This document shows, one piece after another, positions 1 to 64,000 of a stretch of DNA of 64,000 bases. The first letter of the stretch is position 1. Every line of letters begins with the position of its first letter. The DNA comes from an uncultured Chlorobiaceae bacterium (GTDB taxonomy: Bacteria > Bacteroidota > Chlorobiia > Chlorobiales > Chlorobiaceae), in assembly GCA_903822595.1 (NCBI GenBank), contig CAIJPS010000074.1, positions 1 through 64,000 on the forward strand, written 5' to 3'. The position numbers were made by a program, and so were the translations under genes. Under the pieces are notes generated by a model that was given only the letters and a program-made list of their open reading frames with translations, did not search any database and had not been told where the DNA came from.

Positions 1-380
1 GAAGCGCGTCTTCTTCCGCCTCCACCAAAAGCCTCTTCAAAACCGAAGGGAGAGCCCCCTCCCCTGTTCCTGCCGCTGAACATGTCGTTGAAGGCGCTGA
101 AAATATCGTTTAAATCGGCGCCACCGCCCGGCTGTCCGCCACCGGACGCGGCCGAAGAACCTACGCCGGCATGGCCAAACTGGTCGTAACGGCGCCGTTT
201 GTCGTCGTTACTGAGCACTTCATAAGCTTCGTTCACCTCCTTGAAATGATCCTCAGCATCCTTGTTGTCGGGATTCTTGTCGGGGTGAAACTGCAATGCG
301 AGCTTGCGGTATGCCTTTTTTATCTCGTCCTTGGTAGCCGTCCGGCCCACACCAAGCACCTCGTAATATTATCTCTTCAT
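1..380 (-). CDS. dnaJ: Chaperone DnaJ, N-terminal part, with an in-frame stop at codon 4
   Basis: Hsp40 co-chaperone that stimulates DnaK ATPase. Read on the minus strand from the ATG at 380, the codons are M-K-R-stop-Y-Y-E-V-L-G-V, then a J domain with HPD ([10 protein letters not shown]) and the start of the Gly/Phe-rich linker; the gene leaves the window at base 1. Codon 4, aspartate in the usual MKRDYYEVLGV, is TAA (369-371). The next possible start in frame is GTG at 359, which would remove the first residues of helix I. No clear Shine-Dalgarno precedes 380. It lies 51 bases after grpE, the normal hrcA-grpE-dnaJ order. The identity is secure. Whether the stop is real, an error, or bypassed by the GTG start is open. 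Confidence 0.85.
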
Positions 381-431
381 AATAAGACCAGCAAATTAAC
401 TTGAATGTCGTTCATTGTAAAAAAAGTACCC

Positions 432-1055
432 CTATCGGGCAACGATGACCTTCGCATGACGGATCACCTTCTCTCCCAGGAGATAGCCGGTCTGGTACTC
501 TTCGATAATCATCTCCGGCTCCGATTCAGGATGATCAACCTGGGAGATGGCTTCATGGAAGTTCACATCAAGCTTCATCCCCTTCGATTCTATTGCCTTG
601 ACCCCCTTTTCAGCAAGCCACTTTTCCAGATTTTTCTTGACCATCTCCACTCCCTCAATATAGGGACGCGCTTCACCGGCCCTCTCAGCATCCACGGGAG
701 CGTGTGCAAGGAGGCGTTTGACATCATCAATAACCGGAAGCAGCTCCCTGATCACATGCTCAAGAGCTCTCGAAGAGGCCATCATTGACTCTCGCTCCTT
801 CTGCTTGCGGAAATTCTCAAAATCTGCCGCCTTGCGCAACAGTTCGTCACGATACTTGCCAGACTGCTCCTTCTGCTGGTTCAGCTCACTCTCGAGCTCG
901 GCTATTCTGGCTGCAGAAGAATCGATCGGCGGTTCTGATTGTCCCACTGACCAGTCCGCTGTGCTGAATAAAGCGTCCTGAAGCTCACCTGTTTGCGGGA
1001 TATCCCCCAAATACTCTTTATTGCTCTCTTGTTCGTCCATTGCTTTCTTTGTCAT
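432..1055 (-). CDS. grpE: Nucleotide exchange factor GrpE
   Basis: GrpE releases ADP from DnaK and acts in the cytoplasmic Hsp70 cycle. The 207-residue protein has an acidic variable N-terminus, a long coiled-coil helix (about 50-95, rich in E, K, Q and R) and the C-terminal beta domain with the family motif [13 protein letters not shown] near 165-178. Its length is normal for the family. It follows hrcA after 18 bases and precedes dnaJ, so the three genes form a heat-shock operon read on the minus strand. Confidence 0.96.
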
Positions 1056-1073
1056 AAATTACGTTACTTTTTT

Positions 1074-2126
1074 TTAATTAACTCCCGACAGCGTTGCAGA
1101 GAGACTGTCGGCCATATAATTGAGCACACGGACTGCATGTTCATAATCCATTCTTTTCGGTCCGAGAATCCCCAGTTTTCCAACCATATTTCCCACATAG
1201 TAGGGTGCTGAAACAATGGTCAGCTCTTCGGCATGACGTTCGCAGTTCTCCTTGCCGATACTGATGGTAATATCCATGCGCGACGGCCCGCTGTTTTCAA
1301 CAAGCTTGGCCATGCTGAACTTGTCTTCGATCATGGTGATAAGCTCCCGAACCTTGTCAGGCTGCTTGAATTCTGGCTGATCAACAATATATTCGGTACC
1401 GGAAATATAGAGCCGTTCAAAAATGGGCGACTCATCAAAAAGGGTACCGGCAGAGCGTACAATAAGATTTTTCAGACCACTGTCGCAACTGCAATCCGAA
1501 AGACGCCGGGTAATCGAGCGGCGGATTTCGGCAAGCGTAAGACCCGACAAACGCTGGTTGAGCATATCGACCACGCCGTCAACCGTCTGGCGGGAAACCT
1601 CAAGATCAAGTTCCATAACAATGGTCTTGACGAACAACGACTGGATGGAAAGAATCACCATCATCCTCGTCGAACTCAGCAGCACCATGTCGAGTTTCTC
1701 AAAAATTGCATTTGAGAGCGTCGGTGATAACACAACACTCAATTGCCTTGAAATTGTTCCAAGAACCTTCACTGCCGAGAGAAGAACATCGGAAGAGGTT
1801 CCTTTTCGATCGATGCTTATGACACCAACATGCTCCTCAATCCTCTTTTTTTCTTGCTCGTCAAGCGACTGAAAGGTCATGATAAGATCAACATAGTAGC
1901 GATACCCCTTGTCGGTCGGAATTCTTCCCGCAGAGGTATGCGGCTGGCTGATATAGCCTTCACTCTCAAGTTCAGCCATGACATTGCGTATCGTAGCGTC
2001 TGAAAGGCCAAGATTGTAATTTTTGGCTATATACCTTGAGCCCACCGGAGCAGCAGTCACCACATAGGCCTGGATAATAATACCAAGAACCTGTCGCTCT
2101 CTGATATTGAGATCACGAAAATCCAT
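1074..2126 (-). CDS. hrcA: Heat-inducible transcription repressor HrcA
   Basis: Repressor of class I heat-shock genes that binds CIRCE operators and is kept active by GroEL. The N-terminal winged helix contains the typical stretch [20 protein letters not shown] (about 33-52), followed by the GAF-like middle and dimerisation domains. The ATG at 2126 is preferred to the TTG one codon upstream. The protein is about 350 residues, as expected. It heads the hrcA-grpE-dnaJ operon. No CIRCE inverted repeat is visible in the 160 bases upstream, so autoregulation through that operator is not supported here. Confidence 0.96.
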
Positions 2127-2289
2127 CAACGTACACCCATAGCAATTGCAATTTAACGGTAAGAAACAAACAGGTGAATTTAAAAAAACTAATCGACTCT
2201 ACACCTTTTGCATCATCATTATAGAGAATGAGCTGTAATATAGTGCCGCCACTCTCTTTTCACGAAAAAAAGAGCGCACCCACCTTTTT

Positions 2290-3180
2290 TCAGCCTAAAG
2301 TACCGGAAATAATCCGGTCATGGCAGGAATAATCTTTTGCAACCCTGATTCCGCAAAAACCATTTGTTGCCATGAGTTCCGACACTGCCGCGGCACCGTC
2401 TGCATGAAGTTCAAAACAGAGCCTTCCTCCCGGAACGAGGAGCTTTGCTGCCTGTGCGGCAATTGCGTGGTAACACTCCAGCCCGTCAGGTGTGGTTAGC
2501 GCAATTTTCGGCTCGTACTGCTTCACCTCCTGCTGAAGAGTCTCCCATTCAAGCTCAGGAATATAGGGCGGATTGGAAACAATCAGATCATAGGCCGACT
2601 CAGGCAGCCTTGCCGCAAAGAGTTCATCGAACATATCTGCCAAAACAAATGCGACCTGCGATTCCACACCGAGCGTTGCAGCGTTTATGCCAGCAACCTC
2701 AAGGGCTCCGGAAGAGCAATCAACAGCGCTCACCCTCAGTTCAGGGCAGAGCTTCGCCAACGTAATGGCGATGCAACCGCTTCCCGTACCAATGTCAAGA
2801 ATCTTCGCTTCACGAGAGCCCCCGCAACCGGTCATACCGAGTAATTCAAGCACATGCTCGACAAGCAGTTCGGTTTCCGGACGGGGAATAAGCACCCGCT
2901 CATCAACAAAAAAGTGCAGGCCGTAAAAGTACTGCTCTCCGGTTATGTACTGCACCGGGCGCCCTTCGATCCGCTGACGGCAAAGTGCCCTGAAACGGTC
3001 AAGCTCATCGCGGTAAACCGGCCTGTTGTGCTGCAGATAGAGTTCCAGACGACTCTTGGCGAGCACATGCCCCAGAAGCAGCTCCGCACTTATGCGAGCC
3101 TCATCGACCTTTTTTGCCACAAAATAATCAGTGGTTGTTTTGAGCAATTCAACAACCTCCCACTCTTTAACCTCTTCCAT
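2290..3180 (-). CDS. prmC: Peptide chain release factor N5-glutamine methyltransferase
   Basis: PrmC/HemK methylates the glutamine of the GGQ motif in release factors 1 and 2, using S-adenosylmethionine. A helical N-terminal domain is followed by a Rossmann methyltransferase with the SAM-binding motif DIGTGSGCIAI (about 148-158) and the signature NPPYI, which holds the substrate glutamine. The protein is 296 residues from the ATG at 3180, normal length. It lies upstream of hrcA on the same strand with a 160-base gap, so it could be cotranscribed or separate. Confidence 0.95.
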   Translation of the reverse strand: MEEVKEWEVVELLKTTTDYFVAKKVDEARISAELLLGHVLAKSRLELYLQHNRPVYRDELDRFRALCRQRIEGRPVQYITGEQYFYGLHFFVDERVLIPRPETELLVEHVLELLGMTGCGGSREAKILDIGTGSGCIAITLAKLCPELRVSAVDCSSGALEVAGINAATLGVESQVAFVLADMFDELFAARLPESAYDLIVSNPPYIPELEWETLQQEVKQYEPKIALTTPDGLECYHAIAAQAAKLLVPGGRLCFELHADGAAAVSELMATNGFCGIRVAKDYSCHDRIISGTLG

Positions 3181-3379
3181 CACAAACCTTCAAGCCAAAC
3201 GTTCACGCCACTCCCTCCAGGGGAACAGCAAAAGTCATTAAGGTACACCATCGCGATCGCTCTTTAAAAAAAATCTTATCACCAGGCCATTACAAAGAGT
3301 ACATTATAGTTCACCATTGATTAACCGATACCCTGCACAACAAAAAATAAAGATAGCCCATTAACCAGGCAATGACACC

Positions 3380-4117
3380 ATGAATAAAGTTCTTCTTGCA
3401 CTGCTTCTGCTGCTGTTTACCGCTCAAAGCGCACCCGCATCAGCCGCTTCAAAATTCACGGGAATCATGGATATGGCACTGACCATGCCCAACGGTTCCG
3501 CCAAAGTCACCTACTCGTTTGGAGCAACGGCTCAACGCATGGATATGGTCATGCAGATGGACAAAATACCTGAGCCGCTCAAAACGACGGTCATCACCAA
3601 AGCATCCCGGCCCGATCAGGCCTGCATCATCAACCATCGCGCAAAAAGCTACAGCCTGGTCAACCTGAAAACTGCGGCCGAAAACGCCATGCTGCTCGAT
3701 TTCGACAGCAACTACACCCTCGCAAAGCTCGGAGGGCAAACCATAAAAGGGTACCGTTGCCAACACATCATGCTCACCAGCACCACCGAAAAACTTGAGC
3801 TCTGGGTGACCGGCGACCTTGGTAATTTCTCGACCTTCAGAATCCTTCAGTCACAAAACCCAAGGCTCTCAAACACACAACTGGCCAAAAAGCTCAGCAC
3901 GGAAGGCGTTGAGGGATTCCCCGTCAAGATCGTGCAATATAACGATAGTGGAAAATACACTATGGAACTTGTGCAACTCTGGCCAAAAACGGTTCCTGCC
4001 TCCCAATTCACAGTACCCGCAGGATACCAGCCTGTGGCCGACAACCAGAAACCGCTCGGAGCACAGGAGAAAGCGCACCTGAAAAACCTTATGGAAAAGA
4101 TGAAAAAATTTGATTAG
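3380..4117 (+). CDS. Exported DUF4412 domain protein
   Basis: 245 residues with a clear Sec signal peptide (KVLLALLLLLF core, probable cleavage after ASAA near residue 23). The mature part is a beta-rich lipoprotein-carrier-like fold of the DUF4412 kind: repeated MDM segments, a conserved YRCQHIML strand and a C-terminal PAGYQPV. There is no lipobox cysteine. Its function is unknown; related folds bind lipids or sit in the periplasm. It is a single gene between prmC and proS, transcribed divergently from prmC. Confidence 0.75.
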   Translation: MNKVLLALLLLLFTAQSAPASAASKFTGIMDMALTMPNGSAKVTYSFGATAQRMDMVMQMDKIPEPLKTTVITKASRPDQACIINHRAKSYSLVNLKTAAENAMLLDFDSNYTLAKLGGQTIKGYRCQHIMLTSTTEKLELWVTGDLGNFSTFRILQSQNPRLSNTQLAKKLSTEGVEGFPVKIVQYNDSGKYTMELVQLWPKTVPASQFTVPAGYQPVADNQKPLGAQEKAHLKNLMEKMKKFD

Positions 4118-4174
4118 CAGGTTGTATATTTTTCCACAGTATTCTTCTTCAGTAACAAACAGTTAAACAAAAAC

Positions 4175-5620
4175 GTGGCAGATAAGATCACTTCAAGAAG
4201 CGAGGACTATTCCCAGTGGTATATTGACCTTGTACGCTCAGCAAAACTGGCCGATTATGCCGATGTCAGGGGATGTATGGTCATACGCCCGAACGGCTAT
4301 GCAATATGGGAAAAAATGCAGGCCGCCCTCGACCGCATGTTCAAGGAGACCGGCCATGTCAACGCCTACTTCCCGCTTTTTATCCCTGAAAGCTTCATCG
4401 CAAAAGAGGCCGAGCATATCGAAGGGTTTGCCCCTGAATGCGCCGTCGTCACCCACGGTGGAGGCGAAGAGCTCGCCGAAAAGCTCTATATCCGCCCGAC
4501 ATCGGAGACCATCATCTGGTCTTCCTATAAAAAGTGGATTCAGTCCTACCGCGACCTGCCAATTCTCATCAATCAATGGGCCAACGTGGTACGCTGGGAG
4601 ATGAGAACCCGCCTTTTTTTGAGAACCACCGAATTTCTCTGGCAGGAGGGCCATACCGCCCATGCCAACCCCGAAGAGTCGCAGGAAGAGGTGCTGCGCA
4701 TGATCAACGTCTACAAGACTTTTGCCGAAGAGTATATGGCAATGCCGGTTATCATGGGCAAGAAAACCGACAACGAAAAATTTGCCGGTGCGGTCGATAC
4801 CTGGTGCATTGAAGCGATGATGCAGGACAGCAAGGCGCTTCAGGCCGGAACCTCCCACAACCTCGGCCAGAATTTTGCCAAAGCCTTCGACTGCCAGTTT
4901 CAGACAAAAGAGGGAATACTCGACTATGTCTGGGCAACAAGTTGGGGTGTCTCGACAAGGCTGATCGGCGCACTGATCATGGCCCACTCGGATGACCGCG
5001 GCCTGGTGCTGCCGCCGAAACTTGCGACACGCCAGGTGGTCATCATCCCCATTCTTAGGGGCGACAAGGCAGCCGTCATCGAAAAGGCCAATGCCATTGC
5101 CCACGAACTCAACAAAAGCGGCATAGCGACCTTTGTCGACAGCAGCGAACAGAACTCCCCCGGATGGAAATTTGCCGAATATGAGCTACAGGGCATCCCC
5201 ATCCGTATTGAACTCGGGCCACGCGATATCCAGAACAATATCTGCATTGCCGCTCGACGCGACACGCTCGAAAAAACCGAACTGCCGCTCGACGAAACCC
5301 TGCCGGATCGCATCAGCGAAATTTTGAACACCATCCAGCAGAGCATGTTCGACAAAGCACTCCAGTTCCGCACCGAGCACACCTTTGAAGTGCAGAGTTA
5401 TGAAGAGTTCAAGGTGGCTGTTGAAAAGGGATTTGTGATCGCCCACTGGGACGGAACGGCAGAAACTGAAGCAAAAATCAAGGCGGAAACCAAAGCCACT
5501 ATCAGGGTGCTCCCCGAAGAGGCTGACTATATTGCACAATACCGTATCGATGAACCCGGCACCTGTGTCTACTCAGGTAAACCAGCAGCACGCAAAGTAG
5601 TATTCGCAAAAGCATACTGA
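4175..5620 (+). CDS. proS: Prolyl-tRNA synthetase, archaeal/eukaryotic-type short form
   Basis: Charges tRNA-Pro with proline. The 481-residue protein starts at GTG (4175) and has class II motifs: motif 2 around [20 protein letters not shown] and motif 3 with the glycine-arginine segment [13 protein letters not shown]. It then has an anticodon-binding domain (about 285-390) and the C-terminal extension typical of this type, without the bacterial INS editing insertion. The length fits the ProS type 3 family, which is found in several bacterial groups as well as archaea and eukaryotes. Confidence 0.97.
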
Positions 5621-5626
5621 GCAATG

Positions 5627-5664
5627 CGGTTCCCCTGCCCTGTTAAAAAAAGGCTGGGGAACCG
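5627..5664 (+). terminator. Hairpin after proS
   Basis: An inverted repeat begins 7 bases after the proS stop: CGGTTCCCCTGCC pairs with GGCTGGGGAACCG with one mismatch, giving a 13-pair stem around an A-rich loop. There is no U-tract after it, so it may be an imperfect terminator or an RNA 3'-end stabiliser. Confidence 0.55.
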
Positions 5665-5723
5665 ATTACTTTCAAGCTGTCAATAAACAACGAAAAAGCC
5701 GCCTCTGTCATCAAACATTCATT

Positions 5724-5755
5724 CACTCAATCACTCAATCACTCAATCACTCAGC
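5724..5755. repeat. Tandem 8-base repeat
   Basis: Three exact copies and one degenerate copy of CACTCAAT lie between proS and the peroxiredoxin gene. This is a simple-sequence repeat in a non-coding gap; no function is visible. Confidence 0.85.
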
Positions 5756-5821
5756 CAATCGTTCAGTCAATGACTTTGAGCTTCAGAGAGATTGCATTGT
5801 TGCGGCAAAATCAAACAGCGA

Positions 5822-6412
5822 TCAGGTCTCCTCGAAAAATTCTACCAAACCCTCTTGCGTCGGGGCCATCGTTTTATCACCCTTGTTCCAGTTGGCCGGG
5901 CAGACCTCACCAAACTCTTCGGTAAACTGAAGCGCATCAACCAGCCTGAGTACCTCATCAATGTTACGACCAAGAGCAAGATGGTTGACCACCTGATGCT
6001 GCACAACACCCTCCTTGTCGATCAGGAAGAGGCCTCTCAGCGCAATGCCCGCGCCCTCAAGCAGCACATCATAATCGGCTGAAACCGTTTTGTTGAGATC
6101 CGAAAGCAGCGTATAGGTAACGCCCTTTATACCACCTTGGGCTCTCGGGGTGTTAAGCCAAGCAAAATGGGAAAACTTGGAATCCACCGAACAGCCGATC
6201 AGCTCAACGTTCCTGTCACGGAACTCCTGAAGCTTCTCCTGAAAGGCGTGCAGCTCTGTAGGACAGACAAAAGTGAAATCAAGCGGATAAAAAAAGAGCA
6301 CCACATACTTGCCCTTGTAATCAGAAAGCTTTATTGAATCAGCAAACTGCGAGCCATTAACAACGGCTGCGACATCAAAATCAGGCGCCTTGCGGCCGAC
6401 GAGCACACTCAT
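5822..6412 (-). CDS. Typical 2-Cys peroxiredoxin (AhpC/TSA family)
   Basis: Reduces hydrogen peroxide and organic hydroperoxides in the cytoplasm. The 196-residue protein has the peroxidatic cysteine at about residue 50 in DFTFVCPTEL and the resolving cysteine at about 171 in EVCPANW, so it is a typical dimeric 2-Cys enzyme. The C-terminus ends in EFFEET rather than the eukaryotic YF tail. It stands alone on the minus strand. In anaerobic green sulfur bacteria such enzymes serve oxygen tolerance. Confidence 0.95.
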   Translation of the reverse strand: MSVLVGRKAPDFDVAAVVNGSQFADSIKLSDYKGKYVVLFFYPLDFTFVCPTELHAFQEKLQEFRDRNVELIGCSVDSKFSHFAWLNTPRAQGGIKGVTYTLLSDLNKTVSADYDVLLEGAGIALRGLFLIDKEGVVQHQVVNHLALGRNIDEVLRLVDALQFTEEFGEVCPANWNKGDKTMAPTQEGLVEFFEET

Positions 6413-6662
6413 GATATTTTTCTTTTTGAGTTAACGTTACAAGTAAAAAACAAAAACCGGATTAATTTTATCCATTATAAGGATTTTTCACCTGTCACGC
6501 AAGAAAAAAACATGGAACACATGCCTTCATTAACCGGCTTCCTCCTGCACCCTTCTTTCGAAATAAAAGATAAGAAATAATCATACATCTTTCTTACTTT
6601 GCACAAGAACGAAATCACATAACCCTCCGCTCTGCGGTGCACCGGCAACGAGACCAACCAAC

Positions 6663-7991
6663 ATGATAACTGCAATTACGCTGAACAGTTTCAAAAGCTA
6701 CAGGGACGCACGTCTTCCGTTGGGAGCACTGACTGTTCTTATTGGTGCAAATGCGTCAGGCAAGAGTAACGCTATTGAGGGACTGCGCTTGCTCTCCTGG
6801 CTGGCACAGGGCCAGAAGTTGTCATCAATCCAATACGCTGTTCAGGAATCGGAAAAAGTTGTGCGAGGACGCATCGCTGACTTGGGGTATCTGAAATCAT
6901 CCAGCTTCACTCTTGGCTGTGAAACCGACATGCCAGAATGGAACACCTTGACGATGAAACTACAATCCCGGCAGGACGGACTGCATATCATAGCAGAATC
7001 CATCACGACACCTGGCCAGACAGTGCCCTTGTACGATCTCGATCGGGCATCTGAAGCCGCTGGTTCTGATGCCCGGATTGCCTATAACAATTTTACAAAA
7101 GGTGGCAACAAACCGCACACAACCTGCAACGACCAGCTTGCCATTTTCACACAGCTCGACAGCCCGGCCAGGTTTGATGCCGCTCACAAGAGAGCGCAAC
7201 AGGTCATCCCAGAAACCGTGAAGCGCTATCAAAATTGGCTCGGCAAGATTCTTTTTCTTGATCCGGCCCCAGCCCGCATGAGAGATTACAGCTTCACATC
7301 CGACAGGCAATTGCTTGGAGACGGGACTCATTTGTCAAGTGTGTTGTACGCTCTTTGGGGCGAAGAGCAACAGGCAATGGAGGAGCCCTTCAAAAGCCAC
7401 CGCGCGGCTATCCTCCAGTTTATCCAGAGCCTGCCCGAACAGGATATTGAAACACTTTCATTTTTGAGCGGCCCCCGGGGTGAAGTGATGGTTGAACTGG
7501 TTGAAACCTTTGGTGGTGTACCGAGACACTATGACGCATCGCTACTCTCCGACGGCACCTTACGGGTTCTGGCCATCGCTGCCGCAATGCTTTCGGCTAC
7601 TGAAGGGAGTCTTGTGGTTATCGAAGAAATTGATAACGGCGTTCACCCCAGTCGCGCCAAGCACCTGCTCGACGAGATAGAGTCGATTGCCAAACGTCGC
7701 CAATTACGCGTCTTGCTCTCAACCCACAATCCCGCAATGCTTGATGCCCTGCCCGATTCTGCCATTCCTGACGTCCTCTTTTGCTACCGTGACCCACACA
7801 ATGGTTCAAGTCGCATTGTCCGACTGCAAGACGTTCCTGGCTATCCTGAACTGATTGCCCAGGGCTCTCTCGGCCATTTGATGACGTCGGGTCTGATGGA
7901 GCGTTTCGTCAAATTTCATCCGGGAAGTGAAAAAAGAAAGAGTGACGCATTGGCATGGCTGCACTCCATGCGCTCAGGAGTTGCCGGATGA
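6663..7991 (+). CDS. AAA_21-type ATPase, first gene of a pair with a PIN-like protein
   Basis: 442-residue ATPase of the RecF/OLD/ABC-like class. The N-terminus reads ITLNSFKSYRDA, followed by Walker A GANASGKSN (about 28-36). A signature-like LLSDGTLR (about 292-299), Walker B LVVIEEIDNGVHP and the H-loop LSTHNPAMLD follow. The large insert between Walker A and the signature is typical of AAA_21/AAA_15 proteins, many of which belong to phage-defence or toxin-like pairs. Its stop overlaps the next gene's start by four bases (ATGA), implying translational coupling. The family call is firm. The defence role is inference from architecture and pairing. Confidence 0.85.
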   Translation: MITAITLNSFKSYRDARLPLGALTVLIGANASGKSNAIEGLRLLSWLAQGQKLSSIQYAVQESEKVVRGRIADLGYLKSSSFTLGCETDMPEWNTLTMKLQSRQDGLHIIAESITTPGQTVPLYDLDRASEAAGSDARIAYNNFTKGGNKPHTTCNDQLAIFTQLDSPARFDAAHKRAQQVIPETVKRYQNWLGKILFLDPAPARMRDYSFTSDRQLLGDGTHLSSVLYALWGEEQQAMEEPFKSHRAAILQFIQSLPEQDIETLSFLSGPRGEVMVELVETFGGVPRHYDASLLSDGTLRVLAIAAAMLSATEGSLVVIEEIDNGVHPSRAKHLLDEIESIAKRRQLRVLLSTHNPAMLDALPDSAIPDVLFCYRDPHNGSSRIVRLQDVPGYPELIAQGSLGHLMTSGLMERFVKFHPGSEKRKSDALAWLHSMRSGVAG

Positions 7992-8476
7992 GCGCCATTG
8001 TACTGCTTGATACTTCAGTCTACCTGAATATCCTCGATATCCCCGGAAAAAATCAGGATCGAACAACCATTCTGGACGAATTCAACAACAAAATTAATCA
8101 TAACGACTACTTCCTGCTCCCGATGGCGACAATATGGGAAACGGGAAATCATATTGCCGATTTGGCAAATGGTAAGCTCCGCTACCACTACGGCGAGAAA
8201 CTTGTCAAGGATGTTTCTATGGCTCTCAATGGAGATTCCCCTTATAGGCCCACTCACTTCCCGTCGCGAGAAGAGTTTTTCCTGTGGCTGAACGATTTCC
8301 CTGATTACGTACAACGAAATAAAAGCGACAAAAAAATACGGGAAGGGGTAAGCCTGAGCGACTTTTCAATTATCAAGGAATGGGAGGTTACCCGCAAACG
8401 ACACAACATGAGTCAGGTGCTCATCTGGTCTCTCGATTCTGATTTGGCAGGCTATGACAGCGGGATAAGGCTTTAA
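7988..8476 (+). CDS. PIN-like putative nuclease coupled to the AAA ATPase
   Basis: 162 residues from the ATG at 7988, which overlaps the ATPase stop. It begins IVLLDTSVYLNIL, a PIN-like first strand with an early aspartate. Further acidic residues at spacings compatible with a PIN fold are in MATIWETGNHI, SLSDFSIIKEWE and LDSDLAGY. The sequence is divergent from VapC and the fold is inferred from this pattern only. Coupling with an OLD/RecF-like ATPase suggests an ATP-gated nuclease effector. Confidence 0.6.
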   Translation: MSAIVLLDTSVYLNILDIPGKNQDRTTILDEFNNKINHNDYFLLPMATIWETGNHIADLANGKLRYHYGEKLVKDVSMALNGDSPYRPTHFPSREEFFLWLNDFPDYVQRNKSDKKIREGVSLSDFSIIKEWEVTRKRHNMSQVLIWSLDSDLAGYDSGIRL

Positions 8477-8536
8477 AGCATTTTTTGAGATCTTTCCTGT
8501 TGATAACCGTTTATATGAAATACGAAACAGCAGCAA

Positions 8537-9148
8537 TCACTCCATCGGCTGGCGAATGATGGTTTTCCAGTTTTTAGGGTCGGCTTTGCGGATGTCGCTC
8601 AGGTAAATTTCGTGATGTTTTCCGGCTCGCCGCCAGTTGCTCGCTTCAATAAAGTGGTGAAGCTTTTCAATCGTCGGACCCTCTTCAGAGAATGGCCCGA
8701 TGTGCATGATTTGCACGCACTCCCCTTCCTGCCATGATGCAAACCGCACCTTTGAAATTGCTGCCGGATTTTTTTTCTTTTTCACCTCCGCCAAGGCACT
8801 CTCGATAAGCTCAGCAGTGACAAAGGAAGGCTGCATGATCATTGCCGTCCACTTCCAGTTTGATTTGTCGTCAGATGAGAAGGTCGTCATATCATCGGCC
8901 CACCAGAGTCCTTCGAGGGGCATGACTCCGTAATCAATGGCGAGTTCCCCCTTCTTGAGCATGAACTTCACGGTATAGGAAACAGTAAACAATGCCTCAA
9001 TTGCCTCAGCATAAGAGTGCGAAGTATTTGGATCGCCCTCACCATCCACCATCAGAAAATTCATGGCGGGCACATCAACCTGAACCACCTCTTTGGCTGA
9101 AGCGTGATAGAGATGCTTCAACTCCTTCTTGACATCAACGGTTTCCAT
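8537..9148 (-). CDS. GyrI-like small-molecule-binding domain protein
   Basis: About 203 residues from the ATG at 9148, chosen because GGGGAG lies at proper spacing upstream. The sequence matches the stand-alone GyrI-like/SOUL-type effector-binding family: an N-terminal DVKKELKHLYHASAKEV, then PAMNFLMVDGEGDPNTS, and later a QIMHIGPFSEEGPTIEKLH segment. There is no helix-turn-helix. Such proteins bind hydrophobic small molecules or drugs. The ligand is unknown here. Confidence 0.75.
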   Translation of the reverse strand: METVDVKKELKHLYHASAKEVVQVDVPAMNFLMVDGEGDPNTSHSYAEAIEALFTVSYTVKFMLKKGELAIDYGVMPLEGLWWADDMTTFSSDDKSNWKWTAMIMQPSFVTAELIESALAEVKKKKNPAAISKVRFASWQEGECVQIMHIGPFSEEGPTIEKLHHFIEASNWRRAGKHHEIYLSDIRKADPKNWKTIIRQPME

Positions 9149-9265
9149 ACATACTCCCCAATTCACGATACTCAAAGCAATTTACCCAGCGTGCGCATCA
9201 GCGTAACGCGATAAACCAGCTTGATAAACCTGCAAGAGATCAGCACTTTCAAAAAAAATTCGGCG

Positions 9266-9282
9266 GTCCACCTTCGGTGGAC
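9266..9282 (-). terminator. Rho-independent terminator candidate for the signalling cluster
   Basis: On the minus strand a perfect seven-pair hairpin GTCCACC-GAA-GGTGGAC is followed after a few bases by eight T residues. It is the last hairpin downstream of the FGE-like gene and would end the long minus-strand cluster. Confidence 0.6.
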
Positions 9283-9301
9283 ATTTCTGTTGTCGGTTGC
9301 T

Positions 9302-9360
9302 ACCAGAACATTTTGGCGTGCGGCGGTTCGTCCCTCTCCGCCGCTCACCAAAATGTTGGT
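9302..9360 (-). repeat. Long imperfect inverted repeat downstream of the FGE-like gene
   Basis: Arms 9302-9326 and 9338-9360 are complementary over about 23 positions with a few mismatches (cores AACATTTTGG/CCAAAATGTT and GCGGCGG/CCGCCGC) around an 11-base loop. It starts about 47 bases past the stop codon of a candidate DGR target. It could be a DGR target hairpin, an mRNA stabiliser or part of a terminator. Confidence 0.65.
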
Positions 9361-9407
9361 ACTGCCCTCTCGCTCAAAAAACAAAGCCGGCATGAGCAGC
9401 CAACTGA

Positions 9408-10301
9408 CTACGGGACGAAAACAAGGCGGAAGCCAACGTCGCTGAACCGGCTGCCGGGGGTGATGCCGTTCCGATAAGCCGACCGACAGCCCCCGGCAGC
9501 GCTGCCCCAGCCCCCGCCACGAATAACACGGAAAGAACGCGTTGATGGCCCGGTGGGATTGGTAACAACACCTTGCGCTTTACATTCGTCATAATAGGTT
9601 TCACTGTACCAATCGCTGCACCACTCCCAGACATTACCATGCATATTGTACAGCCCGAACCGATTAGGTGCAAAACTGTTTACCGAAACAGTATTCTGCC
9701 GGTATACCCCTGTCGGATTATTATTGTAGGATCCGTTGCCATTATAGTTAGCCTGACCGGTCGTCAGGTTTTGTCCTGTATTGAACGGCGTTCTGCTGCC
9801 GGCACGACAGGCATACTCCCACTCCGCTTCAGTGGGCAAACGATACCTCTTACCCGTTTTTGCCGAGAGCGCTTTGCAGTAGGCCACAGCATCGTTCCAG
9901 CTCACATGCACAACAGGATGATTCTCTTCACTCTGAGGTCGAAGACTACCCGAGATTCCATGGCGCCAGTTTACCCCTGCTCTCTTCTCCCATTTTGTTC
10001 CATCCGAAATATAACTGCCATCTCCGTTTTCAGCATCGGTCAGGTACCCTTTTGCTGCCACGAATTTCCTGAACTCCCCAACCGTTACTTCATATTCGGC
10101 GATGTAAAAGTCACTCACTTTTACCTGATGCTGTGTCTCATCTTTAGAGTGGCCAACTTCACCGGCAGGACTCCCCATCATAAACGTGCCGCCAGGGATC
10201 AGCACAAACCCCACTGCATTCGCAGGCAATGCTCCGCCGAAAAAAATGACCGCCGCAACAAAAAGGGCTGAAACTGTGGAACAGATACGTTTTGGTTTCA
10301 T
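9408..10301 (-). CDS. Exported formylglycine-generating-enzyme-like (FGE-sulfatase) protein with a candidate DGR variable region
   Basis: 297 residues from the ATG at 10301. A signal peptide (cores VSALFVAAVIFF, cleavage after ANA) is followed by an FGE-sulfatase domain: VLIPGGTFMMGS, DFYIAEYEVTVGEF, HPVVHVSWNDAVAYC, RLPTEAEWEYACR, NMHGNVWEWCSDWY and GFRLVFVP. This family adopts a C-type-lectin-like fold. Most members without the catalytic cysteines are binding proteins rather than sulfatase activators. The last 35 codons have the RGGGW...CRSAYRN...GFRLV frame of DGR targets, and nearly all residues between the fixed ones use codons ending in C (GGC, AGC, AAC, ATC, TTC, GAC), as expected if AAC codons were mutagenised. 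It lies at the 3' end of the signalling cluster. Confidence 0.85.
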   Translation of the reverse strand: MKPKRICSTVSALFVAAVIFFGGALPANAVGFVLIPGGTFMMGSPAGEVGHSKDETQHQVKVSDFYIAEYEVTVGEFRKFVAAKGYLTDAENGDGSYISDGTKWEKRAGVNWRHGISGSLRPQSEENHPVVHVSWNDAVAYCKALSAKTGKRYRLPTEAEWEYACRAGSRTPFNTGQNLTTGQANYNGNGSYNNNPTGVYRQNTVSVNSFAPNRFGLYNMHGNVWEWCSDWYSETYYDECKAQGVVTNPTGPSTRSFRVIRGGGWGSAAGGCRSAYRNGITPGSRFSDVGFRLVFVP

Positions 10302-10339
10302 TTTTTGACCCACAAAAAAATGGTTAAAGGATTCAATGG

Positions 10340-11533
10340 TTAAAATGTTTTTACGTCAATTCTGGAGGGCTTTGCCGGAACAGATACAGGTACAAATACA
10401 GGTACAGATACCAGACGAGCGACCCGTTTTTTCTTGACATTCAGATGTTTACGGCTTACCAACTTTGGACTCTTTTCCTGAGGCGCTCCATTCTGCGGCT
10501 CCTCCCTTTTGATTGCTACTGTATCGACATGCACCGCAACCGGTGGCACAAAAACAGGAGCGGGAACTGACTCTTCAACCGACGCTTCAACAGGCTTTGG
10601 CGGATGATTGAACGCGAAGAGCCGCAGCGCAACCAGCAGCACCAGCACAGCCGCTCCGGCCATGACCCGTTTGTCGCGCAGCCACTTCATCCAGTCGGGT
10701 TGTGGAGGTGGCGGTGGCTTGAGCGCTTTGATAGCCTGCAAAAACTCTTCGCAGCTCTGGTAGCGCCGGTTACGATCTTTTGCCGTAGCCTTGTCGACAA
10801 CGGCCTGCATCCCTGACGATACATACTCGTAGATGCTCTTCATCCTTGGCAGAGGCTCCTTGACAATTTTGGACTGAATTTCAAAATCCTCCTCCGTTGC
10901 CGTATTATAGGGCGCTTTACCGGTAAGCATCTGGTGCAACACCACGCCAAGGGAGTAGATGTCAGTGCGCAGGTCGAGCGGTTCCCCCTGCTTGCTTTTG
11001 ATCTGCTCCGGGCTCATGTAGGATGGCGTCCCGGGGCTTTGGCCTGTCGCCGTTTCGCGGGCAAGTTTGGTATCTTTCGCAATCCCGAAATCGACCACCT
11101 TGATCTGATTCTCCCTGGTCATGAGGATGTTGGCTGGCTTGATATCGCGATGGATAACGCCGCTGCGGTGCACATAGGCAAAGGCTTCGAGCAATTTACC
11201 GAACAGCTCCTTGGTCTCCTCTTCCGGAATTGGGCCCCGGTGGCGGGTGATGTACTCCTCAAGATTCATCCCCTCGATATACTGCTGTATCAGCAAGAGT
11301 TTGTCGGGGTGGTAGTCAATCAAACTGACAATGCCGGGATGATCCAGTTTTGCCAGTGCTTTTGCCTCCCGCTCAAAGAGTGAGCGCACATAAGGATCCT
11401 CGGCAAAATGCGGCAGTAACGCCTTGATGGCCACCCGCTGCTCCGTTATCGGGTCAACGCCAAGCCAGACCCGGCTCATCCCGCCCTGGCCAAGTTCACG
11501 CTCGATGCGATATTTGAGTATCTGTTGTTCCAT
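10340..11533 (-). CDS. Transmembrane Ser/Thr protein kinase without a lectin domain
   Basis: 397 residues. The PknB-like kinase domain (about 8-270) has Gly-rich loop GQGGMS (15-20), VAIK (34-37), HRDIKPAN (128-135), DFG (148-150) and GTPSYMSPEQ. It is followed by the PPPPPQPDWMKWLRDKR linker and one membrane segment (about 290-310). The outer part is only about 85 residues, rich in P, V and K, ending in a basic stretch. It lacks the DUF1566 domain of its neighbours, so its sensor part is either absent or unstructured. All catalytic motifs are present, so it should be an active kinase. It is 38 bases downstream of the next kinase on the same strand. Confidence 0.92.
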   Translation of the reverse strand: MEQQILKYRIERELGQGGMSRVWLGVDPITEQRVAIKALLPHFAEDPYVRSLFEREAKALAKLDHPGIVSLIDYHPDKLLLIQQYIEGMNLEEYITRHRGPIPEEETKELFGKLLEAFAYVHRSGVIHRDIKPANILMTRENQIKVVDFGIAKDTKLARETATGQSPGTPSYMSPEQIKSKQGEPLDLRTDIYSLGVVLHQMLTGKAPYNTATEEDFEIQSKIVKEPLPRMKSIYEYVSSGMQAVVDKATAKDRNRRYQSCEEFLQAIKALKPPPPPQPDWMKWLRDKRVMAGAAVLVLLVALRLFAFNHPPKPVEASVEESVPAPVFVPPVAVHVDTVAIKREEPQNGAPQEKSPKLVSRKHLNVKKKRVARLVSVPVFVPVSVPAKPSRIDVKTF

Positions 11534-11571
11534 GGTTACGTTTGAGAGATCACAGAAAATTGGTCAAATTG

Positions 11572-13044
11572 TTAAAAATATCGGATGGCTCGAACGCGAA
11601 GTACATTCGTCTTATCGCCCTGGGTATTGTACCCGGCGGAAAAGTTTTGACCCCATGCGCCGCCCGTACTGTTCTCCGTAGAACTCCAGTAGTGCTTATC
11701 CGCAAAACCACCTACAACACCTTTACTGGAATACAGTTTATGCAGCTCATCTCTGGTTGGGAGATGCCAATCACGATAATTACCAATCACCAGACTATTA
11801 CAGGCAACGTTTGCGTCAGACCAGGTAAAACACCCTTCTCTATAACCATCAGATTGACCCGACATATCCGATGGTGCAGCAATCATACCGTGCAGCCTAC
11901 TTTCATCGAGATAAAAAATAATGCCTCCTCCATACTGCTCACCAATTTCATGCGAAACCGGTGCCGAAGAGCCCTCAAGATGGGCTTTTGCAGCGGGGGC
12001 TGAGGGCTCAATGAACGCCTCTGCTGCGGGAACTTCCCCTGGAGCATCATGTTTACCACTGCTCATTACCCCTGACACAACAATTACAAGCAGAACAATC
12101 ACTGCAAATGACACTGCAAATGACACTGCCTTCAGATTTACTGAAAAAGGAATGTTTTGTTGTGATGATTGAGGGATATTCTGTTGCGTTTGCGTCTTTG
12201 CTTGCGCTTGTAATTGCGGTGGTATCGGCGCCTTTATCGCTTGCATAAAATCGTTGCAGTTTCGGTACCGATCACCCTTCTCCTTCGCCGTTGCTTTATC
12301 GACTATCCTCTGCACCCTGTCCGACACGTACTCATAAGTACTCTTCATCCTCGGTAGCGGCTCCTTGACAATCTTGACCTGCACCTCAAATTCCGATTCC
12401 GTCTCCATATCGTAGGGCGCTTTCCCGCTCAGCATCTGATGCAACAGCACTCCCAACGAGTAGATATCAGTCCGTTCATCAACCTCCCGGCCATTGACTT
12501 GCTCAGGACTCATATAGGCTACGGTTCCCATCCGAACACCTGTCCTGGTGCGCAGGGTACCACTGCTTCCACCAGCAATTCTGGCAATGCCGAAATCTAC
12601 AACCTTGACCTGGTTGCCTTTTGTAATAAGAATATTTGAAGGCTTGATATCGCGGTGAATCACCTTATTGTCATGCGCATAGGCAAATGCCCCGAGTAAC
12701 TGGCAAAAGAGTTTTTCTGCCTCCTCTTCAGGAATCGGGCCTCTTTGCTTCGCGATATACTCCTCAAGGGTTATCCCTTCAATGTATTCCTGAACGAGAA
12801 TGAGACGTGGACCGATCTCTTCGTAGCGGATCAGGCAAACAATATTCGGATGACTGAGTTTAGCCATAAATTGCGCCTCCCTGCGAAACCTCTCACGCAG
12901 CTCATAGTGATTGGCCAGATGCGGCAGCAACTCCTTTATGGCCACTTTCTGGCCAGTCATCGAATCAACGCCAAGGTAAACCCGGCTCATCCCACCCTCT
13001 CCAAGAAAACGTTCTATCTGATAGTTCAGTATCTGTTGTTCCAT
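11572..13044 (-). CDS. Transmembrane Ser/Thr kinase with C-terminal DUF1566 lectin-like domain
   Basis: 490 residues. The kinase domain (8-270) has LGEGGMS, VAIK, HRDIKPSN, DFG and GTVAYMSPEQ, all intact. A Q-rich linker and a single membrane segment (about 310-332, VSFAVSFAVIVLLVIVVSGV) lead to an A/P/E-rich stalk and a DUF1566 domain (about 370-490: YGGGIIFYLDE, CFTWSDANVACNSL, WHLPTRDELHKLY, HYWSSTEN, RVRAIRYF). DUF1566 has a C-type-lectin-like fold and should lie in the periplasm, giving a receptor kinase. The last 40 codons align with the two recognised variable regions further along the cluster. Confidence 0.93.
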   Translation of the reverse strand: MEQQILNYQIERFLGEGGMSRVYLGVDSMTGQKVAIKELLPHLANHYELRERFRREAQFMAKLSHPNIVCLIRYEEIGPRLILVQEYIEGITLEEYIAKQRGPIPEEEAEKLFCQLLGAFAYAHDNKVIHRDIKPSNILITKGNQVKVVDFGIARIAGGSSGTLRTRTGVRMGTVAYMSPEQVNGREVDERTDIYSLGVLLHQMLSGKAPYDMETESEFEVQVKIVKEPLPRMKSTYEYVSDRVQRIVDKATAKEKGDRYRNCNDFMQAIKAPIPPQLQAQAKTQTQQNIPQSSQQNIPFSVNLKAVSFAVSFAVIVLLVIVVSGVMSSGKHDAPGEVPAAEAFIEPSAPAAKAHLEGSSAPVSHEIGEQYGGGIIFYLDESRLHGMIAAPSDMSGQSDGYREGCFTWSDANVACNSLVIGNYRDWHLPTRDELHKLYSSKGVVGGFADKHYWSSTENSTGGAWGQNFSAGYNTQGDKTNVLRVRAIRYF

Positions 13045-13340
13045 TATTACGCTTGAGAGATCATAAAAAATTGGTCAGCCTCATACCTGAAAAGCCGTCA
13101 TCATTACCGTAATGCCAGCAAGTCACCCCATAATCTCTGACAGTGAGTAGTGATTCACTTGCATCTGACTTTCTTTTCCTGCAACATCAATTTCAATGAA
13201 GAGATTAAGCGCTCCACAAGAATTGATATCGAAGAAAAACAAGTCCGGACGTTAAGTAATCAGGCTAATCTGACTCGATATAACGGAACAACTTATAACT
13301 GAACACCTTAGTATCGTCAACCTGCTCGCTGGAATCATCC

Positions 13341-14801
13341 TCAATCTATTCCATATATTTCCTTTATTTTCATATCACTATCAAAAACAAAACAGACCTT
13401 GCTATCTTTGACAGTAACTTGATTACGAATATTGCCTAAATATACAAATCTTGTGAACACGATGTATGTTGATTCGTTTTGCCTTTCAATATGAGAAATC
13501 GTGTTCTTTGAATAAGCAGTTATACTCCAGATATGCTGATATCTGTTATAGATTTGTTCATAAGTAGGGCTCAAGATATCCCAGTATCTGCTCATATTCT
13601 CGGATAAATACCTATTTATACCAGCAACATCCCTATTATCTTCAGCTTCTACAAAGCTTCTGATAATACTCACATATTCGCCGCTGCCCAGATCAGGAGC
13701 AGGGCTTTCAACTGCTGCCGGGGCTTCTGCGACAGGACCCTCGACTGGCACTTCTGCGGCGGGAACGGGAGCTGCTGCAGGAGCTGCTGGTGCCTCTATG
13801 GGTGCCTCAACCGGAGCGTTATGTTTACTGCGGCTCACTACCCCTGACACAACAAGAAATAGCACAACAATCACAGCAAGGAGCACTGCTTTCAGATTCA
13901 CAGGTACCGACGGTGGTGATGTAGAAATCTTCAGTTGCGGCTGTGGTTGAGGCTTCGCTTTCGCTTGCGATTGCGGTTGTGTCGGCACCTTTATCGCCTG
14001 CATAAAATCATTGCAGTTCCGGTACCGATCACCCGTCTCCTTTGCCGTCGCTTTATCAACTATTCTCTGCATGTTTTCCGACACATACTCATAGGTACTT
14101 TTCATCCTCGGCAACGGCTCCTTGACAATCTTGACCTGTACCTCAAATTCCGATTCCGTGTCCATATCATAGGGCGCTTTGCCTGTCAGCATCTGATACA
14201 GCAGCACGCCAAGTGAGTAGATATCCGTACTGTCATCAACCTCCCGGCCACTAACCTGCTCAGGGCTCATATAGGCCGGGGTTCCCATCCTGACACCCGT
14301 CTTGGTACGCAGGGCACCACTGCTTCCACCAGCAATTCTGGCAATGCCAAAATCAACCACCTTGACCTGATTGCCTTTTGTAATAAGAATATTTGAAGGC
14401 TTGATATCACGGTGAATCACCTTATTGTCATGCGCATAAGCAAATGCATCCAGTAACTGGCAAAAGAGTTCTTTTGCCTCATCTTCAGGAATCGGGCCTC
14501 TTTCCTTCGTTATATATTCTTCAAGGGTTATCCCTTCAATGTATTCCTGAACAAGAAAAAGACGTGTACCGATCTCTTCGTAGCGTATCAGGCGAACAAT
14601 ATGCTCATGATTGAGTTTCGCCATAAATTGGGCCTCCCGGCGAAACCGCTCACGCAGCTCATCGTGATTGGCCAGATGCGCCAGTAACTCTTTTATGGCC
14701 ACTTTTTGTCCTGTCTTCAAGTCGATGCCAAGGTAAACCCGGCTCATCCCTCCCTCTCCAAGAAGGCGCTCTATCTGATAATTCAGTATCCGTTGTTCCA
14801 T
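13341..14801 (-). CDS. Transmembrane Ser/Thr kinase with an NTF2-like C-terminal domain
   Basis: 486 residues. The kinase part is nearly identical in design to the 11.6-kb kinase (LGEGGMS, VAIK, HRDIKPSN, DFG, GTPAYMSPEQ). It is followed by one membrane segment (about 310-330) and an Ala/Pro-rich stalk. In place of DUF1566 it ends in about 110 residues (GEYVSIIRSFVEAEDNRDVA... FDSDMKIKEIYGID) that resemble an NTF2/SnoaL-like sensor fold; this assignment is from pattern only. The gene is the last member of a duplicated PP2C / FHA-DUF805 / kinase block. Confidence 0.9.
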   Translation of the reverse strand: MEQRILNYQIERLLGEGGMSRVYLGIDLKTGQKVAIKELLAHLANHDELRERFRREAQFMAKLNHEHIVRLIRYEEIGTRLFLVQEYIEGITLEEYITKERGPIPEDEAKELFCQLLDAFAYAHDNKVIHRDIKPSNILITKGNQVKVVDFGIARIAGGSSGALRTKTGVRMGTPAYMSPEQVSGREVDDSTDIYSLGVLLYQMLTGKAPYDMDTESEFEVQVKIVKEPLPRMKSTYEYVSENMQRIVDKATAKETGDRYRNCNDFMQAIKVPTQPQSQAKAKPQPQPQLKISTSPPSVPVNLKAVLLAVIVVLFLVVSGVVSRSKHNAPVEAPIEAPAAPAAAPVPAAEVPVEGPVAEAPAAVESPAPDLGSGEYVSIIRSFVEAEDNRDVAGINRYLSENMSRYWDILSPTYEQIYNRYQHIWSITAYSKNTISHIERQNESTYIVFTRFVYLGNIRNQVTVKDSKVCFVFDSDMKIKEIYGID

Positions 14802-14854
14802 AAGTTAAGTACCGCGCAGGAAGTGTTATTACGTAATATGCAATACAAGGAGTG

Positions 14855-15664
14855 CTACAAGGAAAAAGCCGGGATAATATTTCGCATATACTCAACATAT
14901 TGCCACATAAAATACAGATATGAAAGAAAATATAATACCGCTGCAATAATGGTATATTGCTTCAAGCCAGAATTATATTCAGGCTCCTCTCCATACTGAT
15001 TATATCCAACACTCCCTTTCAGAAAAAATATTTCTACGATATACCATATTCCCAAAAATGGCACTAAAGAGACAAGATGAAACCAGCCTGACTTGTTACG
15101 ATCATGACATCTTTTTACTGATAAAGCAAGCCCGGGCCAGATAAATAAAAATGAGAGAATAAAAAGCAAAGAAGTAGCTCCACCAAACGATAATAAATTA
15201 TAAGAAGCGACTTTCATTATCATGAGATAAAGGCCATAAACAATGAATTGAATAACACCAATAGATAGACTATATGTCCAATAGGTGGACCTGTTAATCC
15301 TTCCATTGAATGAAAAAAGTATATCCTTAAAATCTGTAGATTGGACAGAGGAATTTGATACCACTTTTACTGAAGAGATGCTACTTAATATTGTTTTTAT
15401 AGCAGGAGAAGGCAAGAGCGCATCAACTCTCTCCCATACAAGCGGAATTTTTCCAGCAAGTATGACTGGAGTACCATGTTCAATGGAGATCTCTTCATTA
15501 TGAACATTTCTGCCATTGATAACCGTCCCGTTCATGCTCATATCCCTATAAAAATAGGTTGCACCTGACAATGTTATTTCTGCATGAAGCCTGCTGATGA
15601 CATGATCAGGATCCGGAACAACGACATTGCATCCAGAATCCCTGCCAACTGTAATTTTTTTCAT
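14855..15664 (-). CDS. FHA domain fused to DUF805 membrane domain
   Basis: 269 residues. The N-terminal FHA phosphothreonine-binding domain (about 1-85) shows GRDSGCNVVVP, SRLHAEI and MNGTVING. A DUF805 membrane domain (about 115-262) starts FNGRINRSTYW, has several hydrophobic segments and the signature KRCHDRNKSGWFHL. The FHA part should bind phosphorylated partners at the inner membrane. It is flanked by a PP2C gene upstream and a kinase downstream; the same trio recurs at 17.4-21.2 kb. Confidence 0.9.
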   Translation of the reverse strand: MKKITVGRDSGCNVVVPDPDHVISRLHAEITLSGATYFYRDMSMNGTVINGRNVHNEEISIEHGTPVILAGKIPLVWERVDALLPSPAIKTILSSISSVKVVSNSSVQSTDFKDILFSFNGRINRSTYWTYSLSIGVIQFIVYGLYLMIMKVASYNLLSFGGATSLLFILSFLFIWPGLALSVKRCHDRNKSGWFHLVSLVPFLGIWYIVEIFFLKGSVGYNQYGEEPEYNSGLKQYTIIAAVLYFLSYLYFMWQYVEYMRNIIPAFSL

Positions 15665-15749
15665 TGCTATTATTCTGTTTTGTTAATAAGTTCAAAGTAT
15701 TTTTCATTACTTTCAATCCATTATTCCACTTATGGTGGTTTAAGATCGG

Positions 15750-17303
15750 CTAAAAATTCCGGACTGCCCGAACTCGATTATACCTTATCTTTGCATCTTT
15801 GAACTGCGTTCCATTGCGAAAGTCTGTGCTCGACGCAAAACGAGCAGTTTCCTGCGAGGAACTCCAGTAGCATTGATTTAATAAAGTTAATGAAGATAAC
15901 TTACGCTTCTGGCTATAGAGTGTTTTCAGCTCATCTTTGGTTGGCAAGCGCCAACCGTTATTTCCTCCGTTTTCATGTTTAAATAAAGCCATTGCATCAG
16001 ACCAAGTAAAAAGCCCTTCCTTCTGACCTGTAGAATGACCTCGCTTATCCGATTTGGCAACAATTAAACCATGATTGCCGAGAGGATCAATATTAATAAT
16101 GATGCCATCACCATACGGTTGGCCAATTATAAAAGGAGTTGATCGGGGTTGATGTGCAACAGCGTTATTTTTTTCCCGCAACAGTGCATCTCGCGCATTT
16201 GTTACTGCCTGGAGTACAACTTGCAGTGAATCTGATTTGTGACGTTCCTGTTTCATTTCAGCTTTTAAAGAATCAAGCCCACGTCCCGCCTGTTCAAGGG
16301 CAGTTCGAAGTGCGTCTTCAGTTTGTGTTGGCAACACATTTATCACGTTTGCTGGCGGTGGTGTTTTTTGAAATGAGGATAAGGCAATCCCATGCCGGAA
16401 CCATGTTGTTATTTTTTGACCAATAGTATTTCCGGATAAACCGCCTGAAGCCATAACGGCTAACCCGCCAAGCAAAAAGAGAATCATGATAACTCCTGCA
16501 AAAAGCAGCACCCTCTTGCTACCTTTTTTACCTTTGCTCTCAGACACACTTGTGTTAGCACTACCAGTAAATTTTACGAGCTGGAGCGTAATATTATCGA
16601 TACCACCGGCACGATTGGCAAGCAGAACAAGCTCTTTTGCCTTTTCATATAACGCACTCTCTGAGCATAAAACATCCTGAATCTTTTGATCACTGACCAT
16701 GCCGGTCAGACCATCTGTACAAAGAAGCACAATATCACCCTTCTGCGGCTTAAAGGGCTTTTGACAGAGTGAAGGGGGCTGCATCCGCTCCAGTCCAAGT
16801 GCATTGGTAATCTCATTTTTTCTTGGATGATTCTCTGCATCTTTTGCATTGATGGCTCCGGCATCGACCAAAGACTGTACGAATGAATGATCTTTTGTGA
16901 GTTGCTGGAGATGATTGTGGGTAAGCAAATAGATTCGGCTGTCCCCAACATGGGCGTAATAAAAGCAATCATCTTTCAGAAGCAGCGCAACACAGGTAGA
17001 GCCCATTCCTTTCAGTTCGGGATGCTCCCGTGCATAGTTGAGGATGACCTTGTTTGCATAGAGCAATGCCTCATTAAGCGCGTTGATCGGGTCGGGATCG
17101 ACCTTGTCGTTCAAACTTGAAATTATTGAGTCAACAGCAATCCGGGACGCTGTTTCGCCACCAGCATGACCACCCATGCCATCACAGACAACAACCACTT
17201 CACCATTAAGGGTCTCTCTGGTGCCATAATAATCCTCATTCACTTTTCGCACAATGCCAGCATCGGTTGCATTTCCTATCTCATAACTGACTTTTTTGTT
17301 CAT
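15750..17303 (-). CDS. PP2C-type phosphatase with transmembrane segment, coiled coil and DUF1566 domain
   Basis: 517 residues. The N-terminal PP2C/Stp1 domain (about 1-245) has metal-binding motifs CDGMGGHAGGE, GDSRIY, CTDGLTGM and GGIDNIT, all intact. A membrane segment (about 268-290) is followed by a coiled-coil stretch (about 325-375, LRTALEQAGRGLDSLKAEMK) and a DUF1566 domain (about 388-517: YGDGIIINID, WRLPTKDELKTLY, CYWSSSQET, RVRAVRNF). It is therefore a receptor-like phosphatase with a periplasmic lectin-like sensor, opposing the receptor kinases around it. Confidence 0.93.
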   Translation of the reverse strand: MNKKVSYEIGNATDAGIVRKVNEDYYGTRETLNGEVVVVCDGMGGHAGGETASRIAVDSIISSLNDKVDPDPINALNEALLYANKVILNYAREHPELKGMGSTCVALLLKDDCFYYAHVGDSRIYLLTHNHLQQLTKDHSFVQSLVDAGAINAKDAENHPRKNEITNALGLERMQPPSLCQKPFKPQKGDIVLLCTDGLTGMVSDQKIQDVLCSESALYEKAKELVLLANRAGGIDNITLQLVKFTGSANTSVSESKGKKGSKRVLLFAGVIMILFLLGGLAVMASGGLSGNTIGQKITTWFRHGIALSSFQKTPPPANVINVLPTQTEDALRTALEQAGRGLDSLKAEMKQERHKSDSLQVVLQAVTNARDALLREKNNAVAHQPRSTPFIIGQPYGDGIIINIDPLGNHGLIVAKSDKRGHSTGQKEGLFTWSDAMALFKHENGGNNGWRLPTKDELKTLYSQKRKLSSLTLLNQCYWSSSQETARFASSTDFRNGTQFKDAKIRYNRVRAVRNF

Positions 17304-17439
17304 AGTATTGTTTCTATGTTAACATTATAAACAGATGCTCTACACAGCTATAGTCTGCAGTTTGAGAACATCGTTGTCAGAAGAGTGATTAATTGTGGTA
17401 ACTCTCCTGAGTAGTCGTCTGGTGGTATAAAGTATATGA

Positions 17440-18906
17440 CTAAAATGACCGCACTGCGCGAACTCCAAGGCTGGCTGACTTAATGCACGGGGCTTGGCTC
17501 CCATCTGAGAAGGCATGGATCCATGCGAGATCTGCACCACTCTTCGTAGAACTCCAGTAGACGTCGCTGTCCAACACTAAAACGCTGACAACATTTTTCG
17601 TGTGATCAAGTTTATTTAGCTCATTTTTAGTTGGAAGGCGCCAATCACTAAATCCATTTTTTATCAATTTTCTACATTCCACTTTTGCCTCTTCCCATGT
17701 AACATGCCCTGGAATATCCGTTGTTGCAGCAACCAGACCATGCTGACCAGTTTCATCGACATAAAAAATAATGCCTCCTCCATACCGTTCACCAATTTCA
17801 CGTGAAACCGTTACCGCTGGAGCCTCGACTGGCACTTCTGCGACAGGTGCGGCAGCGGGAACTTCAGCTGCGAGGGCAGGAGCAGGGGGCTCAACGAATG
17901 CGTCTGGTGCAGGTGCTGCGGGAGCCTCAACTGGCGCTTCTACGGGGGCCTCAACCGGTGCTTTATGTATGCCCTTGCTCATTACTCCTGACACAACAAG
18001 AACAAGCATCACTATCACAGCAATTGCAACTGCTTTCAGATTAACTGGTTGTGGAGAGGGGGTCGGTGGGGGAGGCGGCGGCGGTACAGTCATCTTAATC
18101 GCCTGCATAAAATCATTGCAGTTCCGGTACCGATCAACCTTCTCCTTCGCTGTTGCTTTATCCACTATCCGCTGCATCCTGTCCGACACATACTCATAAA
18201 TACTCTTCATCCTCGGCAACGGCTCCTTGACAATCTTGACTTGTACCTCAAATTCCGATTCCGTATCAATATTGTACGGTGCTTTCCCGGTCAGCATCTG
18301 ATGCAACAACACTCCCAATGAGTAGATATCTGTTCGATCATCAACCTCACGGCCATTTACCTGCTCAGGGCTCATATAGGCTACGGTTCCCACACGAACG
18401 CCCGTCTTGGTGCGCAAGGTACCGCTGCTTCCACCAGCTATTTTGGCAATACCAAAATCAACAACCTTGACCTGGTTGCCTTTTGTAATAAGAATATTTG
18501 AGGGCTTGATATCCCTGTGGATCACATCATTGTCATGCGCATAAGCAAATGCATCAAGCAACTGGCAGAAGAGTTCTCTTGCTTCCTGCTCAGGAATCGG
18601 GCCTTTTTCCTTCGTTATATACTCCTCAAGGTTCACACCTTCAATGTATTCCTGAACAAGAAAAAGACGGGTTCCTATCTCTTCGTAGCGGATCAGACGA
18701 ACAATATGGTGATGGTTCAGTTTAGCCAGAAGTTGAGCCTCCCGGCGAAACCGCTCACGCAAGTCATCATTATTGGCCAGATGCGCCAGTAATTCCTTGA
18801 TTGCCACTTTTTGGCCTGTCACCGAATCTACCCCAAGATAGACCAGGCTCATCCCGCCCTCTCCAAGAAGGCGCTCTATCTGATAATTCAGTATCCGTTG
18901 TTCCAT
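17440..18906 (-). CDS. Transmembrane Ser/Thr kinase with C-terminal DUF1566 lectin-like domain
   Basis: 488 residues. Intact kinase domain (LGEGGMS, VAIK, HRDIKPSN, DFG, GTVAYMSPEQ), polyproline linker, one membrane segment (about 293-312), then a stalk made of repeated PVEAP units (about 318-370) and a DUF1566 domain (about 373-488: YGGGIIFYVDETGQHGL, WRLPTKNELNKL, VYWSSTKSG, GVRAVRSF). Its leader and N-terminal half resemble the kinase ending at 14801, so the two arose by duplication. Its variable-like tail differs strongly from that copy's C-terminus, showing sensor-domain exchange. Confidence 0.93.
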   Translation of the reverse strand: MEQRILNYQIERLLGEGGMSLVYLGVDSVTGQKVAIKELLAHLANNDDLRERFRREAQLLAKLNHHHIVRLIRYEEIGTRLFLVQEYIEGVNLEEYITKEKGPIPEQEARELFCQLLDAFAYAHDNDVIHRDIKPSNILITKGNQVKVVDFGIAKIAGGSSGTLRTKTGVRVGTVAYMSPEQVNGREVDDRTDIYSLGVLLHQMLTGKAPYNIDTESEFEVQVKIVKEPLPRMKSIYEYVSDRMQRIVDKATAKEKVDRYRNCNDFMQAIKMTVPPPPPPPTPSPQPVNLKAVAIAVIVMLVLVVSGVMSKGIHKAPVEAPVEAPVEAPAAPAPDAFVEPPAPALAAEVPAAAPVAEVPVEAPAVTVSREIGERYGGGIIFYVDETGQHGLVAATTDIPGHVTWEEAKVECRKLIKNGFSDWRLPTKNELNKLDHTKNVVSVLVLDSDVYWSSTKSGADLAWIHAFSDGSQAPCIKSASLGVRAVRSF

Positions 18907-19076
18907 AACTTAAGTACCGTGCAGGAAGTGTTTTTATAAAATAAACACCAGGGTAAAAAAAACGTTCAAATCAATAGAGCAAACTAATCTTCGTGTCCTA
19001 TAAATGTGCAACAACAAGTTGTTTCGTAATTGCAAGTTTTTTCAACACGACTTCTTCGTGTCTGGTCTTATTAATA

Positions 19077-19850
19077 CTACGAGATCAATTGGTGTGCAGC
19101 GCCTAACCATATAAAGTATATATATGAAAAAACAAATAAAACAACAGCAATAACTGTATATTGCTTCATATCCGTATTATACTCAGGCTCATTTCCATAC
19201 TGATTGGATCCATTACTACCTTTCAGAAAATAGATTTCAACAAAATACCAAATACTCAGTAATGGAACTAACGCAACAAGAAAAAACCAGCCAGACTTAT
19301 TACGATCATGACATCTTTTTACTGACAATGCAAGCCCAGGCCAAACGGCAGCAAGTAAAAGCAGCCAATATAGCACAATAAACAATTCTTTATTAACCAT
19401 AAAAGCAAAACTCAAAAGAATAAGATTAATTGCACCAATAGCTAAACTGTACGTCAAATAAGTTGATCTGTTAACTCTTCCTTTAAAAGAGAATAATAAC
19501 TCCTTAAAATCAACCGACTGTAAATATGAATTGGGCCCACTTGTTTTTCCTTTCTGAACATCTGGATATTTTGTTTTTTGAACGGGACAAGGCAAGAGTG
19601 CATCAACTCTCTCCCATATAAGCGGAATCTTTCCGGCAAGTATGACTGGAATACCATACTCAATAGAGATCTCTTCATTATGAACTTTTCTGCCATTGAT
19701 AACCGTACCGTTCATACTCATATCCCTATAGAAATAGGTTACACCAGACAATGTTATTTCTGCATGTACCCTGCTGATAACAGGCTCAAGATTAGGATCA
19801 GAAACAACGATATCGCATCCAGAATCTCGTCCAACTGTGATTTTTTTCAT
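19077..19850 (-). CDS. FHA-DUF805 membrane protein, paralogue of the 14.9-kb gene
   Basis: 257 residues: FHA domain (GRDSGCDIVVSDP, SRVHAEI, MNGTVING) and DUF805 (FKGRVNRSTYLTYS, KRCHDRNKSGWFFL). It aligns with the protein at 14855-15664 almost from end to end, with most changes in the linker. It lies between a PP2C gene and a kinase, as in the other block. The stretch is noticeably A+T-rich. Probable role: phosphopeptide-dependent membrane partner of the adjacent kinase/phosphatase pair. Confidence 0.9.
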   Translation of the reverse strand: MKKITVGRDSGCDIVVSDPNLEPVISRVHAEITLSGVTYFYRDMSMNGTVINGRKVHNEEISIEYGIPVILAGKIPLIWERVDALLPCPVQKTKYPDVQKGKTSGPNSYLQSVDFKELLFSFKGRVNRSTYLTYSLAIGAINLILLSFAFMVNKELFIVLYWLLLLAAVWPGLALSVKRCHDRNKSGWFFLVALVPLLSIWYFVEIYFLKGSNGSNQYGNEPEYNTDMKQYTVIAVVLFVFSYIYFIWLGAAHQLIS

Positions 19851-19902
19851 AGTTATAAAGAAGTATTGATAGGAATTTCAACGTATTATTTTATTTTTTC
19901 AA

Positions 19903-21237
19903 TCAATCATCATGATTATTATTGTGGCCTTCTGGAGTCGATAATTCCTGTGAACCACTTTGAGCTTCCTTTGATAAGGTTCCCATATTGACACCATCGG
20001 GTACTGAATGCTTCTGTTTGTCAGTTCCATATAAAGGATTCTCACCTTGTACATTTGGCATTGTTGGATCAGACACCGTTAAGTCTTGTGCTGTTGTATT
20101 ATTGGCACCTTTCTTTTTCTTACGAGAAGAACGTACGTCCCCTACTTGATGCCTTGAATTGTATGTCGGACCTATATATTCCACTTTTTTTTCAGCAAGC
20201 ACTTCCCCCTCTACAGCCACACGGCTTTGATATGGAGAAGTTATACTTTTACTCTCTGTTGGTTTGCTGGATTTATTTTTTTGTGATTTATCAGCAACAA
20301 TTGCCGCATGTTTGTTGTTCTGTCCTGATAAATCATTACGCAAATCTGTGATTTTTTTGCTGATAATTGGCCCATACTCACTTTGTGATGCCATAAATCC
20401 AACAGCCGTCAATAGAAGCATTATTCCTGTCAAAGAAACCGTCGTGCGTACTATTTTTTTTCGTACGACTCCCCTCTTTTTTACCGCCACCCCACCAGTA
20501 AACTTAACGATCTGAACCGTCACATTATCATTGCCTCCGGCATGATTCGCCTGCTCAACAAGTTCTTTTGACTTGTCGTATAAAGAAGAATTTGAGCGCA
20601 ATACCTCTTTAATCTGATCATTCCGGACCATTCCGCTCAAACCATCACTGCACAAGAGTATGATATCATCTTTATGAGGAACATAGGGTTCATCACATAA
20701 TGAAGGAGGTTGCATACGTTCAAGTCCAAGAGCATTGGTAATTTCATTTTTTCTTGGATGACTTTCCGCCTCTATTTCGGTGATTGCTCCAGCATCAACT
20801 AAAGATTGCACGAATGAATGATCTTTGGTAAGCTGACGTAAATTACCGTCACTGTAAACATAGATCCTGCTATCTCCAACATGAGCATAATAGCAGTAAT
20901 CATTTTTTATGAGAAGCGCAACACAGGTGGAGCCCATACCTTTAAGTTCAGGGTGCTGACTCGCATAATCAAGAATAACCTTGTTGGCATAAATGATGGA
21001 ATCAGACAAGGCATTCAGCGGAATCTGATATTTTTTTTCATTCAGATAATTGATTATCGAATCAACAGCAAGTCTTGATGCTTTTTCACCGCCGGCATGG
21101 CCACCCATACCGTCGCACACTAAAACGATATCACCATTTATTGTATCTTTTTTACCGTAGTAATCTTCATTGACTTTTCGTACCTTGCCAACATCAGTTG
21201 CATTTCCTATTTCATAATGTTTGATTGTATTATTCAT
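19903..21237 (-). CDS. PP2C-type phosphatase with a transmembrane segment and disordered tail
   Basis: 444 residues. The PP2C domain (about 1-245) has CDGMGGHAGGE, GDSRIY, CSDGLSGM and GGNDNVT. It is followed by a basic stretch and a membrane segment (about 262-282), then about 160 residues of low-complexity polar sequence (N, Q, S, K-rich). Unlike its paralogue at 15.75 kb it lacks a DUF1566 domain. First gene of the second PP2C / FHA-DUF805 / kinase block. Confidence 0.92.
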   Translation of the reverse strand: MNNTIKHYEIGNATDVGKVRKVNEDYYGKKDTINGDIVLVCDGMGGHAGGEKASRLAVDSIINYLNEKKYQIPLNALSDSIIYANKVILDYASQHPELKGMGSTCVALLIKNDYCYYAHVGDSRIYVYSDGNLRQLTKDHSFVQSLVDAGAITEIEAESHPRKNEITNALGLERMQPPSLCDEPYVPHKDDIILLCSDGLSGMVRNDQIKEVLRSNSSLYDKSKELVEQANHAGGNDNVTVQIVKFTGGVAVKKRGVVRKKIVRTTVSLTGIMLLLTAVGFMASQSEYGPIISKKITDLRNDLSGQNNKHAAIVADKSQKNKSSKPTESKSITSPYQSRVAVEGEVLAEKKVEYIGPTYNSRHQVGDVRSSRKKKKGANNTTAQDLTVSDPTMPNVQGENPLYGTDKQKHSVPDGVNMGTLSKEAQSGSQELSTPEGHNNNHDD

Positions 21238-21353
21238 TTTATTATTATCTGCATTGACATTATAAAAACGTTATCTTTTCAATAACAACTTGAATACCGG
21301 GGAATATGCATTAAACGCAACAAAAAAACTTCCTCCTTACGATATCATGCAGA

Positions 21354-21938
21354 TCAGTCATGTATCAAATGAAATGGTACCATAATAAAATACATTCGGA
21401 TTCCACCTATTGTTATGACACACTCTTTTTTCAACTCACCTTCATTTTTCATCTCTCCATCAATATAAGTTCCGTTTGTTGAAAACTCATCTTTAAACAA
21501 AAAAGAGTTATTTCTGTATAATATTGTTAAATGTTTTCCTGAAACTGCAGGTACATTTTCTATAATAACATCACAACCTCTTTCACTGCCAACAAGATTT
21601 TTTCCTTCAAATAACTTGAATAACTTTCCCTGGCAATGCAGATCATAAGAAACAAGAAATCCGACAAGCTTCCTTTCTCTTGCGGCCTCTTCTCCTGGCA
21701 AAATACAGGTCCTGTTTAACGCGACAGTTTTATTTTCATCAGAAAATGGATGACTGACAATATTTGTTTTTTCTGATCCTGCATTATTTTTTCCACCAAC
21801 AATAGCTGTTTTCATAGCATCAGATATTTTAGTTTTACAGGTTGCATCACTAGATGATGATTTTGGGCAGAATGGACAAGAGATCAACTTTTCCGCGTCA
21901 TACTGGTGACCATTAACACATGTCTTGATGTGAGGCAT
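21354..21938 (-). CDS. FHA protein with N-terminal zinc-ribbon-like motif
   Basis: 194 residues. It begins with KTCVNGHQYDAEKLISCPFC, in which C-x2-GH and CPFC form a probable zinc knuckle. A linker follows, then an FHA domain (about 105-190: LVGSERGCDVIIE, VSGKHLTILYR, FSTNGTYIDGE). There is no membrane segment, so it is likely a soluble phosphothreonine adaptor. It starts 6 bases after the stop of the upstream FHA-protease gene, so the two are probably cotranscribed. Confidence 0.85.
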   Translation of the reverse strand: MPHIKTCVNGHQYDAEKLISCPFCPKSSSSDATCKTKISDAMKTAIVGGKNNAGSEKTNIVSHPFSDENKTVALNRTCILPGEEAARERKLVGFLVSYDLHCQGKLFKLFEGKNLVGSERGCDVIIENVPAVSGKHLTILYRNNSFLFKDEFSTNGTYIDGEMKNEGELKKECVITIGGIRMYFIMVPFHLIHD

Positions 21939-21944
21939 AAAAAG

Positions 21945-23492
21945 TTATTCCTTTTTTAAGTTATTAAGTTTCACCACATGTTTTGCTAAAATTGCCATAT
22001 TAAAAGTCTGTGTGTTTTGTACTTGCTGATTATTGATACCAATAAGCTCCCCTCTTTCGTTAAAAATCGGAGAGCCACTTGATCCTGGTATTGTAGGCAG
22101 ATTGTGACCAAAATTGATGTCATCAGGTATCCTTGAAAGTGTACCTTCTTCAAAATTCACCTTTAAACCCTCACTGGTCTGTCCTAACTCAAAACCAGCC
22201 GGATAACCAATCATAATCAATTTCATGCCTGGTTTGAGCCATTTTTTATCAGTAACCGCATTATCAAGATTAATAAAATATTTAACTTTTACAGGTAGTG
22301 ACTTGTTTTTAACCTGAATCATAGCAACATCATTTTTATTATCCCCTGAATCTCGTAAAAACAAACAACCAAGTAAATCACTTTTGGAATTAATATACGT
22401 ATCATTAAGCCCAGCGCCAAGATAGACTGTTTTTCCTGTAACCGTAACAGTTAATTTATTTAAATCGTAAACGCTTTTGACCAAGGGCAAGACGTTAATT
22501 TTTGCACCTATTAAATTACCAATCATTGCGGTAGATTTCTCCTGTTCAAGGTTCGCAATATTTTTGGCAATTTCATTCTCAACAAACTCTTTTGCAGCTT
22601 TGGTGTCCTCATCATAATACCAGGGAAGGGCCACATGACGGTTTGTCATTATTTTCCCATCAACCGACACAAAAAAACCAGTACCGGTTATAGTTATCGG
22701 TTCATTTTTTCCAGAATTATAAAGTTCAAACCCTTTTTCTGTTTTTGTTAAATATATTTTGTTATCGTTACCAAGATCAACTTCATACACATAGTCATGG
22801 TAAATGATGACAACTGAATTTGCATATTTTTCCATAACATTAACCGGTAGAATTCTGTCTTTGAAAAAATAGAGCGCGATACCGCAGAGAAGCACAACGG
22901 CCGCAAGTACCGGTATCAAATATTTTTTTGTAACCGATTTAATCCCATAAACATACTCTTCCCATTTGATCTCATGTCCTTGGGCAAAAACTATTCGGTC
23001 ACCTTTTCCTATTTTTTGATACTTTACTGGCAAACCATTAACGGTCGTCCCGTTGGTTGACTTCTTGTCTTTAAGAAATACATCTCCATTATTGAACACC
23101 ACAATATCTGCATGCTCTCCTGACACATCCTCATAAGGCAGGACGATCGTATTTGATGGATTTCTGCCAATGGTAACCGTTTTTCTGACATCACCAGTTA
23201 TCTGTTTATGATCATGATTCCCATCAGAGGATGAACCTTTCAGATATTGCCAGATATCAATTCTATAATGGATCCCAAGTCGAACATCATCATCTGGAGT
23301 GATAACCTCCTCTTCTGATCCTTCAAGACGTTTACCGTTGATAAAGGTACCATTCGTGGAGGCAAGATCGCTGATCCTGACTTTACCGTCGTTATCAATC
23401 TTGAGGAGTGCATGCCATTTGGAGACATCTTCTTCGCGGGGACTGATAACGATATCATTGTCAAGAGAACGACCGATTTTAATAATTTTCAT
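21945..23492 (-). CDS. Tandem FHA domains, transmembrane segment and trypsin-like serine protease
   Basis: 515 residues. FHA1 (about 1-85: GRSLDNDIVISP, VSKWHALL, STNGTFINGK), FHA2 (about 105-175: GRNPSNTIVLPYEDVSGEHA, STNGTTVNG), one membrane segment (about 192-212), then an HtrA/DegP-like S1 protease domain. The probable catalytic triad is His in MTNRHVAL, Asp in KNDVAMIQ and Ser in PGSSGSPIF. No PDZ domain is seen. The protease should be periplasmic and the FHA domains cytoplasmic, which would couple phosphorylation inside to proteolysis outside. It is the first gene of the phosphatase/FHA run. Confidence 0.9.
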   Translation of the reverse strand: MKIIKIGRSLDNDIVISPREEDVSKWHALLKIDNDGKVRISDLASTNGTFINGKRLEGSEEEVITPDDDVRLGIHYRIDIWQYLKGSSSDGNHDHKQITGDVRKTVTIGRNPSNTIVLPYEDVSGEHADIVVFNNGDVFLKDKKSTNGTTVNGLPVKYQKIGKGDRIVFAQGHEIKWEEYVYGIKSVTKKYLIPVLAAVVLLCGIALYFFKDRILPVNVMEKYANSVVIIYHDYVYEVDLGNDNKIYLTKTEKGFELYNSGKNEPITITGTGFFVSVDGKIMTNRHVALPWYYDEDTKAAKEFVENEIAKNIANLEQEKSTAMIGNLIGAKINVLPLVKSVYDLNKLTVTVTGKTVYLGAGLNDTYINSKSDLLGCLFLRDSGDNKNDVAMIQVKNKSLPVKVKYFINLDNAVTDKKWLKPGMKLIMIGYPAGFELGQTSEGLKVNFEEGTLSRIPDDINFGHNLPTIPGSSGSPIFNERGELIGINNQQVQNTQTFNMAILAKHVVKLNNLKKE

Positions 23493-23640
23493 GGGAGCCT
23501 ATTTTGGGGGTGATAAATGTAGGGATACTTTATGCGCTGGTCATTATTATCCGGCTTATAAAGAACTTGTCCCAATTATTATTACAGGTCCATCGTCAAA
23601 AAAATTGACAGGGGGCTCAACGTCCTTAACCTCAGGTTGA

Positions 23641-25348
23641 CTAAAAGGACCGCACAGCACGAGCACGAGCACCGCGTTTTTTATCGATCTGGTTCTGGTG
23701 CCCACCGTTGAAGTTCTGTGCCCATGTTTTACCCGCGCTATCCTCCGATGAACTCCAATAACCGACGTTGTCATCCACAAAACCACCAACGACGCTTTTC
23801 TTGAGCCAAAGCTTATTCAACTGCTCTTTATTTGGTAAAAACCAGTCGCTATAGCCATTTTTTACAAGATTATCACACACTGCTTTTGCATCAAAATCTA
23901 AATATGCACCAGGTAAATAAAGAACCCCGCCGCAAGCAGCGGGGTATTTTGAAGACAAATATATAATACGTTACGCCTCAAGAGGCGGGGAATATGACCC
24001 ATAGAGATTCAAAATTAGTAGAGCGACCAGGCATATCCGATGCAGCAGCAATCAATCCATGCTGACCGGTACCATCGACATAAAAAATAATGCCCCCACC
24101 ATAGTATTCACCTATCTTATACTCGACCACCGGAACAAAGGCAAGAGATGAAACTGACTTAAGCCCAAGACGCTTTGCTTCTGCAAGTGCGGAATCGCGC
24201 TCACGCTTGATATCCTTGAGCGCAATTTGTAGGGAATCCATCGCCTTCTGTCTTGCAAGGACGGAATCCCTTTGTTTTTTGACCTTTGCAAGCTCCAACG
24301 ACTGCAATGAATCTCTCTTTTTCTGGCGCGCAACTTCTTCTCGTACTGCTTCTCCTGAATCTGACCGAGCGATCGCTGCATCACTCTTCAATATCGCTCG
24401 CGATGAATTTGAAGCACTCATAATCCCGAAAACAGCAAGAACAGCGAGCAGCAGCACCGCAACTCCAGCAATAATTCTTTTGTCAAAAGGGATTTTCGGT
24501 TTGTCACTCCGAGCATCCATGACACTGTTGATCGCCCTGATTGCCTGCATGAATTCATTGCAGTTTCCGTACCTTGCTTTGCGCTCTTTTGCTGTTGCTT
24601 TATCAACAACAGCCTGCATCCCATCTGACACATGCTCGTAGATACCCTTCATCCTCGGCAGCGGCTCAGTAACAATCCTGACCTGTACTTTAAATTCAGA
24701 GTCCGTTGTGCTATCATAGGGGGGCTTTCCGGTCAGCATCTGGTGAAGGAGGACGCCGAGGGAGTAAATGTCGGTACGCTGATCAACCTCCTCTCCATTG
24801 ACCTGTTCAGGGCTCATGTAGACGACCGTCCCGATACGGGTGCCAGTTTTTGTACCAAAACCGCCAACGCTCCCTTCGGCTATCTTTGCGATTCCGAAAT
24901 CGACAACCGTGATCTGGCTGCCTTTGGTAATGATGATGTTGGCTGGTTTTATGTCGCGATGGATAACGCCATTATCGTGGGCATAAGCAATGGCTTCAAG
25001 CAGCTTGCAAAAGAGTTCCTTCGCCTCTTTTTCAGGAATCAGTCCTCTCTGCTGTGTAAGGTACACCTCAAGGTTGACCCCATCGACGTACTCCTGTACC
25101 AGAAAAAGTGTGTTACCGTTCTCTTCATAGCGGATAAGGTGAACAATATTCGGGTGGTTCAGTTTTGCCATCAACTGCGCCTCACGACGAAAACGAAGAC
25201 GAACGTCACTGTAATCGGCAAAATGCGGGTGAAGAACCTTGATGGCCACCCGCTGACCCGTCACCTGATCCACCCCAAGGTATACACGGCTCATCCCCCC
25301 TTCGCCAAGAAGCCGCTCTATGCGGTAGTTCAGGATCTGTTGTTCCAT
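23641..25348 (-). pseudogene. Receptor kinase split inside its DUF1566 domain by a short palindromic insertion
   Basis: The first part (23978-25348, 456 residues) is an intact kinase (LGEGGMS, VAIK, HRDIKPAN, DFG, GTVVYMSPEQ), a membrane segment (about 287-307), a coiled coil (about 325-400) and the start of DUF1566 (YYGGGIIFYVDGTGQHGL). It then reads into foreign sequence and stops. The domain resumes in another frame from about 23910 down to 23641 (DFDAKAVCDNLV, DWFLPNKEQLNKLW, YWSSSEDS, ARAVRSF). The kinase half may still be made, with a truncated sensor. Confidence 0.85.
23905..24012. mobile_element. MITE- or REP-like palindromic insertion of about 100 bases
   Basis: Two GC hairpins lie in an A+T-rich spacer: ACCCCGCCGCAAGCAGCGGGGT (left) and CGCCTCAAGAGGCG followed by GGGG (right). 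The segment interrupts the DUF1566 reading frame of the surrounding kinase gene. The pattern, with CCCCGCC and GGCGGGG at the two sides and no obvious target duplication, resembles ends of IS200/IS605-type elements or REP/MITE derivatives. It encodes no transposase. The borders are approximate. Confidence 0.65.
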
Positions 25349-25554
25349 ATCTCCTTTTTGAGCAATGAACTATGACAATCGGGCAAACACAATGTAAATA
25401 ATGATATTAAACATCCAAAACACTTTATAAGGATCGGGGGAGCGAGAAAAAAAATATCCACATACTTATTGTCATTTCAATTCCGATTTGCAGTGAATCA
25501 TCTTGACATTGCACTCTTCTGATATAACGATGAGTCAACCGATTCGTCACTCGT

Positions 25555-25581
25555 CATGTTCATGTTCATGTTCATGTTCAT
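25555..25581. repeat. Tandem hexamer CATGTT
   Basis: Four and a half exact copies of CATGTT lie just past the stop of the truncated kinase-like gene (minus strand). A simple-sequence repeat outside the reading frame. Confidence 0.9.
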
Positions 25582-25591
25582 CAGACAAAAA

Positions 25592-26488
25592 TCAACAAAT
25601 GCGAGCAGCCGCGCCAACCATCAGGCTCTTTCCCAGTCTTGTCCACCACGGTTCTCCTTGAATAGATCCTTTGAGACTATTGATTGCCTGCATGAACTCT
25701 TTGCAGCTTTGGTACCGTGCACTTTTCTCTTTAGCGGTTGCTTTATCAACAATCGCCTGTATCCCACAGGAAAGGTGCTCGTTGAAACCTTTCATCCTCG
25801 GTAGTGGCTCCTTGACAATCTTGACCAGTAACTCAAATTCCGAGTAAGTACCGATATCGTATGGCGATTTGCCGGTCAGCATCTGATGCAACAGCACTCC
25901 CAACAGGTAAATATCCGTTCGTTCATCAACCTCCCGGCCATTCACCTGCTCCGGACTCTGATAAGGACTCCATCCTCTGCGCAACGGTTTTTGCGCAAAA
26001 CCACTGATACTCTCTCGAACTATTTTTTCACTACAGAAATTGATCACCTTGACCTGGTTTTCGCCAGTAACAGTAACGCTTGATGGCTGGATGCCACAAT
26101 GGATAACATCGTTTTCATGTCCATAGGCAACAACATCAAGCAACTGGCAGAACAGCGCTTTGGCCTCCTCTTCGGGAATCAGGCCACGATGGTTGATAAT
26201 GTACTCTTCAAGGTTGATCCCTTCGATGTACTCCTGCACCAGAAACAGGCAATTACCCTTCTCTTCGTATTGGATAGAACGAACAATATTGGGATGGTTC
26301 AGGCGAACCATAAACTGCGCCTCACGGCGAAAGCGCTCACGCAGATCATCAAGCGTGGCCAGATGCGGCAGCAACTCCTTGATGGCCACCCGCTGACCGG
26401 TCACAGGATCAACGCCAAGATAAACGCGGCTCATCCCCCCTTCACTAAGGAGGCGCTCAATGCGATAGTTCAGAATCTGTTGTACCAT
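25592..26488 (-). CDS. Truncated kinase-like protein with destroyed catalytic motifs (pseudokinase or decaying copy)
   Basis: 298 residues, aligned with the other cluster kinases from MVQQILNYRIERLL onward. VAIK is kept, but the catalytic HRD-IKP motif is HCG-IQP (about 130-135) and DFG is NFC (about 150-152). The activation segment has lost the GTxxYMSPEQ form (GWSPYQSPEQ). The C-lobe and the Asp of DERTDIYLLGVLLHQML remain. The reading frame ends at the membrane-anchor position, with no TM segment, stalk or lectin domain. The frame is open over the whole kinase fold, so it could be a regulatory pseudokinase, but decay after 3' truncation is equally possible. Confidence 0.8.
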   Translation of the reverse strand: MVQQILNYRIERLLSEGGMSRVYLGVDPVTGQRVAIKELLPHLATLDDLRERFRREAQFMVRLNHPNIVRSIQYEEKGNCLFLVQEYIEGINLEEYIINHRGLIPEEEAKALFCQLLDVVAYGHENDVIHCGIQPSSVTVTGENQVKVINFCSEKIVRESISGFAQKPLRRGWSPYQSPEQVNGREVDERTDIYLLGVLLHQMLTGKSPYDIGTYSEFELLVKIVKEPLPRMKGFNEHLSCGIQAIVDKATAKEKSARYQSCKEFMQAINSLKGSIQGEPWWTRLGKSLMVGAAARIC

Positions 26489-26686
26489 ATCTCCTTTTTA
26501 TGCAAATATTTGAGGGCCATCGACAGTAAACAGGGCAAGCAATGTAATTAAACAGTCAAAAAAAAAGCAAAAGAATCAGGATGGTTTGAATAACAACAAG
26601 TGACGGCAAGAGGGTCCATTTTCGCATTTACGCTTCGTCGTTTTTACGTTTTACGTGTATCTTGCGCTCTTGACATCCTCTTTCCG

Positions 26687-27148
26687 CTATAATATCAATA
26701 TCCGGCCATACCGAAAAGAACATCTCCGCCGCTGTCTGTTTTTGAGGGTAAATTTTTCCATCCGGGCATTGGGTTTGGCCAGCCTCAGCCACCACGGCGA
26801 AAGATGCTTGCGCAGCATGGAACAACGCAACGTGTAGGTGTGGTAGTGCTTCATCAGACCGAGGTAGGAGTTGATGCTGCTTTGGAAGGCCGCTCGCTCA
26901 GCATGATAGGGCTTGTGCTTTTGCGCTATACTGTTCTGTTTTACAATCGCACGATACAAGTTACCCTTGGTGCGGTTAGCAACATAGATCCTGCGCGGCT
27001 TGATGACAACGCCCAGATACTTGACTCCCTGGGAATAATGTTCAAGAACAATTTTTTTTGGATGCAGCGTTAAACCAACTTCCTGATACAGAAAGGTACG
27101 AATGATCGGTAACAAGGAATCCAGAAAAGCCTGATTTTGATGCACGAT
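26687..27148 (-). pseudogene. C-terminal remnant of a DGR-type reverse transcriptase
   Basis: About 150 residues matching the part of DGR reverse transcriptases after the catalytic motif: VHQNQAFLDSLLPIIRTFL, then GLTLHPKKIVLEHYSQGVKY, LGVVIKPRRIYVANRTKGNL, and a thumb-like SSINSYLGLMKHYHTYTLR. The palm domain with YxDD is missing. At about 27145 the sequence switches into the first codons of avd, in another frame. The enzyme is therefore dead at this locus. The assignment to the DGR class rests on these motifs and on the adjacent avd stubs and variable regions. Confidence 0.8.
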
Positions 27149-27188
27149 ACACGTCTCGATACACCGGTAAATCATAGTACAATGCCAT
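27145..27188 (-). pseudogene. avd: 5' stub of avd joined to the reverse transcriptase remnant
   Basis: The first 15 codons (MALYYDLPVYRDVYR) are identical to the longer avd copy beginning at 29668. The sequence then joins RT DNA out of frame. In DGRs the usual order is VR, avd, template repeat, RT. The deletion between avd codon 15 and the RT C-terminus therefore probably removed the template repeat as well. Confidence 0.75.
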
Positions 27189-27206
27189 ACCACAAAATTA
27201 TTTTTG

Positions 27207-27226
27207 ACAGGGGGCGAGCCCCCTGT
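27207..27226 (-). other. GC-rich hairpin downstream of variable region 1
   Basis: Perfect palindromic arms ACAGGGGG / CCCCCTGT with a four-base loop, 26 bases past the kinase stop codon. DGR targets characteristically have a short GC hairpin just 3' of the variable region that promotes retrohoming. An equivalent hairpin follows variable region 2. It could also act in termination. Confidence 0.75.
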
Positions 27227-27252
27227 ACCCCCCTGTGAAATGGTTAAATAGA

Positions 27253-28803
27253 TTAATGGGTAAAAGCCCGCACAGCCCGAACCCGACCGCTGAGCGACTT
27301 ATCGAACTGGTTCTGGCCCCCACCGTCGAAGTACTGGTACCATGCGTTACCCGCACCGTCCTCCGTAGAACTCCAGTAGTAGTCACCCGCAAAACCGCCA
27401 ACAACACTACGCTTTTTATACAATTCATTCAACTCTCCTTTGGTTGGAAGATGCCAATCGCTAAAACCACCAGCCACAAGATTATTACATGCATTTTTTG
27501 CGTCAGTCCAGAAAAAGCACCCATCACCACAACCATCGGAATGGCCCGGAATATCCGATCTTGCGGCAATCAAACCGCGCTGGCCGGTTGCATCCACATA
27601 AAAAATGATCCCTCCGCCATACCGCTCGCCGACCTCATGCCTTTTCACAGCAGCTTCAGGAGCTGGAGCTGTTACCGGGTTGCGACGCAGACGATCGGCC
27701 AACGCGATTGCCTCGTCACGCTCACGCCGTAGCTTTGCATTCTCGTCCTGACGCGCCTTTTCGAGCCTCCGCTCTTCTGCTTTTCGCAACTCCTCCCTTT
27801 TTATAGCGGCTGAATCTACAGCCACCACAACCGATGAAGCAGCAGGAGCGGCAACTGGCGATTCCACAGGCAGCTCAGCACGCTTTGAGGCAAGATTGTA
27901 CGCGAAAAGGCTTACAATAATGAGCAGCAGCACAGCCACCCCGGCAAGGAGTCGCCAGTCCGGTTTCAAAGGTGGAGGGGGCGGTGGAGGTATTTTGACC
28001 GCCTTGACTGCCCGCAAAAACTCCTCGCAGCTCTGATAGCGCTTGTTACGATCTTTCGCTGTTGCCTTGTCGACAATGGACTGCATCTCTTTTGAAACAT
28101 ACTCGTAGATGCCCTTCATCCTTGGAAGCGGCTCCGTGACAATCCTCTTCTTTATCTTGAACTCATTTTCCGTTGCAGTGATGGTATAGGGTGCCTTGCC
28201 GGTAAGCATCTGGTGCAGCACCACACCAAGGGAATAGATATCGGTGCGCCGGTCAAGCTTCTCGCCAAGGACCTGCTCCGGGCTCATGTAGGAGGGCGTA
28301 CCAATACCGGTTCCGGTCTTCGATTCCGTTACCGTATCGCTCTCTTTGGAAATGCCGAAGTCCACAACCGTGATCTCCTTCCCGTCTCTCATCAGGATAT
28401 TGGCCGGCTTGATGTCGCGATGGATAACCTCATGCTGGTGCACATAGCCAATGGCTTCGAGCAGTTTGCCGAACAGCTCTTTGGCCTCCTCTTCGGGAAT
28501 GGGGCCGCGATGGTTGGTGATGTACTCTTCAAGGTTGATCCCTTCGATATACTCCTGCACCAGCAGCAATTCGCTCTCTTCGTAGCGGATGAGCCGCACA
28601 ATGTTGGGATGGTTCAGTTTTGCCAGCAACCGCGCCTCTCGGCGAAAGAGCATGCGTACCTGATCATGCTGTGCAAACTCTGGATGCAGCACCTTGATGG
28701 CCACTTTCTGGCCGGTCACCGGATCAACGCCAAGCCAAACCCGGCTCATCCCCCCTTCGCCAAGGAGCCCCTCTATGCGATAGTTCAGTATCTGTTGTTC
28801 CAT
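27253..28803 (-). CDS. Transmembrane Ser/Thr kinase with DUF1566 domain ending in DGR variable region 1
   Basis: 516 residues from the ATG at 28803, preferred because it matches the MEQQILNYRIE start of all paralogues. The kinase domain has LGEGGMS, VAIK, HRDIKPAN, DFG and GTPSYMSPEQ. A polyproline linker, one membrane segment (about 285-305), a coiled coil of K/E/R-rich sequence (about 330-375) and DUF1566 (about 388-516: YGGGIIFYVDATGQRGL, CFFWTDAKNACNNL, WHLPTKGELNELY, YYWSSTEDG) follow. The last 45 codons form variable region 1. The best candidate in the window for a complete, working diversified receptor kinase. Confidence 0.94.
   Translation of the reverse strand: MEQQILNYRIEGLLGEGGMSRVWLGVDPVTGQKVAIKVLHPEFAQHDQVRMLFRREARLLAKLNHPNIVRLIRYEESELLLVQEYIEGINLEEYITNHRGPIPEEEAKELFGKLLEAIGYVHQHEVIHRDIKPANILMRDGKEITVVDFGISKESDTVTESKTGTGIGTPSYMSPEQVLGEKLDRRTDIYSLGVVLHQMLTGKAPYTITATENEFKIKKRIVTEPLPRMKGIYEYVSKEMQSIVDKATAKDRNKRYQSCEEFLRAVKAVKIPPPPPPPLKPDWRLLAGVAVLLLIIVSLFAYNLASKRAELPVESPVAAPAASSVVVAVDSAAIKREELRKAEERRLEKARQDENAKLRRERDEAIALADRLRRNPVTAPAPEAAVKRHEVGERYGGGIIFYVDATGQRGLIAARSDIPGHSDGCGDGCFFWTDAKNACNNLVAGGFSDWHLPTKGELNELYKKRSVVGGFAGDYYWSSTEDGAGNAWYQYFDGGGQNQFDKSLSGRVRAVRAFTH
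27256..27400 (-). other. DGR variable region 1 (VR1)
   Basis: 3' end of the kinase DUF1566 domain, from the VVGGF codons to the stop. Aligned with VR2, the outer bases on both sides are identical, while the 70-base core has 18 substitutions. On the coding strand 14 of these have A in one copy and the other four (C/G, T/G three times) have A in neither, all compatible with an adenine in a shared template. Fixed residues are WSSTE, AW, F and RVRAVRAF. Confidence 0.85.
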
Positions 28804-29017
28804 TATCTCTTTTTTATGCAATAAGCTCTGGCCATAAGGAAGTGACAAGGTAAACAATGCAAATAAACCGACAAAACAGGGAGGAAAAATCAGGTTACTT
28901 TCAAGAAACATCACGTTATCCTGAATGAGCCCGCACACGACAATTGGAACGGTAATCACTGAACTCTATCTTGCCTGTTCACGATGACGTGAGGATGAAA
29001 GCTTTTTGGAATCAATC
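28804..29017. repeat. Kinase leader and former AlbA-gene 5' region, copy 1
   Basis: This stretch is about nine-tenths identical to 31218-31430. It contains the kinase ribosome-binding region, then the segment that also precedes the intact ATP-binding gene at 32.72-32.82 kb (TGCCTGTTCACGATGACG shared). The coding part of that gene is absent here except for its tail. No intact gene lies in it. Confidence 0.8.
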
Positions 29018-29073
29018 TCATCGACGACCGGCGCGGCAATCAGTTTAAAGCCATTATCAGGCGAATCACATAA
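29018..29073 (+). pseudogene. 3' remnant of an AlbA_2-type ATP-binding gene, copy 1
   Basis: Encodes IDDRRGNQFKAIIRRIT followed by a stop, identical in sequence to the C-terminus of the intact gene ending at 33986. The rest of that gene has been deleted from this copy. Confidence 0.85.
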
Positions 29074-29139
29074 AGAATCTGGCAGCCTTGCTTGAAGCTG
29101 AGTATCTGTTGTAGCAGAAATCCATCGCCTGTCAATTCT

Positions 29140-29478
29140 TTATGAGGGGTCAGCGTTCCTGAACACAGCTTCCAGAGTCGGAGCTGTGAAAATTGCTTTA
29201 GCCCAAGCTTCCAGCTCCTCTTCCCTGGCGGGTACTAATTGCTCAGCGGCCCACTCGGGCAACACGCCAAAGCGATGTTCAAGCAACTTTTGCAGCAGGC
29301 TGGATTTGCCCTCAACATGACCTTCAACACGGCCCTCGACACGGCCCTTGGCTATGCCAATTCTTTCCACGCTCGAAATGTATTGCACTTTTTCTCTCTC
29401 CTCAATTGTTTCAAGTTCTTGCCAGACCTTATTATTCAACCACTCCGGCAACTGCATCAGCCAGTCGATCACATTGTT
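29140..29478 (-). pseudogene. 3' fragment of an Rpn-family nuclease gene, fused to truncated avd
   Basis: Encodes the C-terminal about 112 residues of the Rpn/PDDEXK-type protein that is complete at 31566-32531 (NVIDWLMQLPEWLNNKVWQE, KVQYISSVERIGIAKG, VEGR repeats, LLEHRFGVLPEW). The catalytic N-terminal domain is missing. At about 29478 the homology ends and antisense avd sequence begins. Not expected to be active. Confidence 0.85.
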
Positions 29479-29668
29479 CAAGATACTCCGTCTTGCTTTT
29501 GGCCTTGTTGGCCCTGTAAATGCTGCGCACCAGCACAAGGCTGTCACGCTTGAGATCCTGACCAAGGGTATACTTGTATTCTCGCGGAAAATCTTTGGTG
29601 TACTCAAAAATTTTCAGAATAAGTCGATACACGTCTCGATACACCGGTAAATCATAGTACAATGCCAT
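29432..29668 (-). pseudogene. avd: Truncated DGR accessory protein Avd (four-helix bundle family)
   Basis: 78 residues. The first 64 (MALYYDLPVYRDVYRLILKI, FEYTKDFPREYKYTLGQDLK, RDSLVLVRSIYRANKAKSK) match the N-terminal half of the Avd/bAvd four-helix bundle proteins that bind DGR reverse transcriptase and template RNA. After TEYLEQ the frame runs into sequence from the Rpn gene (CDRLADAVAGVVE) and stops. Full proteins are about 110-130 residues, so the C-terminal helices are lost. It lies directly downstream of VR2, the expected DGR position. Confidence 0.85.
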
Positions 29669-29686
29669 ACCACAAAATTATTTTTG

Positions 29687-29707
29687 ACAGGGGGCTAAGC
29701 CCCCTGT
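29687..29707 (-). other. GC-rich hairpin downstream of variable region 2
   Basis: Arms ACAGGGGGC / GCCCCCTGT with a three-base loop, 27 bases past the VR2 stop codon. Same position and arms as the VR1 hairpin, but the loop differs (TTA against CTCG context), so the loop has diverged while the stem is kept. Confidence 0.75.
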
Positions 29708-29733
29708 ACCCCCCTGTAAAATGGTTAAATGGA

Positions 29734-29880
29734 TTAATGGGTAAAAGCCCGCACAGCCCGAACCCGACCGTCGTCCGCCTCACCGTCCTGGCCCTGGTCC
29801 CCATCGTTGAAGTCCTGGTTCCATGCGTAACCCGCACCGCCCTCCGTAGAACTCCAGTAGTTGCCTCCGCAAAACCGCCA
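29734..29880 (-). other. DGR variable region 2 (VR2), with a one-base deletion
   Basis: Homologous to VR1. In the restored frame it reads NYWSSTEGGAGYAWNQDF, then N, D, G, D, Q residues, and ends RVRAVRAFTH, with the stop at 29734-29736. Relative to VR1 one base is missing just before the conserved TACTGG, which shifts the kinase out of frame. The missing base falls where the inferred template would have a run of adenines. Confidence 0.85.
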
Positions 29881-31217
29881 ACAACACTACGCTTTTTATA
29901 CAATTTATTCAGTTCCTCTTTGGTTGGAAGACGCCAATCACTGTGGCCACCTATTACAAGATTATTACACGCATTTTTTGCGTCATTCCAGATAAAGAAC
30001 CCTTCAGGCGAATCTGCAGAGTGGCCCCGCATATCCGATGGAGCGGCAATCAAACCTCGCTGGCCGGTTGCATCCACATAAAAAATGATCCCTCCGCCAT
30101 ACCGCTCGCCTATCTTATGCGTTATCACTTCAGGTACAGGCGCTGGCGCTTCACTGATTTGAGGGAGGGGATCAACAGCCACGGGAACTGGTGGCGCAAC
30201 GGCAACTGGTGGAACAACAGCAACAGGAGCTGGAAAGGGCGCTTCAAAAGGTGGTTCAACAGGCGCTTCCACACGCTTTGGCATAAAATTGAGCGCGAAG
30301 AGACTTACCATAATGAGCAGGAGCACACCCGCTCCAGCCATGACCCGCTTGTCGCGCAGCCACTCACGCCAGTCCGGTTTCGAGGGTGACGGTGGCGATT
30401 CTTTGACCGCCTTGACAGCCCGCAAAAACTCTTCGCAGCTCTGATAGCGCCTGTTGCGATCTTTCGCTGTTGCCTTGTCGACAACGGCCTGCATCCCTGA
30501 CGACACATACTCGTAGATGCCTTTCATCCTCGGAAGCGGCTCCTGTACTATCTTGAGCTGGATGTCGAACAGTGACTCCGTTTCTGTATCGTAGGGCGGC
30601 TTGCCTGTCAGCATCTGGTGCAGCAGCACGCCCAGCGAATAGATGTCGGTGCGATGGTCTATCTTTTCTCCAGGGTTGCTCTTGATCTGCTCAGGGCTCA
30701 TGTAAAGAACCGTTCCCATGCGGGTGCCGGTAGAGGTATCGCGTCCGGTTTCCGTGTCTTTTGCTATCCCGAAATCGACCACCTTGATATGGTTTCCCCG
30801 CGTCATCAGAATATTGGCCGGCTTGATGTCGCGATGGATGACCTTGTTGCTGTGCACGTAGGCAAAGGCCTCGAGCATCTTGCAGAAGAGTTCCTTGGCC
30901 TCCTCTTCAGGAATGGGGCCGCGATGATGCGTGATATACTCCTCAAGATCCATCCCGTCAATGTACTGCTGCACCAACACCAACTGCTCCGGGTTGTAAT
31001 CGACGAGCATCACAATGCCGGGATGATCAAGCTTTGCCAGCGACTCGGCCTCCTAAAGAAAGAGAGCGCGAATCTTGTTGTGTTCGGCAAGGTGCGGATG
31101 CAGCACCTTGATGGCCACCCGTTGGCCGGTCACGGGATCAACGCCAAGATAGACCCGGCTCATACCCCCTTCACCAAGAAGCCGGTCTATGCGGTATTTC
31201 AGTATCTGTTGTTCCAT
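29734..31217 (-). pseudogene. Receptor Ser/Thr kinase disabled by a nonsense codon and a frameshift
   Basis: Starts MEQQILKYRIDRLLGEGGMS at 31217 with a good AAGGAG site. An in-frame TAG (31053-31055) follows ALFL at codon 55, where the paralogues have an arginine codon. The frame then continues intact through HRDIKPAN, DFG, GTVLYMSPEQ, a membrane segment, a P/V/A-rich stalk and DUF1566 (YGGGIIFYVDATGQRGL, FFIWNDAKNACNNL, WRLPTKEELNKLY). A second lesion, a one-base deletion in VR2, shifts the last 40 codons so that the frame runs on to 29652. Both lesions argue for an inactive copy. Confidence 0.88.
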
Positions 31218-31430
31218 TATCTCCTTTTTGTACAATAAGCTCTGGCCATAAGGAAGTAACAAGGTAAACAATGCAAATAAACCGACAAAACAGGGAGGAA
31301 AAATCAGGTTACTTTCCAGAAACATCTCGTTATCCTGTATGAGCCTGCACACGACAATTGGAAAGGTAATCACTGAACTCTATCTTGCCTGTTCACGATG
31401 AAGGGGGGATGAAAGCTTTTTGGAATCAAT
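31218..31430. repeat. Kinase leader and former AlbA-gene 5' region, copy 2
   Basis: Near-identical to 28804-29017. It includes the kinase ribosome-binding region, the shared GGAGGAAAAATCAGGTTACT stretch and the upstream region of the ATP-binding gene, with the same internal deletion joining it to the tail of that gene. Confidence 0.8.
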
Positions 31431-31489
31431 ATCTCATCGACGACCGGCGCGGCAATCAGTTTAAAGCCATTATCAGGCGGATCACATAA
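31431..31489 (+). pseudogene. 3' remnant of an AlbA_2-type ATP-binding gene, copy 2
   Basis: Encodes IDDRRGNQFKAIIRRIT and a stop codon, as in copy 1 and in the intact gene. The sequence just before the remnant (GAAAGCTTTTTGGAATCAAT) is shared with copy 1, so the same deletion was present before duplication. Confidence 0.85.
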
Positions 31490-31565
31490 AGAATCTGGCA
31501 GCCTTGCTTGACGCTGAGTATCTGTTGTAGCAGAAATTTATCGCCTGTCAATTCTTTATGAGGGG

Positions 31566-32531
31566 TCAGTGTTCGCGGAAAACAGCCTCCAGAGTTGGAG
31601 CCGTAAAAATTGCTTTACCCCAAGCCTCCAGCTCCTCTTCCTTGGCGCGTACTAATTGCTCAACGGCCCACTCGGGCAACACGCCAAAGCGATGTTCAAG
31701 CAACTTTTGCAGCAGGTTGGATTTGCCCTCAACATGGCCCTCAACACGACCCTCAACACGACCCTCGACACGGCCCTTGGCTATGCCAATTCTCTCTACG
31801 CTCGAAATGTATTGCACTTTTTCTTTCTCCTCAATTGTTTCAAGTTCTTGCCAGACCTTATTATTCAACCACTCCGGCAACTGCATCAGCCAGTCGATCA
31901 CATTGAATAAATTGATAACGCGCTGTTTCTCCCAATGCCTTTCATACAGTATCCGCAGCAGGCTAAGTTTCGCGTTGTACCGTTCCTCATCCTGCGTTTT
32001 GGTTTTTTGTGTCAAAATGTGTGCCGCCGTAATCCATCCAAAGGCGTTATCCGACGCAAGAAGTTCATCAAGTTTGTCTTCGTAATCGGTCAGTTTGGCA
32101 ACCGGGAACTCCAGCGTATGGCGGCATCCCAGCACAGAAAAACCATAAGAGGCCGGTTTCCACATCTTGTGTTCATCGGCGAGCACAGCCAAACTTGCTA
32201 CAGGCCTTTTGTAGCGGTCAAAAATCCGGTAGTTGTACACAAACATTCGTTCGGCAAACTCAGACTGCCTTTTGCCCTGCACTTCAACGTGGATGTAGAT
32301 CCAGCTTTCAATGCCACAAAGCTCGGTCACCCTGACCAGCTTGTCAACATAGCGTGTGCCCAGTTCAGCATCCTGCACCACCGCCCGCAACTCTTTATCC
32401 AAAAAAATATGCTCCTTCGCCCAATCAATTTGGGCATAAGCATCCGGGAAATAAAACGACATAAACTCAGAAAAATATTGCTCTATAGCCTCCTTCCACG
32501 GGCTGTCGTAACGATCATTCGCGCTCTCCAT
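31566..32531 (-). CDS. Rpn-family recombination-promoting nuclease / putative transposase
   Basis: 321 residues. The N-terminal PD-(D/E)XK-type domain of the Rpn (transposase_31-like) family starts SPWKEAIEQYFSEFMSFYFP; conserved residues lie around DKLVRVTELCG and IYIHVEVQGKRQSEFAERMF, where E-x-Q replaces the usual E-x-K. The C-terminal part has tandem VEGR repeats (about 244-260) and a DUF4351-like ending (LLEHRFGVLPEWAVEQL). Rpn proteins cut DNA and are linked to recombination or phage defence. Two truncated copies flank it at 29.1 and 34.1 kb. Confidence 0.88.
   Translation of the reverse strand: MESANDRYDSPWKEAIEQYFSEFMSFYFPDAYAQIDWAKEHIFLDKELRAVVQDAELGTRYVDKLVRVTELCGIESWIYIHVEVQGKRQSEFAERMFVYNYRIFDRYKRPVASLAVLADEHKMWKPASYGFSVLGCRHTLEFPVAKLTDYEDKLDELLASDNAFGWITAAHILTQKTKTQDEERYNAKLSLLRILYERHWEKQRVINLFNVIDWLMQLPEWLNNKVWQELETIEEKEKVQYISSVERIGIAKGRVEGRVEGRVEGHVEGKSNLLQKLLEHRFGVLPEWAVEQLVRAKEEELEAWGKAIFTAPTLEAVFREH
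31735..31785 (-). repeat. In-frame 12-base repeat in the Rpn gene
   Basis: Encodes GRVEGRVEGRVEGHVEG. The copy at 29.3 kb has one unit fewer (GRVEGRVEGHVEG), so the repeat number varies between paralogues without breaking the frame. Confidence 0.8.
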
Positions 32532-32834
32532 ACCTTCCTTTTTGTTTCAACACCATCACCTCAGCGGAGCTGCAGTATTGCGGCAACAATCCACAATCAG
32601 CCACAATCACTTCAAATATATCTCCGATGGCCCGTAAAACAAAATAATTCAGGCACCCGCTAACCCTCCTGTTCGAGCAGGCGCTCGACTCTCTATCAAA
32701 AACTCGGTCAAACGATTGGCTCTCCGCTGAATGAGCCTGCACACGACAATTGGAAAGGTAATCACTGAACTCTATCTTGCCTGTTCACGATGACGTGAGG
32801 ATGCAAGCTTTTATACAATAAGGGAGAGGGTGAT
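32532..32834. other. Gap between Rpn and AlbA_2 genes with a repeated upstream region
   Basis: About 303 bases. The part from about 32725 to 32815 repeats the segment at 28.92-29.01 and 31.34-31.42 kb and is the upstream region of the ATP-binding gene, including AGGGAGAGG before its ATG. The rest (32540-32720) shows no coding potential that I can support. Confidence 0.6.
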
Positions 32835-33986
32835 ATGAACGAGATTGAACTACGCGCCATTCTTGCAGTTGGTGAGGATAGCCATAACCAGTTCAAGCAG
32901 AATTTCACCAATGCTGATGCTCTGGCGGCTGAGCTGATTGCATTTGCCAATTGTGCAGGAGGAACATTGTTCATTGGTGTGGCTGATAATGGCAAGGTGT
33001 CGGGGCTTGAGGCGACAGATGTTATGAGGCTCAACCAGTTATTGTCGAACGCCGCCTCACAAAATGTTCGTCCGCCACTTAATCCGTTATCAACAAATGT
33101 TCCTACTTCGGATGGCCTCGTTATGGTGGTTGATGTCGCTGAAGGATTGAACAAACCTTACGTAGACACTCTTGGCCGGATATGGGTAAAAAGTGGCGCT
33201 GACAAACGACATGTGACGGCACGTGAGGAGATGCAGCGAATGTTTCAACAATCTGGTCTGCTCTATGCGGATGAAGTGCCGGTTCAATATGCAACGCTTG
33301 ATGCGCTGAACCAGAAAGAGCTGAACGACTATTTTGAGCGCCGATACCATAAATCAATTGAAGCAACTGGCCTGGGGTTGCCCAAACTTATGCAAAACCT
33401 GAGTCTGGCACACAATGGTGTGCCAAATCTGGCGGCACTGCTTCTTTTCGGCAATGCCCCACATACACTCAAGCCTGCTTTTATTATCAAGGCCGTAGCG
33501 TTTCCCGGTACCGTGCTGCACGACAATCACTATCTCGACAGCGAAGATATTGATGGAAACCTCCCTGAACAATATCGACGCGCCATCGCTTTTATCAAGC
33601 GCAATCTCCGCCACGTACAGGGTAATCAAGGTTTCAACAGTCCCGGACAACTTGAAGTACCCGAAGCCGTCTTTGAAGAGCTGCTGGTCAATGCGTTGGT
33701 ACATCGCGACTACTTCATCAGCGCACCAATACGGTTGCTCATTTTTTCCGACCGTATAGAAATTATCAGCCCCGGTCACCTGCCAAACCATCTCGATGTT
33801 GAACAGATCCGCTTTGGTTTATCCAATCTACGCAACCCTGTACTGGTCTCTCACGCTTTTTATATGCTCCCCTACCGAGGCATCGGGAGTGGCATCCCGC
33901 GAGCTACTGAGGCGTGGCCGCATATCGACCTGATCGACGACCGACGCGGCAATCAGTTTAAAGCCATTATCAGGCGAATCACATAG
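32835..33986 (+). CDS. AlbA_2 domain ATP-binding protein (putative regulator or Schlafen-like)
   Basis: 383 residues. The N-terminal AlbA_2/divergent AAA_4 domain (EDSHNQFKQNFTNADALAAE, FANCAGGTLFIGVADNGKVSG, GRIWVKSGADKRHVTAREE) is followed by a C-terminal GHKL-type ATPase portion (VFEELLVNALVHRDYFIS, APIRLLIFSDRIEIISPGHL, YRGIGSGIPRA). This architecture is common in accessory regions and is annotated as RNA-binding or transcriptional regulator; Slfn-like relatives are RNases. A good AGGGAGAGG site precedes the ATG. Two internally deleted copies lie upstream. Role in this array unknown. Confidence 0.85.
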   Translation: MNEIELRAILAVGEDSHNQFKQNFTNADALAAELIAFANCAGGTLFIGVADNGKVSGLEATDVMRLNQLLSNAASQNVRPPLNPLSTNVPTSDGLVMVVDVAEGLNKPYVDTLGRIWVKSGADKRHVTAREEMQRMFQQSGLLYADEVPVQYATLDALNQKELNDYFERRYHKSIEATGLGLPKLMQNLSLAHNGVPNLAALLLFGNAPHTLKPAFIIKAVAFPGTVLHDNHYLDSEDIDGNLPEQYRRAIAFIKRNLRHVQGNQGFNSPGQLEVPEAVFEELLVNALVHRDYFISAPIRLLIFSDRIEIISPGHLPNHLDVEQIRFGLSNLRNPVLVSHAFYMLPYRGIGSGIPRATEAWPHIDLIDDRRGNQFKAIIRRIT

Positions 33987-34052
33987 CGAATGTGGCAGCC
34001 TTGCTTGAAGCTGAGTATCTATTGTAGCAGAAATCCATCGCCTGTCAATTCT

Positions 34053-34322
34053 TTATGAAGGGTCAGCGTTCCCGAACACAGCTTCCAGAGTCGGGGCAGT
34101 GAAAATCGCTTTAGCCCAAGCCTCCAGCTCCTCTTCCCTGGCACATCCTAACTGCTCAAATACCCACTGCGGCAACACGCCAAAACGATACTCAAGTTGC
34201 TTTTCCAGCAGGCTGGATATGCCCTTGGCTACACCTTTGGCGATACCTATTCTTTCCACGCTCGAAATGTATTGCACTTTTTCTCTCTCCTCAATTGTTT
34301 CAAGTTCTTGCCAAACCTTCTC
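34053..34322 (-). pseudogene. 3' fragment of an Rpn-family nuclease gene, third copy
   Basis: Encodes QELETIEEREKVQYISSVER, then GIAKGVAKG, LEYRFGVLPQW and the FTAPTLEAVF ending. It lacks the VEGR repeats (AKGVAKG instead) and the whole nuclease domain. At about 34322 it abuts sequence resembling the leader of the cluster kinases (TCTCCTTTTCGTGCAATGAG), so it marks another deletion junction. Confidence 0.85.
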
Positions 34323-34420
34323 TCCTTTTCGTGCAATGAGCTGTGATTATCAGGAAGAGGCAGGGTAAACAATGAGATTAAACCGACAAAACCGGGTTAA
34401 AAAATCAGGAGAGTTCCACA
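34323..34420. repeat. Orphan copy of the kinase leader
   Basis: Resembles the regions just upstream of the kinases at 28803 and 31217 (CAATGAGCTGTGATTATCAG, AAACCGACAAAAC) but no kinase follows. Probably the left-over promoter end of a deleted unit of the array. Confidence 0.65.
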
Positions 34421-34536
34421 AAAAGAGGTGAGGGCAAAAGGGCCCCTTTTCCAGTTTGCGCTTCATCATTTTCACGCTTAATGTGTATCTTCCGAATACA
34501 AAGCCCTGCTTTCCGTTACCTGACTATCTCCCGACC

Positions 34537-35844
34537 ATGACACTACGCTCATACTTCGATTTCGACCGGCACGGTACCAGTTACCGCCAGGAGACACTTG
34601 CTGGTATCACCACCTTCTTTACACTCTCCTATATCATTATTGTCAATCCGGCCATCCTTGCGGCGGCGGGTATTCCGAAAGGTGCCTCGATGACGGCGAC
34701 CATCCTCACCTCCATCTTTGGCACGCTGCTGATGGGGATTTACGCCAAACGCCCTTTTGCCGTAGCTCCCTACATGGGCGAAAATGCCTTTATTGCCTAT
34801 ACGGTGGTGCAGACGCTCGGTTACTCGTGGCAGACGGCGATGGCGGCAATCTTTATCGGCGGTGTGCTCTTCACCCTGATCACCATCGGGGGGCTGCGCC
34901 AATGGTTGGCTGAGGCAATTCCCTCTTCGCTCAAACACAGCTTTTCGGGAGGAATCGGTCTTTTTCTCGCCTTTCTCGGCCTCAGTGAGATGGGTGTTGT
35001 GACGCTCGGAGTGCCCGGTGCACCGGTACAGCTCGGCAATATTGCACAGCTCCCGGTACTGTTGAGCCTTGGCGGGCTGCTCCTCACCGCTGTACTTCTC
35101 ATCCAGCGGGTGACCGGTGCCATTCTTGCCGGAATGGCAGTGACGACGGCAGCTTTTCTTTTAACGGGCCTTGTTCCCCTGCCTGCAACGGCGTTCAGTA
35201 TGCCGCCCTCCATCGAACCGATCTTTATGAAAATCGACCTGCAGGGAGCGCTGACCTGGGGGTTTGCCAGCGTTATCATCAGTGTGCTGGTGATGGATTT
35301 TGTTGATACCATGGGTACCCTTTTCGGCTTGTCGTCAAGAGCCAACCTGCTGGATGAAAAGGATAACCTGCCGGAGATTGAAAGGCCGATGCTGGTCGAT
35401 GCGCTCTCAACCATCGCCGCTTCGCTCTTCGGAACCACCACGGCGGGCGTCTATATCGAATCAGCTGCCGGTATTGAACAGGGTGGAAAAACCGGATTTA
35501 CCGCGCTTGTTGTGGCCGCCCTCTTCGCTCTGGCCCTCTTCTTTTCACCCGTGCTCACCATTGTGCCGCCTTACGCCTACGGGCCAGCGCTGGTGGTGGT
35601 CGGCATGTTCATGCTGCAATCGGTGACGAAGATGGATTTCAGCGACTACAGTGAGCTTCTCCCGGCCTTTTTGACCATTGCCCTTATGATCTTCACCTTC
35701 AATATCGGCGTCGGTATAACTGCCGGATTTATTGCCTATGTTCTCCTGAAACTCTTTACCGGAAGGGTACGCGAAGTGCGAGGCGGGATGTGGATTCTTG
35801 CCGGACTCTCGTTTACCTTCTATCTTTTTTATCCCTATCATTAA
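34537..35844 (+). CDS. NCS2-family purine permease (AzgA type)
   Basis: 435 residues from the ATG at 34537 (MTLRSYFDFDRHGTSYRQE), the usual N-terminus of the AzgA/PbuG subgroup of proton-coupled adenine/guanine/hypoxanthine transporters. It is a polytopic membrane protein with family motifs AGITTFFTLSYIIIVNP, GMGENAFIAY in the form YMGENAFIAY, VMDFVDTMGTLFGL and a second-half ESAAGIEQGGKTG. The nitrilase gene starts 14 bases after its stop, so the two are likely one transcript. Confidence 0.92.
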   Translation: MTLRSYFDFDRHGTSYRQETLAGITTFFTLSYIIIVNPAILAAAGIPKGASMTATILTSIFGTLLMGIYAKRPFAVAPYMGENAFIAYTVVQTLGYSWQTAMAAIFIGGVLFTLITIGGLRQWLAEAIPSSLKHSFSGGIGLFLAFLGLSEMGVVTLGVPGAPVQLGNIAQLPVLLSLGGLLLTAVLLIQRVTGAILAGMAVTTAAFLLTGLVPLPATAFSMPPSIEPIFMKIDLQGALTWGFASVIISVLVMDFVDTMGTLFGLSSRANLLDEKDNLPEIERPMLVDALSTIAASLFGTTTAGVYIESAAGIEQGGKTGFTALVVAALFALALFFSPVLTIVPPYAYGPALVVVGMFMLQSVTKMDFSDYSELLPAFLTIALMIFTFNIGVGITAGFIAYVLLKLFTGRVREVRGGMWILAGLSFTFYLFYPYH

Positions 35845-35858
35845 ACCCTGAACAACGA

Positions 35859-36719
35859 ATGCTGAACGCGAAACTGCGCATAGCCCAGATTGATTGTACG
35901 CTAGCCAATTTTGATGAAAATCTTGCACAACACTGCGCCCTGACGGAAGAGGCCATACGGGATGGGGTTGATGCCATCGCCTTCCCCGAGCTTTCACTCA
36001 CGGGGTACAATGTTCAGGATGCGGCACAGGATATTGCCATGCACATTGAGGATGCCCGATTCGCCCCCTTGCGCGAGCTGAGCAGTAAGATCACCATTAT
36101 CTGCGGCAGCATTGAGCTGAGCAATGATTATGGCGTCTATAACTCAGCGTTTATGTTTGAGGATGGGGTTGGCCGCAGTGTCCATCGCAAAATTTACCTG
36201 CCCACCTACGGCATGTTTGAGGAGCTGCGCTATTTTTCTGCCGGGCAGCAGATCAAGGCGGTCACATCAAAACGGCTTGGCCGAATCGGCGTGGCCATCT
36301 GCGAGGATTTCTGGCATGTCTCGGTGCCTTACCTGCTGGCTCATCAGGGGGCCAAGCTGCTCTTTGTGCTGATGTCGAGCCCGTTGCGCATGTCGCCCGG
36401 AAGCGGCAATCCGGCGATTGTAACCCAGTGGCAGACTATTGCTTCGACCTACTCCTTTCTCTTCAGCAGCTATGTCGCCTGCGTCAACCGTGTAGGCAAT
36501 GAGGACAGCTTTACCTACTGGGGCAACTCCTCTTTGAACGGGCCGGATGGCACCGTCCTCTGTGCCGCTCCCCTTTTCAAACAATCTGTGATAGACGCTT
36601 TGGTAAATGTTGCTGAAGTGAAGCGCGCCCGCCTCCACTCGTCACATTTTCTTGACGAAGACCTCCGCCTTATCAGCGCTGAACTCAGCGAAATTATCGG
36701 GCAGGGACGACGGGGGTAA
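35859..36719 (+). CDS. Nitrilase-superfamily carbon-nitrogen hydrolase
   Basis: 286 residues from the ATG at 35859. The catalytic triad is visible: Glu in FPELSLTGYNV, Lys in HRKIYLPTYGMFEE and Cys in IGVAICEDFWH. The sequence resembles the glutaminase-like N-terminal domain of NAD synthetases and stand-alone relatives, but there is no synthetase domain. The substrate cannot be named. The coupling with the purine permease suggests amide or nucleobase-derived nitrogen use, which is inference. Confidence 0.85.
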   Translation: MLNAKLRIAQIDCTLANFDENLAQHCALTEEAIRDGVDAIAFPELSLTGYNVQDAAQDIAMHIEDARFAPLRELSSKITIICGSIELSNDYGVYNSAFMFEDGVGRSVHRKIYLPTYGMFEELRYFSAGQQIKAVTSKRLGRIGVAICEDFWHVSVPYLLAHQGAKLLFVLMSSPLRMSPGSGNPAIVTQWQTIASTYSFLFSSYVACVNRVGNEDSFTYWGNSSLNGPDGTVLCAAPLFKQSVIDALVNVAEVKRARLHSSHFLDEDLRLISAELSEIIGQGRRG

Positions 36720-37111
36720 GCAAAATATACAATACTATGGGTTAATGGTGAATAATAGTCTCTGTCAGCTTTTTGCTGATGTGTTTATTTACTGGAATAT
36801 TTTTTTATCATTTTACAGTCTGATTGCCGGGAATAAATGCCTGCCGGTGTAAAACAGATCCATTCATTGTCATGATTTCTTTATTTGCAGGTTTCACTAT
36901 TTGATTTTTTAAAAATCCCGAATAATAGAAAAGCATTAAACGTTCTGCGCTACCAATATTTCACCTCTATAAGCGCTGGTACTCTTGTTTCAATCTCGAC
37001 AATTAATAGAGACAATTTTGAGTATTATTTTAGAATAGGAAGAAATCAAAATTTATTTTAAATTGGCAGTGTTTCATTGTATTAAATTGAATTAATTATC
37101 GGATGTTCATC
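36720..37111. other. A+T-rich intergenic region
   Basis: About 390 bases without a credible gene. It becomes strongly A+T-rich from about 36880 on and directly precedes the H-NS-like gene, so it probably holds that gene's promoter. I see no RNA gene or defined repeat. Confidence 0.6.
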
Positions 37112-37417
37112 ATGTCAACACTTACAGAAATTCAGGCACAGATAGCCGAGCTTCAGAAGCAGGCTCAGGAAATTATCAACGTTGAGCGTAAAGCTGTCAT
37201 TGATGATATCAAGGCGAAGATGGTTGCTTATGATATCACAGTGGAGGAGCTTGAGAGAAAGGGAAGAGCGGTTAAGTCTGCACCAAGAAGCCCATCTCCC
37301 ATCAAGTACAGAAAGAGTGAGAATGAATACTGGGTAGGCAGAGGCCCAAAGCCACAATGGGTCAAGTCCATTGAAAGTGAAGGTGAAAATATTGAATTAT
37401 ACAGAGTACCGGAATAA
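37112..37417 (+). CDS. H-NS family nucleoid-associated protein
   Basis: 101 residues from the ATG at 37112. An N-terminal coiled-coil oligomerisation region (STLTEIQAQIAELQKQAQEI) and a linker are followed by the C-terminal AT-hook-like H-NS domain (IKYRKSENEYWVGRGPKPQW), whose GRGPKP corresponds to the family's GRGxxP DNA-binding loop. The sequence upstream is very A+T-rich, as expected for autoregulation. H-NS proteins silence A+T-rich horizontally acquired DNA. Several parts of this window fit such a target. Confidence 0.88.
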   Translation: MSTLTEIQAQIAELQKQAQEIINVERKAVIDDIKAKMVAYDITVEELERKGRAVKSAPRSPSPIKYRKSENEYWVGRGPKPQWVKSIESEGENIELYRVPE

Positions 37418-37460
37418 ACAAAGAACTTCTGTTACGATTTAATATTTATATTTTCAGCAA

Positions 37461-37505
37461 CCTCAAGCAGCAACGGGATTAATATCTATTTCAAGGTGCT
37501 TGAGG
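37461..37505. terminator. Inverted repeat between convergent H-NS-like and ispE genes
   Basis: CCTCAAGCA (37461-37469) pairs with TGCTTGAGG (37497-37505) across a 27-base loop, with partial extension of the stem. No T-run follows. It could be a weak terminator for either gene. Confidence 0.35.
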
Positions 37506-37542
37506 CTGTTGGGGCAGTGCGAATTTTGATTCCTCTTACTCT

Positions 37543-38406
37543 TTATTGAGCCATAGAAAAACCCGGCGGAGTCAAGCTTGTGCGATAGGCTTCGGGTAAA
37601 AGTTTCATGGCAGCCAGTGCGTCACTCTCGTGCTCAAACAATCCGAAAACCGCTGAGCCACTGCCCGAAAGTGAGGCAAAGATACTTCCTGCTTCAAGCA
37701 AAGTATATTTGACTTGACGAACGGCGGGAAAATGATCGAACACAGCAGACTCGAAATCATTTTCAAAAGCCGATATACCCTCTTTTTTTTCGTAAAGACA
37801 AAGCTCTGATGTCAGTTTTTTCAGATCGGGAAGCTCGCGATCAAAGCGCGGATAGAAATTCTTGTATGCCCAAACCGTTGCAATGTGCTCTTCGGGAAAA
37901 ACTGTTACAATGAAATAAGGGAGGGTCAATCCAAGATCATTGAGTTCATCGCCAATACCTCGTGCATAGGCAAGGCCTTTTATTGCAAGAAAATAGGGGA
38001 CATCGGCACCAAGTTTCACGGCAAGAGCATGCAACTCTGCTTGAGATACATTGACCTGCCAGAGTGCATTGAGTACCCTGAGCACCGTTGCGGCATCGCT
38101 ACTTCCACCTCCAAGCCCTGCACCGAAGGGTACCTGCTTGTGAAGCTTCATGGAGACACCCTTTCTGGTACCGACAAACTGCTGGAGTAATCTGGCTGCC
38201 TTGATACAGAGGTTGTTGTCATCAACCGGAAGGTCGATATTTGAGCAACTCATCGAAATCAGATCGAAGTCGGTGAATTCGATGGTGTCATACCAGTTGA
38301 TTGGAGCAAAGATCGTCTCAAGCGTATGATAGCCATCACTGCGTTTACCCGTGATAAGCAGGCCGAGATTGATTTTCGCAAAGGCTTTGACAATGAGGGG
38401 ATGCAT
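37543..38406 (-). CDS. ispE: 4-diphosphocytidyl-2-C-methyl-D-erythritol kinase
   Basis: GHMP kinase of the MEP isoprenoid pathway. It phosphorylates CDP-methylerythritol using ATP and supplies precursors for carotenoids, quinones and the bacteriochlorophyll tail. The 287-residue protein has the N-terminal AFAKINLGLLITGKRSDGYH, the GHMP ATP motif PFGAGLGGGSSDAATVL (about 91-107) and the C-terminal SLSGSGSAVFGLF. Length is normal. Stand-alone gene on the minus strand. Confidence 0.96.
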   Translation of the reverse strand: MHPLIVKAFAKINLGLLITGKRSDGYHTLETIFAPINWYDTIEFTDFDLISMSCSNIDLPVDDNNLCIKAARLLQQFVGTRKGVSMKLHKQVPFGAGLGGGSSDAATVLRVLNALWQVNVSQAELHALAVKLGADVPYFLAIKGLAYARGIGDELNDLGLTLPYFIVTVFPEEHIATVWAYKNFYPRFDRELPDLKKLTSELCLYEKKEGISAFENDFESAVFDHFPAVRQVKYTLLEAGSIFASLSGSGSAVFGLFEHESDALAAMKLLPEAYRTSLTPPGFSMAQ

Positions 38407-38497
38407 GGAATGCGATTGATTTTATATGAAAATATTTGGCATATTCAGAGAAGAAAAATCCAAAATGAAACGCTGAACAAGAATAAACTGCACATCC

Positions 38498-39289
38498 ATG
38501 CTTTCGGACAGGACGATATTACGCCTTTGCAAAAGCACTGCACCGTTGTGCCTTGCACTCTTTGTCACGCTGCTCTCACCACCCCTCCTGCATTCCGCCG
38601 AAGAACGCTCGTATGCACATGAGATACAACAGTATGTCGTCGAAGATAAGGTTTATTTGTTAGAAAATATTCGGCAAAACGTCACTCGACCTTCTGAAAA
38701 AATGGTTATTGATGCCCTTCTTTCTGAAGATGGCCCGCAGGCAGTAGAACTCTATCAGAAACAATTGAGAGATTATCCGGATCCTGCGCTTGATCAGTTC
38801 AGCAGCTCACGAATAGCCGCTTACAGCATGGCGCTCGACAGCAGTGCTCCGCTTCCAAAGCTTTCCCGTCCCCTGCTTTCGCCTGCACCGGATCTGGCAG
38901 CCATAAAGGAAAACACCAAGCCACAAACCGCTTCCATCCCGGAAAAGCCAAATCGAGAAGCGGTGACTCCCCTGCCACCTTTATCAGAGAAACCCATACG
39001 GAACACGAAGCCACTCCAGTCACCTTTGCCTGAAAAATTGAAATCGGAATCAACCATTGCAAAGATAAGCGGCTTTACCTTGCAATTCGGAAGTTTCAAA
39101 ATCAAAGAGAATGCTGAAGGACTTGCAAAAAAAATATCTCTCTACGAACCGGCGCAAACAATTCAGTTGGGTCAGCTCTATAAAGTGCTGCTGAAAAAAA
39201 ATTATGCATCAAAAGATGATGCGGCTGATATGGTAAAAAAACTGCCGTTCATTGCAATTATTGTTCCGGCCAAAGAGGTGCAACATTGA
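38498..39289 (+). CDS. Exported SPOR-domain protein
   Basis: 263 residues with an N-terminal signal sequence (LCLALFVTLLSPPLL, cleavage near HSA). A helical part is followed by a Pro/Lys-rich linker with repeated SEKPIRNTKP/PLPEK elements (about 125-185) and a C-terminal SPOR domain (about 190-260: GFTLQFGSFKIKENAEGLAK and YKVLLKKNYASKDDAADM). SPOR domains bind denuded peptidoglycan at division sites. Its 3' end overlaps the region of the following regulator gene's start. Confidence 0.88.
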   Translation: MLSDRTILRLCKSTAPLCLALFVTLLSPPLLHSAEERSYAHEIQQYVVEDKVYLLENIRQNVTRPSEKMVIDALLSEDGPQAVELYQKQLRDYPDPALDQFSSSRIAAYSMALDSSAPLPKLSRPLLSPAPDLAAIKENTKPQTASIPEKPNREAVTPLPPLSEKPIRNTKPLQSPLPEKLKSESTIAKISGFTLQFGSFKIKENAEGLAKKISLYEPAQTIQLGQLYKVLLKKNYASKDDAADMVKKLPFIAIIVPAKEVQH

Positions 39290-39309
39290 ATCAGAGGCAA
39301 AAAATAGTG

Positions 39310-40461
39310 ATGAAACGAGAGAGCTTGATCATCGGACAATCCATACTGATCTCCCAACTCAAGCAACTTGCCCTCCAGGTTGCTGAAACCGATATTACGG
39401 TATTGATTATTGGAGAAACGGGATCGGGCAAGGATGTACTTGCACGCTTTATCCATGCAAACAGTCCACGAGCAGACAGAAGCTTTATTCCTGTCAATTG
39501 CGGCGCCATTCCCGCTGGTATTCTTGAATCGGAACTTTTCGGCCATGAAAAAGGGGCTTTTACCGGAGCAGTGCAAAACAGAAAAGGGTACTTTGAAAGT
39601 GCCGACAGGGGCACCATTTTTCTTGATGAGATTGGTGAAATGCCTCTTGAAACCCAGGTAAAATTTCTCCGCGTTATTGAAACCGGGGAGTTTCAACGGG
39701 TCGGATCATCGGAAACCATTTACTCCGATGCACGCATTATTGCTGCTACAAACAAAAACATGTACCAGGCTGTTGCAGAAAAAAATTTTCGGGAGGACCT
39801 CTTCTACCGTCTGCGCAGTGTTGAAATCCAGATCCCGCCGCTAAGGGAGAGAGGAAAAGATATTCTTCTGCTTGCCGAAACTTTTGTTCATGAGTTTGAA
39901 CAGAAACACAAAATCCTCTTTGAGGGCTTCAGTCCTGATGCTACGGAGATGCTGATGCGCTATCCCTGGCCAGGCAATGTCAGAGAACTCAGAAATCTTA
40001 TAGAATCGCTGCTTGTGCTTGAAAAAGGGAAATACATCACTCCGGAAATTCTTGAAAAACATCTGGTGCAACGCAACCGGTACAAAAGTCTGGTTCATGA
40101 TCCAGCCAAGTCGGAAAAAAACGAGCTCCAGGTCATCTACAGCTCGATTATCCAGCTTCGTCAAGAGGTAAGTGATATCCGTCAACTTCTTCAGCATCTT
40201 ATTCAAACCAGACCGCTTACTCCGCTGCTTCTGCCTGATGGCTCGGCAACCCATCCACCGTTCACGAATACGTTGAAGCCCGACTTTGAGGAAAATGGGC
40301 ACCACAAGCCCACCGAAACACTGCGCTCTCTTGACGAAATAGAAAAAAATTCCATTGCCGAAGCACTTGAAACGTGCAAGGGAAACAAGAGAAAAACTGC
40401 TTTGGCACTTGGTATTACGGAACGGACCCTCTACCGTAAAATCAAGGCTTACGGACTTTAG
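39310..40461 (+). CDS. Sigma-54-dependent transcriptional activator without receiver domain
   Basis: About 383 residues from the ATG at 39310 (a TTG at 39286 is the longer alternative). The AAA+ domain has Walker A GETGSGKD, the sigma-54 contact loop GAFTGA, Walker B GTIFLDEIGEM and the arginine-finger region FREDLFYRL. A Fis-type helix-turn-helix (about 345-383, KGNKRKTALALGITERTLYR) ends the protein. There is no N-terminal sensory domain, as in PspF, so activity must be set by a partner. Located right after the SPOR gene and convergent with lnt, with a 20-base overlap of the two 3' ends. Confidence 0.93.
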   Translation: MKRESLIIGQSILISQLKQLALQVAETDITVLIIGETGSGKDVLARFIHANSPRADRSFIPVNCGAIPAGILESELFGHEKGAFTGAVQNRKGYFESADRGTIFLDEIGEMPLETQVKFLRVIETGEFQRVGSSETIYSDARIIAATNKNMYQAVAEKNFREDLFYRLRSVEIQIPPLRERGKDILLLAETFVHEFEQKHKILFEGFSPDATEMLMRYPWPGNVRELRNLIESLLVLEKGKYITPEILEKHLVQRNRYKSLVHDPAKSEKNELQVIYSSIIQLRQEVSDIRQLLQHLIQTRPLTPLLLPDGSATHPPFTNTLKPDFEENGHHKPTETLRSLDEIEKNSIAEALETCKGNKRKTALALGITERTLYRKIKAYGL

Positions 40462-42031
40462 TGATTACCTCCTTCCCTTTTCTGAAAAAAGCAACGAGAA
40501 AGAACAGTGCGGATATTACTGACGCCACTTTCGGCAGAAGATCTGGATGAGTGGTGTAAAAGGTCATGCTGCTTTCGAGCGGCACTTCGGCCGTCAAGGC
40601 TTCCTCCTGCCACCAGGGTACCTCTGCAATGGTACGCCCGAATTTATCGATAACAACCGTAAGTCCGGTATTGGCGCACCTGGCCATTGCCCGGCGGTTT
40701 TCAATACAGCGCATCCTGCCAATGGCCAGATGCTGGTAGGGGCCGTATGACGTTCCATACCAGCCGTCGTTGGTCACAAGAGTCAAAAGTTTCGCCCCTT
40801 TTCGGACAAACTCCGAAACAAGTGCAGGAAAAATAGATTCGTAACAGATGATATTGGCGATAACAACCTTTCCATTTCTCGGAGAAGAGAGCTCCATGAC
40901 AGACGCATCATGCCCTTTACCCCATCCCCTGATACCAGCCAGGGAAAAGGTCAAATTACCAAGCCACGGAAAATATTCAACATAGGGAACTCGCTCCGCA
41001 AAGGGAACAAGGCGCATCTTGCGATAGATCTGATGTACCCCATTGTCTGGTTCAAGCAGCATTGAAGCATTGTAGCTCTCGGGAGGTTTATTTTCATCAT
41101 AAACAATATCGATAAACCCGGTCAAAAGTGCAGTATGCCACTGTCTTAGCGCAAACCGCAACGATTGCAGGTCACCAGCATAGGGTCTATCGAGAATGGA
41201 AAATGGAATAGCGGTTTCCGGCCATATCACCATCTCAGGACGGTTTTCACGAACAGCTTTGCCAGTCATACGATAATATCGATCCATAATTTCGACACTG
41301 TTATACTGCGCCCATTTTTCATGGGGATTGACATTCGGCTGAACAAGCGTGACCCTGAGTGGCAACTCTTTTTCAGAAAAAGTCCTGTCCCGATAAAAGA
41401 GTACAGACGCATAGAGCAGCGGGGCAGCAATCATGAGAAACATAAAAACAACAGAACGCAGGGTCTCCCGCCTGCTACCGATCAAGGCCAGAGCAGCAAG
41501 CACATTGAACCACACCAGCCAGAAACTGATTCCCCATACACCAGTAAAATCGGCATACTGAATCATGAGATTCAAATTGGCCTGTGAATTTCCAAAGGTC
41601 AGCCAGCCAAGCGAAAGATCCTGTTGCATGTAGGCCCACTCCCATGCAACCCAGAGAAAAGGAAGCGAAAAGAGTGCAAAACGGTAACCGGCCATTTTTT
41701 TTACCGCATAAAAAGCAAAAAAGGGAATCGTCAGAAAAAAAGCCTGCGCAAAAATGGTGAGAGCTCCTCCTGGCAAGGTTGCAAGAGTTACCCACCAGAG
41801 ACTGATCAGACAAAAAACAAGCATGGAAAGATATACCTGACGAAAGAGTTCCCCCGGCTTTTCCACTCTGCGAAGGGAGATAAGCAGTGGAACAAGAGCA
41901 ATCCATGCAATAACTTCAAGACGAATAAAAGGATAAGTGGGGAAAGAGAGGCCAAGAAGCACTCCGCTGACGAGTGATGGTGCGTAACGGGTGTGACTCA
42001 GTTGGTTAATTCTCTGGAATAATAAGTTCAT
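40442..42031 (-). CDS. lnt: Apolipoprotein N-acyltransferase
   Basis: Adds the third acyl chain to lipoproteins in the inner membrane. 529 residues from the ATG at 42031. Several N-terminal membrane helices (about 20-210) are followed by a periplasmic nitrilase-type domain. The catalytic triad is Glu in IWPETAIPF, Lys in YRKMRLVPF and Cys in NIICYESIFP. A last membrane helix lies near residue 500. Its stop lies inside the final codons of the convergent sigma-54 activator gene. Confidence 0.95.
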   Translation of the reverse strand: MNLLFQRINQLSHTRYAPSLVSGVLLGLSFPTYPFIRLEVIAWIALVPLLISLRRVEKPGELFRQVYLSMLVFCLISLWWVTLATLPGGALTIFAQAFFLTIPFFAFYAVKKMAGYRFALFSLPFLWVAWEWAYMQQDLSLGWLTFGNSQANLNLMIQYADFTGVWGISFWLVWFNVLAALALIGSRRETLRSVVFMFLMIAAPLLYASVLFYRDRTFSEKELPLRVTLVQPNVNPHEKWAQYNSVEIMDRYYRMTGKAVRENRPEMVIWPETAIPFSILDRPYAGDLQSLRFALRQWHTALLTGFIDIVYDENKPPESYNASMLLEPDNGVHQIYRKMRLVPFAERVPYVEYFPWLGNLTFSLAGIRGWGKGHDASVMELSSPRNGKVVIANIICYESIFPALVSEFVRKGAKLLTLVTNDGWYGTSYGPYQHLAIGRMRCIENRRAMARCANTGLTVVIDKFGRTIAEVPWWQEEALTAEVPLESSMTFYTTHPDLLPKVASVISALFFLVAFFRKGKEVITKVRKP

Positions 42032-42271
42032 CTGACGCAAAAAAAGTTATCAGTTGACGCAAAAAAATCAAAAAAAACCTCTTGAAACAAAAAACTGCCA
42101 ACAAGAAACAACTTTTCTGGCAAACAGATAACCAAGCACAACATATTTTACTTTATTTATTGATTTTTATTCTTTAAATTTCTTCCAATCTGTTACTTAA
42201 CAGGAATTAGTTTCTGTGAAATTTCCTGAAAATATCCAATTTCAACGCCATTAGAAAAAGGAGAACTCATT

Positions 42272-43372
42272 ATGGCTCTTTTCGGCACCAAAGACACCAC
42301 CACCGCACACTCCGATTACGAAATCGTGCTTGAGGGCGGTTCGAGCTCGTGGGGCAAAGTAAAATGTCGGGCAAAGGTTAATGTACCTCCGGCGCTTCCT
42401 TTGTTACCGGCTGACTGTAACATCAAGATCAATGTAAAACCTCTCGATCCGGCAAAAGGGTTTGTGAGGTTTTCGGCAGTTATTGAGTCAATTGTAGACA
42501 GCACAAAAAGCAAGCTGGTTGTAGAGGCTGATATTGCCAATGAAACCAAGGAGAGAAGAATCTGCGTTGGTGAAGGCTCTGTTTCCGTAGGCGACTTCTC
42601 CCACTCGTTCTCTTTTGAAGGCTCCGTTGTCAATCTTTTCTACTACCGCTCCGACGCAGTCAAAAGAAATGTTCCTAACCCGATTTACATGCAGGGACGT
42701 CAGTTCCATGACATTATCATGAAGGTTCCGCTTGACAATCCTGATGTTATCGACACTTGGGAGGGTACCCTCCGGTCTCTACAATCAAATGGCGCATTCA
42801 ATGACTGGATTCGCGAGTTCTGGTTTATCGGACCTGCATTTACCGCACTGAACGAAGGTGGACAGCGCATTTCAAAAATCGAAGTCAACAGCATTGGTAC
42901 CCAGAGCGGAGAAAAAGGGCCTGTTGGTGTTACCAGGTGGCGTTTTTCTCATGGTGGTTCCGGTATTGTCGATTCCATTGCACGCTGGGCAGAACTCTTC
43001 CCTGCTGATAAACTAAACAGACCTGCATCGGTTGAGGCTGGCTTCCGTTCTGACTCACAAGGCATTGAAGTAAAGGTTGATGGTGATTTCCCAGGCGTAT
43101 CGGTCGATGCTGGCGGTGGTCTGCGCAGAATTCTGAACCATCCTCTTATCCCGCTGGTACACCACGGAATGGTAGGAAAACTGAACGACTTTACCGTCGA
43201 TGCCCAGTTGAAGATTGTTCTTCCAAAAGGTTACAAAGTCCGTTACGCAGCACCTCAGTTCCGTTCCCAGAACCTTGAAGAATATCGCTGGAGCGGTGGT
43301 GCTTATGGCCGCTGGGTCGAGCATGTCTGCAAGGGTGGAACCGGACAGTTCGAAGTGCTTTACGCTCAATAG
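42272..43372 (+). CDS. fmoA: Bacteriochlorophyll a protein (Fenna-Matthews-Olson protein)
   Basis: Water-soluble trimeric antenna that carries excitation energy from the chlorosome baseplate to the type I reaction centre. 366 residues, the standard length, beginning MALFGTKDTTTAHSDYEIVL and rich in beta strands. Histidine-containing segments such as SVGDFSHSF, GRQFHDIIM, RWRFSHGGSG and NHPLIPLVHHGM supply bacteriochlorophyll ligands. A strong AAGGAG site lies 12-17 bases upstream of the ATG. It is single and followed by a terminator. Diagnostic of Chlorobi (and chloracidobacteria), where it sits in phototrophic members only. Confidence 0.99.
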   Translation: MALFGTKDTTTAHSDYEIVLEGGSSSWGKVKCRAKVNVPPALPLLPADCNIKINVKPLDPAKGFVRFSAVIESIVDSTKSKLVVEADIANETKERRICVGEGSVSVGDFSHSFSFEGSVVNLFYYRSDAVKRNVPNPIYMQGRQFHDIIMKVPLDNPDVIDTWEGTLRSLQSNGAFNDWIREFWFIGPAFTALNEGGQRISKIEVNSIGTQSGEKGPVGVTRWRFSHGGSGIVDSIARWAELFPADKLNRPASVEAGFRSDSQGIEVKVDGDFPGVSVDAGGGLRRILNHPLIPLVHHGMVGKLNDFTVDAQLKIVLPKGYKVRYAAPQFRSQNLEEYRWSGGAYGRWVEHVCKGGTGQFEVLYAQ

Positions 43373-43393
43373 ACAACAGAATTGATTACTAAC

Positions 43394-43423
43394 AGAAAAA
43401 CCGGCAAAATGCCGGTTTTTCTG
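43394..43423 (+). terminator. Bidirectional Rho-independent terminator after fmoA
   Basis: AAAAACCGGCA and TGCCGGTTTTT form a strong hairpin around a short AAA loop, with A-run and T-run on the two sides. It sits between convergent fmoA and the MerR gene and can serve both. Confidence 0.92.
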
Positions 43424-43425
43424 TT

Positions 43426-43827
43426 TTAACCCAGCAACTGAAGAATATCCTCAATCTCCTCTTTTATCTCTTTCAGCAGCACAATCCGCCTTTCGTCAAC
43501 CACTCCATGCCGATTCTTCTCATGGCCGATCTGTTTTTGCAGTTTGAGAATTTCCGTTGTTTTGTGATCGGTTTCACTATTACGAAGCACTCCCCTGACA
43601 ATTTCACTCGCCTTTCCGAGCTTATACCCTTTCTCATAGACCAGCTCCTTGATATTGAGCACCATCGCAATATCCCGGTTGGTATACCGTCTGTTCCCTC
43701 TGGTGTCCCTTGCAGGAGTCAATTCATTGAAAAACCCTTCCCAATACCGAAGCAAGTATGCGGGAACACCCGCGATCTTGGTTACCTCACCAATAGAGTA
43801 GTAGTTTTTTACTGCATCAAATGCCAT
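43426..43827 (-). CDS. MerR-family transcriptional regulator
   Basis: 133 residues from the ATG at 43827. The N-terminal winged helix has NYYSIGEVTKIAGVPAYLLR and YWEGFFNELTPARDTRGNRRY, followed by a coiled coil (about 90-130). There is no effector-binding domain beyond the helix, as in small MerR proteins seen across Chlorobi and Bacteroidetes. Target unknown. It diverges from the ABC exporter gene, with about 80 bases between the starts. Confidence 0.88.
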   Translation of the reverse strand: MAFDAVKNYYSIGEVTKIAGVPAYLLRYWEGFFNELTPARDTRGNRRYTNRDIAMVLNIKELVYEKGYKLGKASEIVRGVLRNSETDHKTTEILKLQKQIGHEKNRHGVVDERRIVLLKEIKEEIEDILQLLG

Positions 43828-43908
43828 AAAAGAAGAAGTGAATGGTGAAATTTTGTTTTCCCTATTCTTATTATACATTACTACCGTCACTTCAAAAACT
43901 TATGACGG

Positions 43909-45660
43909 ATGAAAAAACTTCTCAGCCTGAAGCCTTATCTCCTGAGGTATAAAAAAAATCTCTGGTTGGGCTTTCTCTTCATTATTCTGACCAACCTCTT
44001 TGCCGTCATTGCGCCAAATTATATCGGACAGGCCATCGATACCATGAACCGGCGTTTCGAGCTTTCCGATGTTCTCCGCGACACCGGCATTTATGTTCTC
44101 TTTTCTATTCTGAGTGGTTTTTTTCTTTTTCTTGTCCGCCAGAATATCATCGTCGCTTCACGGCATATTGAGTTTGACCTGAAGAACGACTATTACCAGC
44201 ATCTGCAGAAACTGCCCCGCCGTTTTTACAATACCACCAGCACGGGCGATCTCATTTCAAGAGGCACCAATGACCTCAATGCCATAAGGGAGTTCCTCGG
44301 ACCCGGCATTATGTACTCACTCAACACCTTTTTTCGGCTCTTTTTTGCACTGATTGCCATGATTGCCATCTCTCCAAAACTGACACTCTTTGCGCTGCTG
44401 CCAGCCCCCCTTTTAAGTTACTCGGTCTATAAAATCGGCAGCTCCATGCAAAAACGATCAAAAAGCATCCAGGAGAGCTATGCCTCAATAACCAATTTAG
44501 TACAGGAAAACCTCTCTGGTATCCGTGTTGTGAAAAGCTATACCCGTGAGTCCTTCGAAATTAACCGTTTTGAAATCCTTAACAAGGAGTATTACCGCAA
44601 AAACCTCTCTCTGGGTAAACTTCAGGCTCTCTTTTTTGCTTTTCTGACCTCAATGACCGCCTTCTCGCTGCTCCCTGTCGTCTGGGTCGGTGGCATCAAT
44701 GTCATCAATGGAAGTATGACTGTTGGGGGAATCGCTCAATTTATCGTCTATGTCTCTATGCTGAGCTGGCCGATTATCTCCATCGGCTGGGTCACGAGCA
44801 TTGTCCAAAGAGCCGCTTCAGCCCAGGTTCGACTGAATGAAATTTTCAGTGCCAAACCCGATATTGACGAAAAAGAGAAGACGATGTTCAACAGAGATAG
44901 CTTCAGTGGTGCTCTCTCTTTCCACAATGTGCAGTTTCACTACCCCGGTCAGGAAAAAAATCCCATTCTGAAAAACATAACGCTCGACATTGCCGCAGGA
45001 TCAAAAGTGGCCATCGTCGGGGCAACAGGCTCAGGCAAATCAACACTGGTTAACCTGATACCGAGACTCTTCGAAGCGGTCGGTGGAACGATACTGCTTG
45101 ATAACCAAAACATCCGAAGCTTTCCGCTCACAACCCTGAGGGAACGCATCGGCTTTGTTCCCCAGGTCAACTTTCTCTTTTCAGACACCATCGCCCACAA
45201 CATCAACTGGGGAAGTCGGGACGAAGAGGCCAATGCGGTGATTGAAGCCAGCAGAATTGCCATGCTCTACGATGATGTTGAAAATTTCCCTGACGGATTC
45301 GAAACCATGCTTGGAGAAAAAGGGATCAACCTCTCCGGCGGGCAAAAGCAGAGAGCCTGTATTGCCAGAGCCATTGCATGGAAACCCCCTCTTCTGATAC
45401 TCGATGACGCCCTTTCAGCAGTCGATACCGACACCGAGGCACGTATTTTCGAAGCGCTTCTGGAAAAGCTCCCCGACACGACCATCGTACTGATAAGCCA
45501 TAGAATCTCAACGGTAAAAAACTGCGACCGCATCATCGTCCTGAAAGAGGGCTGCATTGTCGAAAGCGGCACTCATGAAGAATTGTTGGAGCATAAACAG
45601 CTCTATGCCGAACTCTACAGCCAGCAGCTTCTTGAAGAGGAGATTCTCTCTCTTTCCTGA
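43909..45660 (+). CDS. ABC exporter, fused permease and ATPase (MsbA-like)
   Basis: 583 residues. A six-helix type IV exporter membrane domain (about 1-310) is fused to a nucleotide-binding domain with Walker A GATGSGKSTLV (about 368-378), Q-loop FVPQVNFLF, signature LSGGQKQR (about 470), Walker B LLILDDALSAVD and H-loop LISHR. It is likely to act as a homodimer or half-transporter flipping lipids or drugs. No partner half-transporter adjoins it. Confidence 0.93.
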   Translation: MKKLLSLKPYLLRYKKNLWLGFLFIILTNLFAVIAPNYIGQAIDTMNRRFELSDVLRDTGIYVLFSILSGFFLFLVRQNIIVASRHIEFDLKNDYYQHLQKLPRRFYNTTSTGDLISRGTNDLNAIREFLGPGIMYSLNTFFRLFFALIAMIAISPKLTLFALLPAPLLSYSVYKIGSSMQKRSKSIQESYASITNLVQENLSGIRVVKSYTRESFEINRFEILNKEYYRKNLSLGKLQALFFAFLTSMTAFSLLPVVWVGGINVINGSMTVGGIAQFIVYVSMLSWPIISIGWVTSIVQRAASAQVRLNEIFSAKPDIDEKEKTMFNRDSFSGALSFHNVQFHYPGQEKNPILKNITLDIAAGSKVAIVGATGSGKSTLVNLIPRLFEAVGGTILLDNQNIRSFPLTTLRERIGFVPQVNFLFSDTIAHNINWGSRDEEANAVIEASRIAMLYDDVENFPDGFETMLGEKGINLSGGQKQRACIARAIAWKPPLLILDDALSAVDTDTEARIFEALLEKLPDTTIVLISHRISTVKNCDRIIVLKEGCIVESGTHEELLEHKQLYAELYSQQLLEEEILSLS

Positions 45661-45699
45661 GAGAGCCTACTGTGACATGTTATCTCCTGTGGCAATGTG

Positions 45700-46326
45700 T
45701 TAAAACGCCCTCACAGGCCGAACATGATTAACGTGCGTCTTGTTGGTTGTATACTTTATACCTTTGCCAAAATACTCGAACCAGGCATGATCCGCACTTT
45801 GCTCTGACGAACTCCAGTAGTAGTTATCCACAAAACCATCAACGACACTTTTATGCAGATAAAGCTGGTTCAGTTCCTCTCTGCTCGGTAAAAACCAGTC
45901 GCTAAACCCACCACCCCGATATGCCGTTGCAACTGCAGCAGCGGTGTAGGGATAGTCGGAAGCAGGATATTTTGCCAATATTTTTTTTGTATTGGGTGCG
46001 CCTGAACCTATAGCGGTACCTGTACTGCAAACCCTTTTCTCGGCATAATCAACATGCTTCGGGATTTTGTATTGGCCGGTACTCCAGCGAAATGCTCCCG
46101 CAATCATTCCAGCACCATAACCATCCTCGTAGATACTGGTAATATCTTCTTTAGCAGCAATCAAACCATGCTCCCCCGTACGGTCCACAAAAAAAACAAC
46201 ACCTCCACCATAACTGTCACCGACCCTGGCAGCGGAGGACTCTGACGAAACCGAAACCAGACTCATTCCGGCAAACAGTAACGCTCCCCAAAATCGGACG
46301 ATACCCGTATTTGTGATAAGTTTCAT
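45700..46326 (-). CDS. Exported stand-alone DUF1566 protein
   Basis: 208 residues: signal peptide (GALLFAGMSLVSVSSESSAA) and a DUF1566 lectin-like domain (YGGGVVFFVDRTGEHGL, FSDWFLPSREELNQLYL, YYWSSSEQS, HVRPVRAF). It has the same fold as the sensor domains of the kinase cluster but no kinase or membrane anchor, and an extra loop of about 40 residues in the middle. Its tail aligns with the kinase variable regions. It could be a soluble binding protein or another diversified target. Confidence 0.82.
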   Translation of the reverse strand: MKLITNTGIVRFWGALLFAGMSLVSVSSESSAARVGDSYGGGVVFFVDRTGEHGLIAAKEDITSIYEDGYGAGMIAGAFRWSTGQYKIPKHVDYAEKRVCSTGTAIGSGAPNTKKILAKYPASDYPYTAAAVATAYRGGGFSDWFLPSREELNQLYLHKSVVDGFVDNYYWSSSEQSADHAWFEYFGKGIKYTTNKTHVNHVRPVRAF

Positions 46327-46613
46327 GATGTGGTCATTAAGATTATTGTTAATTCACACGGCCATTCACCGGTAAACCACAGTTGAAAATTGTACAACAA
46401 ACCCATGCTATAATTTAACAAAAGATTCTCGGATTATTCAGAATCTTCAGAATACCGTTAACACCGTTTATGGCGCACGTATCTACTCGGAGATAACAGG
46501 TAAAATTTACTATTTTAGTCCAGCAAAGCTCTTTTTCTGCAAACTGACACCCGCCCTCTGTACAGGCTTTTGCGTAATAAAAACAGAAACTCTTTCACAT
46601 ACGCCACTATAGC

Positions 46614-49157
46614 ATGTCAACAGGCAATAAACAAACCGAAGAGAAGATGTTCTGGACGCTCTCGCCTGAACAGGCACTCCTGAACCTTGGCAGTTTCGCG
46701 CAAGGATTGTCGAAAAAAACAGCGCAGGAGAAATTGAAGCAGTACGGACCAAACTCACTGAAAGGAAGCGCCAAAACTTCTTCGCTGATGCTTTTTCTCA
46801 TGCAGTTCAAAAGCCCGGTAACGTTACTGCTGATTTTGGCGGCAGCACTCTCTTATGCGCTTCATGACCAAACTGACGCATCCATCATACTGCTCATTGT
46901 TCTGGTAAGCGGCCTGCTTGGCTGGTGGCAGGAAAAGGGAGCCGCAAGTGCGGTGGATCAACTGATGAAAATGGTACAGATCAAGTGTCGGGTACTCCGT
47001 AACGAGCAGGAAAAAGAGATCCACATCGAAGATGTGGTGCCAGGAGATGTGGTATTGCTCTCTGCCGGTGACATGATTCCCGCCGACAGCCTTTTACTGG
47101 AATCAAAAGAGCTGTTTGTAGACGAAGCTGCCTTTACGGGCGAAACTTACCCCGTTGAAAAAAACAGCGGCGTGCTCCCTGCCGACACGCCATTGGCCAA
47201 ACGGAGTAACACCCTTTTTATGGGCGCACATGTCATCAGCGGCAGAGCAAAAGCGCTGGTGATAAAAACCGCCATGCAGACCGAGTTTGGCAAAATTTCC
47301 GATACGCTTCGCCTGAAAGCTCCTGAAACCGATTTTGAACGGGGGGTTCGTCGGTTTGGCTATATGCTGATGGAGATCACCATGGTGCTGGTGGTGATTA
47401 TTTTTGCCGTCAATGTGCTGCTCCACAAACCAATTCTGGACTCCTTTCTCTTCTCCATGGCGCTGGCCGTCGGCCTTACACCTCAATTGCTTCCCGCTAT
47501 TATCAGCGTCAACCTGGCCTCCGGAGCCCGCAATATGGCCCGGCAGCAGGTGATTGTTAAACGCCTCTCCTCCATCGAAAACTTTGGAAGCATGAACATC
47601 CTCTGTTCAGACAAGACCGGTACGATCACAGAGGGCAAGGTGCAACTGCACAAGGCATTATCCGTCTCAGGCGAACCATCCGACAAGGTACTGGAATACG
47701 CGTGGCTGAATGCTTCACTGCAAAAAGGCTTTCATAACCCCATCGATGAAGCCATTATCAGCAGCCAGACCGGCAACAAGCAGTTATTTGAGGTACAAAG
47801 TGAAGTTCCGTATGATTTTATACGGAAACGCCTGAGCGTGCAGATTCGGAGTGGCTCTGAAAATATCGTGATTACAAAAGGTGCGTTGAAGCAGGTGCTG
47901 GAGGTTTGTACACAGGCGGAAAGCGAAAACGGCAATCTGTTTGCTCTTGATGAAAAGCGGGCTCAGATTATGGCACGCTATGAGCAACTCAGCAATGAAG
48001 GGTATCGCACGCTTGGTGTAGCCTGGAAAGCCGGAGATCCACAGCAGAATTTTACAAGAAAGGATGAAATCAAGATGATTTTTCTTGGGTTTATCACCTT
48101 TTTTGATCCTCCAAAAGAGAGAATTCAGGAGACCATTCACAATCTTGAAAAACTCGGGGTGAAACTGAAAATCATTACGGGCGACAACGCACTGGTTGCA
48201 GGAAGCCTTGGACGGCAGATCGGCATCGCCAACCCGACACTCCTCTCCGGCACGGACATCCGCAAGATGAGTGACCTTGCCTTGATGCAGCAATCGGTGC
48301 GTACCGACATCTTTGCCGAAGTGGAACCTGACCAGAAGGAACGCATCATTCGTTCCCTGAAAAAGGCGGGGAACGTTGTGGGTTTCATGGGTGACGGAAT
48401 CAACGACGCTTCAGCCCTCCACGCCGCCGATGTGGGTATTTCGGTCGATTCAGCAGTGGACGTAGCCAAAGAGGCTGCCGAAATTGTGCTGCTCGACCAT
48501 GACCTCAAAGTACTGGAACAGGGTATTATTGAGGGACGAAAAACCTTCACCAATACCATGAAGTATGTCTTTATGGCCACGAGCGCCAATTTCGGCAACA
48601 TGTTCAGCATGGCCGGGGCCTCGCTCTTTCTCCCCTTCCTGCCGCTGCTTCCCAAGCAGATACTGCTGACCAATCTGCTGACCGACTTTCCGGAGATCAC
48701 CATTTCCGGTGACCGTGTCGATGCCATCAATATTGCCCAGCCCCACCGCTGGGATATCCGCTTTATCCAGCGCTACATGATCACCTTTGGCATTCTCAGC
48801 TCCCTCTTCGACTTTTTCACCTTTGGAGTCCTGCACTATGTGCTGCATGCCGGAGAGGCCGAGTTCCAGACTGGCTGGTTTGTTGAATCGGTCATCTCCG
48901 CCGCACTCATCGTGCTGGTCATTCGCACGCGCCTCCCCTTTTTCAAAAGCCTTCCCGGCAAGTACCTGCTGATTGCCACGCTGCTGGTGGTACTGGCGGT
49001 GCTTGTGCTCCCCTTTACACCGTTGGCGGTCACCTTCGGATTTGCGCAGTTGCCGTTGCTCTTTTATGGCTGGATGCTGCTAATTGTGGTGCTCTATATT
49101 GTGTCAGCCGAAGTGACAAAGCACTTTTTCTACAAGCGGCTGGAGAATATGGGTTAA
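46614..49157 (+). CDS. mgtA: Magnesium-translocating P-type ATPase
   Basis: 847 residues, P3B-type Mg2+ importer. It has the actuator TGE loop in AAFTGETYPVEK, the phosphorylation motif CSDKTGTITEG, the hinge GDGINDASALHAADVGISVD and C-terminal membrane helices. Length fits MgtA/MgtB. Green sulfur bacteria need large amounts of Mg2+ for bacteriochlorophyll; a link is plausible but not shown. No M-box riboswitch was recognised in the 280 bases upstream. Confidence 0.93.
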   Translation: MSTGNKQTEEKMFWTLSPEQALLNLGSFAQGLSKKTAQEKLKQYGPNSLKGSAKTSSLMLFLMQFKSPVTLLLILAAALSYALHDQTDASIILLIVLVSGLLGWWQEKGAASAVDQLMKMVQIKCRVLRNEQEKEIHIEDVVPGDVVLLSAGDMIPADSLLLESKELFVDEAAFTGETYPVEKNSGVLPADTPLAKRSNTLFMGAHVISGRAKALVIKTAMQTEFGKISDTLRLKAPETDFERGVRRFGYMLMEITMVLVVIIFAVNVLLHKPILDSFLFSMALAVGLTPQLLPAIISVNLASGARNMARQQVIVKRLSSIENFGSMNILCSDKTGTITEGKVQLHKALSVSGEPSDKVLEYAWLNASLQKGFHNPIDEAIISSQTGNKQLFEVQSEVPYDFIRKRLSVQIRSGSENIVITKGALKQVLEVCTQAESENGNLFALDEKRAQIMARYEQLSNEGYRTLGVAWKAGDPQQNFTRKDEIKMIFLGFITFFDPPKERIQETIHNLEKLGVKLKIITGDNALVAGSLGRQIGIANPTLLSGTDIRKMSDLALMQQSVRTDIFAEVEPDQKERIIRSLKKAGNVVGFMGDGINDASALHAADVGISVDSAVDVAKEAAEIVLLDHDLKVLEQGIIEGRKTFTNTMKYVFMATSANFGNMFSMAGASLFLPFLPLLPKQILLTNLLTDFPEITISGDRVDAINIAQPHRWDIRFIQRYMITFGILSSLFDFFTFGVLHYVLHAGEAEFQTGWFVESVISAALIVLVIRTRLPFFKSLPGKYLLIATLLVVLAVLVLPFTPLAVTFGFAQLPLLFYGWMLLIVVLYIVSAEVTKHFFYKRLENMG

Positions 49158-49203
49158 GGGGGATAGTCTCCAAGGCCCCTTCGTAATCTGGAGGGTTGAT
49201 CCC

Positions 49204-49617
49204 TCAATAGTCTACCCGACCTCGCGTTGCCTTGACAGCTCCCCGCTTTACCTTCCTCTCCAGACGCCGTTCCTTTGAGCCTTTGGTGGGCGCTGTAGCC
49301 TTGCGTTTTTTGACCGGCAGAGCGGCACGCTGAAGCAGCACCTGCAGGCGCAACAAGGCATCGCTCCGATTCTTTTCCTGGGAACGGTATCGTTGCGCCT
49401 TGATGATGATCACACCATCCTTCGTCATGCGATGATCCCTCAGAAGTAACAACTTTTCACGGAAATCGTCAGGAAGCGACGAGGCCCTGACATCAAAACG
49501 CAGATGAACGGCTGTTTCAACCTTGTTCACATTCTGACCGCCCGCACCCTGCGCACGCATGGTCTGCAGCTCAATTTCGTCATCAGGTATAGCAATGGTT
49601 CCGGTAATTTGCAACAT
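49204..49617 (-). CDS. arfB: Alternative ribosome-rescue peptidyl-tRNA hydrolase ArfB
   Basis: 137 residues. Release-factor-like catalytic domain with the GGQ motif in MRAQGAGGQNVNKVETAVHL (about 21-40) and a highly basic C-terminal tail (KKRKATAPTKGSKERRLERK) that enters the empty mRNA channel. It releases peptides from ribosomes stalled without a stop codon. Nine bases separate its ATG from the stop of the HAD gene upstream, so the two are cotranscribed. Confidence 0.93.
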   Translation of the reverse strand: MLQITGTIAIPDDEIELQTMRAQGAGGQNVNKVETAVHLRFDVRASSLPDDFREKLLLLRDHRMTKDGVIIIKAQRYRSQEKNRSDALLRLQVLLQRAALPVKKRKATAPTKGSKERRLERKVKRGAVKATRGRVDY

Positions 49618-49626
49618 GGTTCCTTC

Positions 49627-50208
49627 TCAAAGCAAGGCAAGTGTATCCTGCCAGTTCCAAAATTGTATGCTTCTGATACCCGCTTGTGAGGCAGAAGCAC
49701 AGTTTTCCGCCTTGTCGTCGATCAGGATAAACTCATCAGCTCCGCGCCCTGAACTTTCAAGCACATGCTTAAACGCTTCGACACCGTTTTTCATTTTCCC
49801 ATGCTCAAAGGAGAGGTAGTAGCGATCCGCACCCTGCAGTAACGGATAATTGTTGAGCAGAAAGGTAAAATGGAGCGGATCGGTATCACTCATGATCCAG
49901 ACAGAATGCTTCTCTTTGAGCCGTTTGACCGCATCAACAGCACCTTCCAACGGTTCAAAAATATCCTGCCACAGCAATTTTAGCTCGTGCAGCGGCATCG
50001 CTCTGGAATGCGGATCGCGGGCAATCACGTCAAGGTATTCGAACGGCGCAATCAAACCGGTTTCAAGTTTAGCTTTCAGCTCGCCAGTACAATATTTCCG
50101 ATAAATCTCCTGCGCACCTGAAACCGGATCCCGTGCCACATCCCGACAGAAACGCATAAAATCCACCGATACCAGGACGTTGCCTATGTCAAGAAGAATA
50201 ATGCTCAT
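49627..50208 (-). CDS. HAD-superfamily hydrolase, subfamily IA
   Basis: 193 residues. Motif I appears as IILLDIGNVLVSVD, with the nucleophile Asp but Gly-Asn instead of the second Asp, a form seen in YihX-like phosphatases. An alpha-helical cap follows, then motif II (WIMSDTDP) and motif IV (FILIDDKAENCASAS). A cytoplasmic sugar-phosphate phosphatase is likely. Upstream of arfB on the same strand. Confidence 0.85.
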   Translation of the reverse strand: MSIILLDIGNVLVSVDFMRFCRDVARDPVSGAQEIYRKYCTGELKAKLETGLIAPFEYLDVIARDPHSRAMPLHELKLLWQDIFEPLEGAVDAVKRLKEKHSVWIMSDTDPLHFTFLLNNYPLLQGADRYYLSFEHGKMKNGVEAFKHVLESSGRGADEFILIDDKAENCASASQAGIRSIQFWNWQDTLALL

Positions 50209-50329
50209 GGATTCGGATTCAGTTGCTTGTAAATGCCTCTTATTTGGCTTTTCAGGGGAATATATGCCATTGCAGCTTATTTGATATACCTTTCAACGAC
50301 ATCCGTCCATAAAACCCTGTAGCCTGCGC

Positions 50330-50521
50330 TCATGACGCAGACTCTCTCAACTGGCGTTCAAGATCGCTGAATACCTCCTCTTGCGAACGAATGTTTCCTT
50401 TTCGGATATCCTCTTCACCCTGGACGAGCAGTTTCAGCAAGCCAGGCGCACTGCGCATATCGTCATAGTTTTTCGGGTCTGGAAGAACAGCCCTCTGCTC
50501 ACCATTACGGATAATATTCAT
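50330..50521 (-). CDS. Short Phd/YefM-like antitoxin remnant without a toxin
   Basis: 63 residues from the ATG at 50521, fixed by AGGAGGG five bases upstream. The sequence (NGEQRAVLPDPKNYDDMRSA, GEEDIRKGNIRSQEEVFSDL) matches the C-terminal half of Phd/YefM antitoxins. The N-terminal DNA-binding half is missing and no RelE/Doc toxin follows. Either a remnant or a short toxin-neutralising peptide. Confidence 0.6.
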   Translation of the reverse strand: MNIIRNGEQRAVLPDPKNYDDMRSAPGLLKLLVQGEEDIRKGNIRSQEEVFSDLERQLRESAS

Positions 50522-50705
50522 TTTTCCCTCCTGATCTGATAGAGTTCGATTTTTTCTCATTAAAGGTTACAGTCTGAAACCCGGCCGTAACCTTGTGAAA
50601 TTGCCGGGAGCCGGATAAATGTCAGGTGTAATAGAGCAATATTGTTTATTTTTACCATAAACGCTTCATGATCGTATCATTGCGATGTACTCAAAATTAT
50701 TAATT

Positions 50706-50912
50706 ATGGAATTATCTGCCATTGTAACTCCCTCAACTGAAGGCGGTTACGTTGCATTCAATCCTGAAACAGGGACAACAACCCAAGGTGAAACCATTGA
50801 AGGAGCTCTTGCAAATCTGCGGGAAGCAACTGAATTGTATCTGGAGGAGTTTCCCTTAATTCAGTCAGGACGTTCTTTGCTGACAACATTCCAGGTTGCT
50901 ACACATGCCTAA
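50706..50912 (+). CDS. hicB: HicB-like antitoxin
   Basis: 68 residues from the ATG at 50706. The partial RNase-H-like HicB fold is visible: SAIVTPSTEGGYVAFNPETG, then TTQGETIEGALANLREATEL. There is no C-terminal DNA-binding domain, so it is the short type. It overlaps the toxin gene by eight bases and precedes it, the reverse of the classic hicA-hicB order. Confidence 0.82.
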   Translation: MELSAIVTPSTEGGYVAFNPETGTTTQGETIEGALANLREATELYLEEFPLIQSGRSLLTTFQVATHA

Positions 50913-51126
50913 ATTACCCATTGTTTCTGGTTCGGAAATAATTCGTGCGTTGCAACATCTTGGGTTTATTGTGCTTCGTCAGCGAGGCAGTCATGTTATT
51001 CTTCGCAGGGGTTCGCAGGGTTGTGTTGTACCTGACCACCGTGAAGTCAAGACAGGAACTTTGGCTGGTTTACTGAAACAGGCAGGGGTTTCTGTAGATG
51101 AATTTATTCATGCTCTTAGAGCCTGA
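50905..51126 (+). CDS. hicA: HicA-like mRNA interferase toxin
   Basis: 73 residues from the ATG at 50905, with a dsRBD-like fold. It has SGSEIIRALQHLGFIVLRQR, the catalytic-histidine region GSHVILRRG, and VPDHREVKTGTLAGLLKQAG. HicA cleaves mRNA until bound by HicB. All typical residues are present, so the pair should be functional. Confidence 0.88.
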   Translation: MPKLPIVSGSEIIRALQHLGFIVLRQRGSHVILRRGSQGCVVPDHREVKTGTLAGLLKQAGVSVDEFIHALRA

Positions 51127-51213
51127 ACTCTCCGTTGTTCTTCAAAGCATCGGGCCAATATGGTACTATGGTGTGACCGGGCGATTTTACTCAGCTTGTT
51201 TTTTGACGAATTT

Positions 51214-54200
51214 TTACGCCACCCCCACCCCATCAATATCCTTCATAATCCTTGCCGTTTCCGTCAACGCTACGATGATGCGCTGGTAATGGCGAACATC
51301 CTCAAAGCTGAGTTCCCGGCCTTTGCGGTCTTTGAGCCACTTTTGTGCAGGCTGATAACCGCCGATGTAGAACTCCCATGCTGATGATGGGACGCCATCA
51401 AAGTACTGGGTTTCGTTGATAAAAATTTTCCCGTCCAGATAGTTCAGTTTGCCCACAATGTTATCTCCGCTGACGGGATAACTGGTCAAGCGCTGGTCAA
51501 CGGTCGGGCTTTCGAGCAGGTGGAGTTGCCGCAGTTCGCTGCCAAATGCTGCAAGTTGCTGGAAGGTTTGCTGATTTTTCGGGTATGGCACTCTCGGGAA
51601 ATCAATCTTCAGAAACTCTTTGTATTTCTCGCGATAGCCTGGGCTGTGGAGCACGGCGTAGATGTAGTTGAGGAGGTCGATCGGGGCAAAGGTTTCTGCT
51701 CTCTCCTCTTTTTCAGGGGTGAAGGTCAGGCCGATTGATGCTGCTATCTCATCAACAATTGCCCTGTTCAGATTTGGGGTTCTCTGTTGCTGGCCATCTG
51801 TGGCAAGTTGATTTCCTGATTCAGGATAGAGGTAGAGAGGGAAAATATTGGCATTATCGAGAGAAGAGGAGATGCTTTTGTCCACAATATGAGCAATAAT
51901 CAACGGTGTGATAAAAAAGTCAGACCTTGATCTACGAATCAAAGAGATAGCAACATTATGCTGTAATAAATTTCTCATGACCTCATATCTCGGCATACAC
52001 AGAAATCCTTTTGATCTTCCGGTATAATAGGTGTAACGGTTATCAAAAGGGCGGTAACTGATCGGTACGATATTCGAGTAATCAGGGCCTGATTTCAGCA
52101 AATCATGTTGTGCATACTCAACCTTCCAATCTCTTGCATCATCTCCAAGAGAAAATCGAGTCCTCGCACGTTCAACATCCAGTGAAAGGAATTCCTCAAT
52201 AGTTCGCTGAACTTCAGCGGGCTTGTTGCTGATGGTAAATTCATCTCTTGCCGTTGCTATTCCCATTGAATTGACCGGGTAAAGCTCATGAACGGCAAAA
52301 CCTTCATTATATTTTTGCAGCCCGTTCAAATCTTTCTGCACAAAAAAGTATTGCGGTGCGGAGAGGCTGAGAGGGACAAAACCAACCGTTGCAAGACTGT
52401 TCTTCCAAAGGAAATCGTATTTGAAGGCTCTTTCGCCATACAGATCATAATGCAGCACTTCTGCCAGCTCCCCTTTTTTCTTTTTGCCGGTTTTCACAAA
52501 AAGGTTGATGCTCACTCCCTGCTGAATATCAAAGACGTTTTTGTCGGGCGAACCGTCAGGGCAAACCTCCTTTTTCTTTGAGTTGCCGTGGAGATCAAGA
52601 ATATAGATTCGATCGAAGGTGGAGAGGAGATACCACCGCATTCCCCGGAAAGTGGGGTTGTCGAGAAAGCTGTGGTTATTGATGAATGCGAGCACTCCTT
52701 CACCATTTTTTTCAACATAGTGCTGACCGTAGCGGATGAACTTGACATAGTCGTCATTGAGCCATTTCGGATTTCTCTCCTTGAGCTTGCCGCCACCGGG
52801 CTCCTGCTTGTACTCTTCCAGAAGCTTTTCAATCCACTCCCCTTTGTTTGAAGAGTGGCCGCTGTAGGGCGGATTCCCCAACACCACCATCACGGGCGTC
52901 TCCCGTTTGATGTGGTTGGCTTCGTTGGCCTCCTGCGAGAGCCAACTGGCAAAGAGTGTGCCAGTTTCGGAGTGATGCTCTTCAAGTGAGTTGGTGAGGA
53001 AGATCCGGAAGCGCTGTTCAAGGGTTGGTTTGTAGCCGGTTTCGGCAAGCAGCAGGTCGAGCTTCAGGTGAGCCACCGCGTAGGAGGCCATGAGGATTTC
53101 AAAGCCGTTCAGCCTCGGGATAAGGTGATGCTCAACATAGTTGCTCCACACTCCCTCCTGCCCTGCAAACTGCTTGTGGATGTGCCGGATAATCTCCGCC
53201 AGAAAGGTGCCGGTACCTGTCGCCGGGTCGAGCATCTGCACTTTATGCACCTCGATCTGCCGGGTGGTATAGCCATCTTTTGAGCGCTTGTCGGTCGTTG
53301 CTCTCTTGATGTCAATCGCGGTTTTGCTGGTATCGGCCAGCCCCTCCTTGAGACCGAACTCGCTTTTCAGAATCTCGTCAACCGCACGGACAATAAAGTT
53401 GACCACCGGTTCGGGGGTATACCAGACGCCACGGCTTTTGCGCAGTGCGGGATCATATTCGGCAAGGAAGGTTTCGTAGAAATGGATGATGGGGTCGCGC
53501 TGCTGTGTCGCTTTTCCAAAATCCTTGAGGAGGGCGGCAACGTCAGTGGCTTTGAAGAGGTCGGCGAGGGCGTCAACAATCCAGACAATGCGGCTGTCGA
53601 GATCGTAGCCTGCGATGTACTGAAAGAGCTTGCGGAGAAAGGGGTTTGTTCTGGGAATCAGCTCGGCAGCCTCTCTTCGGTTGAAATCTTCCAGCGTCGG
53701 GTCGTGCAAACGGGCGGCAAACATGCCGTAAGCAATCGTTTGTGCATAAATGTCGGCAAACTGTTTCGGGGTAATGTCGTGAATGAGAAGATCGCGGAAC
53801 CCCTCCAACTGCTCTTTCAGGCTGTTGTTTGCTTCGTGAAGCTGCGTGTTGGCCTCACCGGTGAGGGTTGAAAGCGCTTTTTCAATCACATCGGCAAGGA
53901 GTCGCGCTTTTGCAGCCATCATTTTGGAGAGCTTTGATGCTGAAGTGATGGTCTGCCCTTCGTATCGGCTGAACTCACCAATGAGGTCGCCGAATGCCTT
54001 GAAATTTTCAGGCCGGGCAACGATTTTGCCGTTTTGTATTTCGGCAAGAAGAGTGGAGGTGGTCAGCACACCCTCCAGATAGAGCCGAAACTCAAGGTAA
54101 TCGGTGATGATGAGGTTGGGTAGCGAGCTCTGGTAACGGGCAAACTGCTCGTTGTAAAGCTTGCTGTCGAGCGACTTGCCAATATCCTTTGCCTCAATGT

Positions 54201-54396
54201 AGCCAACCGGAATGCCCTTGCGGGTGAGGATATAGTCAGGAGCGCCGCAATCAATCCGCTGCGGCTCGTTGGTAACCTCGACCTGCGGTGCCAGCGTCTT
54301 CAACAGATTTTGCAGATCTCCCCGGTAGCTGTGCTCGGTTGCATTTCCGGACTTGAACCGCTTGTTGATGGTCTCGATATACTCCTGAATGGTCAT
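51214..54396 (-). CDS. Single-chain restriction-modification enzyme (type ISP/IIG-like: nuclease + N6-adenine methyltransferase + specificity region)
   Basis: 1060 residues from the ATG at 54396 (MTIQEYIETINKRFKSGNAT); a start 23 codons upstream is possible. N-terminal PD-(D/E)XK-like nuclease (CGAPDYIL, GYIEAKD). Then an N6-adenine methyltransferase with motif I DPATGTGTFLAEI (about 395-407) and motif IV NPPYSGHS. A long C-terminal part resembles the type ISP specificity domain. The helicase of true type ISP enzymes is missing. It both methylates and cuts DNA, or may be methylation-only. It lies within a group of toxin-antitoxin genes. Confidence 0.85.
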   Translation of the reverse strand: MTIQEYIETINKRFKSGNATEHSYRGDLQNLLKTLAPQVEVTNEPQRIDCGAPDYILTRKGIPVGYIEAKDIGKSLDSKLYNEQFARYQSSLPNLIITDYLEFRLYLEGVLTTSTLLAEIQNGKIVARPENFKAFGDLIGEFSRYEGQTITSASKLSKMMAAKARLLADVIEKALSTLTGEANTQLHEANNSLKEQLEGFRDLLIHDITPKQFADIYAQTIAYGMFAARLHDPTLEDFNRREAAELIPRTNPFLRKLFQYIAGYDLDSRIVWIVDALADLFKATDVAALLKDFGKATQQRDPIIHFYETFLAEYDPALRKSRGVWYTPEPVVNFIVRAVDEILKSEFGLKEGLADTSKTAIDIKRATTDKRSKDGYTTRQIEVHKVQMLDPATGTGTFLAEIIRHIHKQFAGQEGVWSNYVEHHLIPRLNGFEILMASYAVAHLKLDLLLAETGYKPTLEQRFRIFLTNSLEEHHSETGTLFASWLSQEANEANHIKRETPVMVVLGNPPYSGHSSNKGEWIEKLLEEYKQEPGGGKLKERNPKWLNDDYVKFIRYGQHYVEKNGEGVLAFINNHSFLDNPTFRGMRWYLLSTFDRIYILDLHGNSKKKEVCPDGSPDKNVFDIQQGVSINLFVKTGKKKKGELAEVLHYDLYGERAFKYDFLWKNSLATVGFVPLSLSAPQYFFVQKDLNGLQKYNEGFAVHELYPVNSMGIATARDEFTISNKPAEVQRTIEEFLSLDVERARTRFSLGDDARDWKVEYAQHDLLKSGPDYSNIVPISYRPFDNRYTYYTGRSKGFLCMPRYEVMRNLLQHNVAISLIRRSRSDFFITPLIIAHIVDKSISSSLDNANIFPLYLYPESGNQLATDGQQQRTPNLNRAIVDEIAASIGLTFTPEKEERAETFAPIDLLNYIYAVLHSPGYREKYKEFLKIDFPRVPYPKNQQTFQQLAAFGSELRQLHLLESPTVDQRLTSYPVSGDNIVGKLNYLDGKIFINETQYFDGVPSSAWEFYIGGYQPAQKWLKDRKGRELSFEDVRHYQRIIVALTETARIMKDIDGVGVA

Positions 54397-54626
54397 GGAG
54401 AAAAATGATTGACGAGCTGAGGATGCTATAAGAACCTGTGAAGAGAAAAGATAACGACTACGCATCTTATTCTGCCATAAGGGGCGCCCTGAATTTCAAT
54501 CATTTATTTTGCTGCAAGGAGATCAATTCAGCACTCATCCTGATAATCGGCATCGCAGGAATAAATCTGAACACAATTCGTTATATTTCGCGACAGTAAA
54601 TTTCTACTAAAATATAACACTGGAGC

Positions 54627-54947
54627 ATGGCTGAGGAGGAAGAGATTGTCAATGCAATAATGAATGAGCAGTTCAGAATCACTGACCATGCTTACGAAGA
54701 GGCGCTTTCAGACAATTTGACTTTTGAAGAGGTACTAACCAGCGTTATTCATGGGGAGATAATTGAAGAGTACACCAAAGACAAGCCTTATCCGAGCTGT
54801 CTGATTTTTGGAGAAAACTTTCGAAGAGAGCCGATACACAGTGTTTGGGCTTACAATAGAGAAAACTCGTGGGCCGTGGTGATAACCGTTTATCGTCCGG
54901 ATCCAGAAAGGTGGATTGAATTCAAAACCAGGAGAACCAAGCAATGA
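54627..54947 (+). CDS. DUF4258 protein, probable toxin of a pair with a YgiT-type finger
   Basis: 106 residues. The DUF4258 features are FRITDHAYEEALSDNLTFEE, GEIIEEYTKDKPYPSCLIFG and VITVYRPDPERWIEFKTRR; members are small RelE/MqsR-like proteins. GGAG lies just upstream of the ATG. The stop overlaps the next gene's start by four bases (ATGA), giving strict coupling. A toxin role is inferred from this pairing. Confidence 0.78.
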   Translation: MAEEEEIVNAIMNEQFRITDHAYEEALSDNLTFEEVLTSVIHGEIIEEYTKDKPYPSCLIFGENFRREPIHSVWAYNRENSWAVVITVYRPDPERWIEFKTRRTKQ

Positions 54948-55189
54948 CCCCGTTTGAGCTATGCCCGGTATGCGGTGGAGAAGTGATTGAAAAAGAGGTT
55001 GAAAAATTGATTCTCGGGGGCAACAATACCGCCGTTGTGAGAGTAAACGTTGAAGTCTGCACCCATTGTGGTGAACGATTATACTCGAAAGAGACGATCA
55101 CGTTGTTTGAGCATATCCGGTCACGTCTTACAACCGGTGATGTTGCAGGCTTCCTTCCCATGGGGCAAACCTATAAAGTTGCCGGGTAA
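54944..55189 (+). CDS. YgiT-type zinc finger protein, probable antitoxin
   Basis: 81 residues with two CxxC pairs (LCPVCGGE and VCTHCGERLY), the zinc finger of MqsA/YgiT antitoxins, and a C-terminal VAGFLPMG tail. It lacks the MqsA DNA-binding domain. It is the second gene of a coupled pair with the DUF4258 gene, a common small toxin-antitoxin arrangement. Confidence 0.82.
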   Translation: MTPFELCPVCGGEVIEKEVEKLILGGNNTAVVRVNVEVCTHCGERLYSKETITLFEHIRSRLTTGDVAGFLPMGQTYKVAG

Positions 55190-55299
55190 AAACGGATGAC
55201 CTGACGCTGTTGAGCAACGTTGAACCACCAATAACATGCAGGGACATATTGTGCGATACGCAATTTGCTCTATCCAGCGTACTCAACCCTAAAGGCAAT

Positions 55300-55524
55300 T
55301 CATGCGGCTACAGTCACAGTCGATAATGCGTAGACCTTTTTCGCATATTTACTGGCAGTAGCAACATCACCCGTTTTCAATGTTTCTCTCACACGGTCGA
55401 GTTTTAACGCATCATCAAGGCTGATATAAGGTGCCCACCCATCTTCAGAATCGATGATCTCAATTTCAACATCTGCCGCATAGTTACCTTCGTGAACAAA
55501 CTTTCTATGTTTTCGGGTATTCAT
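55300..55524 (-). CDS. Small uncharacterised protein, antitoxin-like
   Basis: 74 residues (starts NTRKHRKFVHEGNYAADVEI; central DGWAPYISLDDALKLDRVRE). It belongs to a widespread type of small accessory protein found next to toxin genes. I do not recognise a defined function. A good AGGAGG-like site (CAGGAGGAAAAG) precedes the ATG. No partner toxin of matching orientation follows directly. Confidence 0.65.
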   Translation of the reverse strand: MNTRKHRKFVHEGNYAADVEIEIIDSEDGWAPYISLDDALKLDRVRETLKTGDVATASKYAKKVYALSTVTVAA

Positions 55525-55579
55525 CTTTTCCTCCTGGTGAAATTATCATCCCACTTATCGGGATCCGGACGATAAGCGG

Positions 55580-55735
55580 TTATAAGAACGGCTGGAGATA
55601 CTTTGCCTTGGGCGATTCCCTAAACCACATGGACAGGTTGCCGATTTTGATCCTCTTGCAGTACAAGAACGCACGATTTGATTTGAGTATCCCCAAAATG
55701 AAATGGGTATCAAGAAGATAGTTATTGCCATTCAT
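55580..55735 (-). pseudogene. Truncated VapC-type PIN toxin
   Basis: 51 codons. It starts with the PIN first strand NNYLLDTHFILGILKSN and then runs out after YLQPFL. The other PIN acidic residues and about 80 residues are missing. The ATG at 55735 overlaps the last codons of the antitoxin gene, so the pair was once coupled. The toxin should be dead, leaving the antitoxin unpaired. Confidence 0.75.
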
Positions 55736-55943
55736 CCCGTAATCGTTTCTGGATTTCTAACGGATCACCGAAAAACGTGGCGGAAGTCTCCAGACCGCCA
55801 GCTATATCGATCAGCATCTCTTTACCTGATGCACGCCCACCTGCCATTTTTTTTTGCAGGAACTCGGCAAAATCAAGAATCTCAGCCACTACCGGTTCAG
55901 GAAGCTCTTTTGCTGCATGATAAAGTTTCTCCGCTGTAGTCAT
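55722..55943 (-). CDS. VapB-like/DUF2281 antitoxin
   Basis: 73 residues from the ATG at 55943, with AGGG nine bases upstream. It has TTAEKLYHAAKELPEPVVAE and ILDFAEFLQKK, typical of DUF2281 antitoxins that accompany PIN toxins. The C-terminal FFGDPLEIQKRLRDEWQ would wrap the toxin. The toxin gene that overlaps its 3' end is truncated. Confidence 0.8.
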   Translation of the reverse strand: MTTAEKLYHAAKELPEPVVAEILDFAEFLQKKMAGGRASGKEMLIDIAGGLETSATFFGDPLEIQKRLRDEWQ

Positions 55944-56107
55944 TTGGATTCCCTGTTGCTGAACATGATGATCTTCTGTTTTTTTTGACAACACTTCACG
56001 TATGATAATCATAATGTGTAGAGATACGTAAAAAATGGGGGTGGAAATAATATAATGGGTGGACACGGGGACCGCGCCCCTACGGAAATAATTCGTATAA
56101 ACCAACG

Positions 56108-57532
56108 TTAATTCAATTCGTGCAATTGGCGGGTTAAATCTTTGCGGGCCATGCCGTACATGTGCACATATAACAAATTGAACATGAGGACGGCGGAGCG
56201 GAGGCGGGGGGCTCGGGCGGCTCGTTTGAGGGCGTTCTGGACGGTAAAAACGCGTTTGGTGAGGGCGGTGTAGCTTGGGATGAACTCCTGAAGCGGAATG
56301 CGCAGGGGTTTATAGAGCATCTCCTGTCCCCATGAAAATTTGAAGGCGTCGTGATCGTCGGGCGAATGGAGCAGGCGGCCTTCGAGTGCAAGCCGGTCGA
56401 AAACGCCGGTGCCGGGAATGGGGCGCAGGAGGTTGATGCCGGGCACGTCGATGCCGGTCTCTTCGATGAAGGCTTCGAGTTTGGCGGGGAGTTCAAGGCT
56501 GTCCTCGTCGAGGCCGTAGATGAAGCTGCCGTAGACGCAGATACCGGCTTTGCGGATATTTTTGATGCACTCAACCTGGCGGTTGGAGGGGTTATGAAAC
56601 TTTTTGTGGGCGTGATTGCTGCCGTCATCGAGGCTTTCGATACCAACGAGAAGAGCGCCGCAGCCTGAGCGGGCAAAGGCGTCGAGAAGTCGGGGCTTTT
56701 CACCGAGGGCGGTGGTAGCCTGGCCTACCCATTTGATCTTGAATGATTCGAGTTCGCGGAAGAGTTGTTCTGCGTACTGCTCATCGGCGTTGATGGTGTC
56801 GTCAAGGAAGAAGAATATCCGCTTGTCCTCTTTGAGGAATGCTTCAACCTCCCTGAGAACGGCGGGAATGCTCCGGTGTCGCAGCCGGTGGCCGTTCATG
56901 ACGTGGACGTTGCAGAAATCGCAACTGTAGGGGCAGCCACGGGTAGTCTGCACGACGTTGGTGGTGAAGTAGCTCTTGATGTCGAGCGCACTTTTGGTGA
57001 CCGTGCGCTCAATCGAGAGGTCGGGGAAGGTGGCGACCCGGTACTCCGGTTTCAGGCTGCCGGCAAGCAGATCCTCCTGCACTTCGCGCCAGATGTCGTC
57101 GGCCTCCCCTATCACCATAGCATCAGCGTGGTCGCGGCACTGGTCGGGAAAGATGGTGACGTATGGGCCACCAAGCACAACCTTGATTCCTCGGGAGCGG
57201 AGCGCATGGGCAAGCTCAAATGCTGGCTTGACGGCACCGGTCTGGACGCTGATACCGGCCATGTCCCAGTGCTGGTCGAGGGGAAGTTTTTCGAAGCGGA
57301 GGTCGCAGATGGTCTGGCTCACTCCCGGCACAACCTGTGAGCTGAGAATCATCAGGGCGAGGGGCGGTATGGCGAACTGTGCCCGCCGAATTATGTTGCT
57401 CAGGGCGATATCTTTCAAGGAGGTAAAGAGGCTTCGCTTGGCGGAGGCGCTGTCGAGCGAAGCGGCACCATCAACGCCGCTGTCGGCCTGGATAAAAATG
57501 AGCAGTACCCTTTTCTCCCCTGCCACCGCCAT
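56108..57532 (-). CDS. B12-binding-domain radical SAM protein
   Basis: 474 residues. The N-terminal cobalamin-binding Rossmann domain (about 35-160, including GIKVVLGGPYVTIFPD) is followed by a radical SAM domain with the cluster motif C-x3-C-x2-C in RGCPYSCDFCNVH (about 196-208). This class includes the bacteriochlorophyll enzymes BchE, BchQ and BchR and many methylases. The sequence does not let me choose among them. The ATG overlaps the mutS stop (TGATG), so the two are coupled, an unusual partner for a radical SAM gene. Confidence 0.88.
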   Translation of the reverse strand: MAVAGEKRVLLIFIQADSGVDGAASLDSASAKRSLFTSLKDIALSNIIRRAQFAIPPLALMILSSQVVPGVSQTICDLRFEKLPLDQHWDMAGISVQTGAVKPAFELAHALRSRGIKVVLGGPYVTIFPDQCRDHADAMVIGEADDIWREVQEDLLAGSLKPEYRVATFPDLSIERTVTKSALDIKSYFTTNVVQTTRGCPYSCDFCNVHVMNGHRLRHRSIPAVLREVEAFLKEDKRIFFFLDDTINADEQYAEQLFRELESFKIKWVGQATTALGEKPRLLDAFARSGCGALLVGIESLDDGSNHAHKKFHNPSNRQVECIKNIRKAGICVYGSFIYGLDEDSLELPAKLEAFIEETGIDVPGINLLRPIPGTGVFDRLALEGRLLHSPDDHDAFKFSWGQEMLYKPLRIPLQEFIPSYTALTKRVFTVQNALKRAARAPRLRSAVLMFNLLYVHMYGMARKDLTRQLHELN

Positions 57533-60150
57533 CAATAGCCACCCCCGTTTCGTGCAAGCTCTTGCAGCTTTTTCAGCTCAAGGAGGGCATCGAGCGGGGT
57601 CAGCCGGTCGAGGTCAAGCGCCTCAACGGCGTTGCGAAGCCGGTTATCGGGCTCTTCAAACAAGCTGATCTGCATACTTTTTATTTTGGGTGGCCGGTTC
57701 GGGGGAATTTCAATGTCGCGCTTCTCCATCCCCGCAAGAATCTCTTTGGCGCGGGAGATGACCTCCGCTGGCATTCCGGCCATTTTAGCTACCTCGATAC
57801 CATAGCTGTTATCGGTGGAGCCACGGATAATCTTGCGCAGAAAGATAACACTGTCGGCGGTTTCCACGACGGTTGCGTTGTAGTTGACCACGCCGGGCAG
57901 ACGGCTTTCCAGTTCGGCAAGTTCGTGATAATGCGTCGCAAAAAGGGTTCTTGCTCCGATTGAACGGCAGATATATTCGCTCATCGACCAGGCAATCGAC
58001 ATGCCGTCAAAGGTGCTGGTTCCCCGCCCTATCTCATCGAGCAGCAGCAGGCTTTTTGAGGTAGCGTTGTTGAGAATGTTTGCCGCTTCGTTCATTTCAA
58101 CCAGAAAGGTGCTTTCCCCTGAGGCAAGGTTGTCGGACGCGCCGACCCGTGTAAAGATCCGGGCAACAAGCCCGATTTCCGCACGTTCAGCCGGAACGAA
58201 GCTGCCTGCCTGTGCGAGCAGGACAATAAGGCCGGTCTGGCGCAGAAAAGAGCTTTTTCCGGCCATGTTGGGGCCGGTTATGATGAGCATCTGCTGTTTT
58301 TCATCGAAGTGGCAGTCATTAGGCACATAGGGCTCCTCGGCGCTCATCATCCTTTCAAGCACGGGATGACGGCCACCAACGATAGAAAGCTTTTCGTGCG
58401 TCATGATCTCCGGCTTGCAGTAGCCGTATTCGTAGGCACAGAGAGCAAAGGAGCAGAGGGAGTCGATTTCGGCAATAAGTGCGCCATTTTCCTGTATCGC
58501 AGAGGCGTTTTCAGCAATAAGCAGGCAAAGGTCGTGAAAGAGCTGCGCTTCGAGCAGAAAGCTTTTCTCTTCGGAATTGAGAATCTTCTCTTCGTACTCT
58601 TTCAGGGCAGGAATGGTATAGCGCTCGGCATTAACGAGGGTCTGTTTTTTTTCATAGTAGGCTGGTACCTTGTCGATGTTGGCTCGGCTGATTTCGATAT
58701 AGTAGCCGAACACCTTGTTGAAACTGACCTTGAGCGAAGAGATGGTGGTGGCTGCCCGCTCCTCCTGCTGAATCTGCAAAAGGCGGTCTTTGGCGGTCGA
58801 GGCAATGGAGCGAAGCTCATCAAGCTCTGCATGATAGCCGGTTCGGATGTAGCCGCCATCACGCATGGAGGCGCCTGATTCAGGATCAATAGCCTGTTCG
58901 ATAGATGCTGCAAGCTCCGGCAGCGGTTTGAGATTGGCTGCGAGGAAGCTGAGCCTGGCTGAGCCTGCATCACGAAGTAATTCCTGCAGGAGCGGAATGG
59001 CCGAGAGCGAGAGACCAAGCTGACGAACCTCCCTCGGAATGGTGCGAAACGTTGCAATACGGGCAAGACAGCGCTCCAGATCATTGATGGCAGACAACTG
59101 TTCGGATAGTCCCTCACGCATTTCACGGCATTCGGCCAGCTCTCCAACAGCGTCAAGTCGCATCCGGATCTCCTCGACCCGCTTCAGCGGCCTCTGCAGC
59201 CAGCGGCGAAGAAGCCTTGCGCCCATGGGGTTGCGGGTACGATCGATCACCTGGAGAAGGCTTCCATTCAGTGTACCGTCCTGCATGGAAGAGATAATTT
59301 CAAGATTTCTTTTTGTCTGCAGGTCGAGGGTCATGTATTCGGCGCTGTGCAGCTCTCCTATCCGGGTAATGTAGTGGAGACGGTTCTGGCGAGTCTCTTC
59401 GATATACTGAAGAACAACACCAGCAGCCACCTTGCCTGCCCGATTGCCCTCAATGCCAAACCCTTTCAAAGAGTGGGTTTTAAACTGCCGCGAAAGAACC
59501 TCCTGCGCCTGATCTTCACTGAACATCCATGAATCAAGTTCTGTCACAAGCGTCTCTGTGGAGAGTGCCTTTTTAAGAAGTTGCGATCGCTCTTTCTCTG
59601 CGGAGGAGATTAGCACTTCCGATGGATGCAGTGAAAGAATAAAGTCCTTGAGCTCTTCGGGATGCAGAGAGGCAATCCTGAATTCGGCCGTGGTCACATC
59701 AATAAAGGCAACACCTGCCAGAAGCGTTCTCCCCTCTTTGAGAATGGCTACGGCGCACAAGTAGTTATTGTGCCTGTCGTCGAGCACCTTGTCGCTGTAG
59801 GTAATACCGGGAGTAATGATATCGGTGATTTCACGGCGAACAATCCCTTTTGCATCCGCCGGATCTTCAACCTGGTCGCAAACCGCCACCTTGAACCCTT
59901 TTTTGACCAGTTTGGCAATGTACCCCTCACTTGCATGATGGGGAAAGCCGGCCATGGGTATATCGACCGTGCGTTTGGTCAGCACGATATTCAGGGCTGC
60001 AGAGACCGTGCATGCATCGTCAAAAAAGGTTTCGTAAAAATCCCCGACCCTGAAGAGCAATAAAAAATCGGGGTACCTCTCCTTGACCTCAAGATACTGC
60101 CGCATCATGGGAGAGTGCTCTTTCTGTATGGTACCCTCGGCTTTACTCAT
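57532..60150 (-). CDS. mutS: DNA mismatch repair protein MutS
   Basis: 872 residues, full length. The mismatch-binding domain I has the intercalating Phe-x-Glu in [12 protein letters not shown] (about 36-47). Connector, lever and clamp domains follow, then the ATPase with Walker [14 protein letters not shown], Walker [17 protein letters not shown] and [12 protein letters not shown]. It recognises mismatches and recruits MutL. Single copy here. The downstream radical SAM gene shares its transcript. Confidence 0.97.
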
Positions 60151-60289
60151 TGTGTGATATTGCGATTATAAAAACCGTTAGAGCTCGGAAACCCGGCCCG
60201 TTTTGTCAAAAAGAAGCTAATGCAGTCAAACTTAATAAACAAGAGTCGGAATCGCGCTCTGCGGCTTGACATGAAGTTCAGGAAAAGGT

Positions 60290-60769
60290 ATGTTCAGGGA
60301 AAATCTTGCGAATACTTCGACTTTTGAACCTATGTTTTTTCACGCGCTACTGCGGTTTTTGCACATCATCTTTTTTGCATCCTGGTTTGGCACCATTCTG
60401 GCGTCACTCTTCCTTCTGAAAGCCCTTGAGAGCAAACTGACATCCCCTGACGACCACAATACAGAATACTCGGCATTCCTGCAACGGTTTCTCAAGCTGG
60501 AGACAAAGGTTGCTGACGTTGCTGTAATAGGAGTAATTATCTCGGGCATCATGCTTGCCGCCCTTTTCCATGGATGGACGATCCAGGTCTTTGTAAAATC
60601 CGCTCTTATCGTTCTTCAGATTGTGCTGACCATAAGCTATATCATGCGTTCAGTCCGTTCTATTTCCTATCCTTGCTCGAAGTCGGAATATGGAAACTGG
60701 TACCGTCTCTTTGGTATCTCTCTCATCATGTTTTTTCTGGTACTTGTTGTCACCTTTTTTCTTCTCTGA
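60290..60769 (+). CDS. Small four-helix membrane protein, CopD/DUF2269-like
   Basis: 159 residues with about four membrane helices (near 18-42, 75-95, 100-125, 138-158). A histidine in the first helix (LLRFLHIIFFASWFGTILAS) recalls heme- or copper-binding membrane proteins such as CopD, HemJ and DUF2269 members. AGGAAAAGGT precedes the ATG. Function not assigned. It is divergent from mutS. Confidence 0.65.
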   Translation: MFRENLANTSTFEPMFFHALLRFLHIIFFASWFGTILASLFLLKALESKLTSPDDHNTEYSAFLQRFLKLETKVADVAVIGVIISGIMLAALFHGWTIQVFVKSALIVLQIVLTISYIMRSVRSISYPCSKSEYGNWYRLFGISLIMFFLVLVVTFFLL

Positions 60770-60861
60770 AGAAAGATGGTAGGACACAGATTCATTCAGT
60801 AATTTGAATTTCAGGGAATTAATATTATATTTGAGACCTTTATCACTAAAATATTTGTGTA

Positions 60862-61152
60862 ATGCAGGCGCTGATCAAGATTTCCGACAAACAATATCTG
60901 GTAAGACAGGGAGATACGCTTTTCGTCCCCAGGCAGAAAACCGCAATTGGCGAAACCATGGAAATCAAAACCATGGCCCAAATTGACGGAGCAAATACCG
61001 TTCTGAATCCTGATGGAAGCATTCAGGCAAGAGTTCTTGATCATGTCAAGGATACGAAGGTTATCGTTTTCAAGAAAAAACGCAGGAAACGCTATCAGTC
61101 AAGAAACGGACATCGTCAGCAGATGACCCAGATCGAAGTTATTTCGCTTTAA
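60862..61152 (+). CDS. rplU: 50S ribosomal protein L21
   Basis: 96 residues with the family pattern ALIKISDKQYLVRQGDTLFV and the C-terminal KKKRRKRYQSRNGHRQQMTQ. It is the first gene of the conserved rplU-rpmA pair, 34 bases before rpmA. Confidence 0.97.
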   Translation: MQALIKISDKQYLVRQGDTLFVPRQKTAIGETMEIKTMAQIDGANTVLNPDGSIQARVLDHVKDTKVIVFKKKRRKRYQSRNGHRQQMTQIEVISL

Positions 61153-61186
61153 AAGATTCAAGGATTTTTAACGTTAATTTTTTGTT

Positions 61187-62502
<1,316 letters not shown>

Positions 62503-62520
62503 AAAACTCAGTCACGAACG

Positions 62521-62551
62521 AAAAAAAGCGGATGGTTCATCCGCTTTTTTT
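62521..62551 (+). terminator. Bidirectional terminator after mdh
   Basis: A 14-base arm ending in GCGGATG pairs perfectly with CATCCGC followed by seven Ts, around a GTT loop; A-run and T-run flank it. It lies between convergent mdh and the agmatine deiminase gene and can terminate both. Confidence 0.92.
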
Positions 62552-62576
62552 CATTAACTCCTGCCAATAATATTTT

Positions 62577-63626
62577 TTAGCCGGGAAACGCAGGCTCTTC
62601 ATGCGTAATGCAGTGAATTGCACCAAGGCCCCAGACGAGATCGGTACAATCAATGCCAACAACCTTCCTACCGGGGAAAAACTTCTGCAAGATATCTATG
62701 GCTTGCTGATCTTGCGCGCAGTTGTAGGTCGGAACAAGCACCACCGTATTGGCGATGTAGAAATTTGCATAGCTTGCCGGCAGACGAAACCCGTCGTAAG
62801 AAAGGGGGGCGGGCATGGGAAGCTTAACGACGTCGAGTGGGTTTCCGCTGAGGTCGGTATACGTTTTGAGCCTGTTGTAGTTCTCCTGCAATGCTTCATA
62901 ATTCACATCAGTCGGGTCATCCTCGACAACAATCACCACAGTGGTTTCATTGACAAAACGGGCCATATCGTCAACATGCCCGTCGGTATCGTCGCCGACA
63001 ATACCATCGCCGAGCCAGAGGACTTTTTCTATACCGAGATATCGGCAAAGCTCCTGTTCAATCTGCTCACGGCTCAGTGCGGGATTTCGGTTTGGATTGA
63101 GCAGGCATGCTTCACTCGTCAGCACCAGCCCTTTTCCGTTGACGTCAATTGATCCTCCTTCAAGCACCATCGTGAGTGAAACAAGGGGCAACTGCTGCAG
63201 AGCAGCAATCCGTTCCGGCACGGCATTATCTTCATGGCAGGAGCTGTATTTTCCGCCCCAGGCATTGTACTCCCAGTTAAGAATAATTTTTTCACTTCGC
63301 CCCTCTTCCTGACGGAACACGTAGTTCGGCCCGTGATCGCGGCACCATGCGTCATTGGTTGGAATCCGGTAAAAAAAAAGATGATCCATCTGCAGTTGCG
63401 GATGGTGAGTGTTGCGAAAGAGGGCAAGCACTTCTCGCTCCATCGATTCATCAAGAACATTAATATGCACCTCCTCGGAAGAGCTCAGCCAGGATGCGAT
63501 TTCAACAAAAACGGCAGGAATCGGTTCAAACTTGCCTGGCCACGTCTCAAGCCTGTGTGGCCACGAAAGCCAGGTTGCCTTATGAAAAGCCCACTCGGGG
63601 GGCATAAAATAACTCGGCTCAGTCAT
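62577..63626 (-). CDS. Agmatine deiminase / peptidylarginine deiminase family (PPAD)
   Basis: 349 residues from the ATG at 63626 (MTEPSYFMPPEWAFHKATWL). The guanidino-group-modifying fold has NDAWCRDHGPNYVF, LEGGSIDVNGKGLVLTSEAC, GDDTDGHVDDMARF (active-site histidine) and the C-terminal catalytic cysteine in LGAIHCITHEEPA. It converts agmatine to N-carbamoylputrescine in polyamine synthesis. Its start lies inside the tail of the M48 peptidase gene upstream by a small separation. Confidence 0.92.
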   Translation of the reverse strand: MTEPSYFMPPEWAFHKATWLSWPHRLETWPGKFEPIPAVFVEIASWLSSSEEVHINVLDESMEREVLALFRNTHHPQLQMDHLFFYRIPTNDAWCRDHGPNYVFRQEEGRSEKIILNWEYNAWGGKYSSCHEDNAVPERIAALQQLPLVSLTMVLEGGSIDVNGKGLVLTSEACLLNPNRNPALSREQIEQELCRYLGIEKVLWLGDGIVGDDTDGHVDDMARFVNETTVVIVVEDDPTDVNYEALQENYNRLKTYTDLSGNPLDVVKLPMPAPLSYDGFRLPASYANFYIANTVVLVPTYNCAQDQQAIDILQKFFPGRKVVGIDCTDLVWGLGAIHCITHEEPAFPG

Positions 63627-63642
63627 AAAAAATATGGTCAAT

Positions 63643-64000
63643 TCAGGGTTTAACCTCACAACCGGCAGCATGCTCTCTGATGCGCAGGATACGCTGCAGC
63701 ACCGGCGGATGGGAGTAGTTGAGAAATACGTAGAAGGGATGTGGCGTCAGATTCGAGAGATTGTTGCGTGAGAGCTTCTTGAGTGCATCGGCAAGAGTGG
63801 CTCCCTGCTCAAAGGTTGATACTGCATAAGAGTCAGCTTCGTACTCATGTTTTCGTGACAGAGCCTGAAGGAAAACAGAGAGTATCCACTCCACAGGGGT
63901 ATAAAGAAGAGAAAAAAAGATCAGACTGCCATAAACGGAGAGATTATGCATGAAAAATGCATCAAAAAGAGATCGGTTCTTCATGAAAAGAGAGAGGAGA
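63643..64000 (-). CDS. M48-family (Ste24-like) membrane metallopeptidase, C-terminal part
   Basis: The gene enters from beyond the window's right end. About 118 residues are visible (frame continues to base 64000, LSLFMKNRSLF). A membrane helix (SLIFFSLLYTPVEWILSVFL) is followed by LSRKHEYEADSYAV, whose glutamate is the third zinc ligand, and by LNYSHPPVLQRI. This is the CAAX-protease/Ste24 type. The HExxH motif lies outside the window. Confidence 0.85.
   Translation of the reverse strand, partial: LLSLFMKNRSLFDAFFMHNLSVYGSLIFFSLLYTPVEWILSVFLQALSRKHEYEADSYAVSTFEQGATLADALKKLSRNNLSNLTPHPFYVFLNYSHPPVLQRILRIREHAAGCEVKP

What the first reader, a model, noticed from the sequence alone, without database searches (positions are those of the whole stretch)
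9302..9530. FGE-like protein ends in a third candidate variable region with its own inverted repeat
In the last 35 codons the fixed residues (RGG, W, CRSA, R, GFRLV) alternate with codons that nearly all end in C (GGC, AGC, AAC, ATC, TTC, GAC), as if derived from AAC. A long inverted repeat (arms 9302-9326 and 9338-9360) lies about 47 bases downstream of the stop. FGE-sulfatase domains are among the commonest DGR targets. No second copy is in the window, so the adenine test cannot be done here.
Basis: partly seen in the sequence, partly recalled or inferred. Interest (0 to 1): 0.7.

Follow-up and report, generated by a model that had tools for sequence, protein, structure and literature searches.

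The report
Hypermutated receptor tail with homing hairpin
The end of this secreted protein is a real hypermutation target of a diversity-generating retroelement, rewritten from an A-rich template elsewhere in the same genome, and the inverted repeat behind it is a conserved hairpin that accompanies nearly every such target in this group of green sulfur bacteria and probably marks the place for rewriting.

Summary
The finding holds. The last 123 nt of the FGE-sulfatase gene (9408-9530, minus strand) are the variable region (VR) of a diversity-generating retroelement (DGR). The missing template lies on another contig of the same genome (C28:42432-42555), overlapping the end of a DGR-type reverse transcriptase gene. 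VR and template differ at 19 of 30 template adenines and at 0 of 93 other bases (p 6e-15). An ortholog in a related species is 93% identical in gene body and kinase, 95% in the 3' flank, but differs at 20 of 30 adenine positions.

The inverted repeat is real and the less ordinary part: a ~24-bp hairpin with a 9-nt loop, 46 nt behind the VR. A model of it hits 34 genomes of the genus, behind a VR or VR end at 113 of 120 sites. Stems differ completely but stay paired; the loop (RAGGGACG) hardly changes; a divergent version occurs in the sister genus. It resembles in role, not in dimensions, the BPP-1 hairpin needed for efficient homing. The VR is a new member of a known kind; the hairpin family looks like a new variant of a known element. 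Homing itself was not tested.

The parts
9408..9530 (-). DGR variable region (VR), 123 nt, ending in TTCGTCCCGTAG (IMH-like 3' end, includes the stop codon)
   Evidence: 19/30 template-A mismatches, 0/93 non-A mismatches to TR C28:42432-42555
9411..10301 (-). target gene: FGE-sulfatase / C-type-lectin-fold protein, 297 aa, N-terminal signal-peptide-like segment
   Evidence: Pfam PF03781 E 2.6e-66; PDB matches include 2y3c, E 1.3e-23, and 5nxl, E 2.2e-36
9362..9407 (-). 46-nt flank between VR and hairpin (TCAGTTGGCTGCTCATGCCGGCTTTG...), conserved behind VRs and different behind templates
   Evidence: alignments; the template flank is CTCAAAAGCAAAGTC...
9301..9361 (-). VR-associated hairpin: arms 9337-9361 and 9301-9327, loop 9328-9336 (core GAGGGACG)
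9251..9282 (-). second small hairpin GTCCACCGAAGGTGGAC followed by a T run: terminator-like end of the transcript (inferred from sequence)
   Evidence: sequence; fold; similar small hairpins in many related loci
10343..11533 (-). Ser/Thr protein kinase directly upstream on the same strand; likely operon partner of the diversified protein
   Evidence: Pfam PF00069 E 1.1e-51; pair conserved in the related species G033 at 93% identity

Best explanation
The tail of the FGE gene is a remote target of the DGR on contig C28. The template RNA is copied by the DGR reverse transcriptase with errors opposite adenines, and the cDNA replaces the VR; 14 residues of the C-terminal, C-type-lectin-fold end of the protein now differ from what the template would encode. 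The protein has a signal-peptide-like start and its gene follows a Ser/Thr kinase gene, so it may be a hypervariable sensor. The hairpin 46 nt behind the VR marks the target and helps homing, as in phage BPP-1: it is present at VRs and absent at templates, which would keep transfer one-way. Shown: template, RT, adenine-only differences, hypervariability between species, selected stem pairing, conserved loop, fixed distance. Inferred: active homing in this strain, action from another contig, role of the hairpin in homing, ligand sensing with the kinase.
For: Exactly three A-rich templates in the genome, at C28, C63 and C54, each overlapping or beside RT sequence. The C28 RT's best PDB match is 8ub7, E 2.2e-39, which I know to be the BPP-1 DGR RT; it has IGNLTSQ and YMDD; an HRDC-domain gene precedes it. 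Window VR: 19/30 A, 0/93 non-A changed. Ortholog G033: kinase 93.4%, gene body 93.2%, 3' flank 95.2%, VR 79.7%, 20/30 A positions different. Hairpin: 39 distinct sequences, 90.6% of cells paired against 74.5% when shuffled, 150 double-change cells against 48, 18 of 24 pairs with changes on both sides, slid controls 31-46% paired; confirmed on 69. 113 of 120 model hits lie behind a VR or its 3' end, nearly all 40-47 nt away. Seven of 8 sense-strand hairpins of the own genome follow VRs. Genomes with the template-RNA spacer have the hairpin in 25/26 cases, those without in 9/39, p 2e-9. Guo 2011 (PMC3240598): in BPP-1 stem structure but not stem sequence matters, and loop sequence matters - the pattern of conservation seen here.
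Against: No homing was observed; template and window VR sit on different contigs, so remote action is inferred. The hairpin is larger and farther from the VR than in the phage DGRs of Guo 2011 (7-10 bp stem, 4-nt GRNA loop, 4-34 bp). Some VRs lack it (C54, C57, C43 in this genome), and seven hairpins lack a VR (mostly with truncated flanks, one beside a transposase-like frame). Copying of VR plus flank as one cassette explains part of the association.
Confidence: 0.85

Rival explanations
1. The tail is a DGR variable region, but the hairpin acts on the mRNA (3' end processing, stability or termination) and not in homing; it travels with VRs because VR plus 3' flank was copied as one cassette.
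For: G-T cells outnumber A-C cells 93 to 28 in the paired columns, so the sense strand seems to be the one that folds, as in mRNA; the hairpin lies in the presumed 3' UTR, before a terminator-like hairpin.
Against: A separate terminator-like hairpin follows it; the loop is conserved while stems turn over; it is linked to presence of the template-RNA spacer (25/26 against 9/39) and to VR lineage (TGAC-type stems go with C63-type VRs). The G-T bias fits single-stranded sense DNA too, and one column pair gives 37 of the 93 cells.
Confidence: 0.2
2. The tail is a former VR: the gene was diversified in the past, but the DGR no longer acts on it.
For: The template is on another contig and remote action is not shown here.
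Against: Zero non-A differences from the present template points to recent copying; VRs of the same genome that look decayed, C57 and C43, have 18 and 27 non-A differences. The hairpin is intact.
Confidence: 0.08
3. Ordinary diversifying selection or recombination among paralogs shaped the tail, with no retroelement.
For: FGE paralogs with similar tails are abundant in the genome.
Against: Differences fall only at template adenines (p 6e-15), and the AAC-rich template lies at an RT gene.
Confidence: 0.01
4. The inverted repeat is a mobile palindrome or MITE/REP-like repeat that landed here by chance.
For: It occurs in many copies; one own-genome copy (C57:10594-10663) sits beside a transposase-like frame without a VR.
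Against: Fixed distance and orientation behind the VR at 113 of 120 sites, and unrelated stem sequences with compensatory changes.
Confidence: 0.03

Closest known systems
BPP-1 DGR target hairpin/cruciform (Guo et al. 2011, PMC3240598)
   Same: inverted repeat behind the VR and beyond the VR/TR homology; stem sequence free, loop sequence constrained; spacing to the VR somewhat flexible
   Different: here about 24 bp of stem with a conserved A.A/A.G mismatch, 9-nt loop RAGGGACG(A/C), 46 nt behind the VR; there 7-10 bp GC-rich stem, 4-nt GRNA loop, 4-34 bp
DGRs of green sulfur bacteria: Pelodictyon phaeoclathratiforme BU-1 (4 VRs), Chlorobium phaeobacteroides DSM 266 (2 VRs) (DiGReF, PMC3521204)
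   Same: same bacterial group, several VRs per template
   Different: the paper does not describe this hairpin family (text search); here three templates and about ten VRs on seven contigs
Thiohalocapsa PB-PSB1 DGRs (PMC10907252)
   Same: many DGR targets, remote targets, FGE/CLec domains joined to kinase, NACHT and phosphoesterase domains
   Different: different phylum; no such hairpin in the text searched; there diversification in natural samples was shown
Treponema denticola variable protein TvpA (PDB 2y3c)
   Same: FGE/C-type-lectin-fold protein, known to me as a DGR target
   Different: sequence only distantly related

Membership tests
Diversity-generating retroelement (target gene of one) | A-rich template repeat in the same genome | tested here: met
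   C28:42432-42555; also C63:6083-6206 and C54:385-508
Diversity-generating retroelement (target gene of one) | VR/TR differences confined to template adenines | tested here: met
   19/30 A, 0/93 non-A
Diversity-generating retroelement (target gene of one) | DGR-type reverse transcriptase next to the template | tested here: met
   RVT_1 hit at C28; best PDB match 8ub7; motif IGNLTSQ; no RT tree was built
Diversity-generating retroelement (target gene of one) | accessory protein gene (Avd or HRDC type) | tested here: met
   HRDC domain E 6.7e-14 in the gene before the RT; Avd not searched
Diversity-generating retroelement (target gene of one) | target has a C-type-lectin fold with the VR at its C-terminus | tested here: met
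   PF03781 and PDB matches by sequence; no model was predicted
Diversity-generating retroelement (target gene of one) | VR varies between close relatives while flanks do not | tested here: met
   ortholog G033; one pair of species, and the G033 copy carries a 1-nt deletion in its VR
Diversity-generating retroelement (target gene of one) | mutagenic retrohoming activity | not testable with these tools
   needs culture or reconstitution
BPP-1-type target hairpin/cruciform | inverted repeat behind the VR, stem sequence free but paired, loop conserved | tested here: met
BPP-1-type target hairpin/cruciform | 7-10 bp GC-rich stem, 4-nt GRNA loop, 4-34 bp from the VR | tested here: not met
   about 24 bp, 9-nt loop, first pair 43-50 nt from the VR; so not filed as that type, only as working like it
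BPP-1-type target hairpin/cruciform | required for efficient homing | not testable with these tools
   mutagenesis needed
Known Rfam element | match to a curated RNA family | tested here: not met
   no match up to E 1 in window 8400-13100; one weak sub-threshold match in the DGR loci, elsewhere

The most novel reading that the evidence does not exclude
The hairpin loop recognises the DGR by base pairing: its core GGGACGAA is the exact complement of TTCGTCCC, the last bases before the final G-TAG of the VR and of the template. In 86 of 109 hairpins 7-8 nt match and in 13 more 6 nt. The loop could pair with the template RNA's 3' end, or with the VR end on the same sense strand to hold the integration site open. 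This would be a sequence rule by which a DGR finds targets anywhere in the genome. It is post hoc: both partners are nearly invariant, so covariation cannot be tested, and loops AAGCGGAG and GAAGGATG break it.
Probability: 0.2. Interest if true: 0.75.

Novelty: new variant of a known kind. Interest (0 to 1): 0.5.

Why it matters
How a DGR finds its target and leaves its template alone is not fully understood, and most evidence comes from one phage. Here is a natural set of more than a hundred target hairpins in one genus, with different stems, one loop, one spacing, and their templates. It gives a search model for remote DGR targets that have no RT nearby, and a concrete loop motif to mutate. 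It also adds a secreted, hypermutated protein paired with a kinase in a green sulfur bacterium.

Tried and rejected
The Lcl_C-domain kinase tails of the window (11560-11960) were searched for an A-rich template; only paralogs in the window and short matches elsewhere came back. Rfam gave nothing useful. The idea that the hairpin is a free repeat was rejected by its linkage to VRs. Covariation of loop and VR end could not be tested: the sister genus has the same TTCGTCCC end and a loop with the GGGACG core. Structure prediction was not run; the fold is clear by sequence. In one search the two non-A mismatches of each C28-type VR are the two bases behind the stop codon, outside the VR, and are not counted (compare). 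Locus C54:1874 failed in that script and was read.

Full report
What is there. The gene 9411-10301 (minus strand) encodes a 297-aa FGE-sulfatase-domain protein with a signal-peptide-like start. Directly upstream on the same strand is a Ser/Thr kinase gene (10343-11533). The window lies on contig C74 of a 3.04-Mb, 109-contig assembly.

Template and adenine test. A search of the own genome with the tail gave twelve further places with E below 1e-9. Three of them are AAC-rich templates: C28:42432-42555, C63:6083-6206 and C54:385-508; a pattern search found exactly these three. The C28 and C63 templates lie at the end of an RT gene, and the C54 template follows the last 80 codons of a third RT cut by the contig end. 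The window VR matches the C28 template with 19 of 30 adenines changed and none of 93 other bases. The three VRs on C28 also show no non-A change. The two C63 VRs fit the C63 template best, C49 fits C28 with four non-A changes, and C57 and C43 look decayed. DGR RT identity rests on RVT_1, the PDB match to 8ub7 at E 2.2e-39 and the motifs IGNLTSQ and YMDD. An HRDC-domain gene lies before the RT.

Variation between relatives. The ortholog in genome G033 keeps the kinase-FGE pair at 93% identity and the 3' flank at 95%, but the VR is at 80%, with 20 of 30 adenine positions different against 5 of 93 others in a simple alignment. Some of the five come from a 1-nt deletion in the G033 copy, which by itself has 16 A and 3 non-A differences from the C28 template. 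So the tail is not invariant.

The inverted repeat. In gene orientation the hairpin is 9361-9301 with loop 9336-9328. The same element lies behind other VRs of this genome. In the C63 VRs the stem is a different sequence (TGACAAAAGAGTTG...CAACTCTTTT..GTCA) around the same loop. A covariance model from 39 distinct sequences finds 8 sense-strand hairpins in the own genome, seven of them behind VRs, and hits in 34 of 98 genomes of the order, all in this genus. I fetched 119 of these places besides the window: of 120, 109 have a VR upstream, 4 run into a contig end but show the VR's last bases, and 7 have none, mostly with a truncated flank. The gap from stop codon to model start is 40-47 nt in nearly all; the first pair is three bases later. 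At least five unrelated stem families occur. Pair counts with shuffled and slid controls show that the stem is selected. In the sister genus (G065, G078; also the Chlorobaculum record L088) VRs carry a hairpin with a further stem (GATGGCG..CCGGGGGC..GGCGC) and the loop core AAGGGACG; the model search, with its stricter filters, missed these.

Reading of the hairpin. Three facts favour a role in homing. It is at targets and not at templates. It is nearly confined to genomes that carry the template-RNA spacer: 25 of 26 with it, 9 of 39 without (draft genomes, so absences are soft). And its stem families follow VR lineages, though common descent alone would do that. In BPP-1 a hairpin at this place is needed for efficient homing; its stem may be another paired sequence but its loop may not be changed (PMC3240598). 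A reconstituted BPP-1 system in E. coli confirmed strong but not absolute dependence and proposed that the structure keeps the target open for the cDNA (PMC12875486). Here G-T cells outnumber A-C cells 93 to 28, which suggests that the sense strand is the folded one; that is the strand to which the cDNA must anneal, but it is also the mRNA strand, so the mRNA rival stays open. One column pair contributes 37 of the 93.

Loop and VR end. The loop core GGGACGAA is the complement of TTCGTCCC at the VR and template 3' end. Shuffled VR ends reach 8 nt in 0.6% of trials, and none of 802 other upstream 30-nt windows did. Loops of the AAGCGGAG type do not fit. I report it as a hypothesis only.

Known or new. 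DGRs with several VRs were reported for Pelodictyon phaeoclathratiforme and Chlorobium phaeobacteroides (PMC3521204), and remote FGE/CLec targets joined to kinase and NACHT domains for Thiohalocapsa (PMC10907252). The VR of the window is therefore a new member of a known kind. I found no description of this hairpin family in the open papers searched; subscription papers and supplements were not searched, and Guo et al. mention unpublished inverted repeats behind nearly all VRs. I call the hairpin a new variant of a known kind.

Noticed in passing
L162 (G000:C28:33500-49287): The DGR locus carries two large diversified proteins: phosphoesterase-NACHT-FGE (1094 aa) and a 791-aa protein with a C-terminal FGE domain, domain sets known from bacterial conflict systems.
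   Followed up: partly
G000:C54:1-510 (L164): A third template with a partly changed 3' end (TTCGTTTCGTAG) behind an RT cut by the contig end; the VR at C54:1874 lacks the hairpin.
   Followed up: partly
behind the templates, e.g. G000:C28:42556-42710: A strongly conserved spacer (AGGACGAGCCGGATAGCCGTTTCGAAGA) ending in a terminator-like stem and T run; probably the 3' part of the template RNA. Found in 26 of 65 genomes of the genus, no Rfam match. Its TAGGACGAGCC resembles the hairpin loop.
   Followed up: partly
L355 and L357 hairpins: In two hairpins a REP-like palindrome (CTTCGATACGG...CCTACTCAG.GACCG) is inserted into the loop.
   Followed up: no
G000:C57:10594-10663 (L165) and G010:C146: Hairpins without a VR; a transposase-like reading frame ends about 50-60 nt upstream, as if an insertion replaced the VR.
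   Followed up: partly
window 10340-30100: Row of paralogous Ser/Thr kinase genes, at least one with an Lcl_C (DUF1566) tail; no A-rich template for that tail was found.
   Followed up: partly
L377 (G022:C24), L392 and L394 (G078): VRs whose hairpin is deleted or half replaced: possible decay after loss of the DGR or by rearrangement.
   Followed up: partly

Follow-up and report, generated by a model that had tools for sequence, protein, structure and literature searches.

Probable relic of a bAvd-type DGR with surviving kinase target genes in an uncultured Chlorobiaceae bacterium

Results

Layout of the locus

The window analysed here is a stretch of 64,000 nucleotides at the start of contig C74 (CAIJPS010000074.1, with the same coordinates), which belongs to the draft genome of an uncultured Chlorobiaceae bacterium (G000; 109 contigs, 3.04 Mb, 97.6% complete). 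For comparison, 86 genomes of the family Chlorobiaceae were searched. Read along the minus strand, the locus consists of an Rpn-type gene, kinase A with VR-A, a hairpin, avd codons 1–64, an Rpn tail, kinase B with VR-B, a second hairpin, 44 nt of avd and an RT tail, i.e.:

31566..32531, minus strand: complete Rpn-type gene (ORF with weak family matches), the upstream partner of a duplication, its 3′ part being homologous to the sequence from 29476 onward
29477..31905, minus strand: tandem copy 1 of a 2,429-bp unit (Rpn 3′ part, kinase A, VR-A, hairpin, avd codons 1–64), from self-alignment
27145..29476, minus strand: tandem copy 2, cut at avd nt 44 by a deletion (Rpn tail, kinase B, VR-B, hairpin, 44 nt of avd), from self-alignment
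29652..31373, minus strand: kinase A – Lcl_C target gene (a serine/threonine kinase fused to Lcl_C, as is kinase B), broken (ORFs; Pfam Pkinase and Lcl_C)
29743..29882, minus strand: VR-A core of 140 nt (141 in relatives), ending in CGGGCTTTT
29687..29707, minus strand: DGR-type hairpin ACAGGGGG-CTTAG-CCCCCTGT after VR-A
29477..29668, minus strand: avd codons 1–64, cut off at the duplication joint (profile matches, relatives, self-alignment)
29140..29476, minus strand: Rpn 3′ tail, beginning exactly at the joint (self-alignment)
27253..28959, minus strand: kinase B – Lcl_C target gene with an intact reading frame (ORF; family profiles)
27262..27402, minus strand: VR-B core of 141 nt, ending in CGGGCTTTT
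27207..27226, minus strand: DGR-type hairpin ACAGGGGG-CTCG-CCCCCTGT after VR-B
27145..27188, minus strand: avd stub B, the first 44 nt of the gene (comparison with intact relatives)
26687..27144, minus strand: C-terminal tail of a DGR RT, from just past YVDD to the stop codon (PHROG, RTs of relatives)

Downstream of the RT tail (window 23641–26488), two more kinase genes were observed, one of which is truncated and carries no VR, while the second holds an old VR in another frame, after which no hairpin was found.

Intact relatives and the extent of the deletion

In ten genomes of the family (G029, G059, G062, G064, G065, G066, G069, G073, G074, and G084), a distance of about 1.5 kb separates avd from a matching RT, and the interval holds a TR rich in AAC (141 nt in most), giving an intact order of VR / hairpin / avd / TR / RT. 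This is the undeleted arrangement that the preliminary description had proposed to look for in relatives, and it bears out its premise that the TR of an intact DGR sits between avd and RT. Ten VRs from these relatives differ from their own TR at 14–24 adenines and at most 2 other sites. VRs end in CGGGCTTTT where TRs end in CGGGGTTTT.

With L083, one of the intact systems, as the yardstick, the window is short of about 1.45 kb: the gap opens at avd nt 44 and closes at the RT codon that follows YVDD, and its two ends have about 1 bp in common. Most of avd, the entire TR and the RT palm are missing, and no TR was found between the remaining pieces. The alignment to L083 thus confirmed the earlier view of a collapsed core (i.e., an RT tail, avd pieces and no TR) from which exactly the TR and the RT palm had been deleted.

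The avd/RT joint could alternatively be an assembly artefact or a minority haplotype, with many cells still carrying an intact core after VR-B. Indeed, the joint coincides exactly with the end of a perfect repeat of 71 nt, and long reads have revealed intact variants of loci that appeared degenerate in the assembly of Thiohalocapsa PB-PSB1 (PMC10907252). However, a chimera should have left the matching TR and the N-terminal part of the RT on another contig, and neither could be found anywhere in the G000 assembly. Moreover, 71 nt is short enough for read pairs to span, and the related genome G074 also has no core after VR-B, with a different breakpoint. An artefact or a minority haplotype at this joint is therefore considered unlikely.

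Identity of the RT tail

The RT-tail ORF (27193..26687, minus strand) matched PHROG 1423 reverse transcriptase over residues 15–146 (E 2.6e-14), while its residues 15–64 matched the end of RVT_1, below the cut-off of that profile. It is 56–78% identical to the RTs adjoining avd and TR in the ten relatives (71–78% in nine of the ten), and since it begins after YVDD, the catalytic palm (YxDD) is absent, as had been proposed from the DNA alone. The tail groups with bAvd-type RTs and apart from HRDC-type DGR RTs, on its own branch with modest support, and its closest named relatives stem from two uncultured Chlorobiaceae MAGs, which marks the host as a green sulfur bacterium. A closer affinity to group II intron or retron RTs, which would have undermined the DGR assignment, was not observed: NCBIfam returned no such match for the tail, its best matches were DGR RTs, and it has no match among the group-II-like RTs of G000. 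No relative of the tail was found among solved structures. The nearest phage RTs are only 36–40% identical over the tail, which speaks against a phage-borne copy. With up to 98% identity to intact systems, the locus is not a chance resemblance.

The matching template and the other RTs of G000

Judging from six VRs, the missing TR, itself never seen, is expected to have the 3′ end ...GGTCGGGTTCGGGCTGTGCGGGGTTTT. When this expected end was searched with up to 2 mismatches among the 86 family genomes, only VR forms were recovered (in G000, G061, G066, G068, and G074), and neither the window, nor the G000 assembly, nor the 86 family genomes yielded a TR to match the window VRs. Candidates within G000 could all be discarded: VR-like matches on C10, C83, C20, and C29 are A-poor and end in the VR form CGGGCTTTT, and those on C94, C19, and C46 are partial only and likewise A-poor. 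A phage-borne copy was discarded as well, with no exact match of the TR/VR 3′ sequence in viral contigs.

The RVT_1 profile detected five RTs in G000, three of which appear by reading not to be of the DGR kind (one putative Cas1-like fusion and two group-II-like RTs). The first of these (L001, C83:76267-79881, at 1294-3477) is a 727-residue RT with a C-terminal half that reads as Cas1-like, and is likely an RT-Cas1 fusion. As for the DGR RTs, the one on C63 matches PHROG 1423 and has an HRDC-domain neighbour, and C28 shows the same layout; both belong to complete HRDC-type DGRs (L031 on C63, 4373-7998, and L032 on C28, 779-6556). Their VR mismatches fall at template adenines in 15/15, 21/21, and 15/15 cases, with 15/21 for a fourth VR, and their targets look, by reading, like formylglycine-enzyme-type proteins. 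The TRs of these two DGRs showed no similarity to the window VRs.

The preliminary description had left two options for the window VRs: they are orphaned, or a complete DGR located elsewhere serves them in trans. Service in trans gains some credit from the two complete DGRs of G000, whose VRs differ from their TRs almost only at adenines, so that DGR activity is, or recently was, present, and from the complete bAvd DGR retained at argG in G074 and G066. Nevertheless, the search for an intact avd and RT with a matching template elsewhere in G000 yielded only these two HRDC-type systems, which are of another type and have unrelated TRs; the expected TR 3′ sequence occurs in G000 only in its VR form, and argG of G000 keeps merely a target, a hairpin and a VR scrap. 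Diversification in trans is thus not supported and seems improbable, and as far as the G000 assembly shows, the window VRs are orphans. Given that this assembly is a draft, an intact core could be absent from it.

The avd pieces and the tandem duplication

The longer avd piece (29668..29477) spans exactly 192 nt, or 64 codons, with Rpn sequence from 29476 on. Its identity as Avd follows from PHROG 3206 (E 2.3e-12), NCBIfam DivGenRetAVD (1.8e-9) and Pfam bAvd (9e-9), the latter two scoring under their curated cut-offs, as expected for a fragment. The shorter piece (44 nt, 27188..27145) is followed by RT sequence in a different frame, in line with the 15-codon stub joined out of frame that had been described previously. 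Avd is hence incomplete at both sites, with 64 and 14–15 codons vs. about 117.

Either the 78-residue avd fragment or the RT tail might nonetheless have been retained as a functional protein. The avd fragments of G000 and G074 differ by three silent changes and one replacement change, that of G074 is identical to the intact G065 Avd across 64 residues, and the RT-tail frame is free of stops. These four changes are, however, too few to show selection on the fragment, and the event may be recent. Furthermore, such proteins would be an Avd without its last 45% and an RT without its active site, making retained function very improbable.

Past avd codon 64, the sequence repeats the Rpn 3′ part and the kinase unit in colinear order, its homology in the self-alignment opening at the joint base, avd nt 193. 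The avd(64)/Rpn joint is thus that of a head-to-tail duplication of the 2,429-bp unit, which runs from inside Rpn to avd codon 64. The same joint and both kinase copies are present in G074 (C338; L093, L119), over 4.5 kb at 91.9% identity, so the duplication predates the split of G000 and G074. Identity between copies 1 and 2 amounts to 91–99% towards the ends and 51–90% inside the kinase, and this unevenness makes some exchange with other kinase paralogs likely, blurring the duplication. The earlier claim of a 64-codon avd fused to an Rpn tail consequently holds to the codon, but not its reading as a second, separately collapsed core: although this avd fragment does follow a VR and a hairpin, no RT piece accompanies the fusion, and a colinear Rpn-kinase copy opening at the base after codon 64 is what a tandem duplication leaves, so that two separate core collapses were ruled out as scarcely credible.

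Rewriting of the VRs

With the TR of L083 as adenine map, VR-A was found to differ between G000 and G074 at 23 of the 46 template-adenine sites vs. 1 of 94 others (p 1e-12), and VR-B at 17 of 46 vs. 3 of 95 (p 3e-7). Most of the blocks flanking these VRs are at least 90% identical, with a few at 73–89%. The kinase VRs were real DGR targets. VR-A was therefore still being altered at a time when the duplication had already deprived it of a complete avd, and it would most simply have been served by the core that then remained after VR-B. Kinase A of G000 carries a stop codon (after ...RALFL; 31053) and a 1-nt deletion in VR-A (about 29865) that stands uncorrected, neither of which occurs in G074.

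While an IMH-like end and the hairpin are present at both VR-A and VR-B, no hairpin was found after the TRs of the relatives. Many dispersed VRs are followed by the hairpin and by an avd start that is truncated or decayed, a combination seen behind no TR. This suggests, as a pattern in the sequences and not as a mechanism, that targets may have spread as VR-hairpin-avd′ blocks. VRs of the window type are carried by kinase and other genes of five Chlorobiaceae genomes.

Core loss in relatives and at argG

In G074, homology ends at the avd start after VR-B and is followed by an FHA-domain-like gene, indicating that the core was lost there at another breakpoint. G068 (99% complete) carries two window-type VRs and one other RT, and no matching RT tail or avd was found in it at the thresholds used. 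At argG, where G066 and G074 keep their complete bAvd DGR, the G000 remnant (L026, C20, 2259-3558) comprises a target, a hairpin and a 139-nt VR scrap with, by reading, PIN-like genes in between, and homology ends at the avd start codon.

C-terminal RT scraps without the remainder of the RT were encountered in G057, G031, and G061 (with stops). That of G031 (L096, C14, 1268-3150) lies between two TIR-VR genes by argG, with toxin-antitoxin-like small genes replacing the core. In G054 (L091, C12, 28-1410), avd and TR are intact and the RT lacks about 195 N-terminal residues, while G078 keeps avd without a matching RT. Several relatives therefore carry broken cores, lost separately at different breakpoints, with the proviso that contigs of these drafts often break at VRs and single cases need care.

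Discussion

The locus is very probably the relic of a bAvd-type DGR that went through a duplication, VR rewriting and then a single core deletion in the G000 lineage. From its anatomy and joints, the intact order in relatives, the adenine-restricted differences and the lack of a matching TR in the assembly, we infer both this order of events and a halt of mutation. The ancestral order would have been Rpn / kinase-VR / hairpin / avd / TR / RT. Before the split of G000 and G074, the 2.43-kb unit would have been doubled head to tail, resulting in two kinase targets, one core and the avd(64)/Rpn joint. After the split, both VRs would have been rewritten at template adenines by this core or by a further copy sharing its template, until in the G000 lineage a single deletion of about 1.45 kb presumably brought avd nt 44 up against the RT just past YVDD. 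VR-B would thereby have become a frozen but readable variant, with kinase A and VR-A decaying.

Four complete bAvd-type Chlorobiaceae DGRs (L083, L084, L085, and L086) share with the window type the avd and RT families, the 141-nt VR, the hairpin and the VR end CGGGCTTTT vs. the TR end CGGGGTTTT, but unlike the window they possess a TR, a full avd and a full RT. Their TRs show 10–15 conserved non-adenine differences from the window-type VRs. The DGR of Bordetella phage BPP-1, an intact and active system that targets a phage tail fibre, has the order avd, TR, RT, as in these relatives. An inverted repeat after its VR provides a further likeness (target-site work: PMC3240598).

Degenerate DGR loci have already been published, and the window is another one. 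In Thiohalocapsa PB-PSB1, such loci have lost key machinery or hold it as pseudogenes, yet VR target genes, including those with protein-kinase and TIR domains, are kept (PMC10907252), which resembles the broken machinery and surviving VR targets of the window. Some VRs of its broken loci match no TR in the genome (PMC10907252); others match a TR elsewhere and are apparently served in trans, in contrast to the window VRs, for which no matching TR was found in either the assembly or the family. A further difference is that the deletion ends of the window can be placed through intact relatives. Among green sulfur bacteria, Chlorobium phaeobacteroides and Pelodictyon phaeoclathratiforme have several VRs per RT, although these were listed from RT-bearing systems and not from relics such as the window (PMC3521204). 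DGR surveys note that remote targets get missed (PMC8144416).

The added value of the window lies in its intact and independently broken relatives, which allow both the duplication and the deletion to be placed to the base. It shows the death of a DGR with its targets surviving, both deletion ends being placed against intact relatives, and it points to about 86 related genomes in which one can trace how DGRs of this kind are gained, act and are lost. Tentatively, the window-type VR family may have outlived its mutator, no matching TR having been found in the carrier genomes: cores might repeatedly have been lost through deletions that began at the VR hairpin or the avd start, reached into the RT and spared the flanking targets, such that lineages would diversify their sensors for a time and then freeze a chosen set. 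If this loss was indeed repeated and selected, the freezing of hypervariable sensors by discarding the mutator would become testable.
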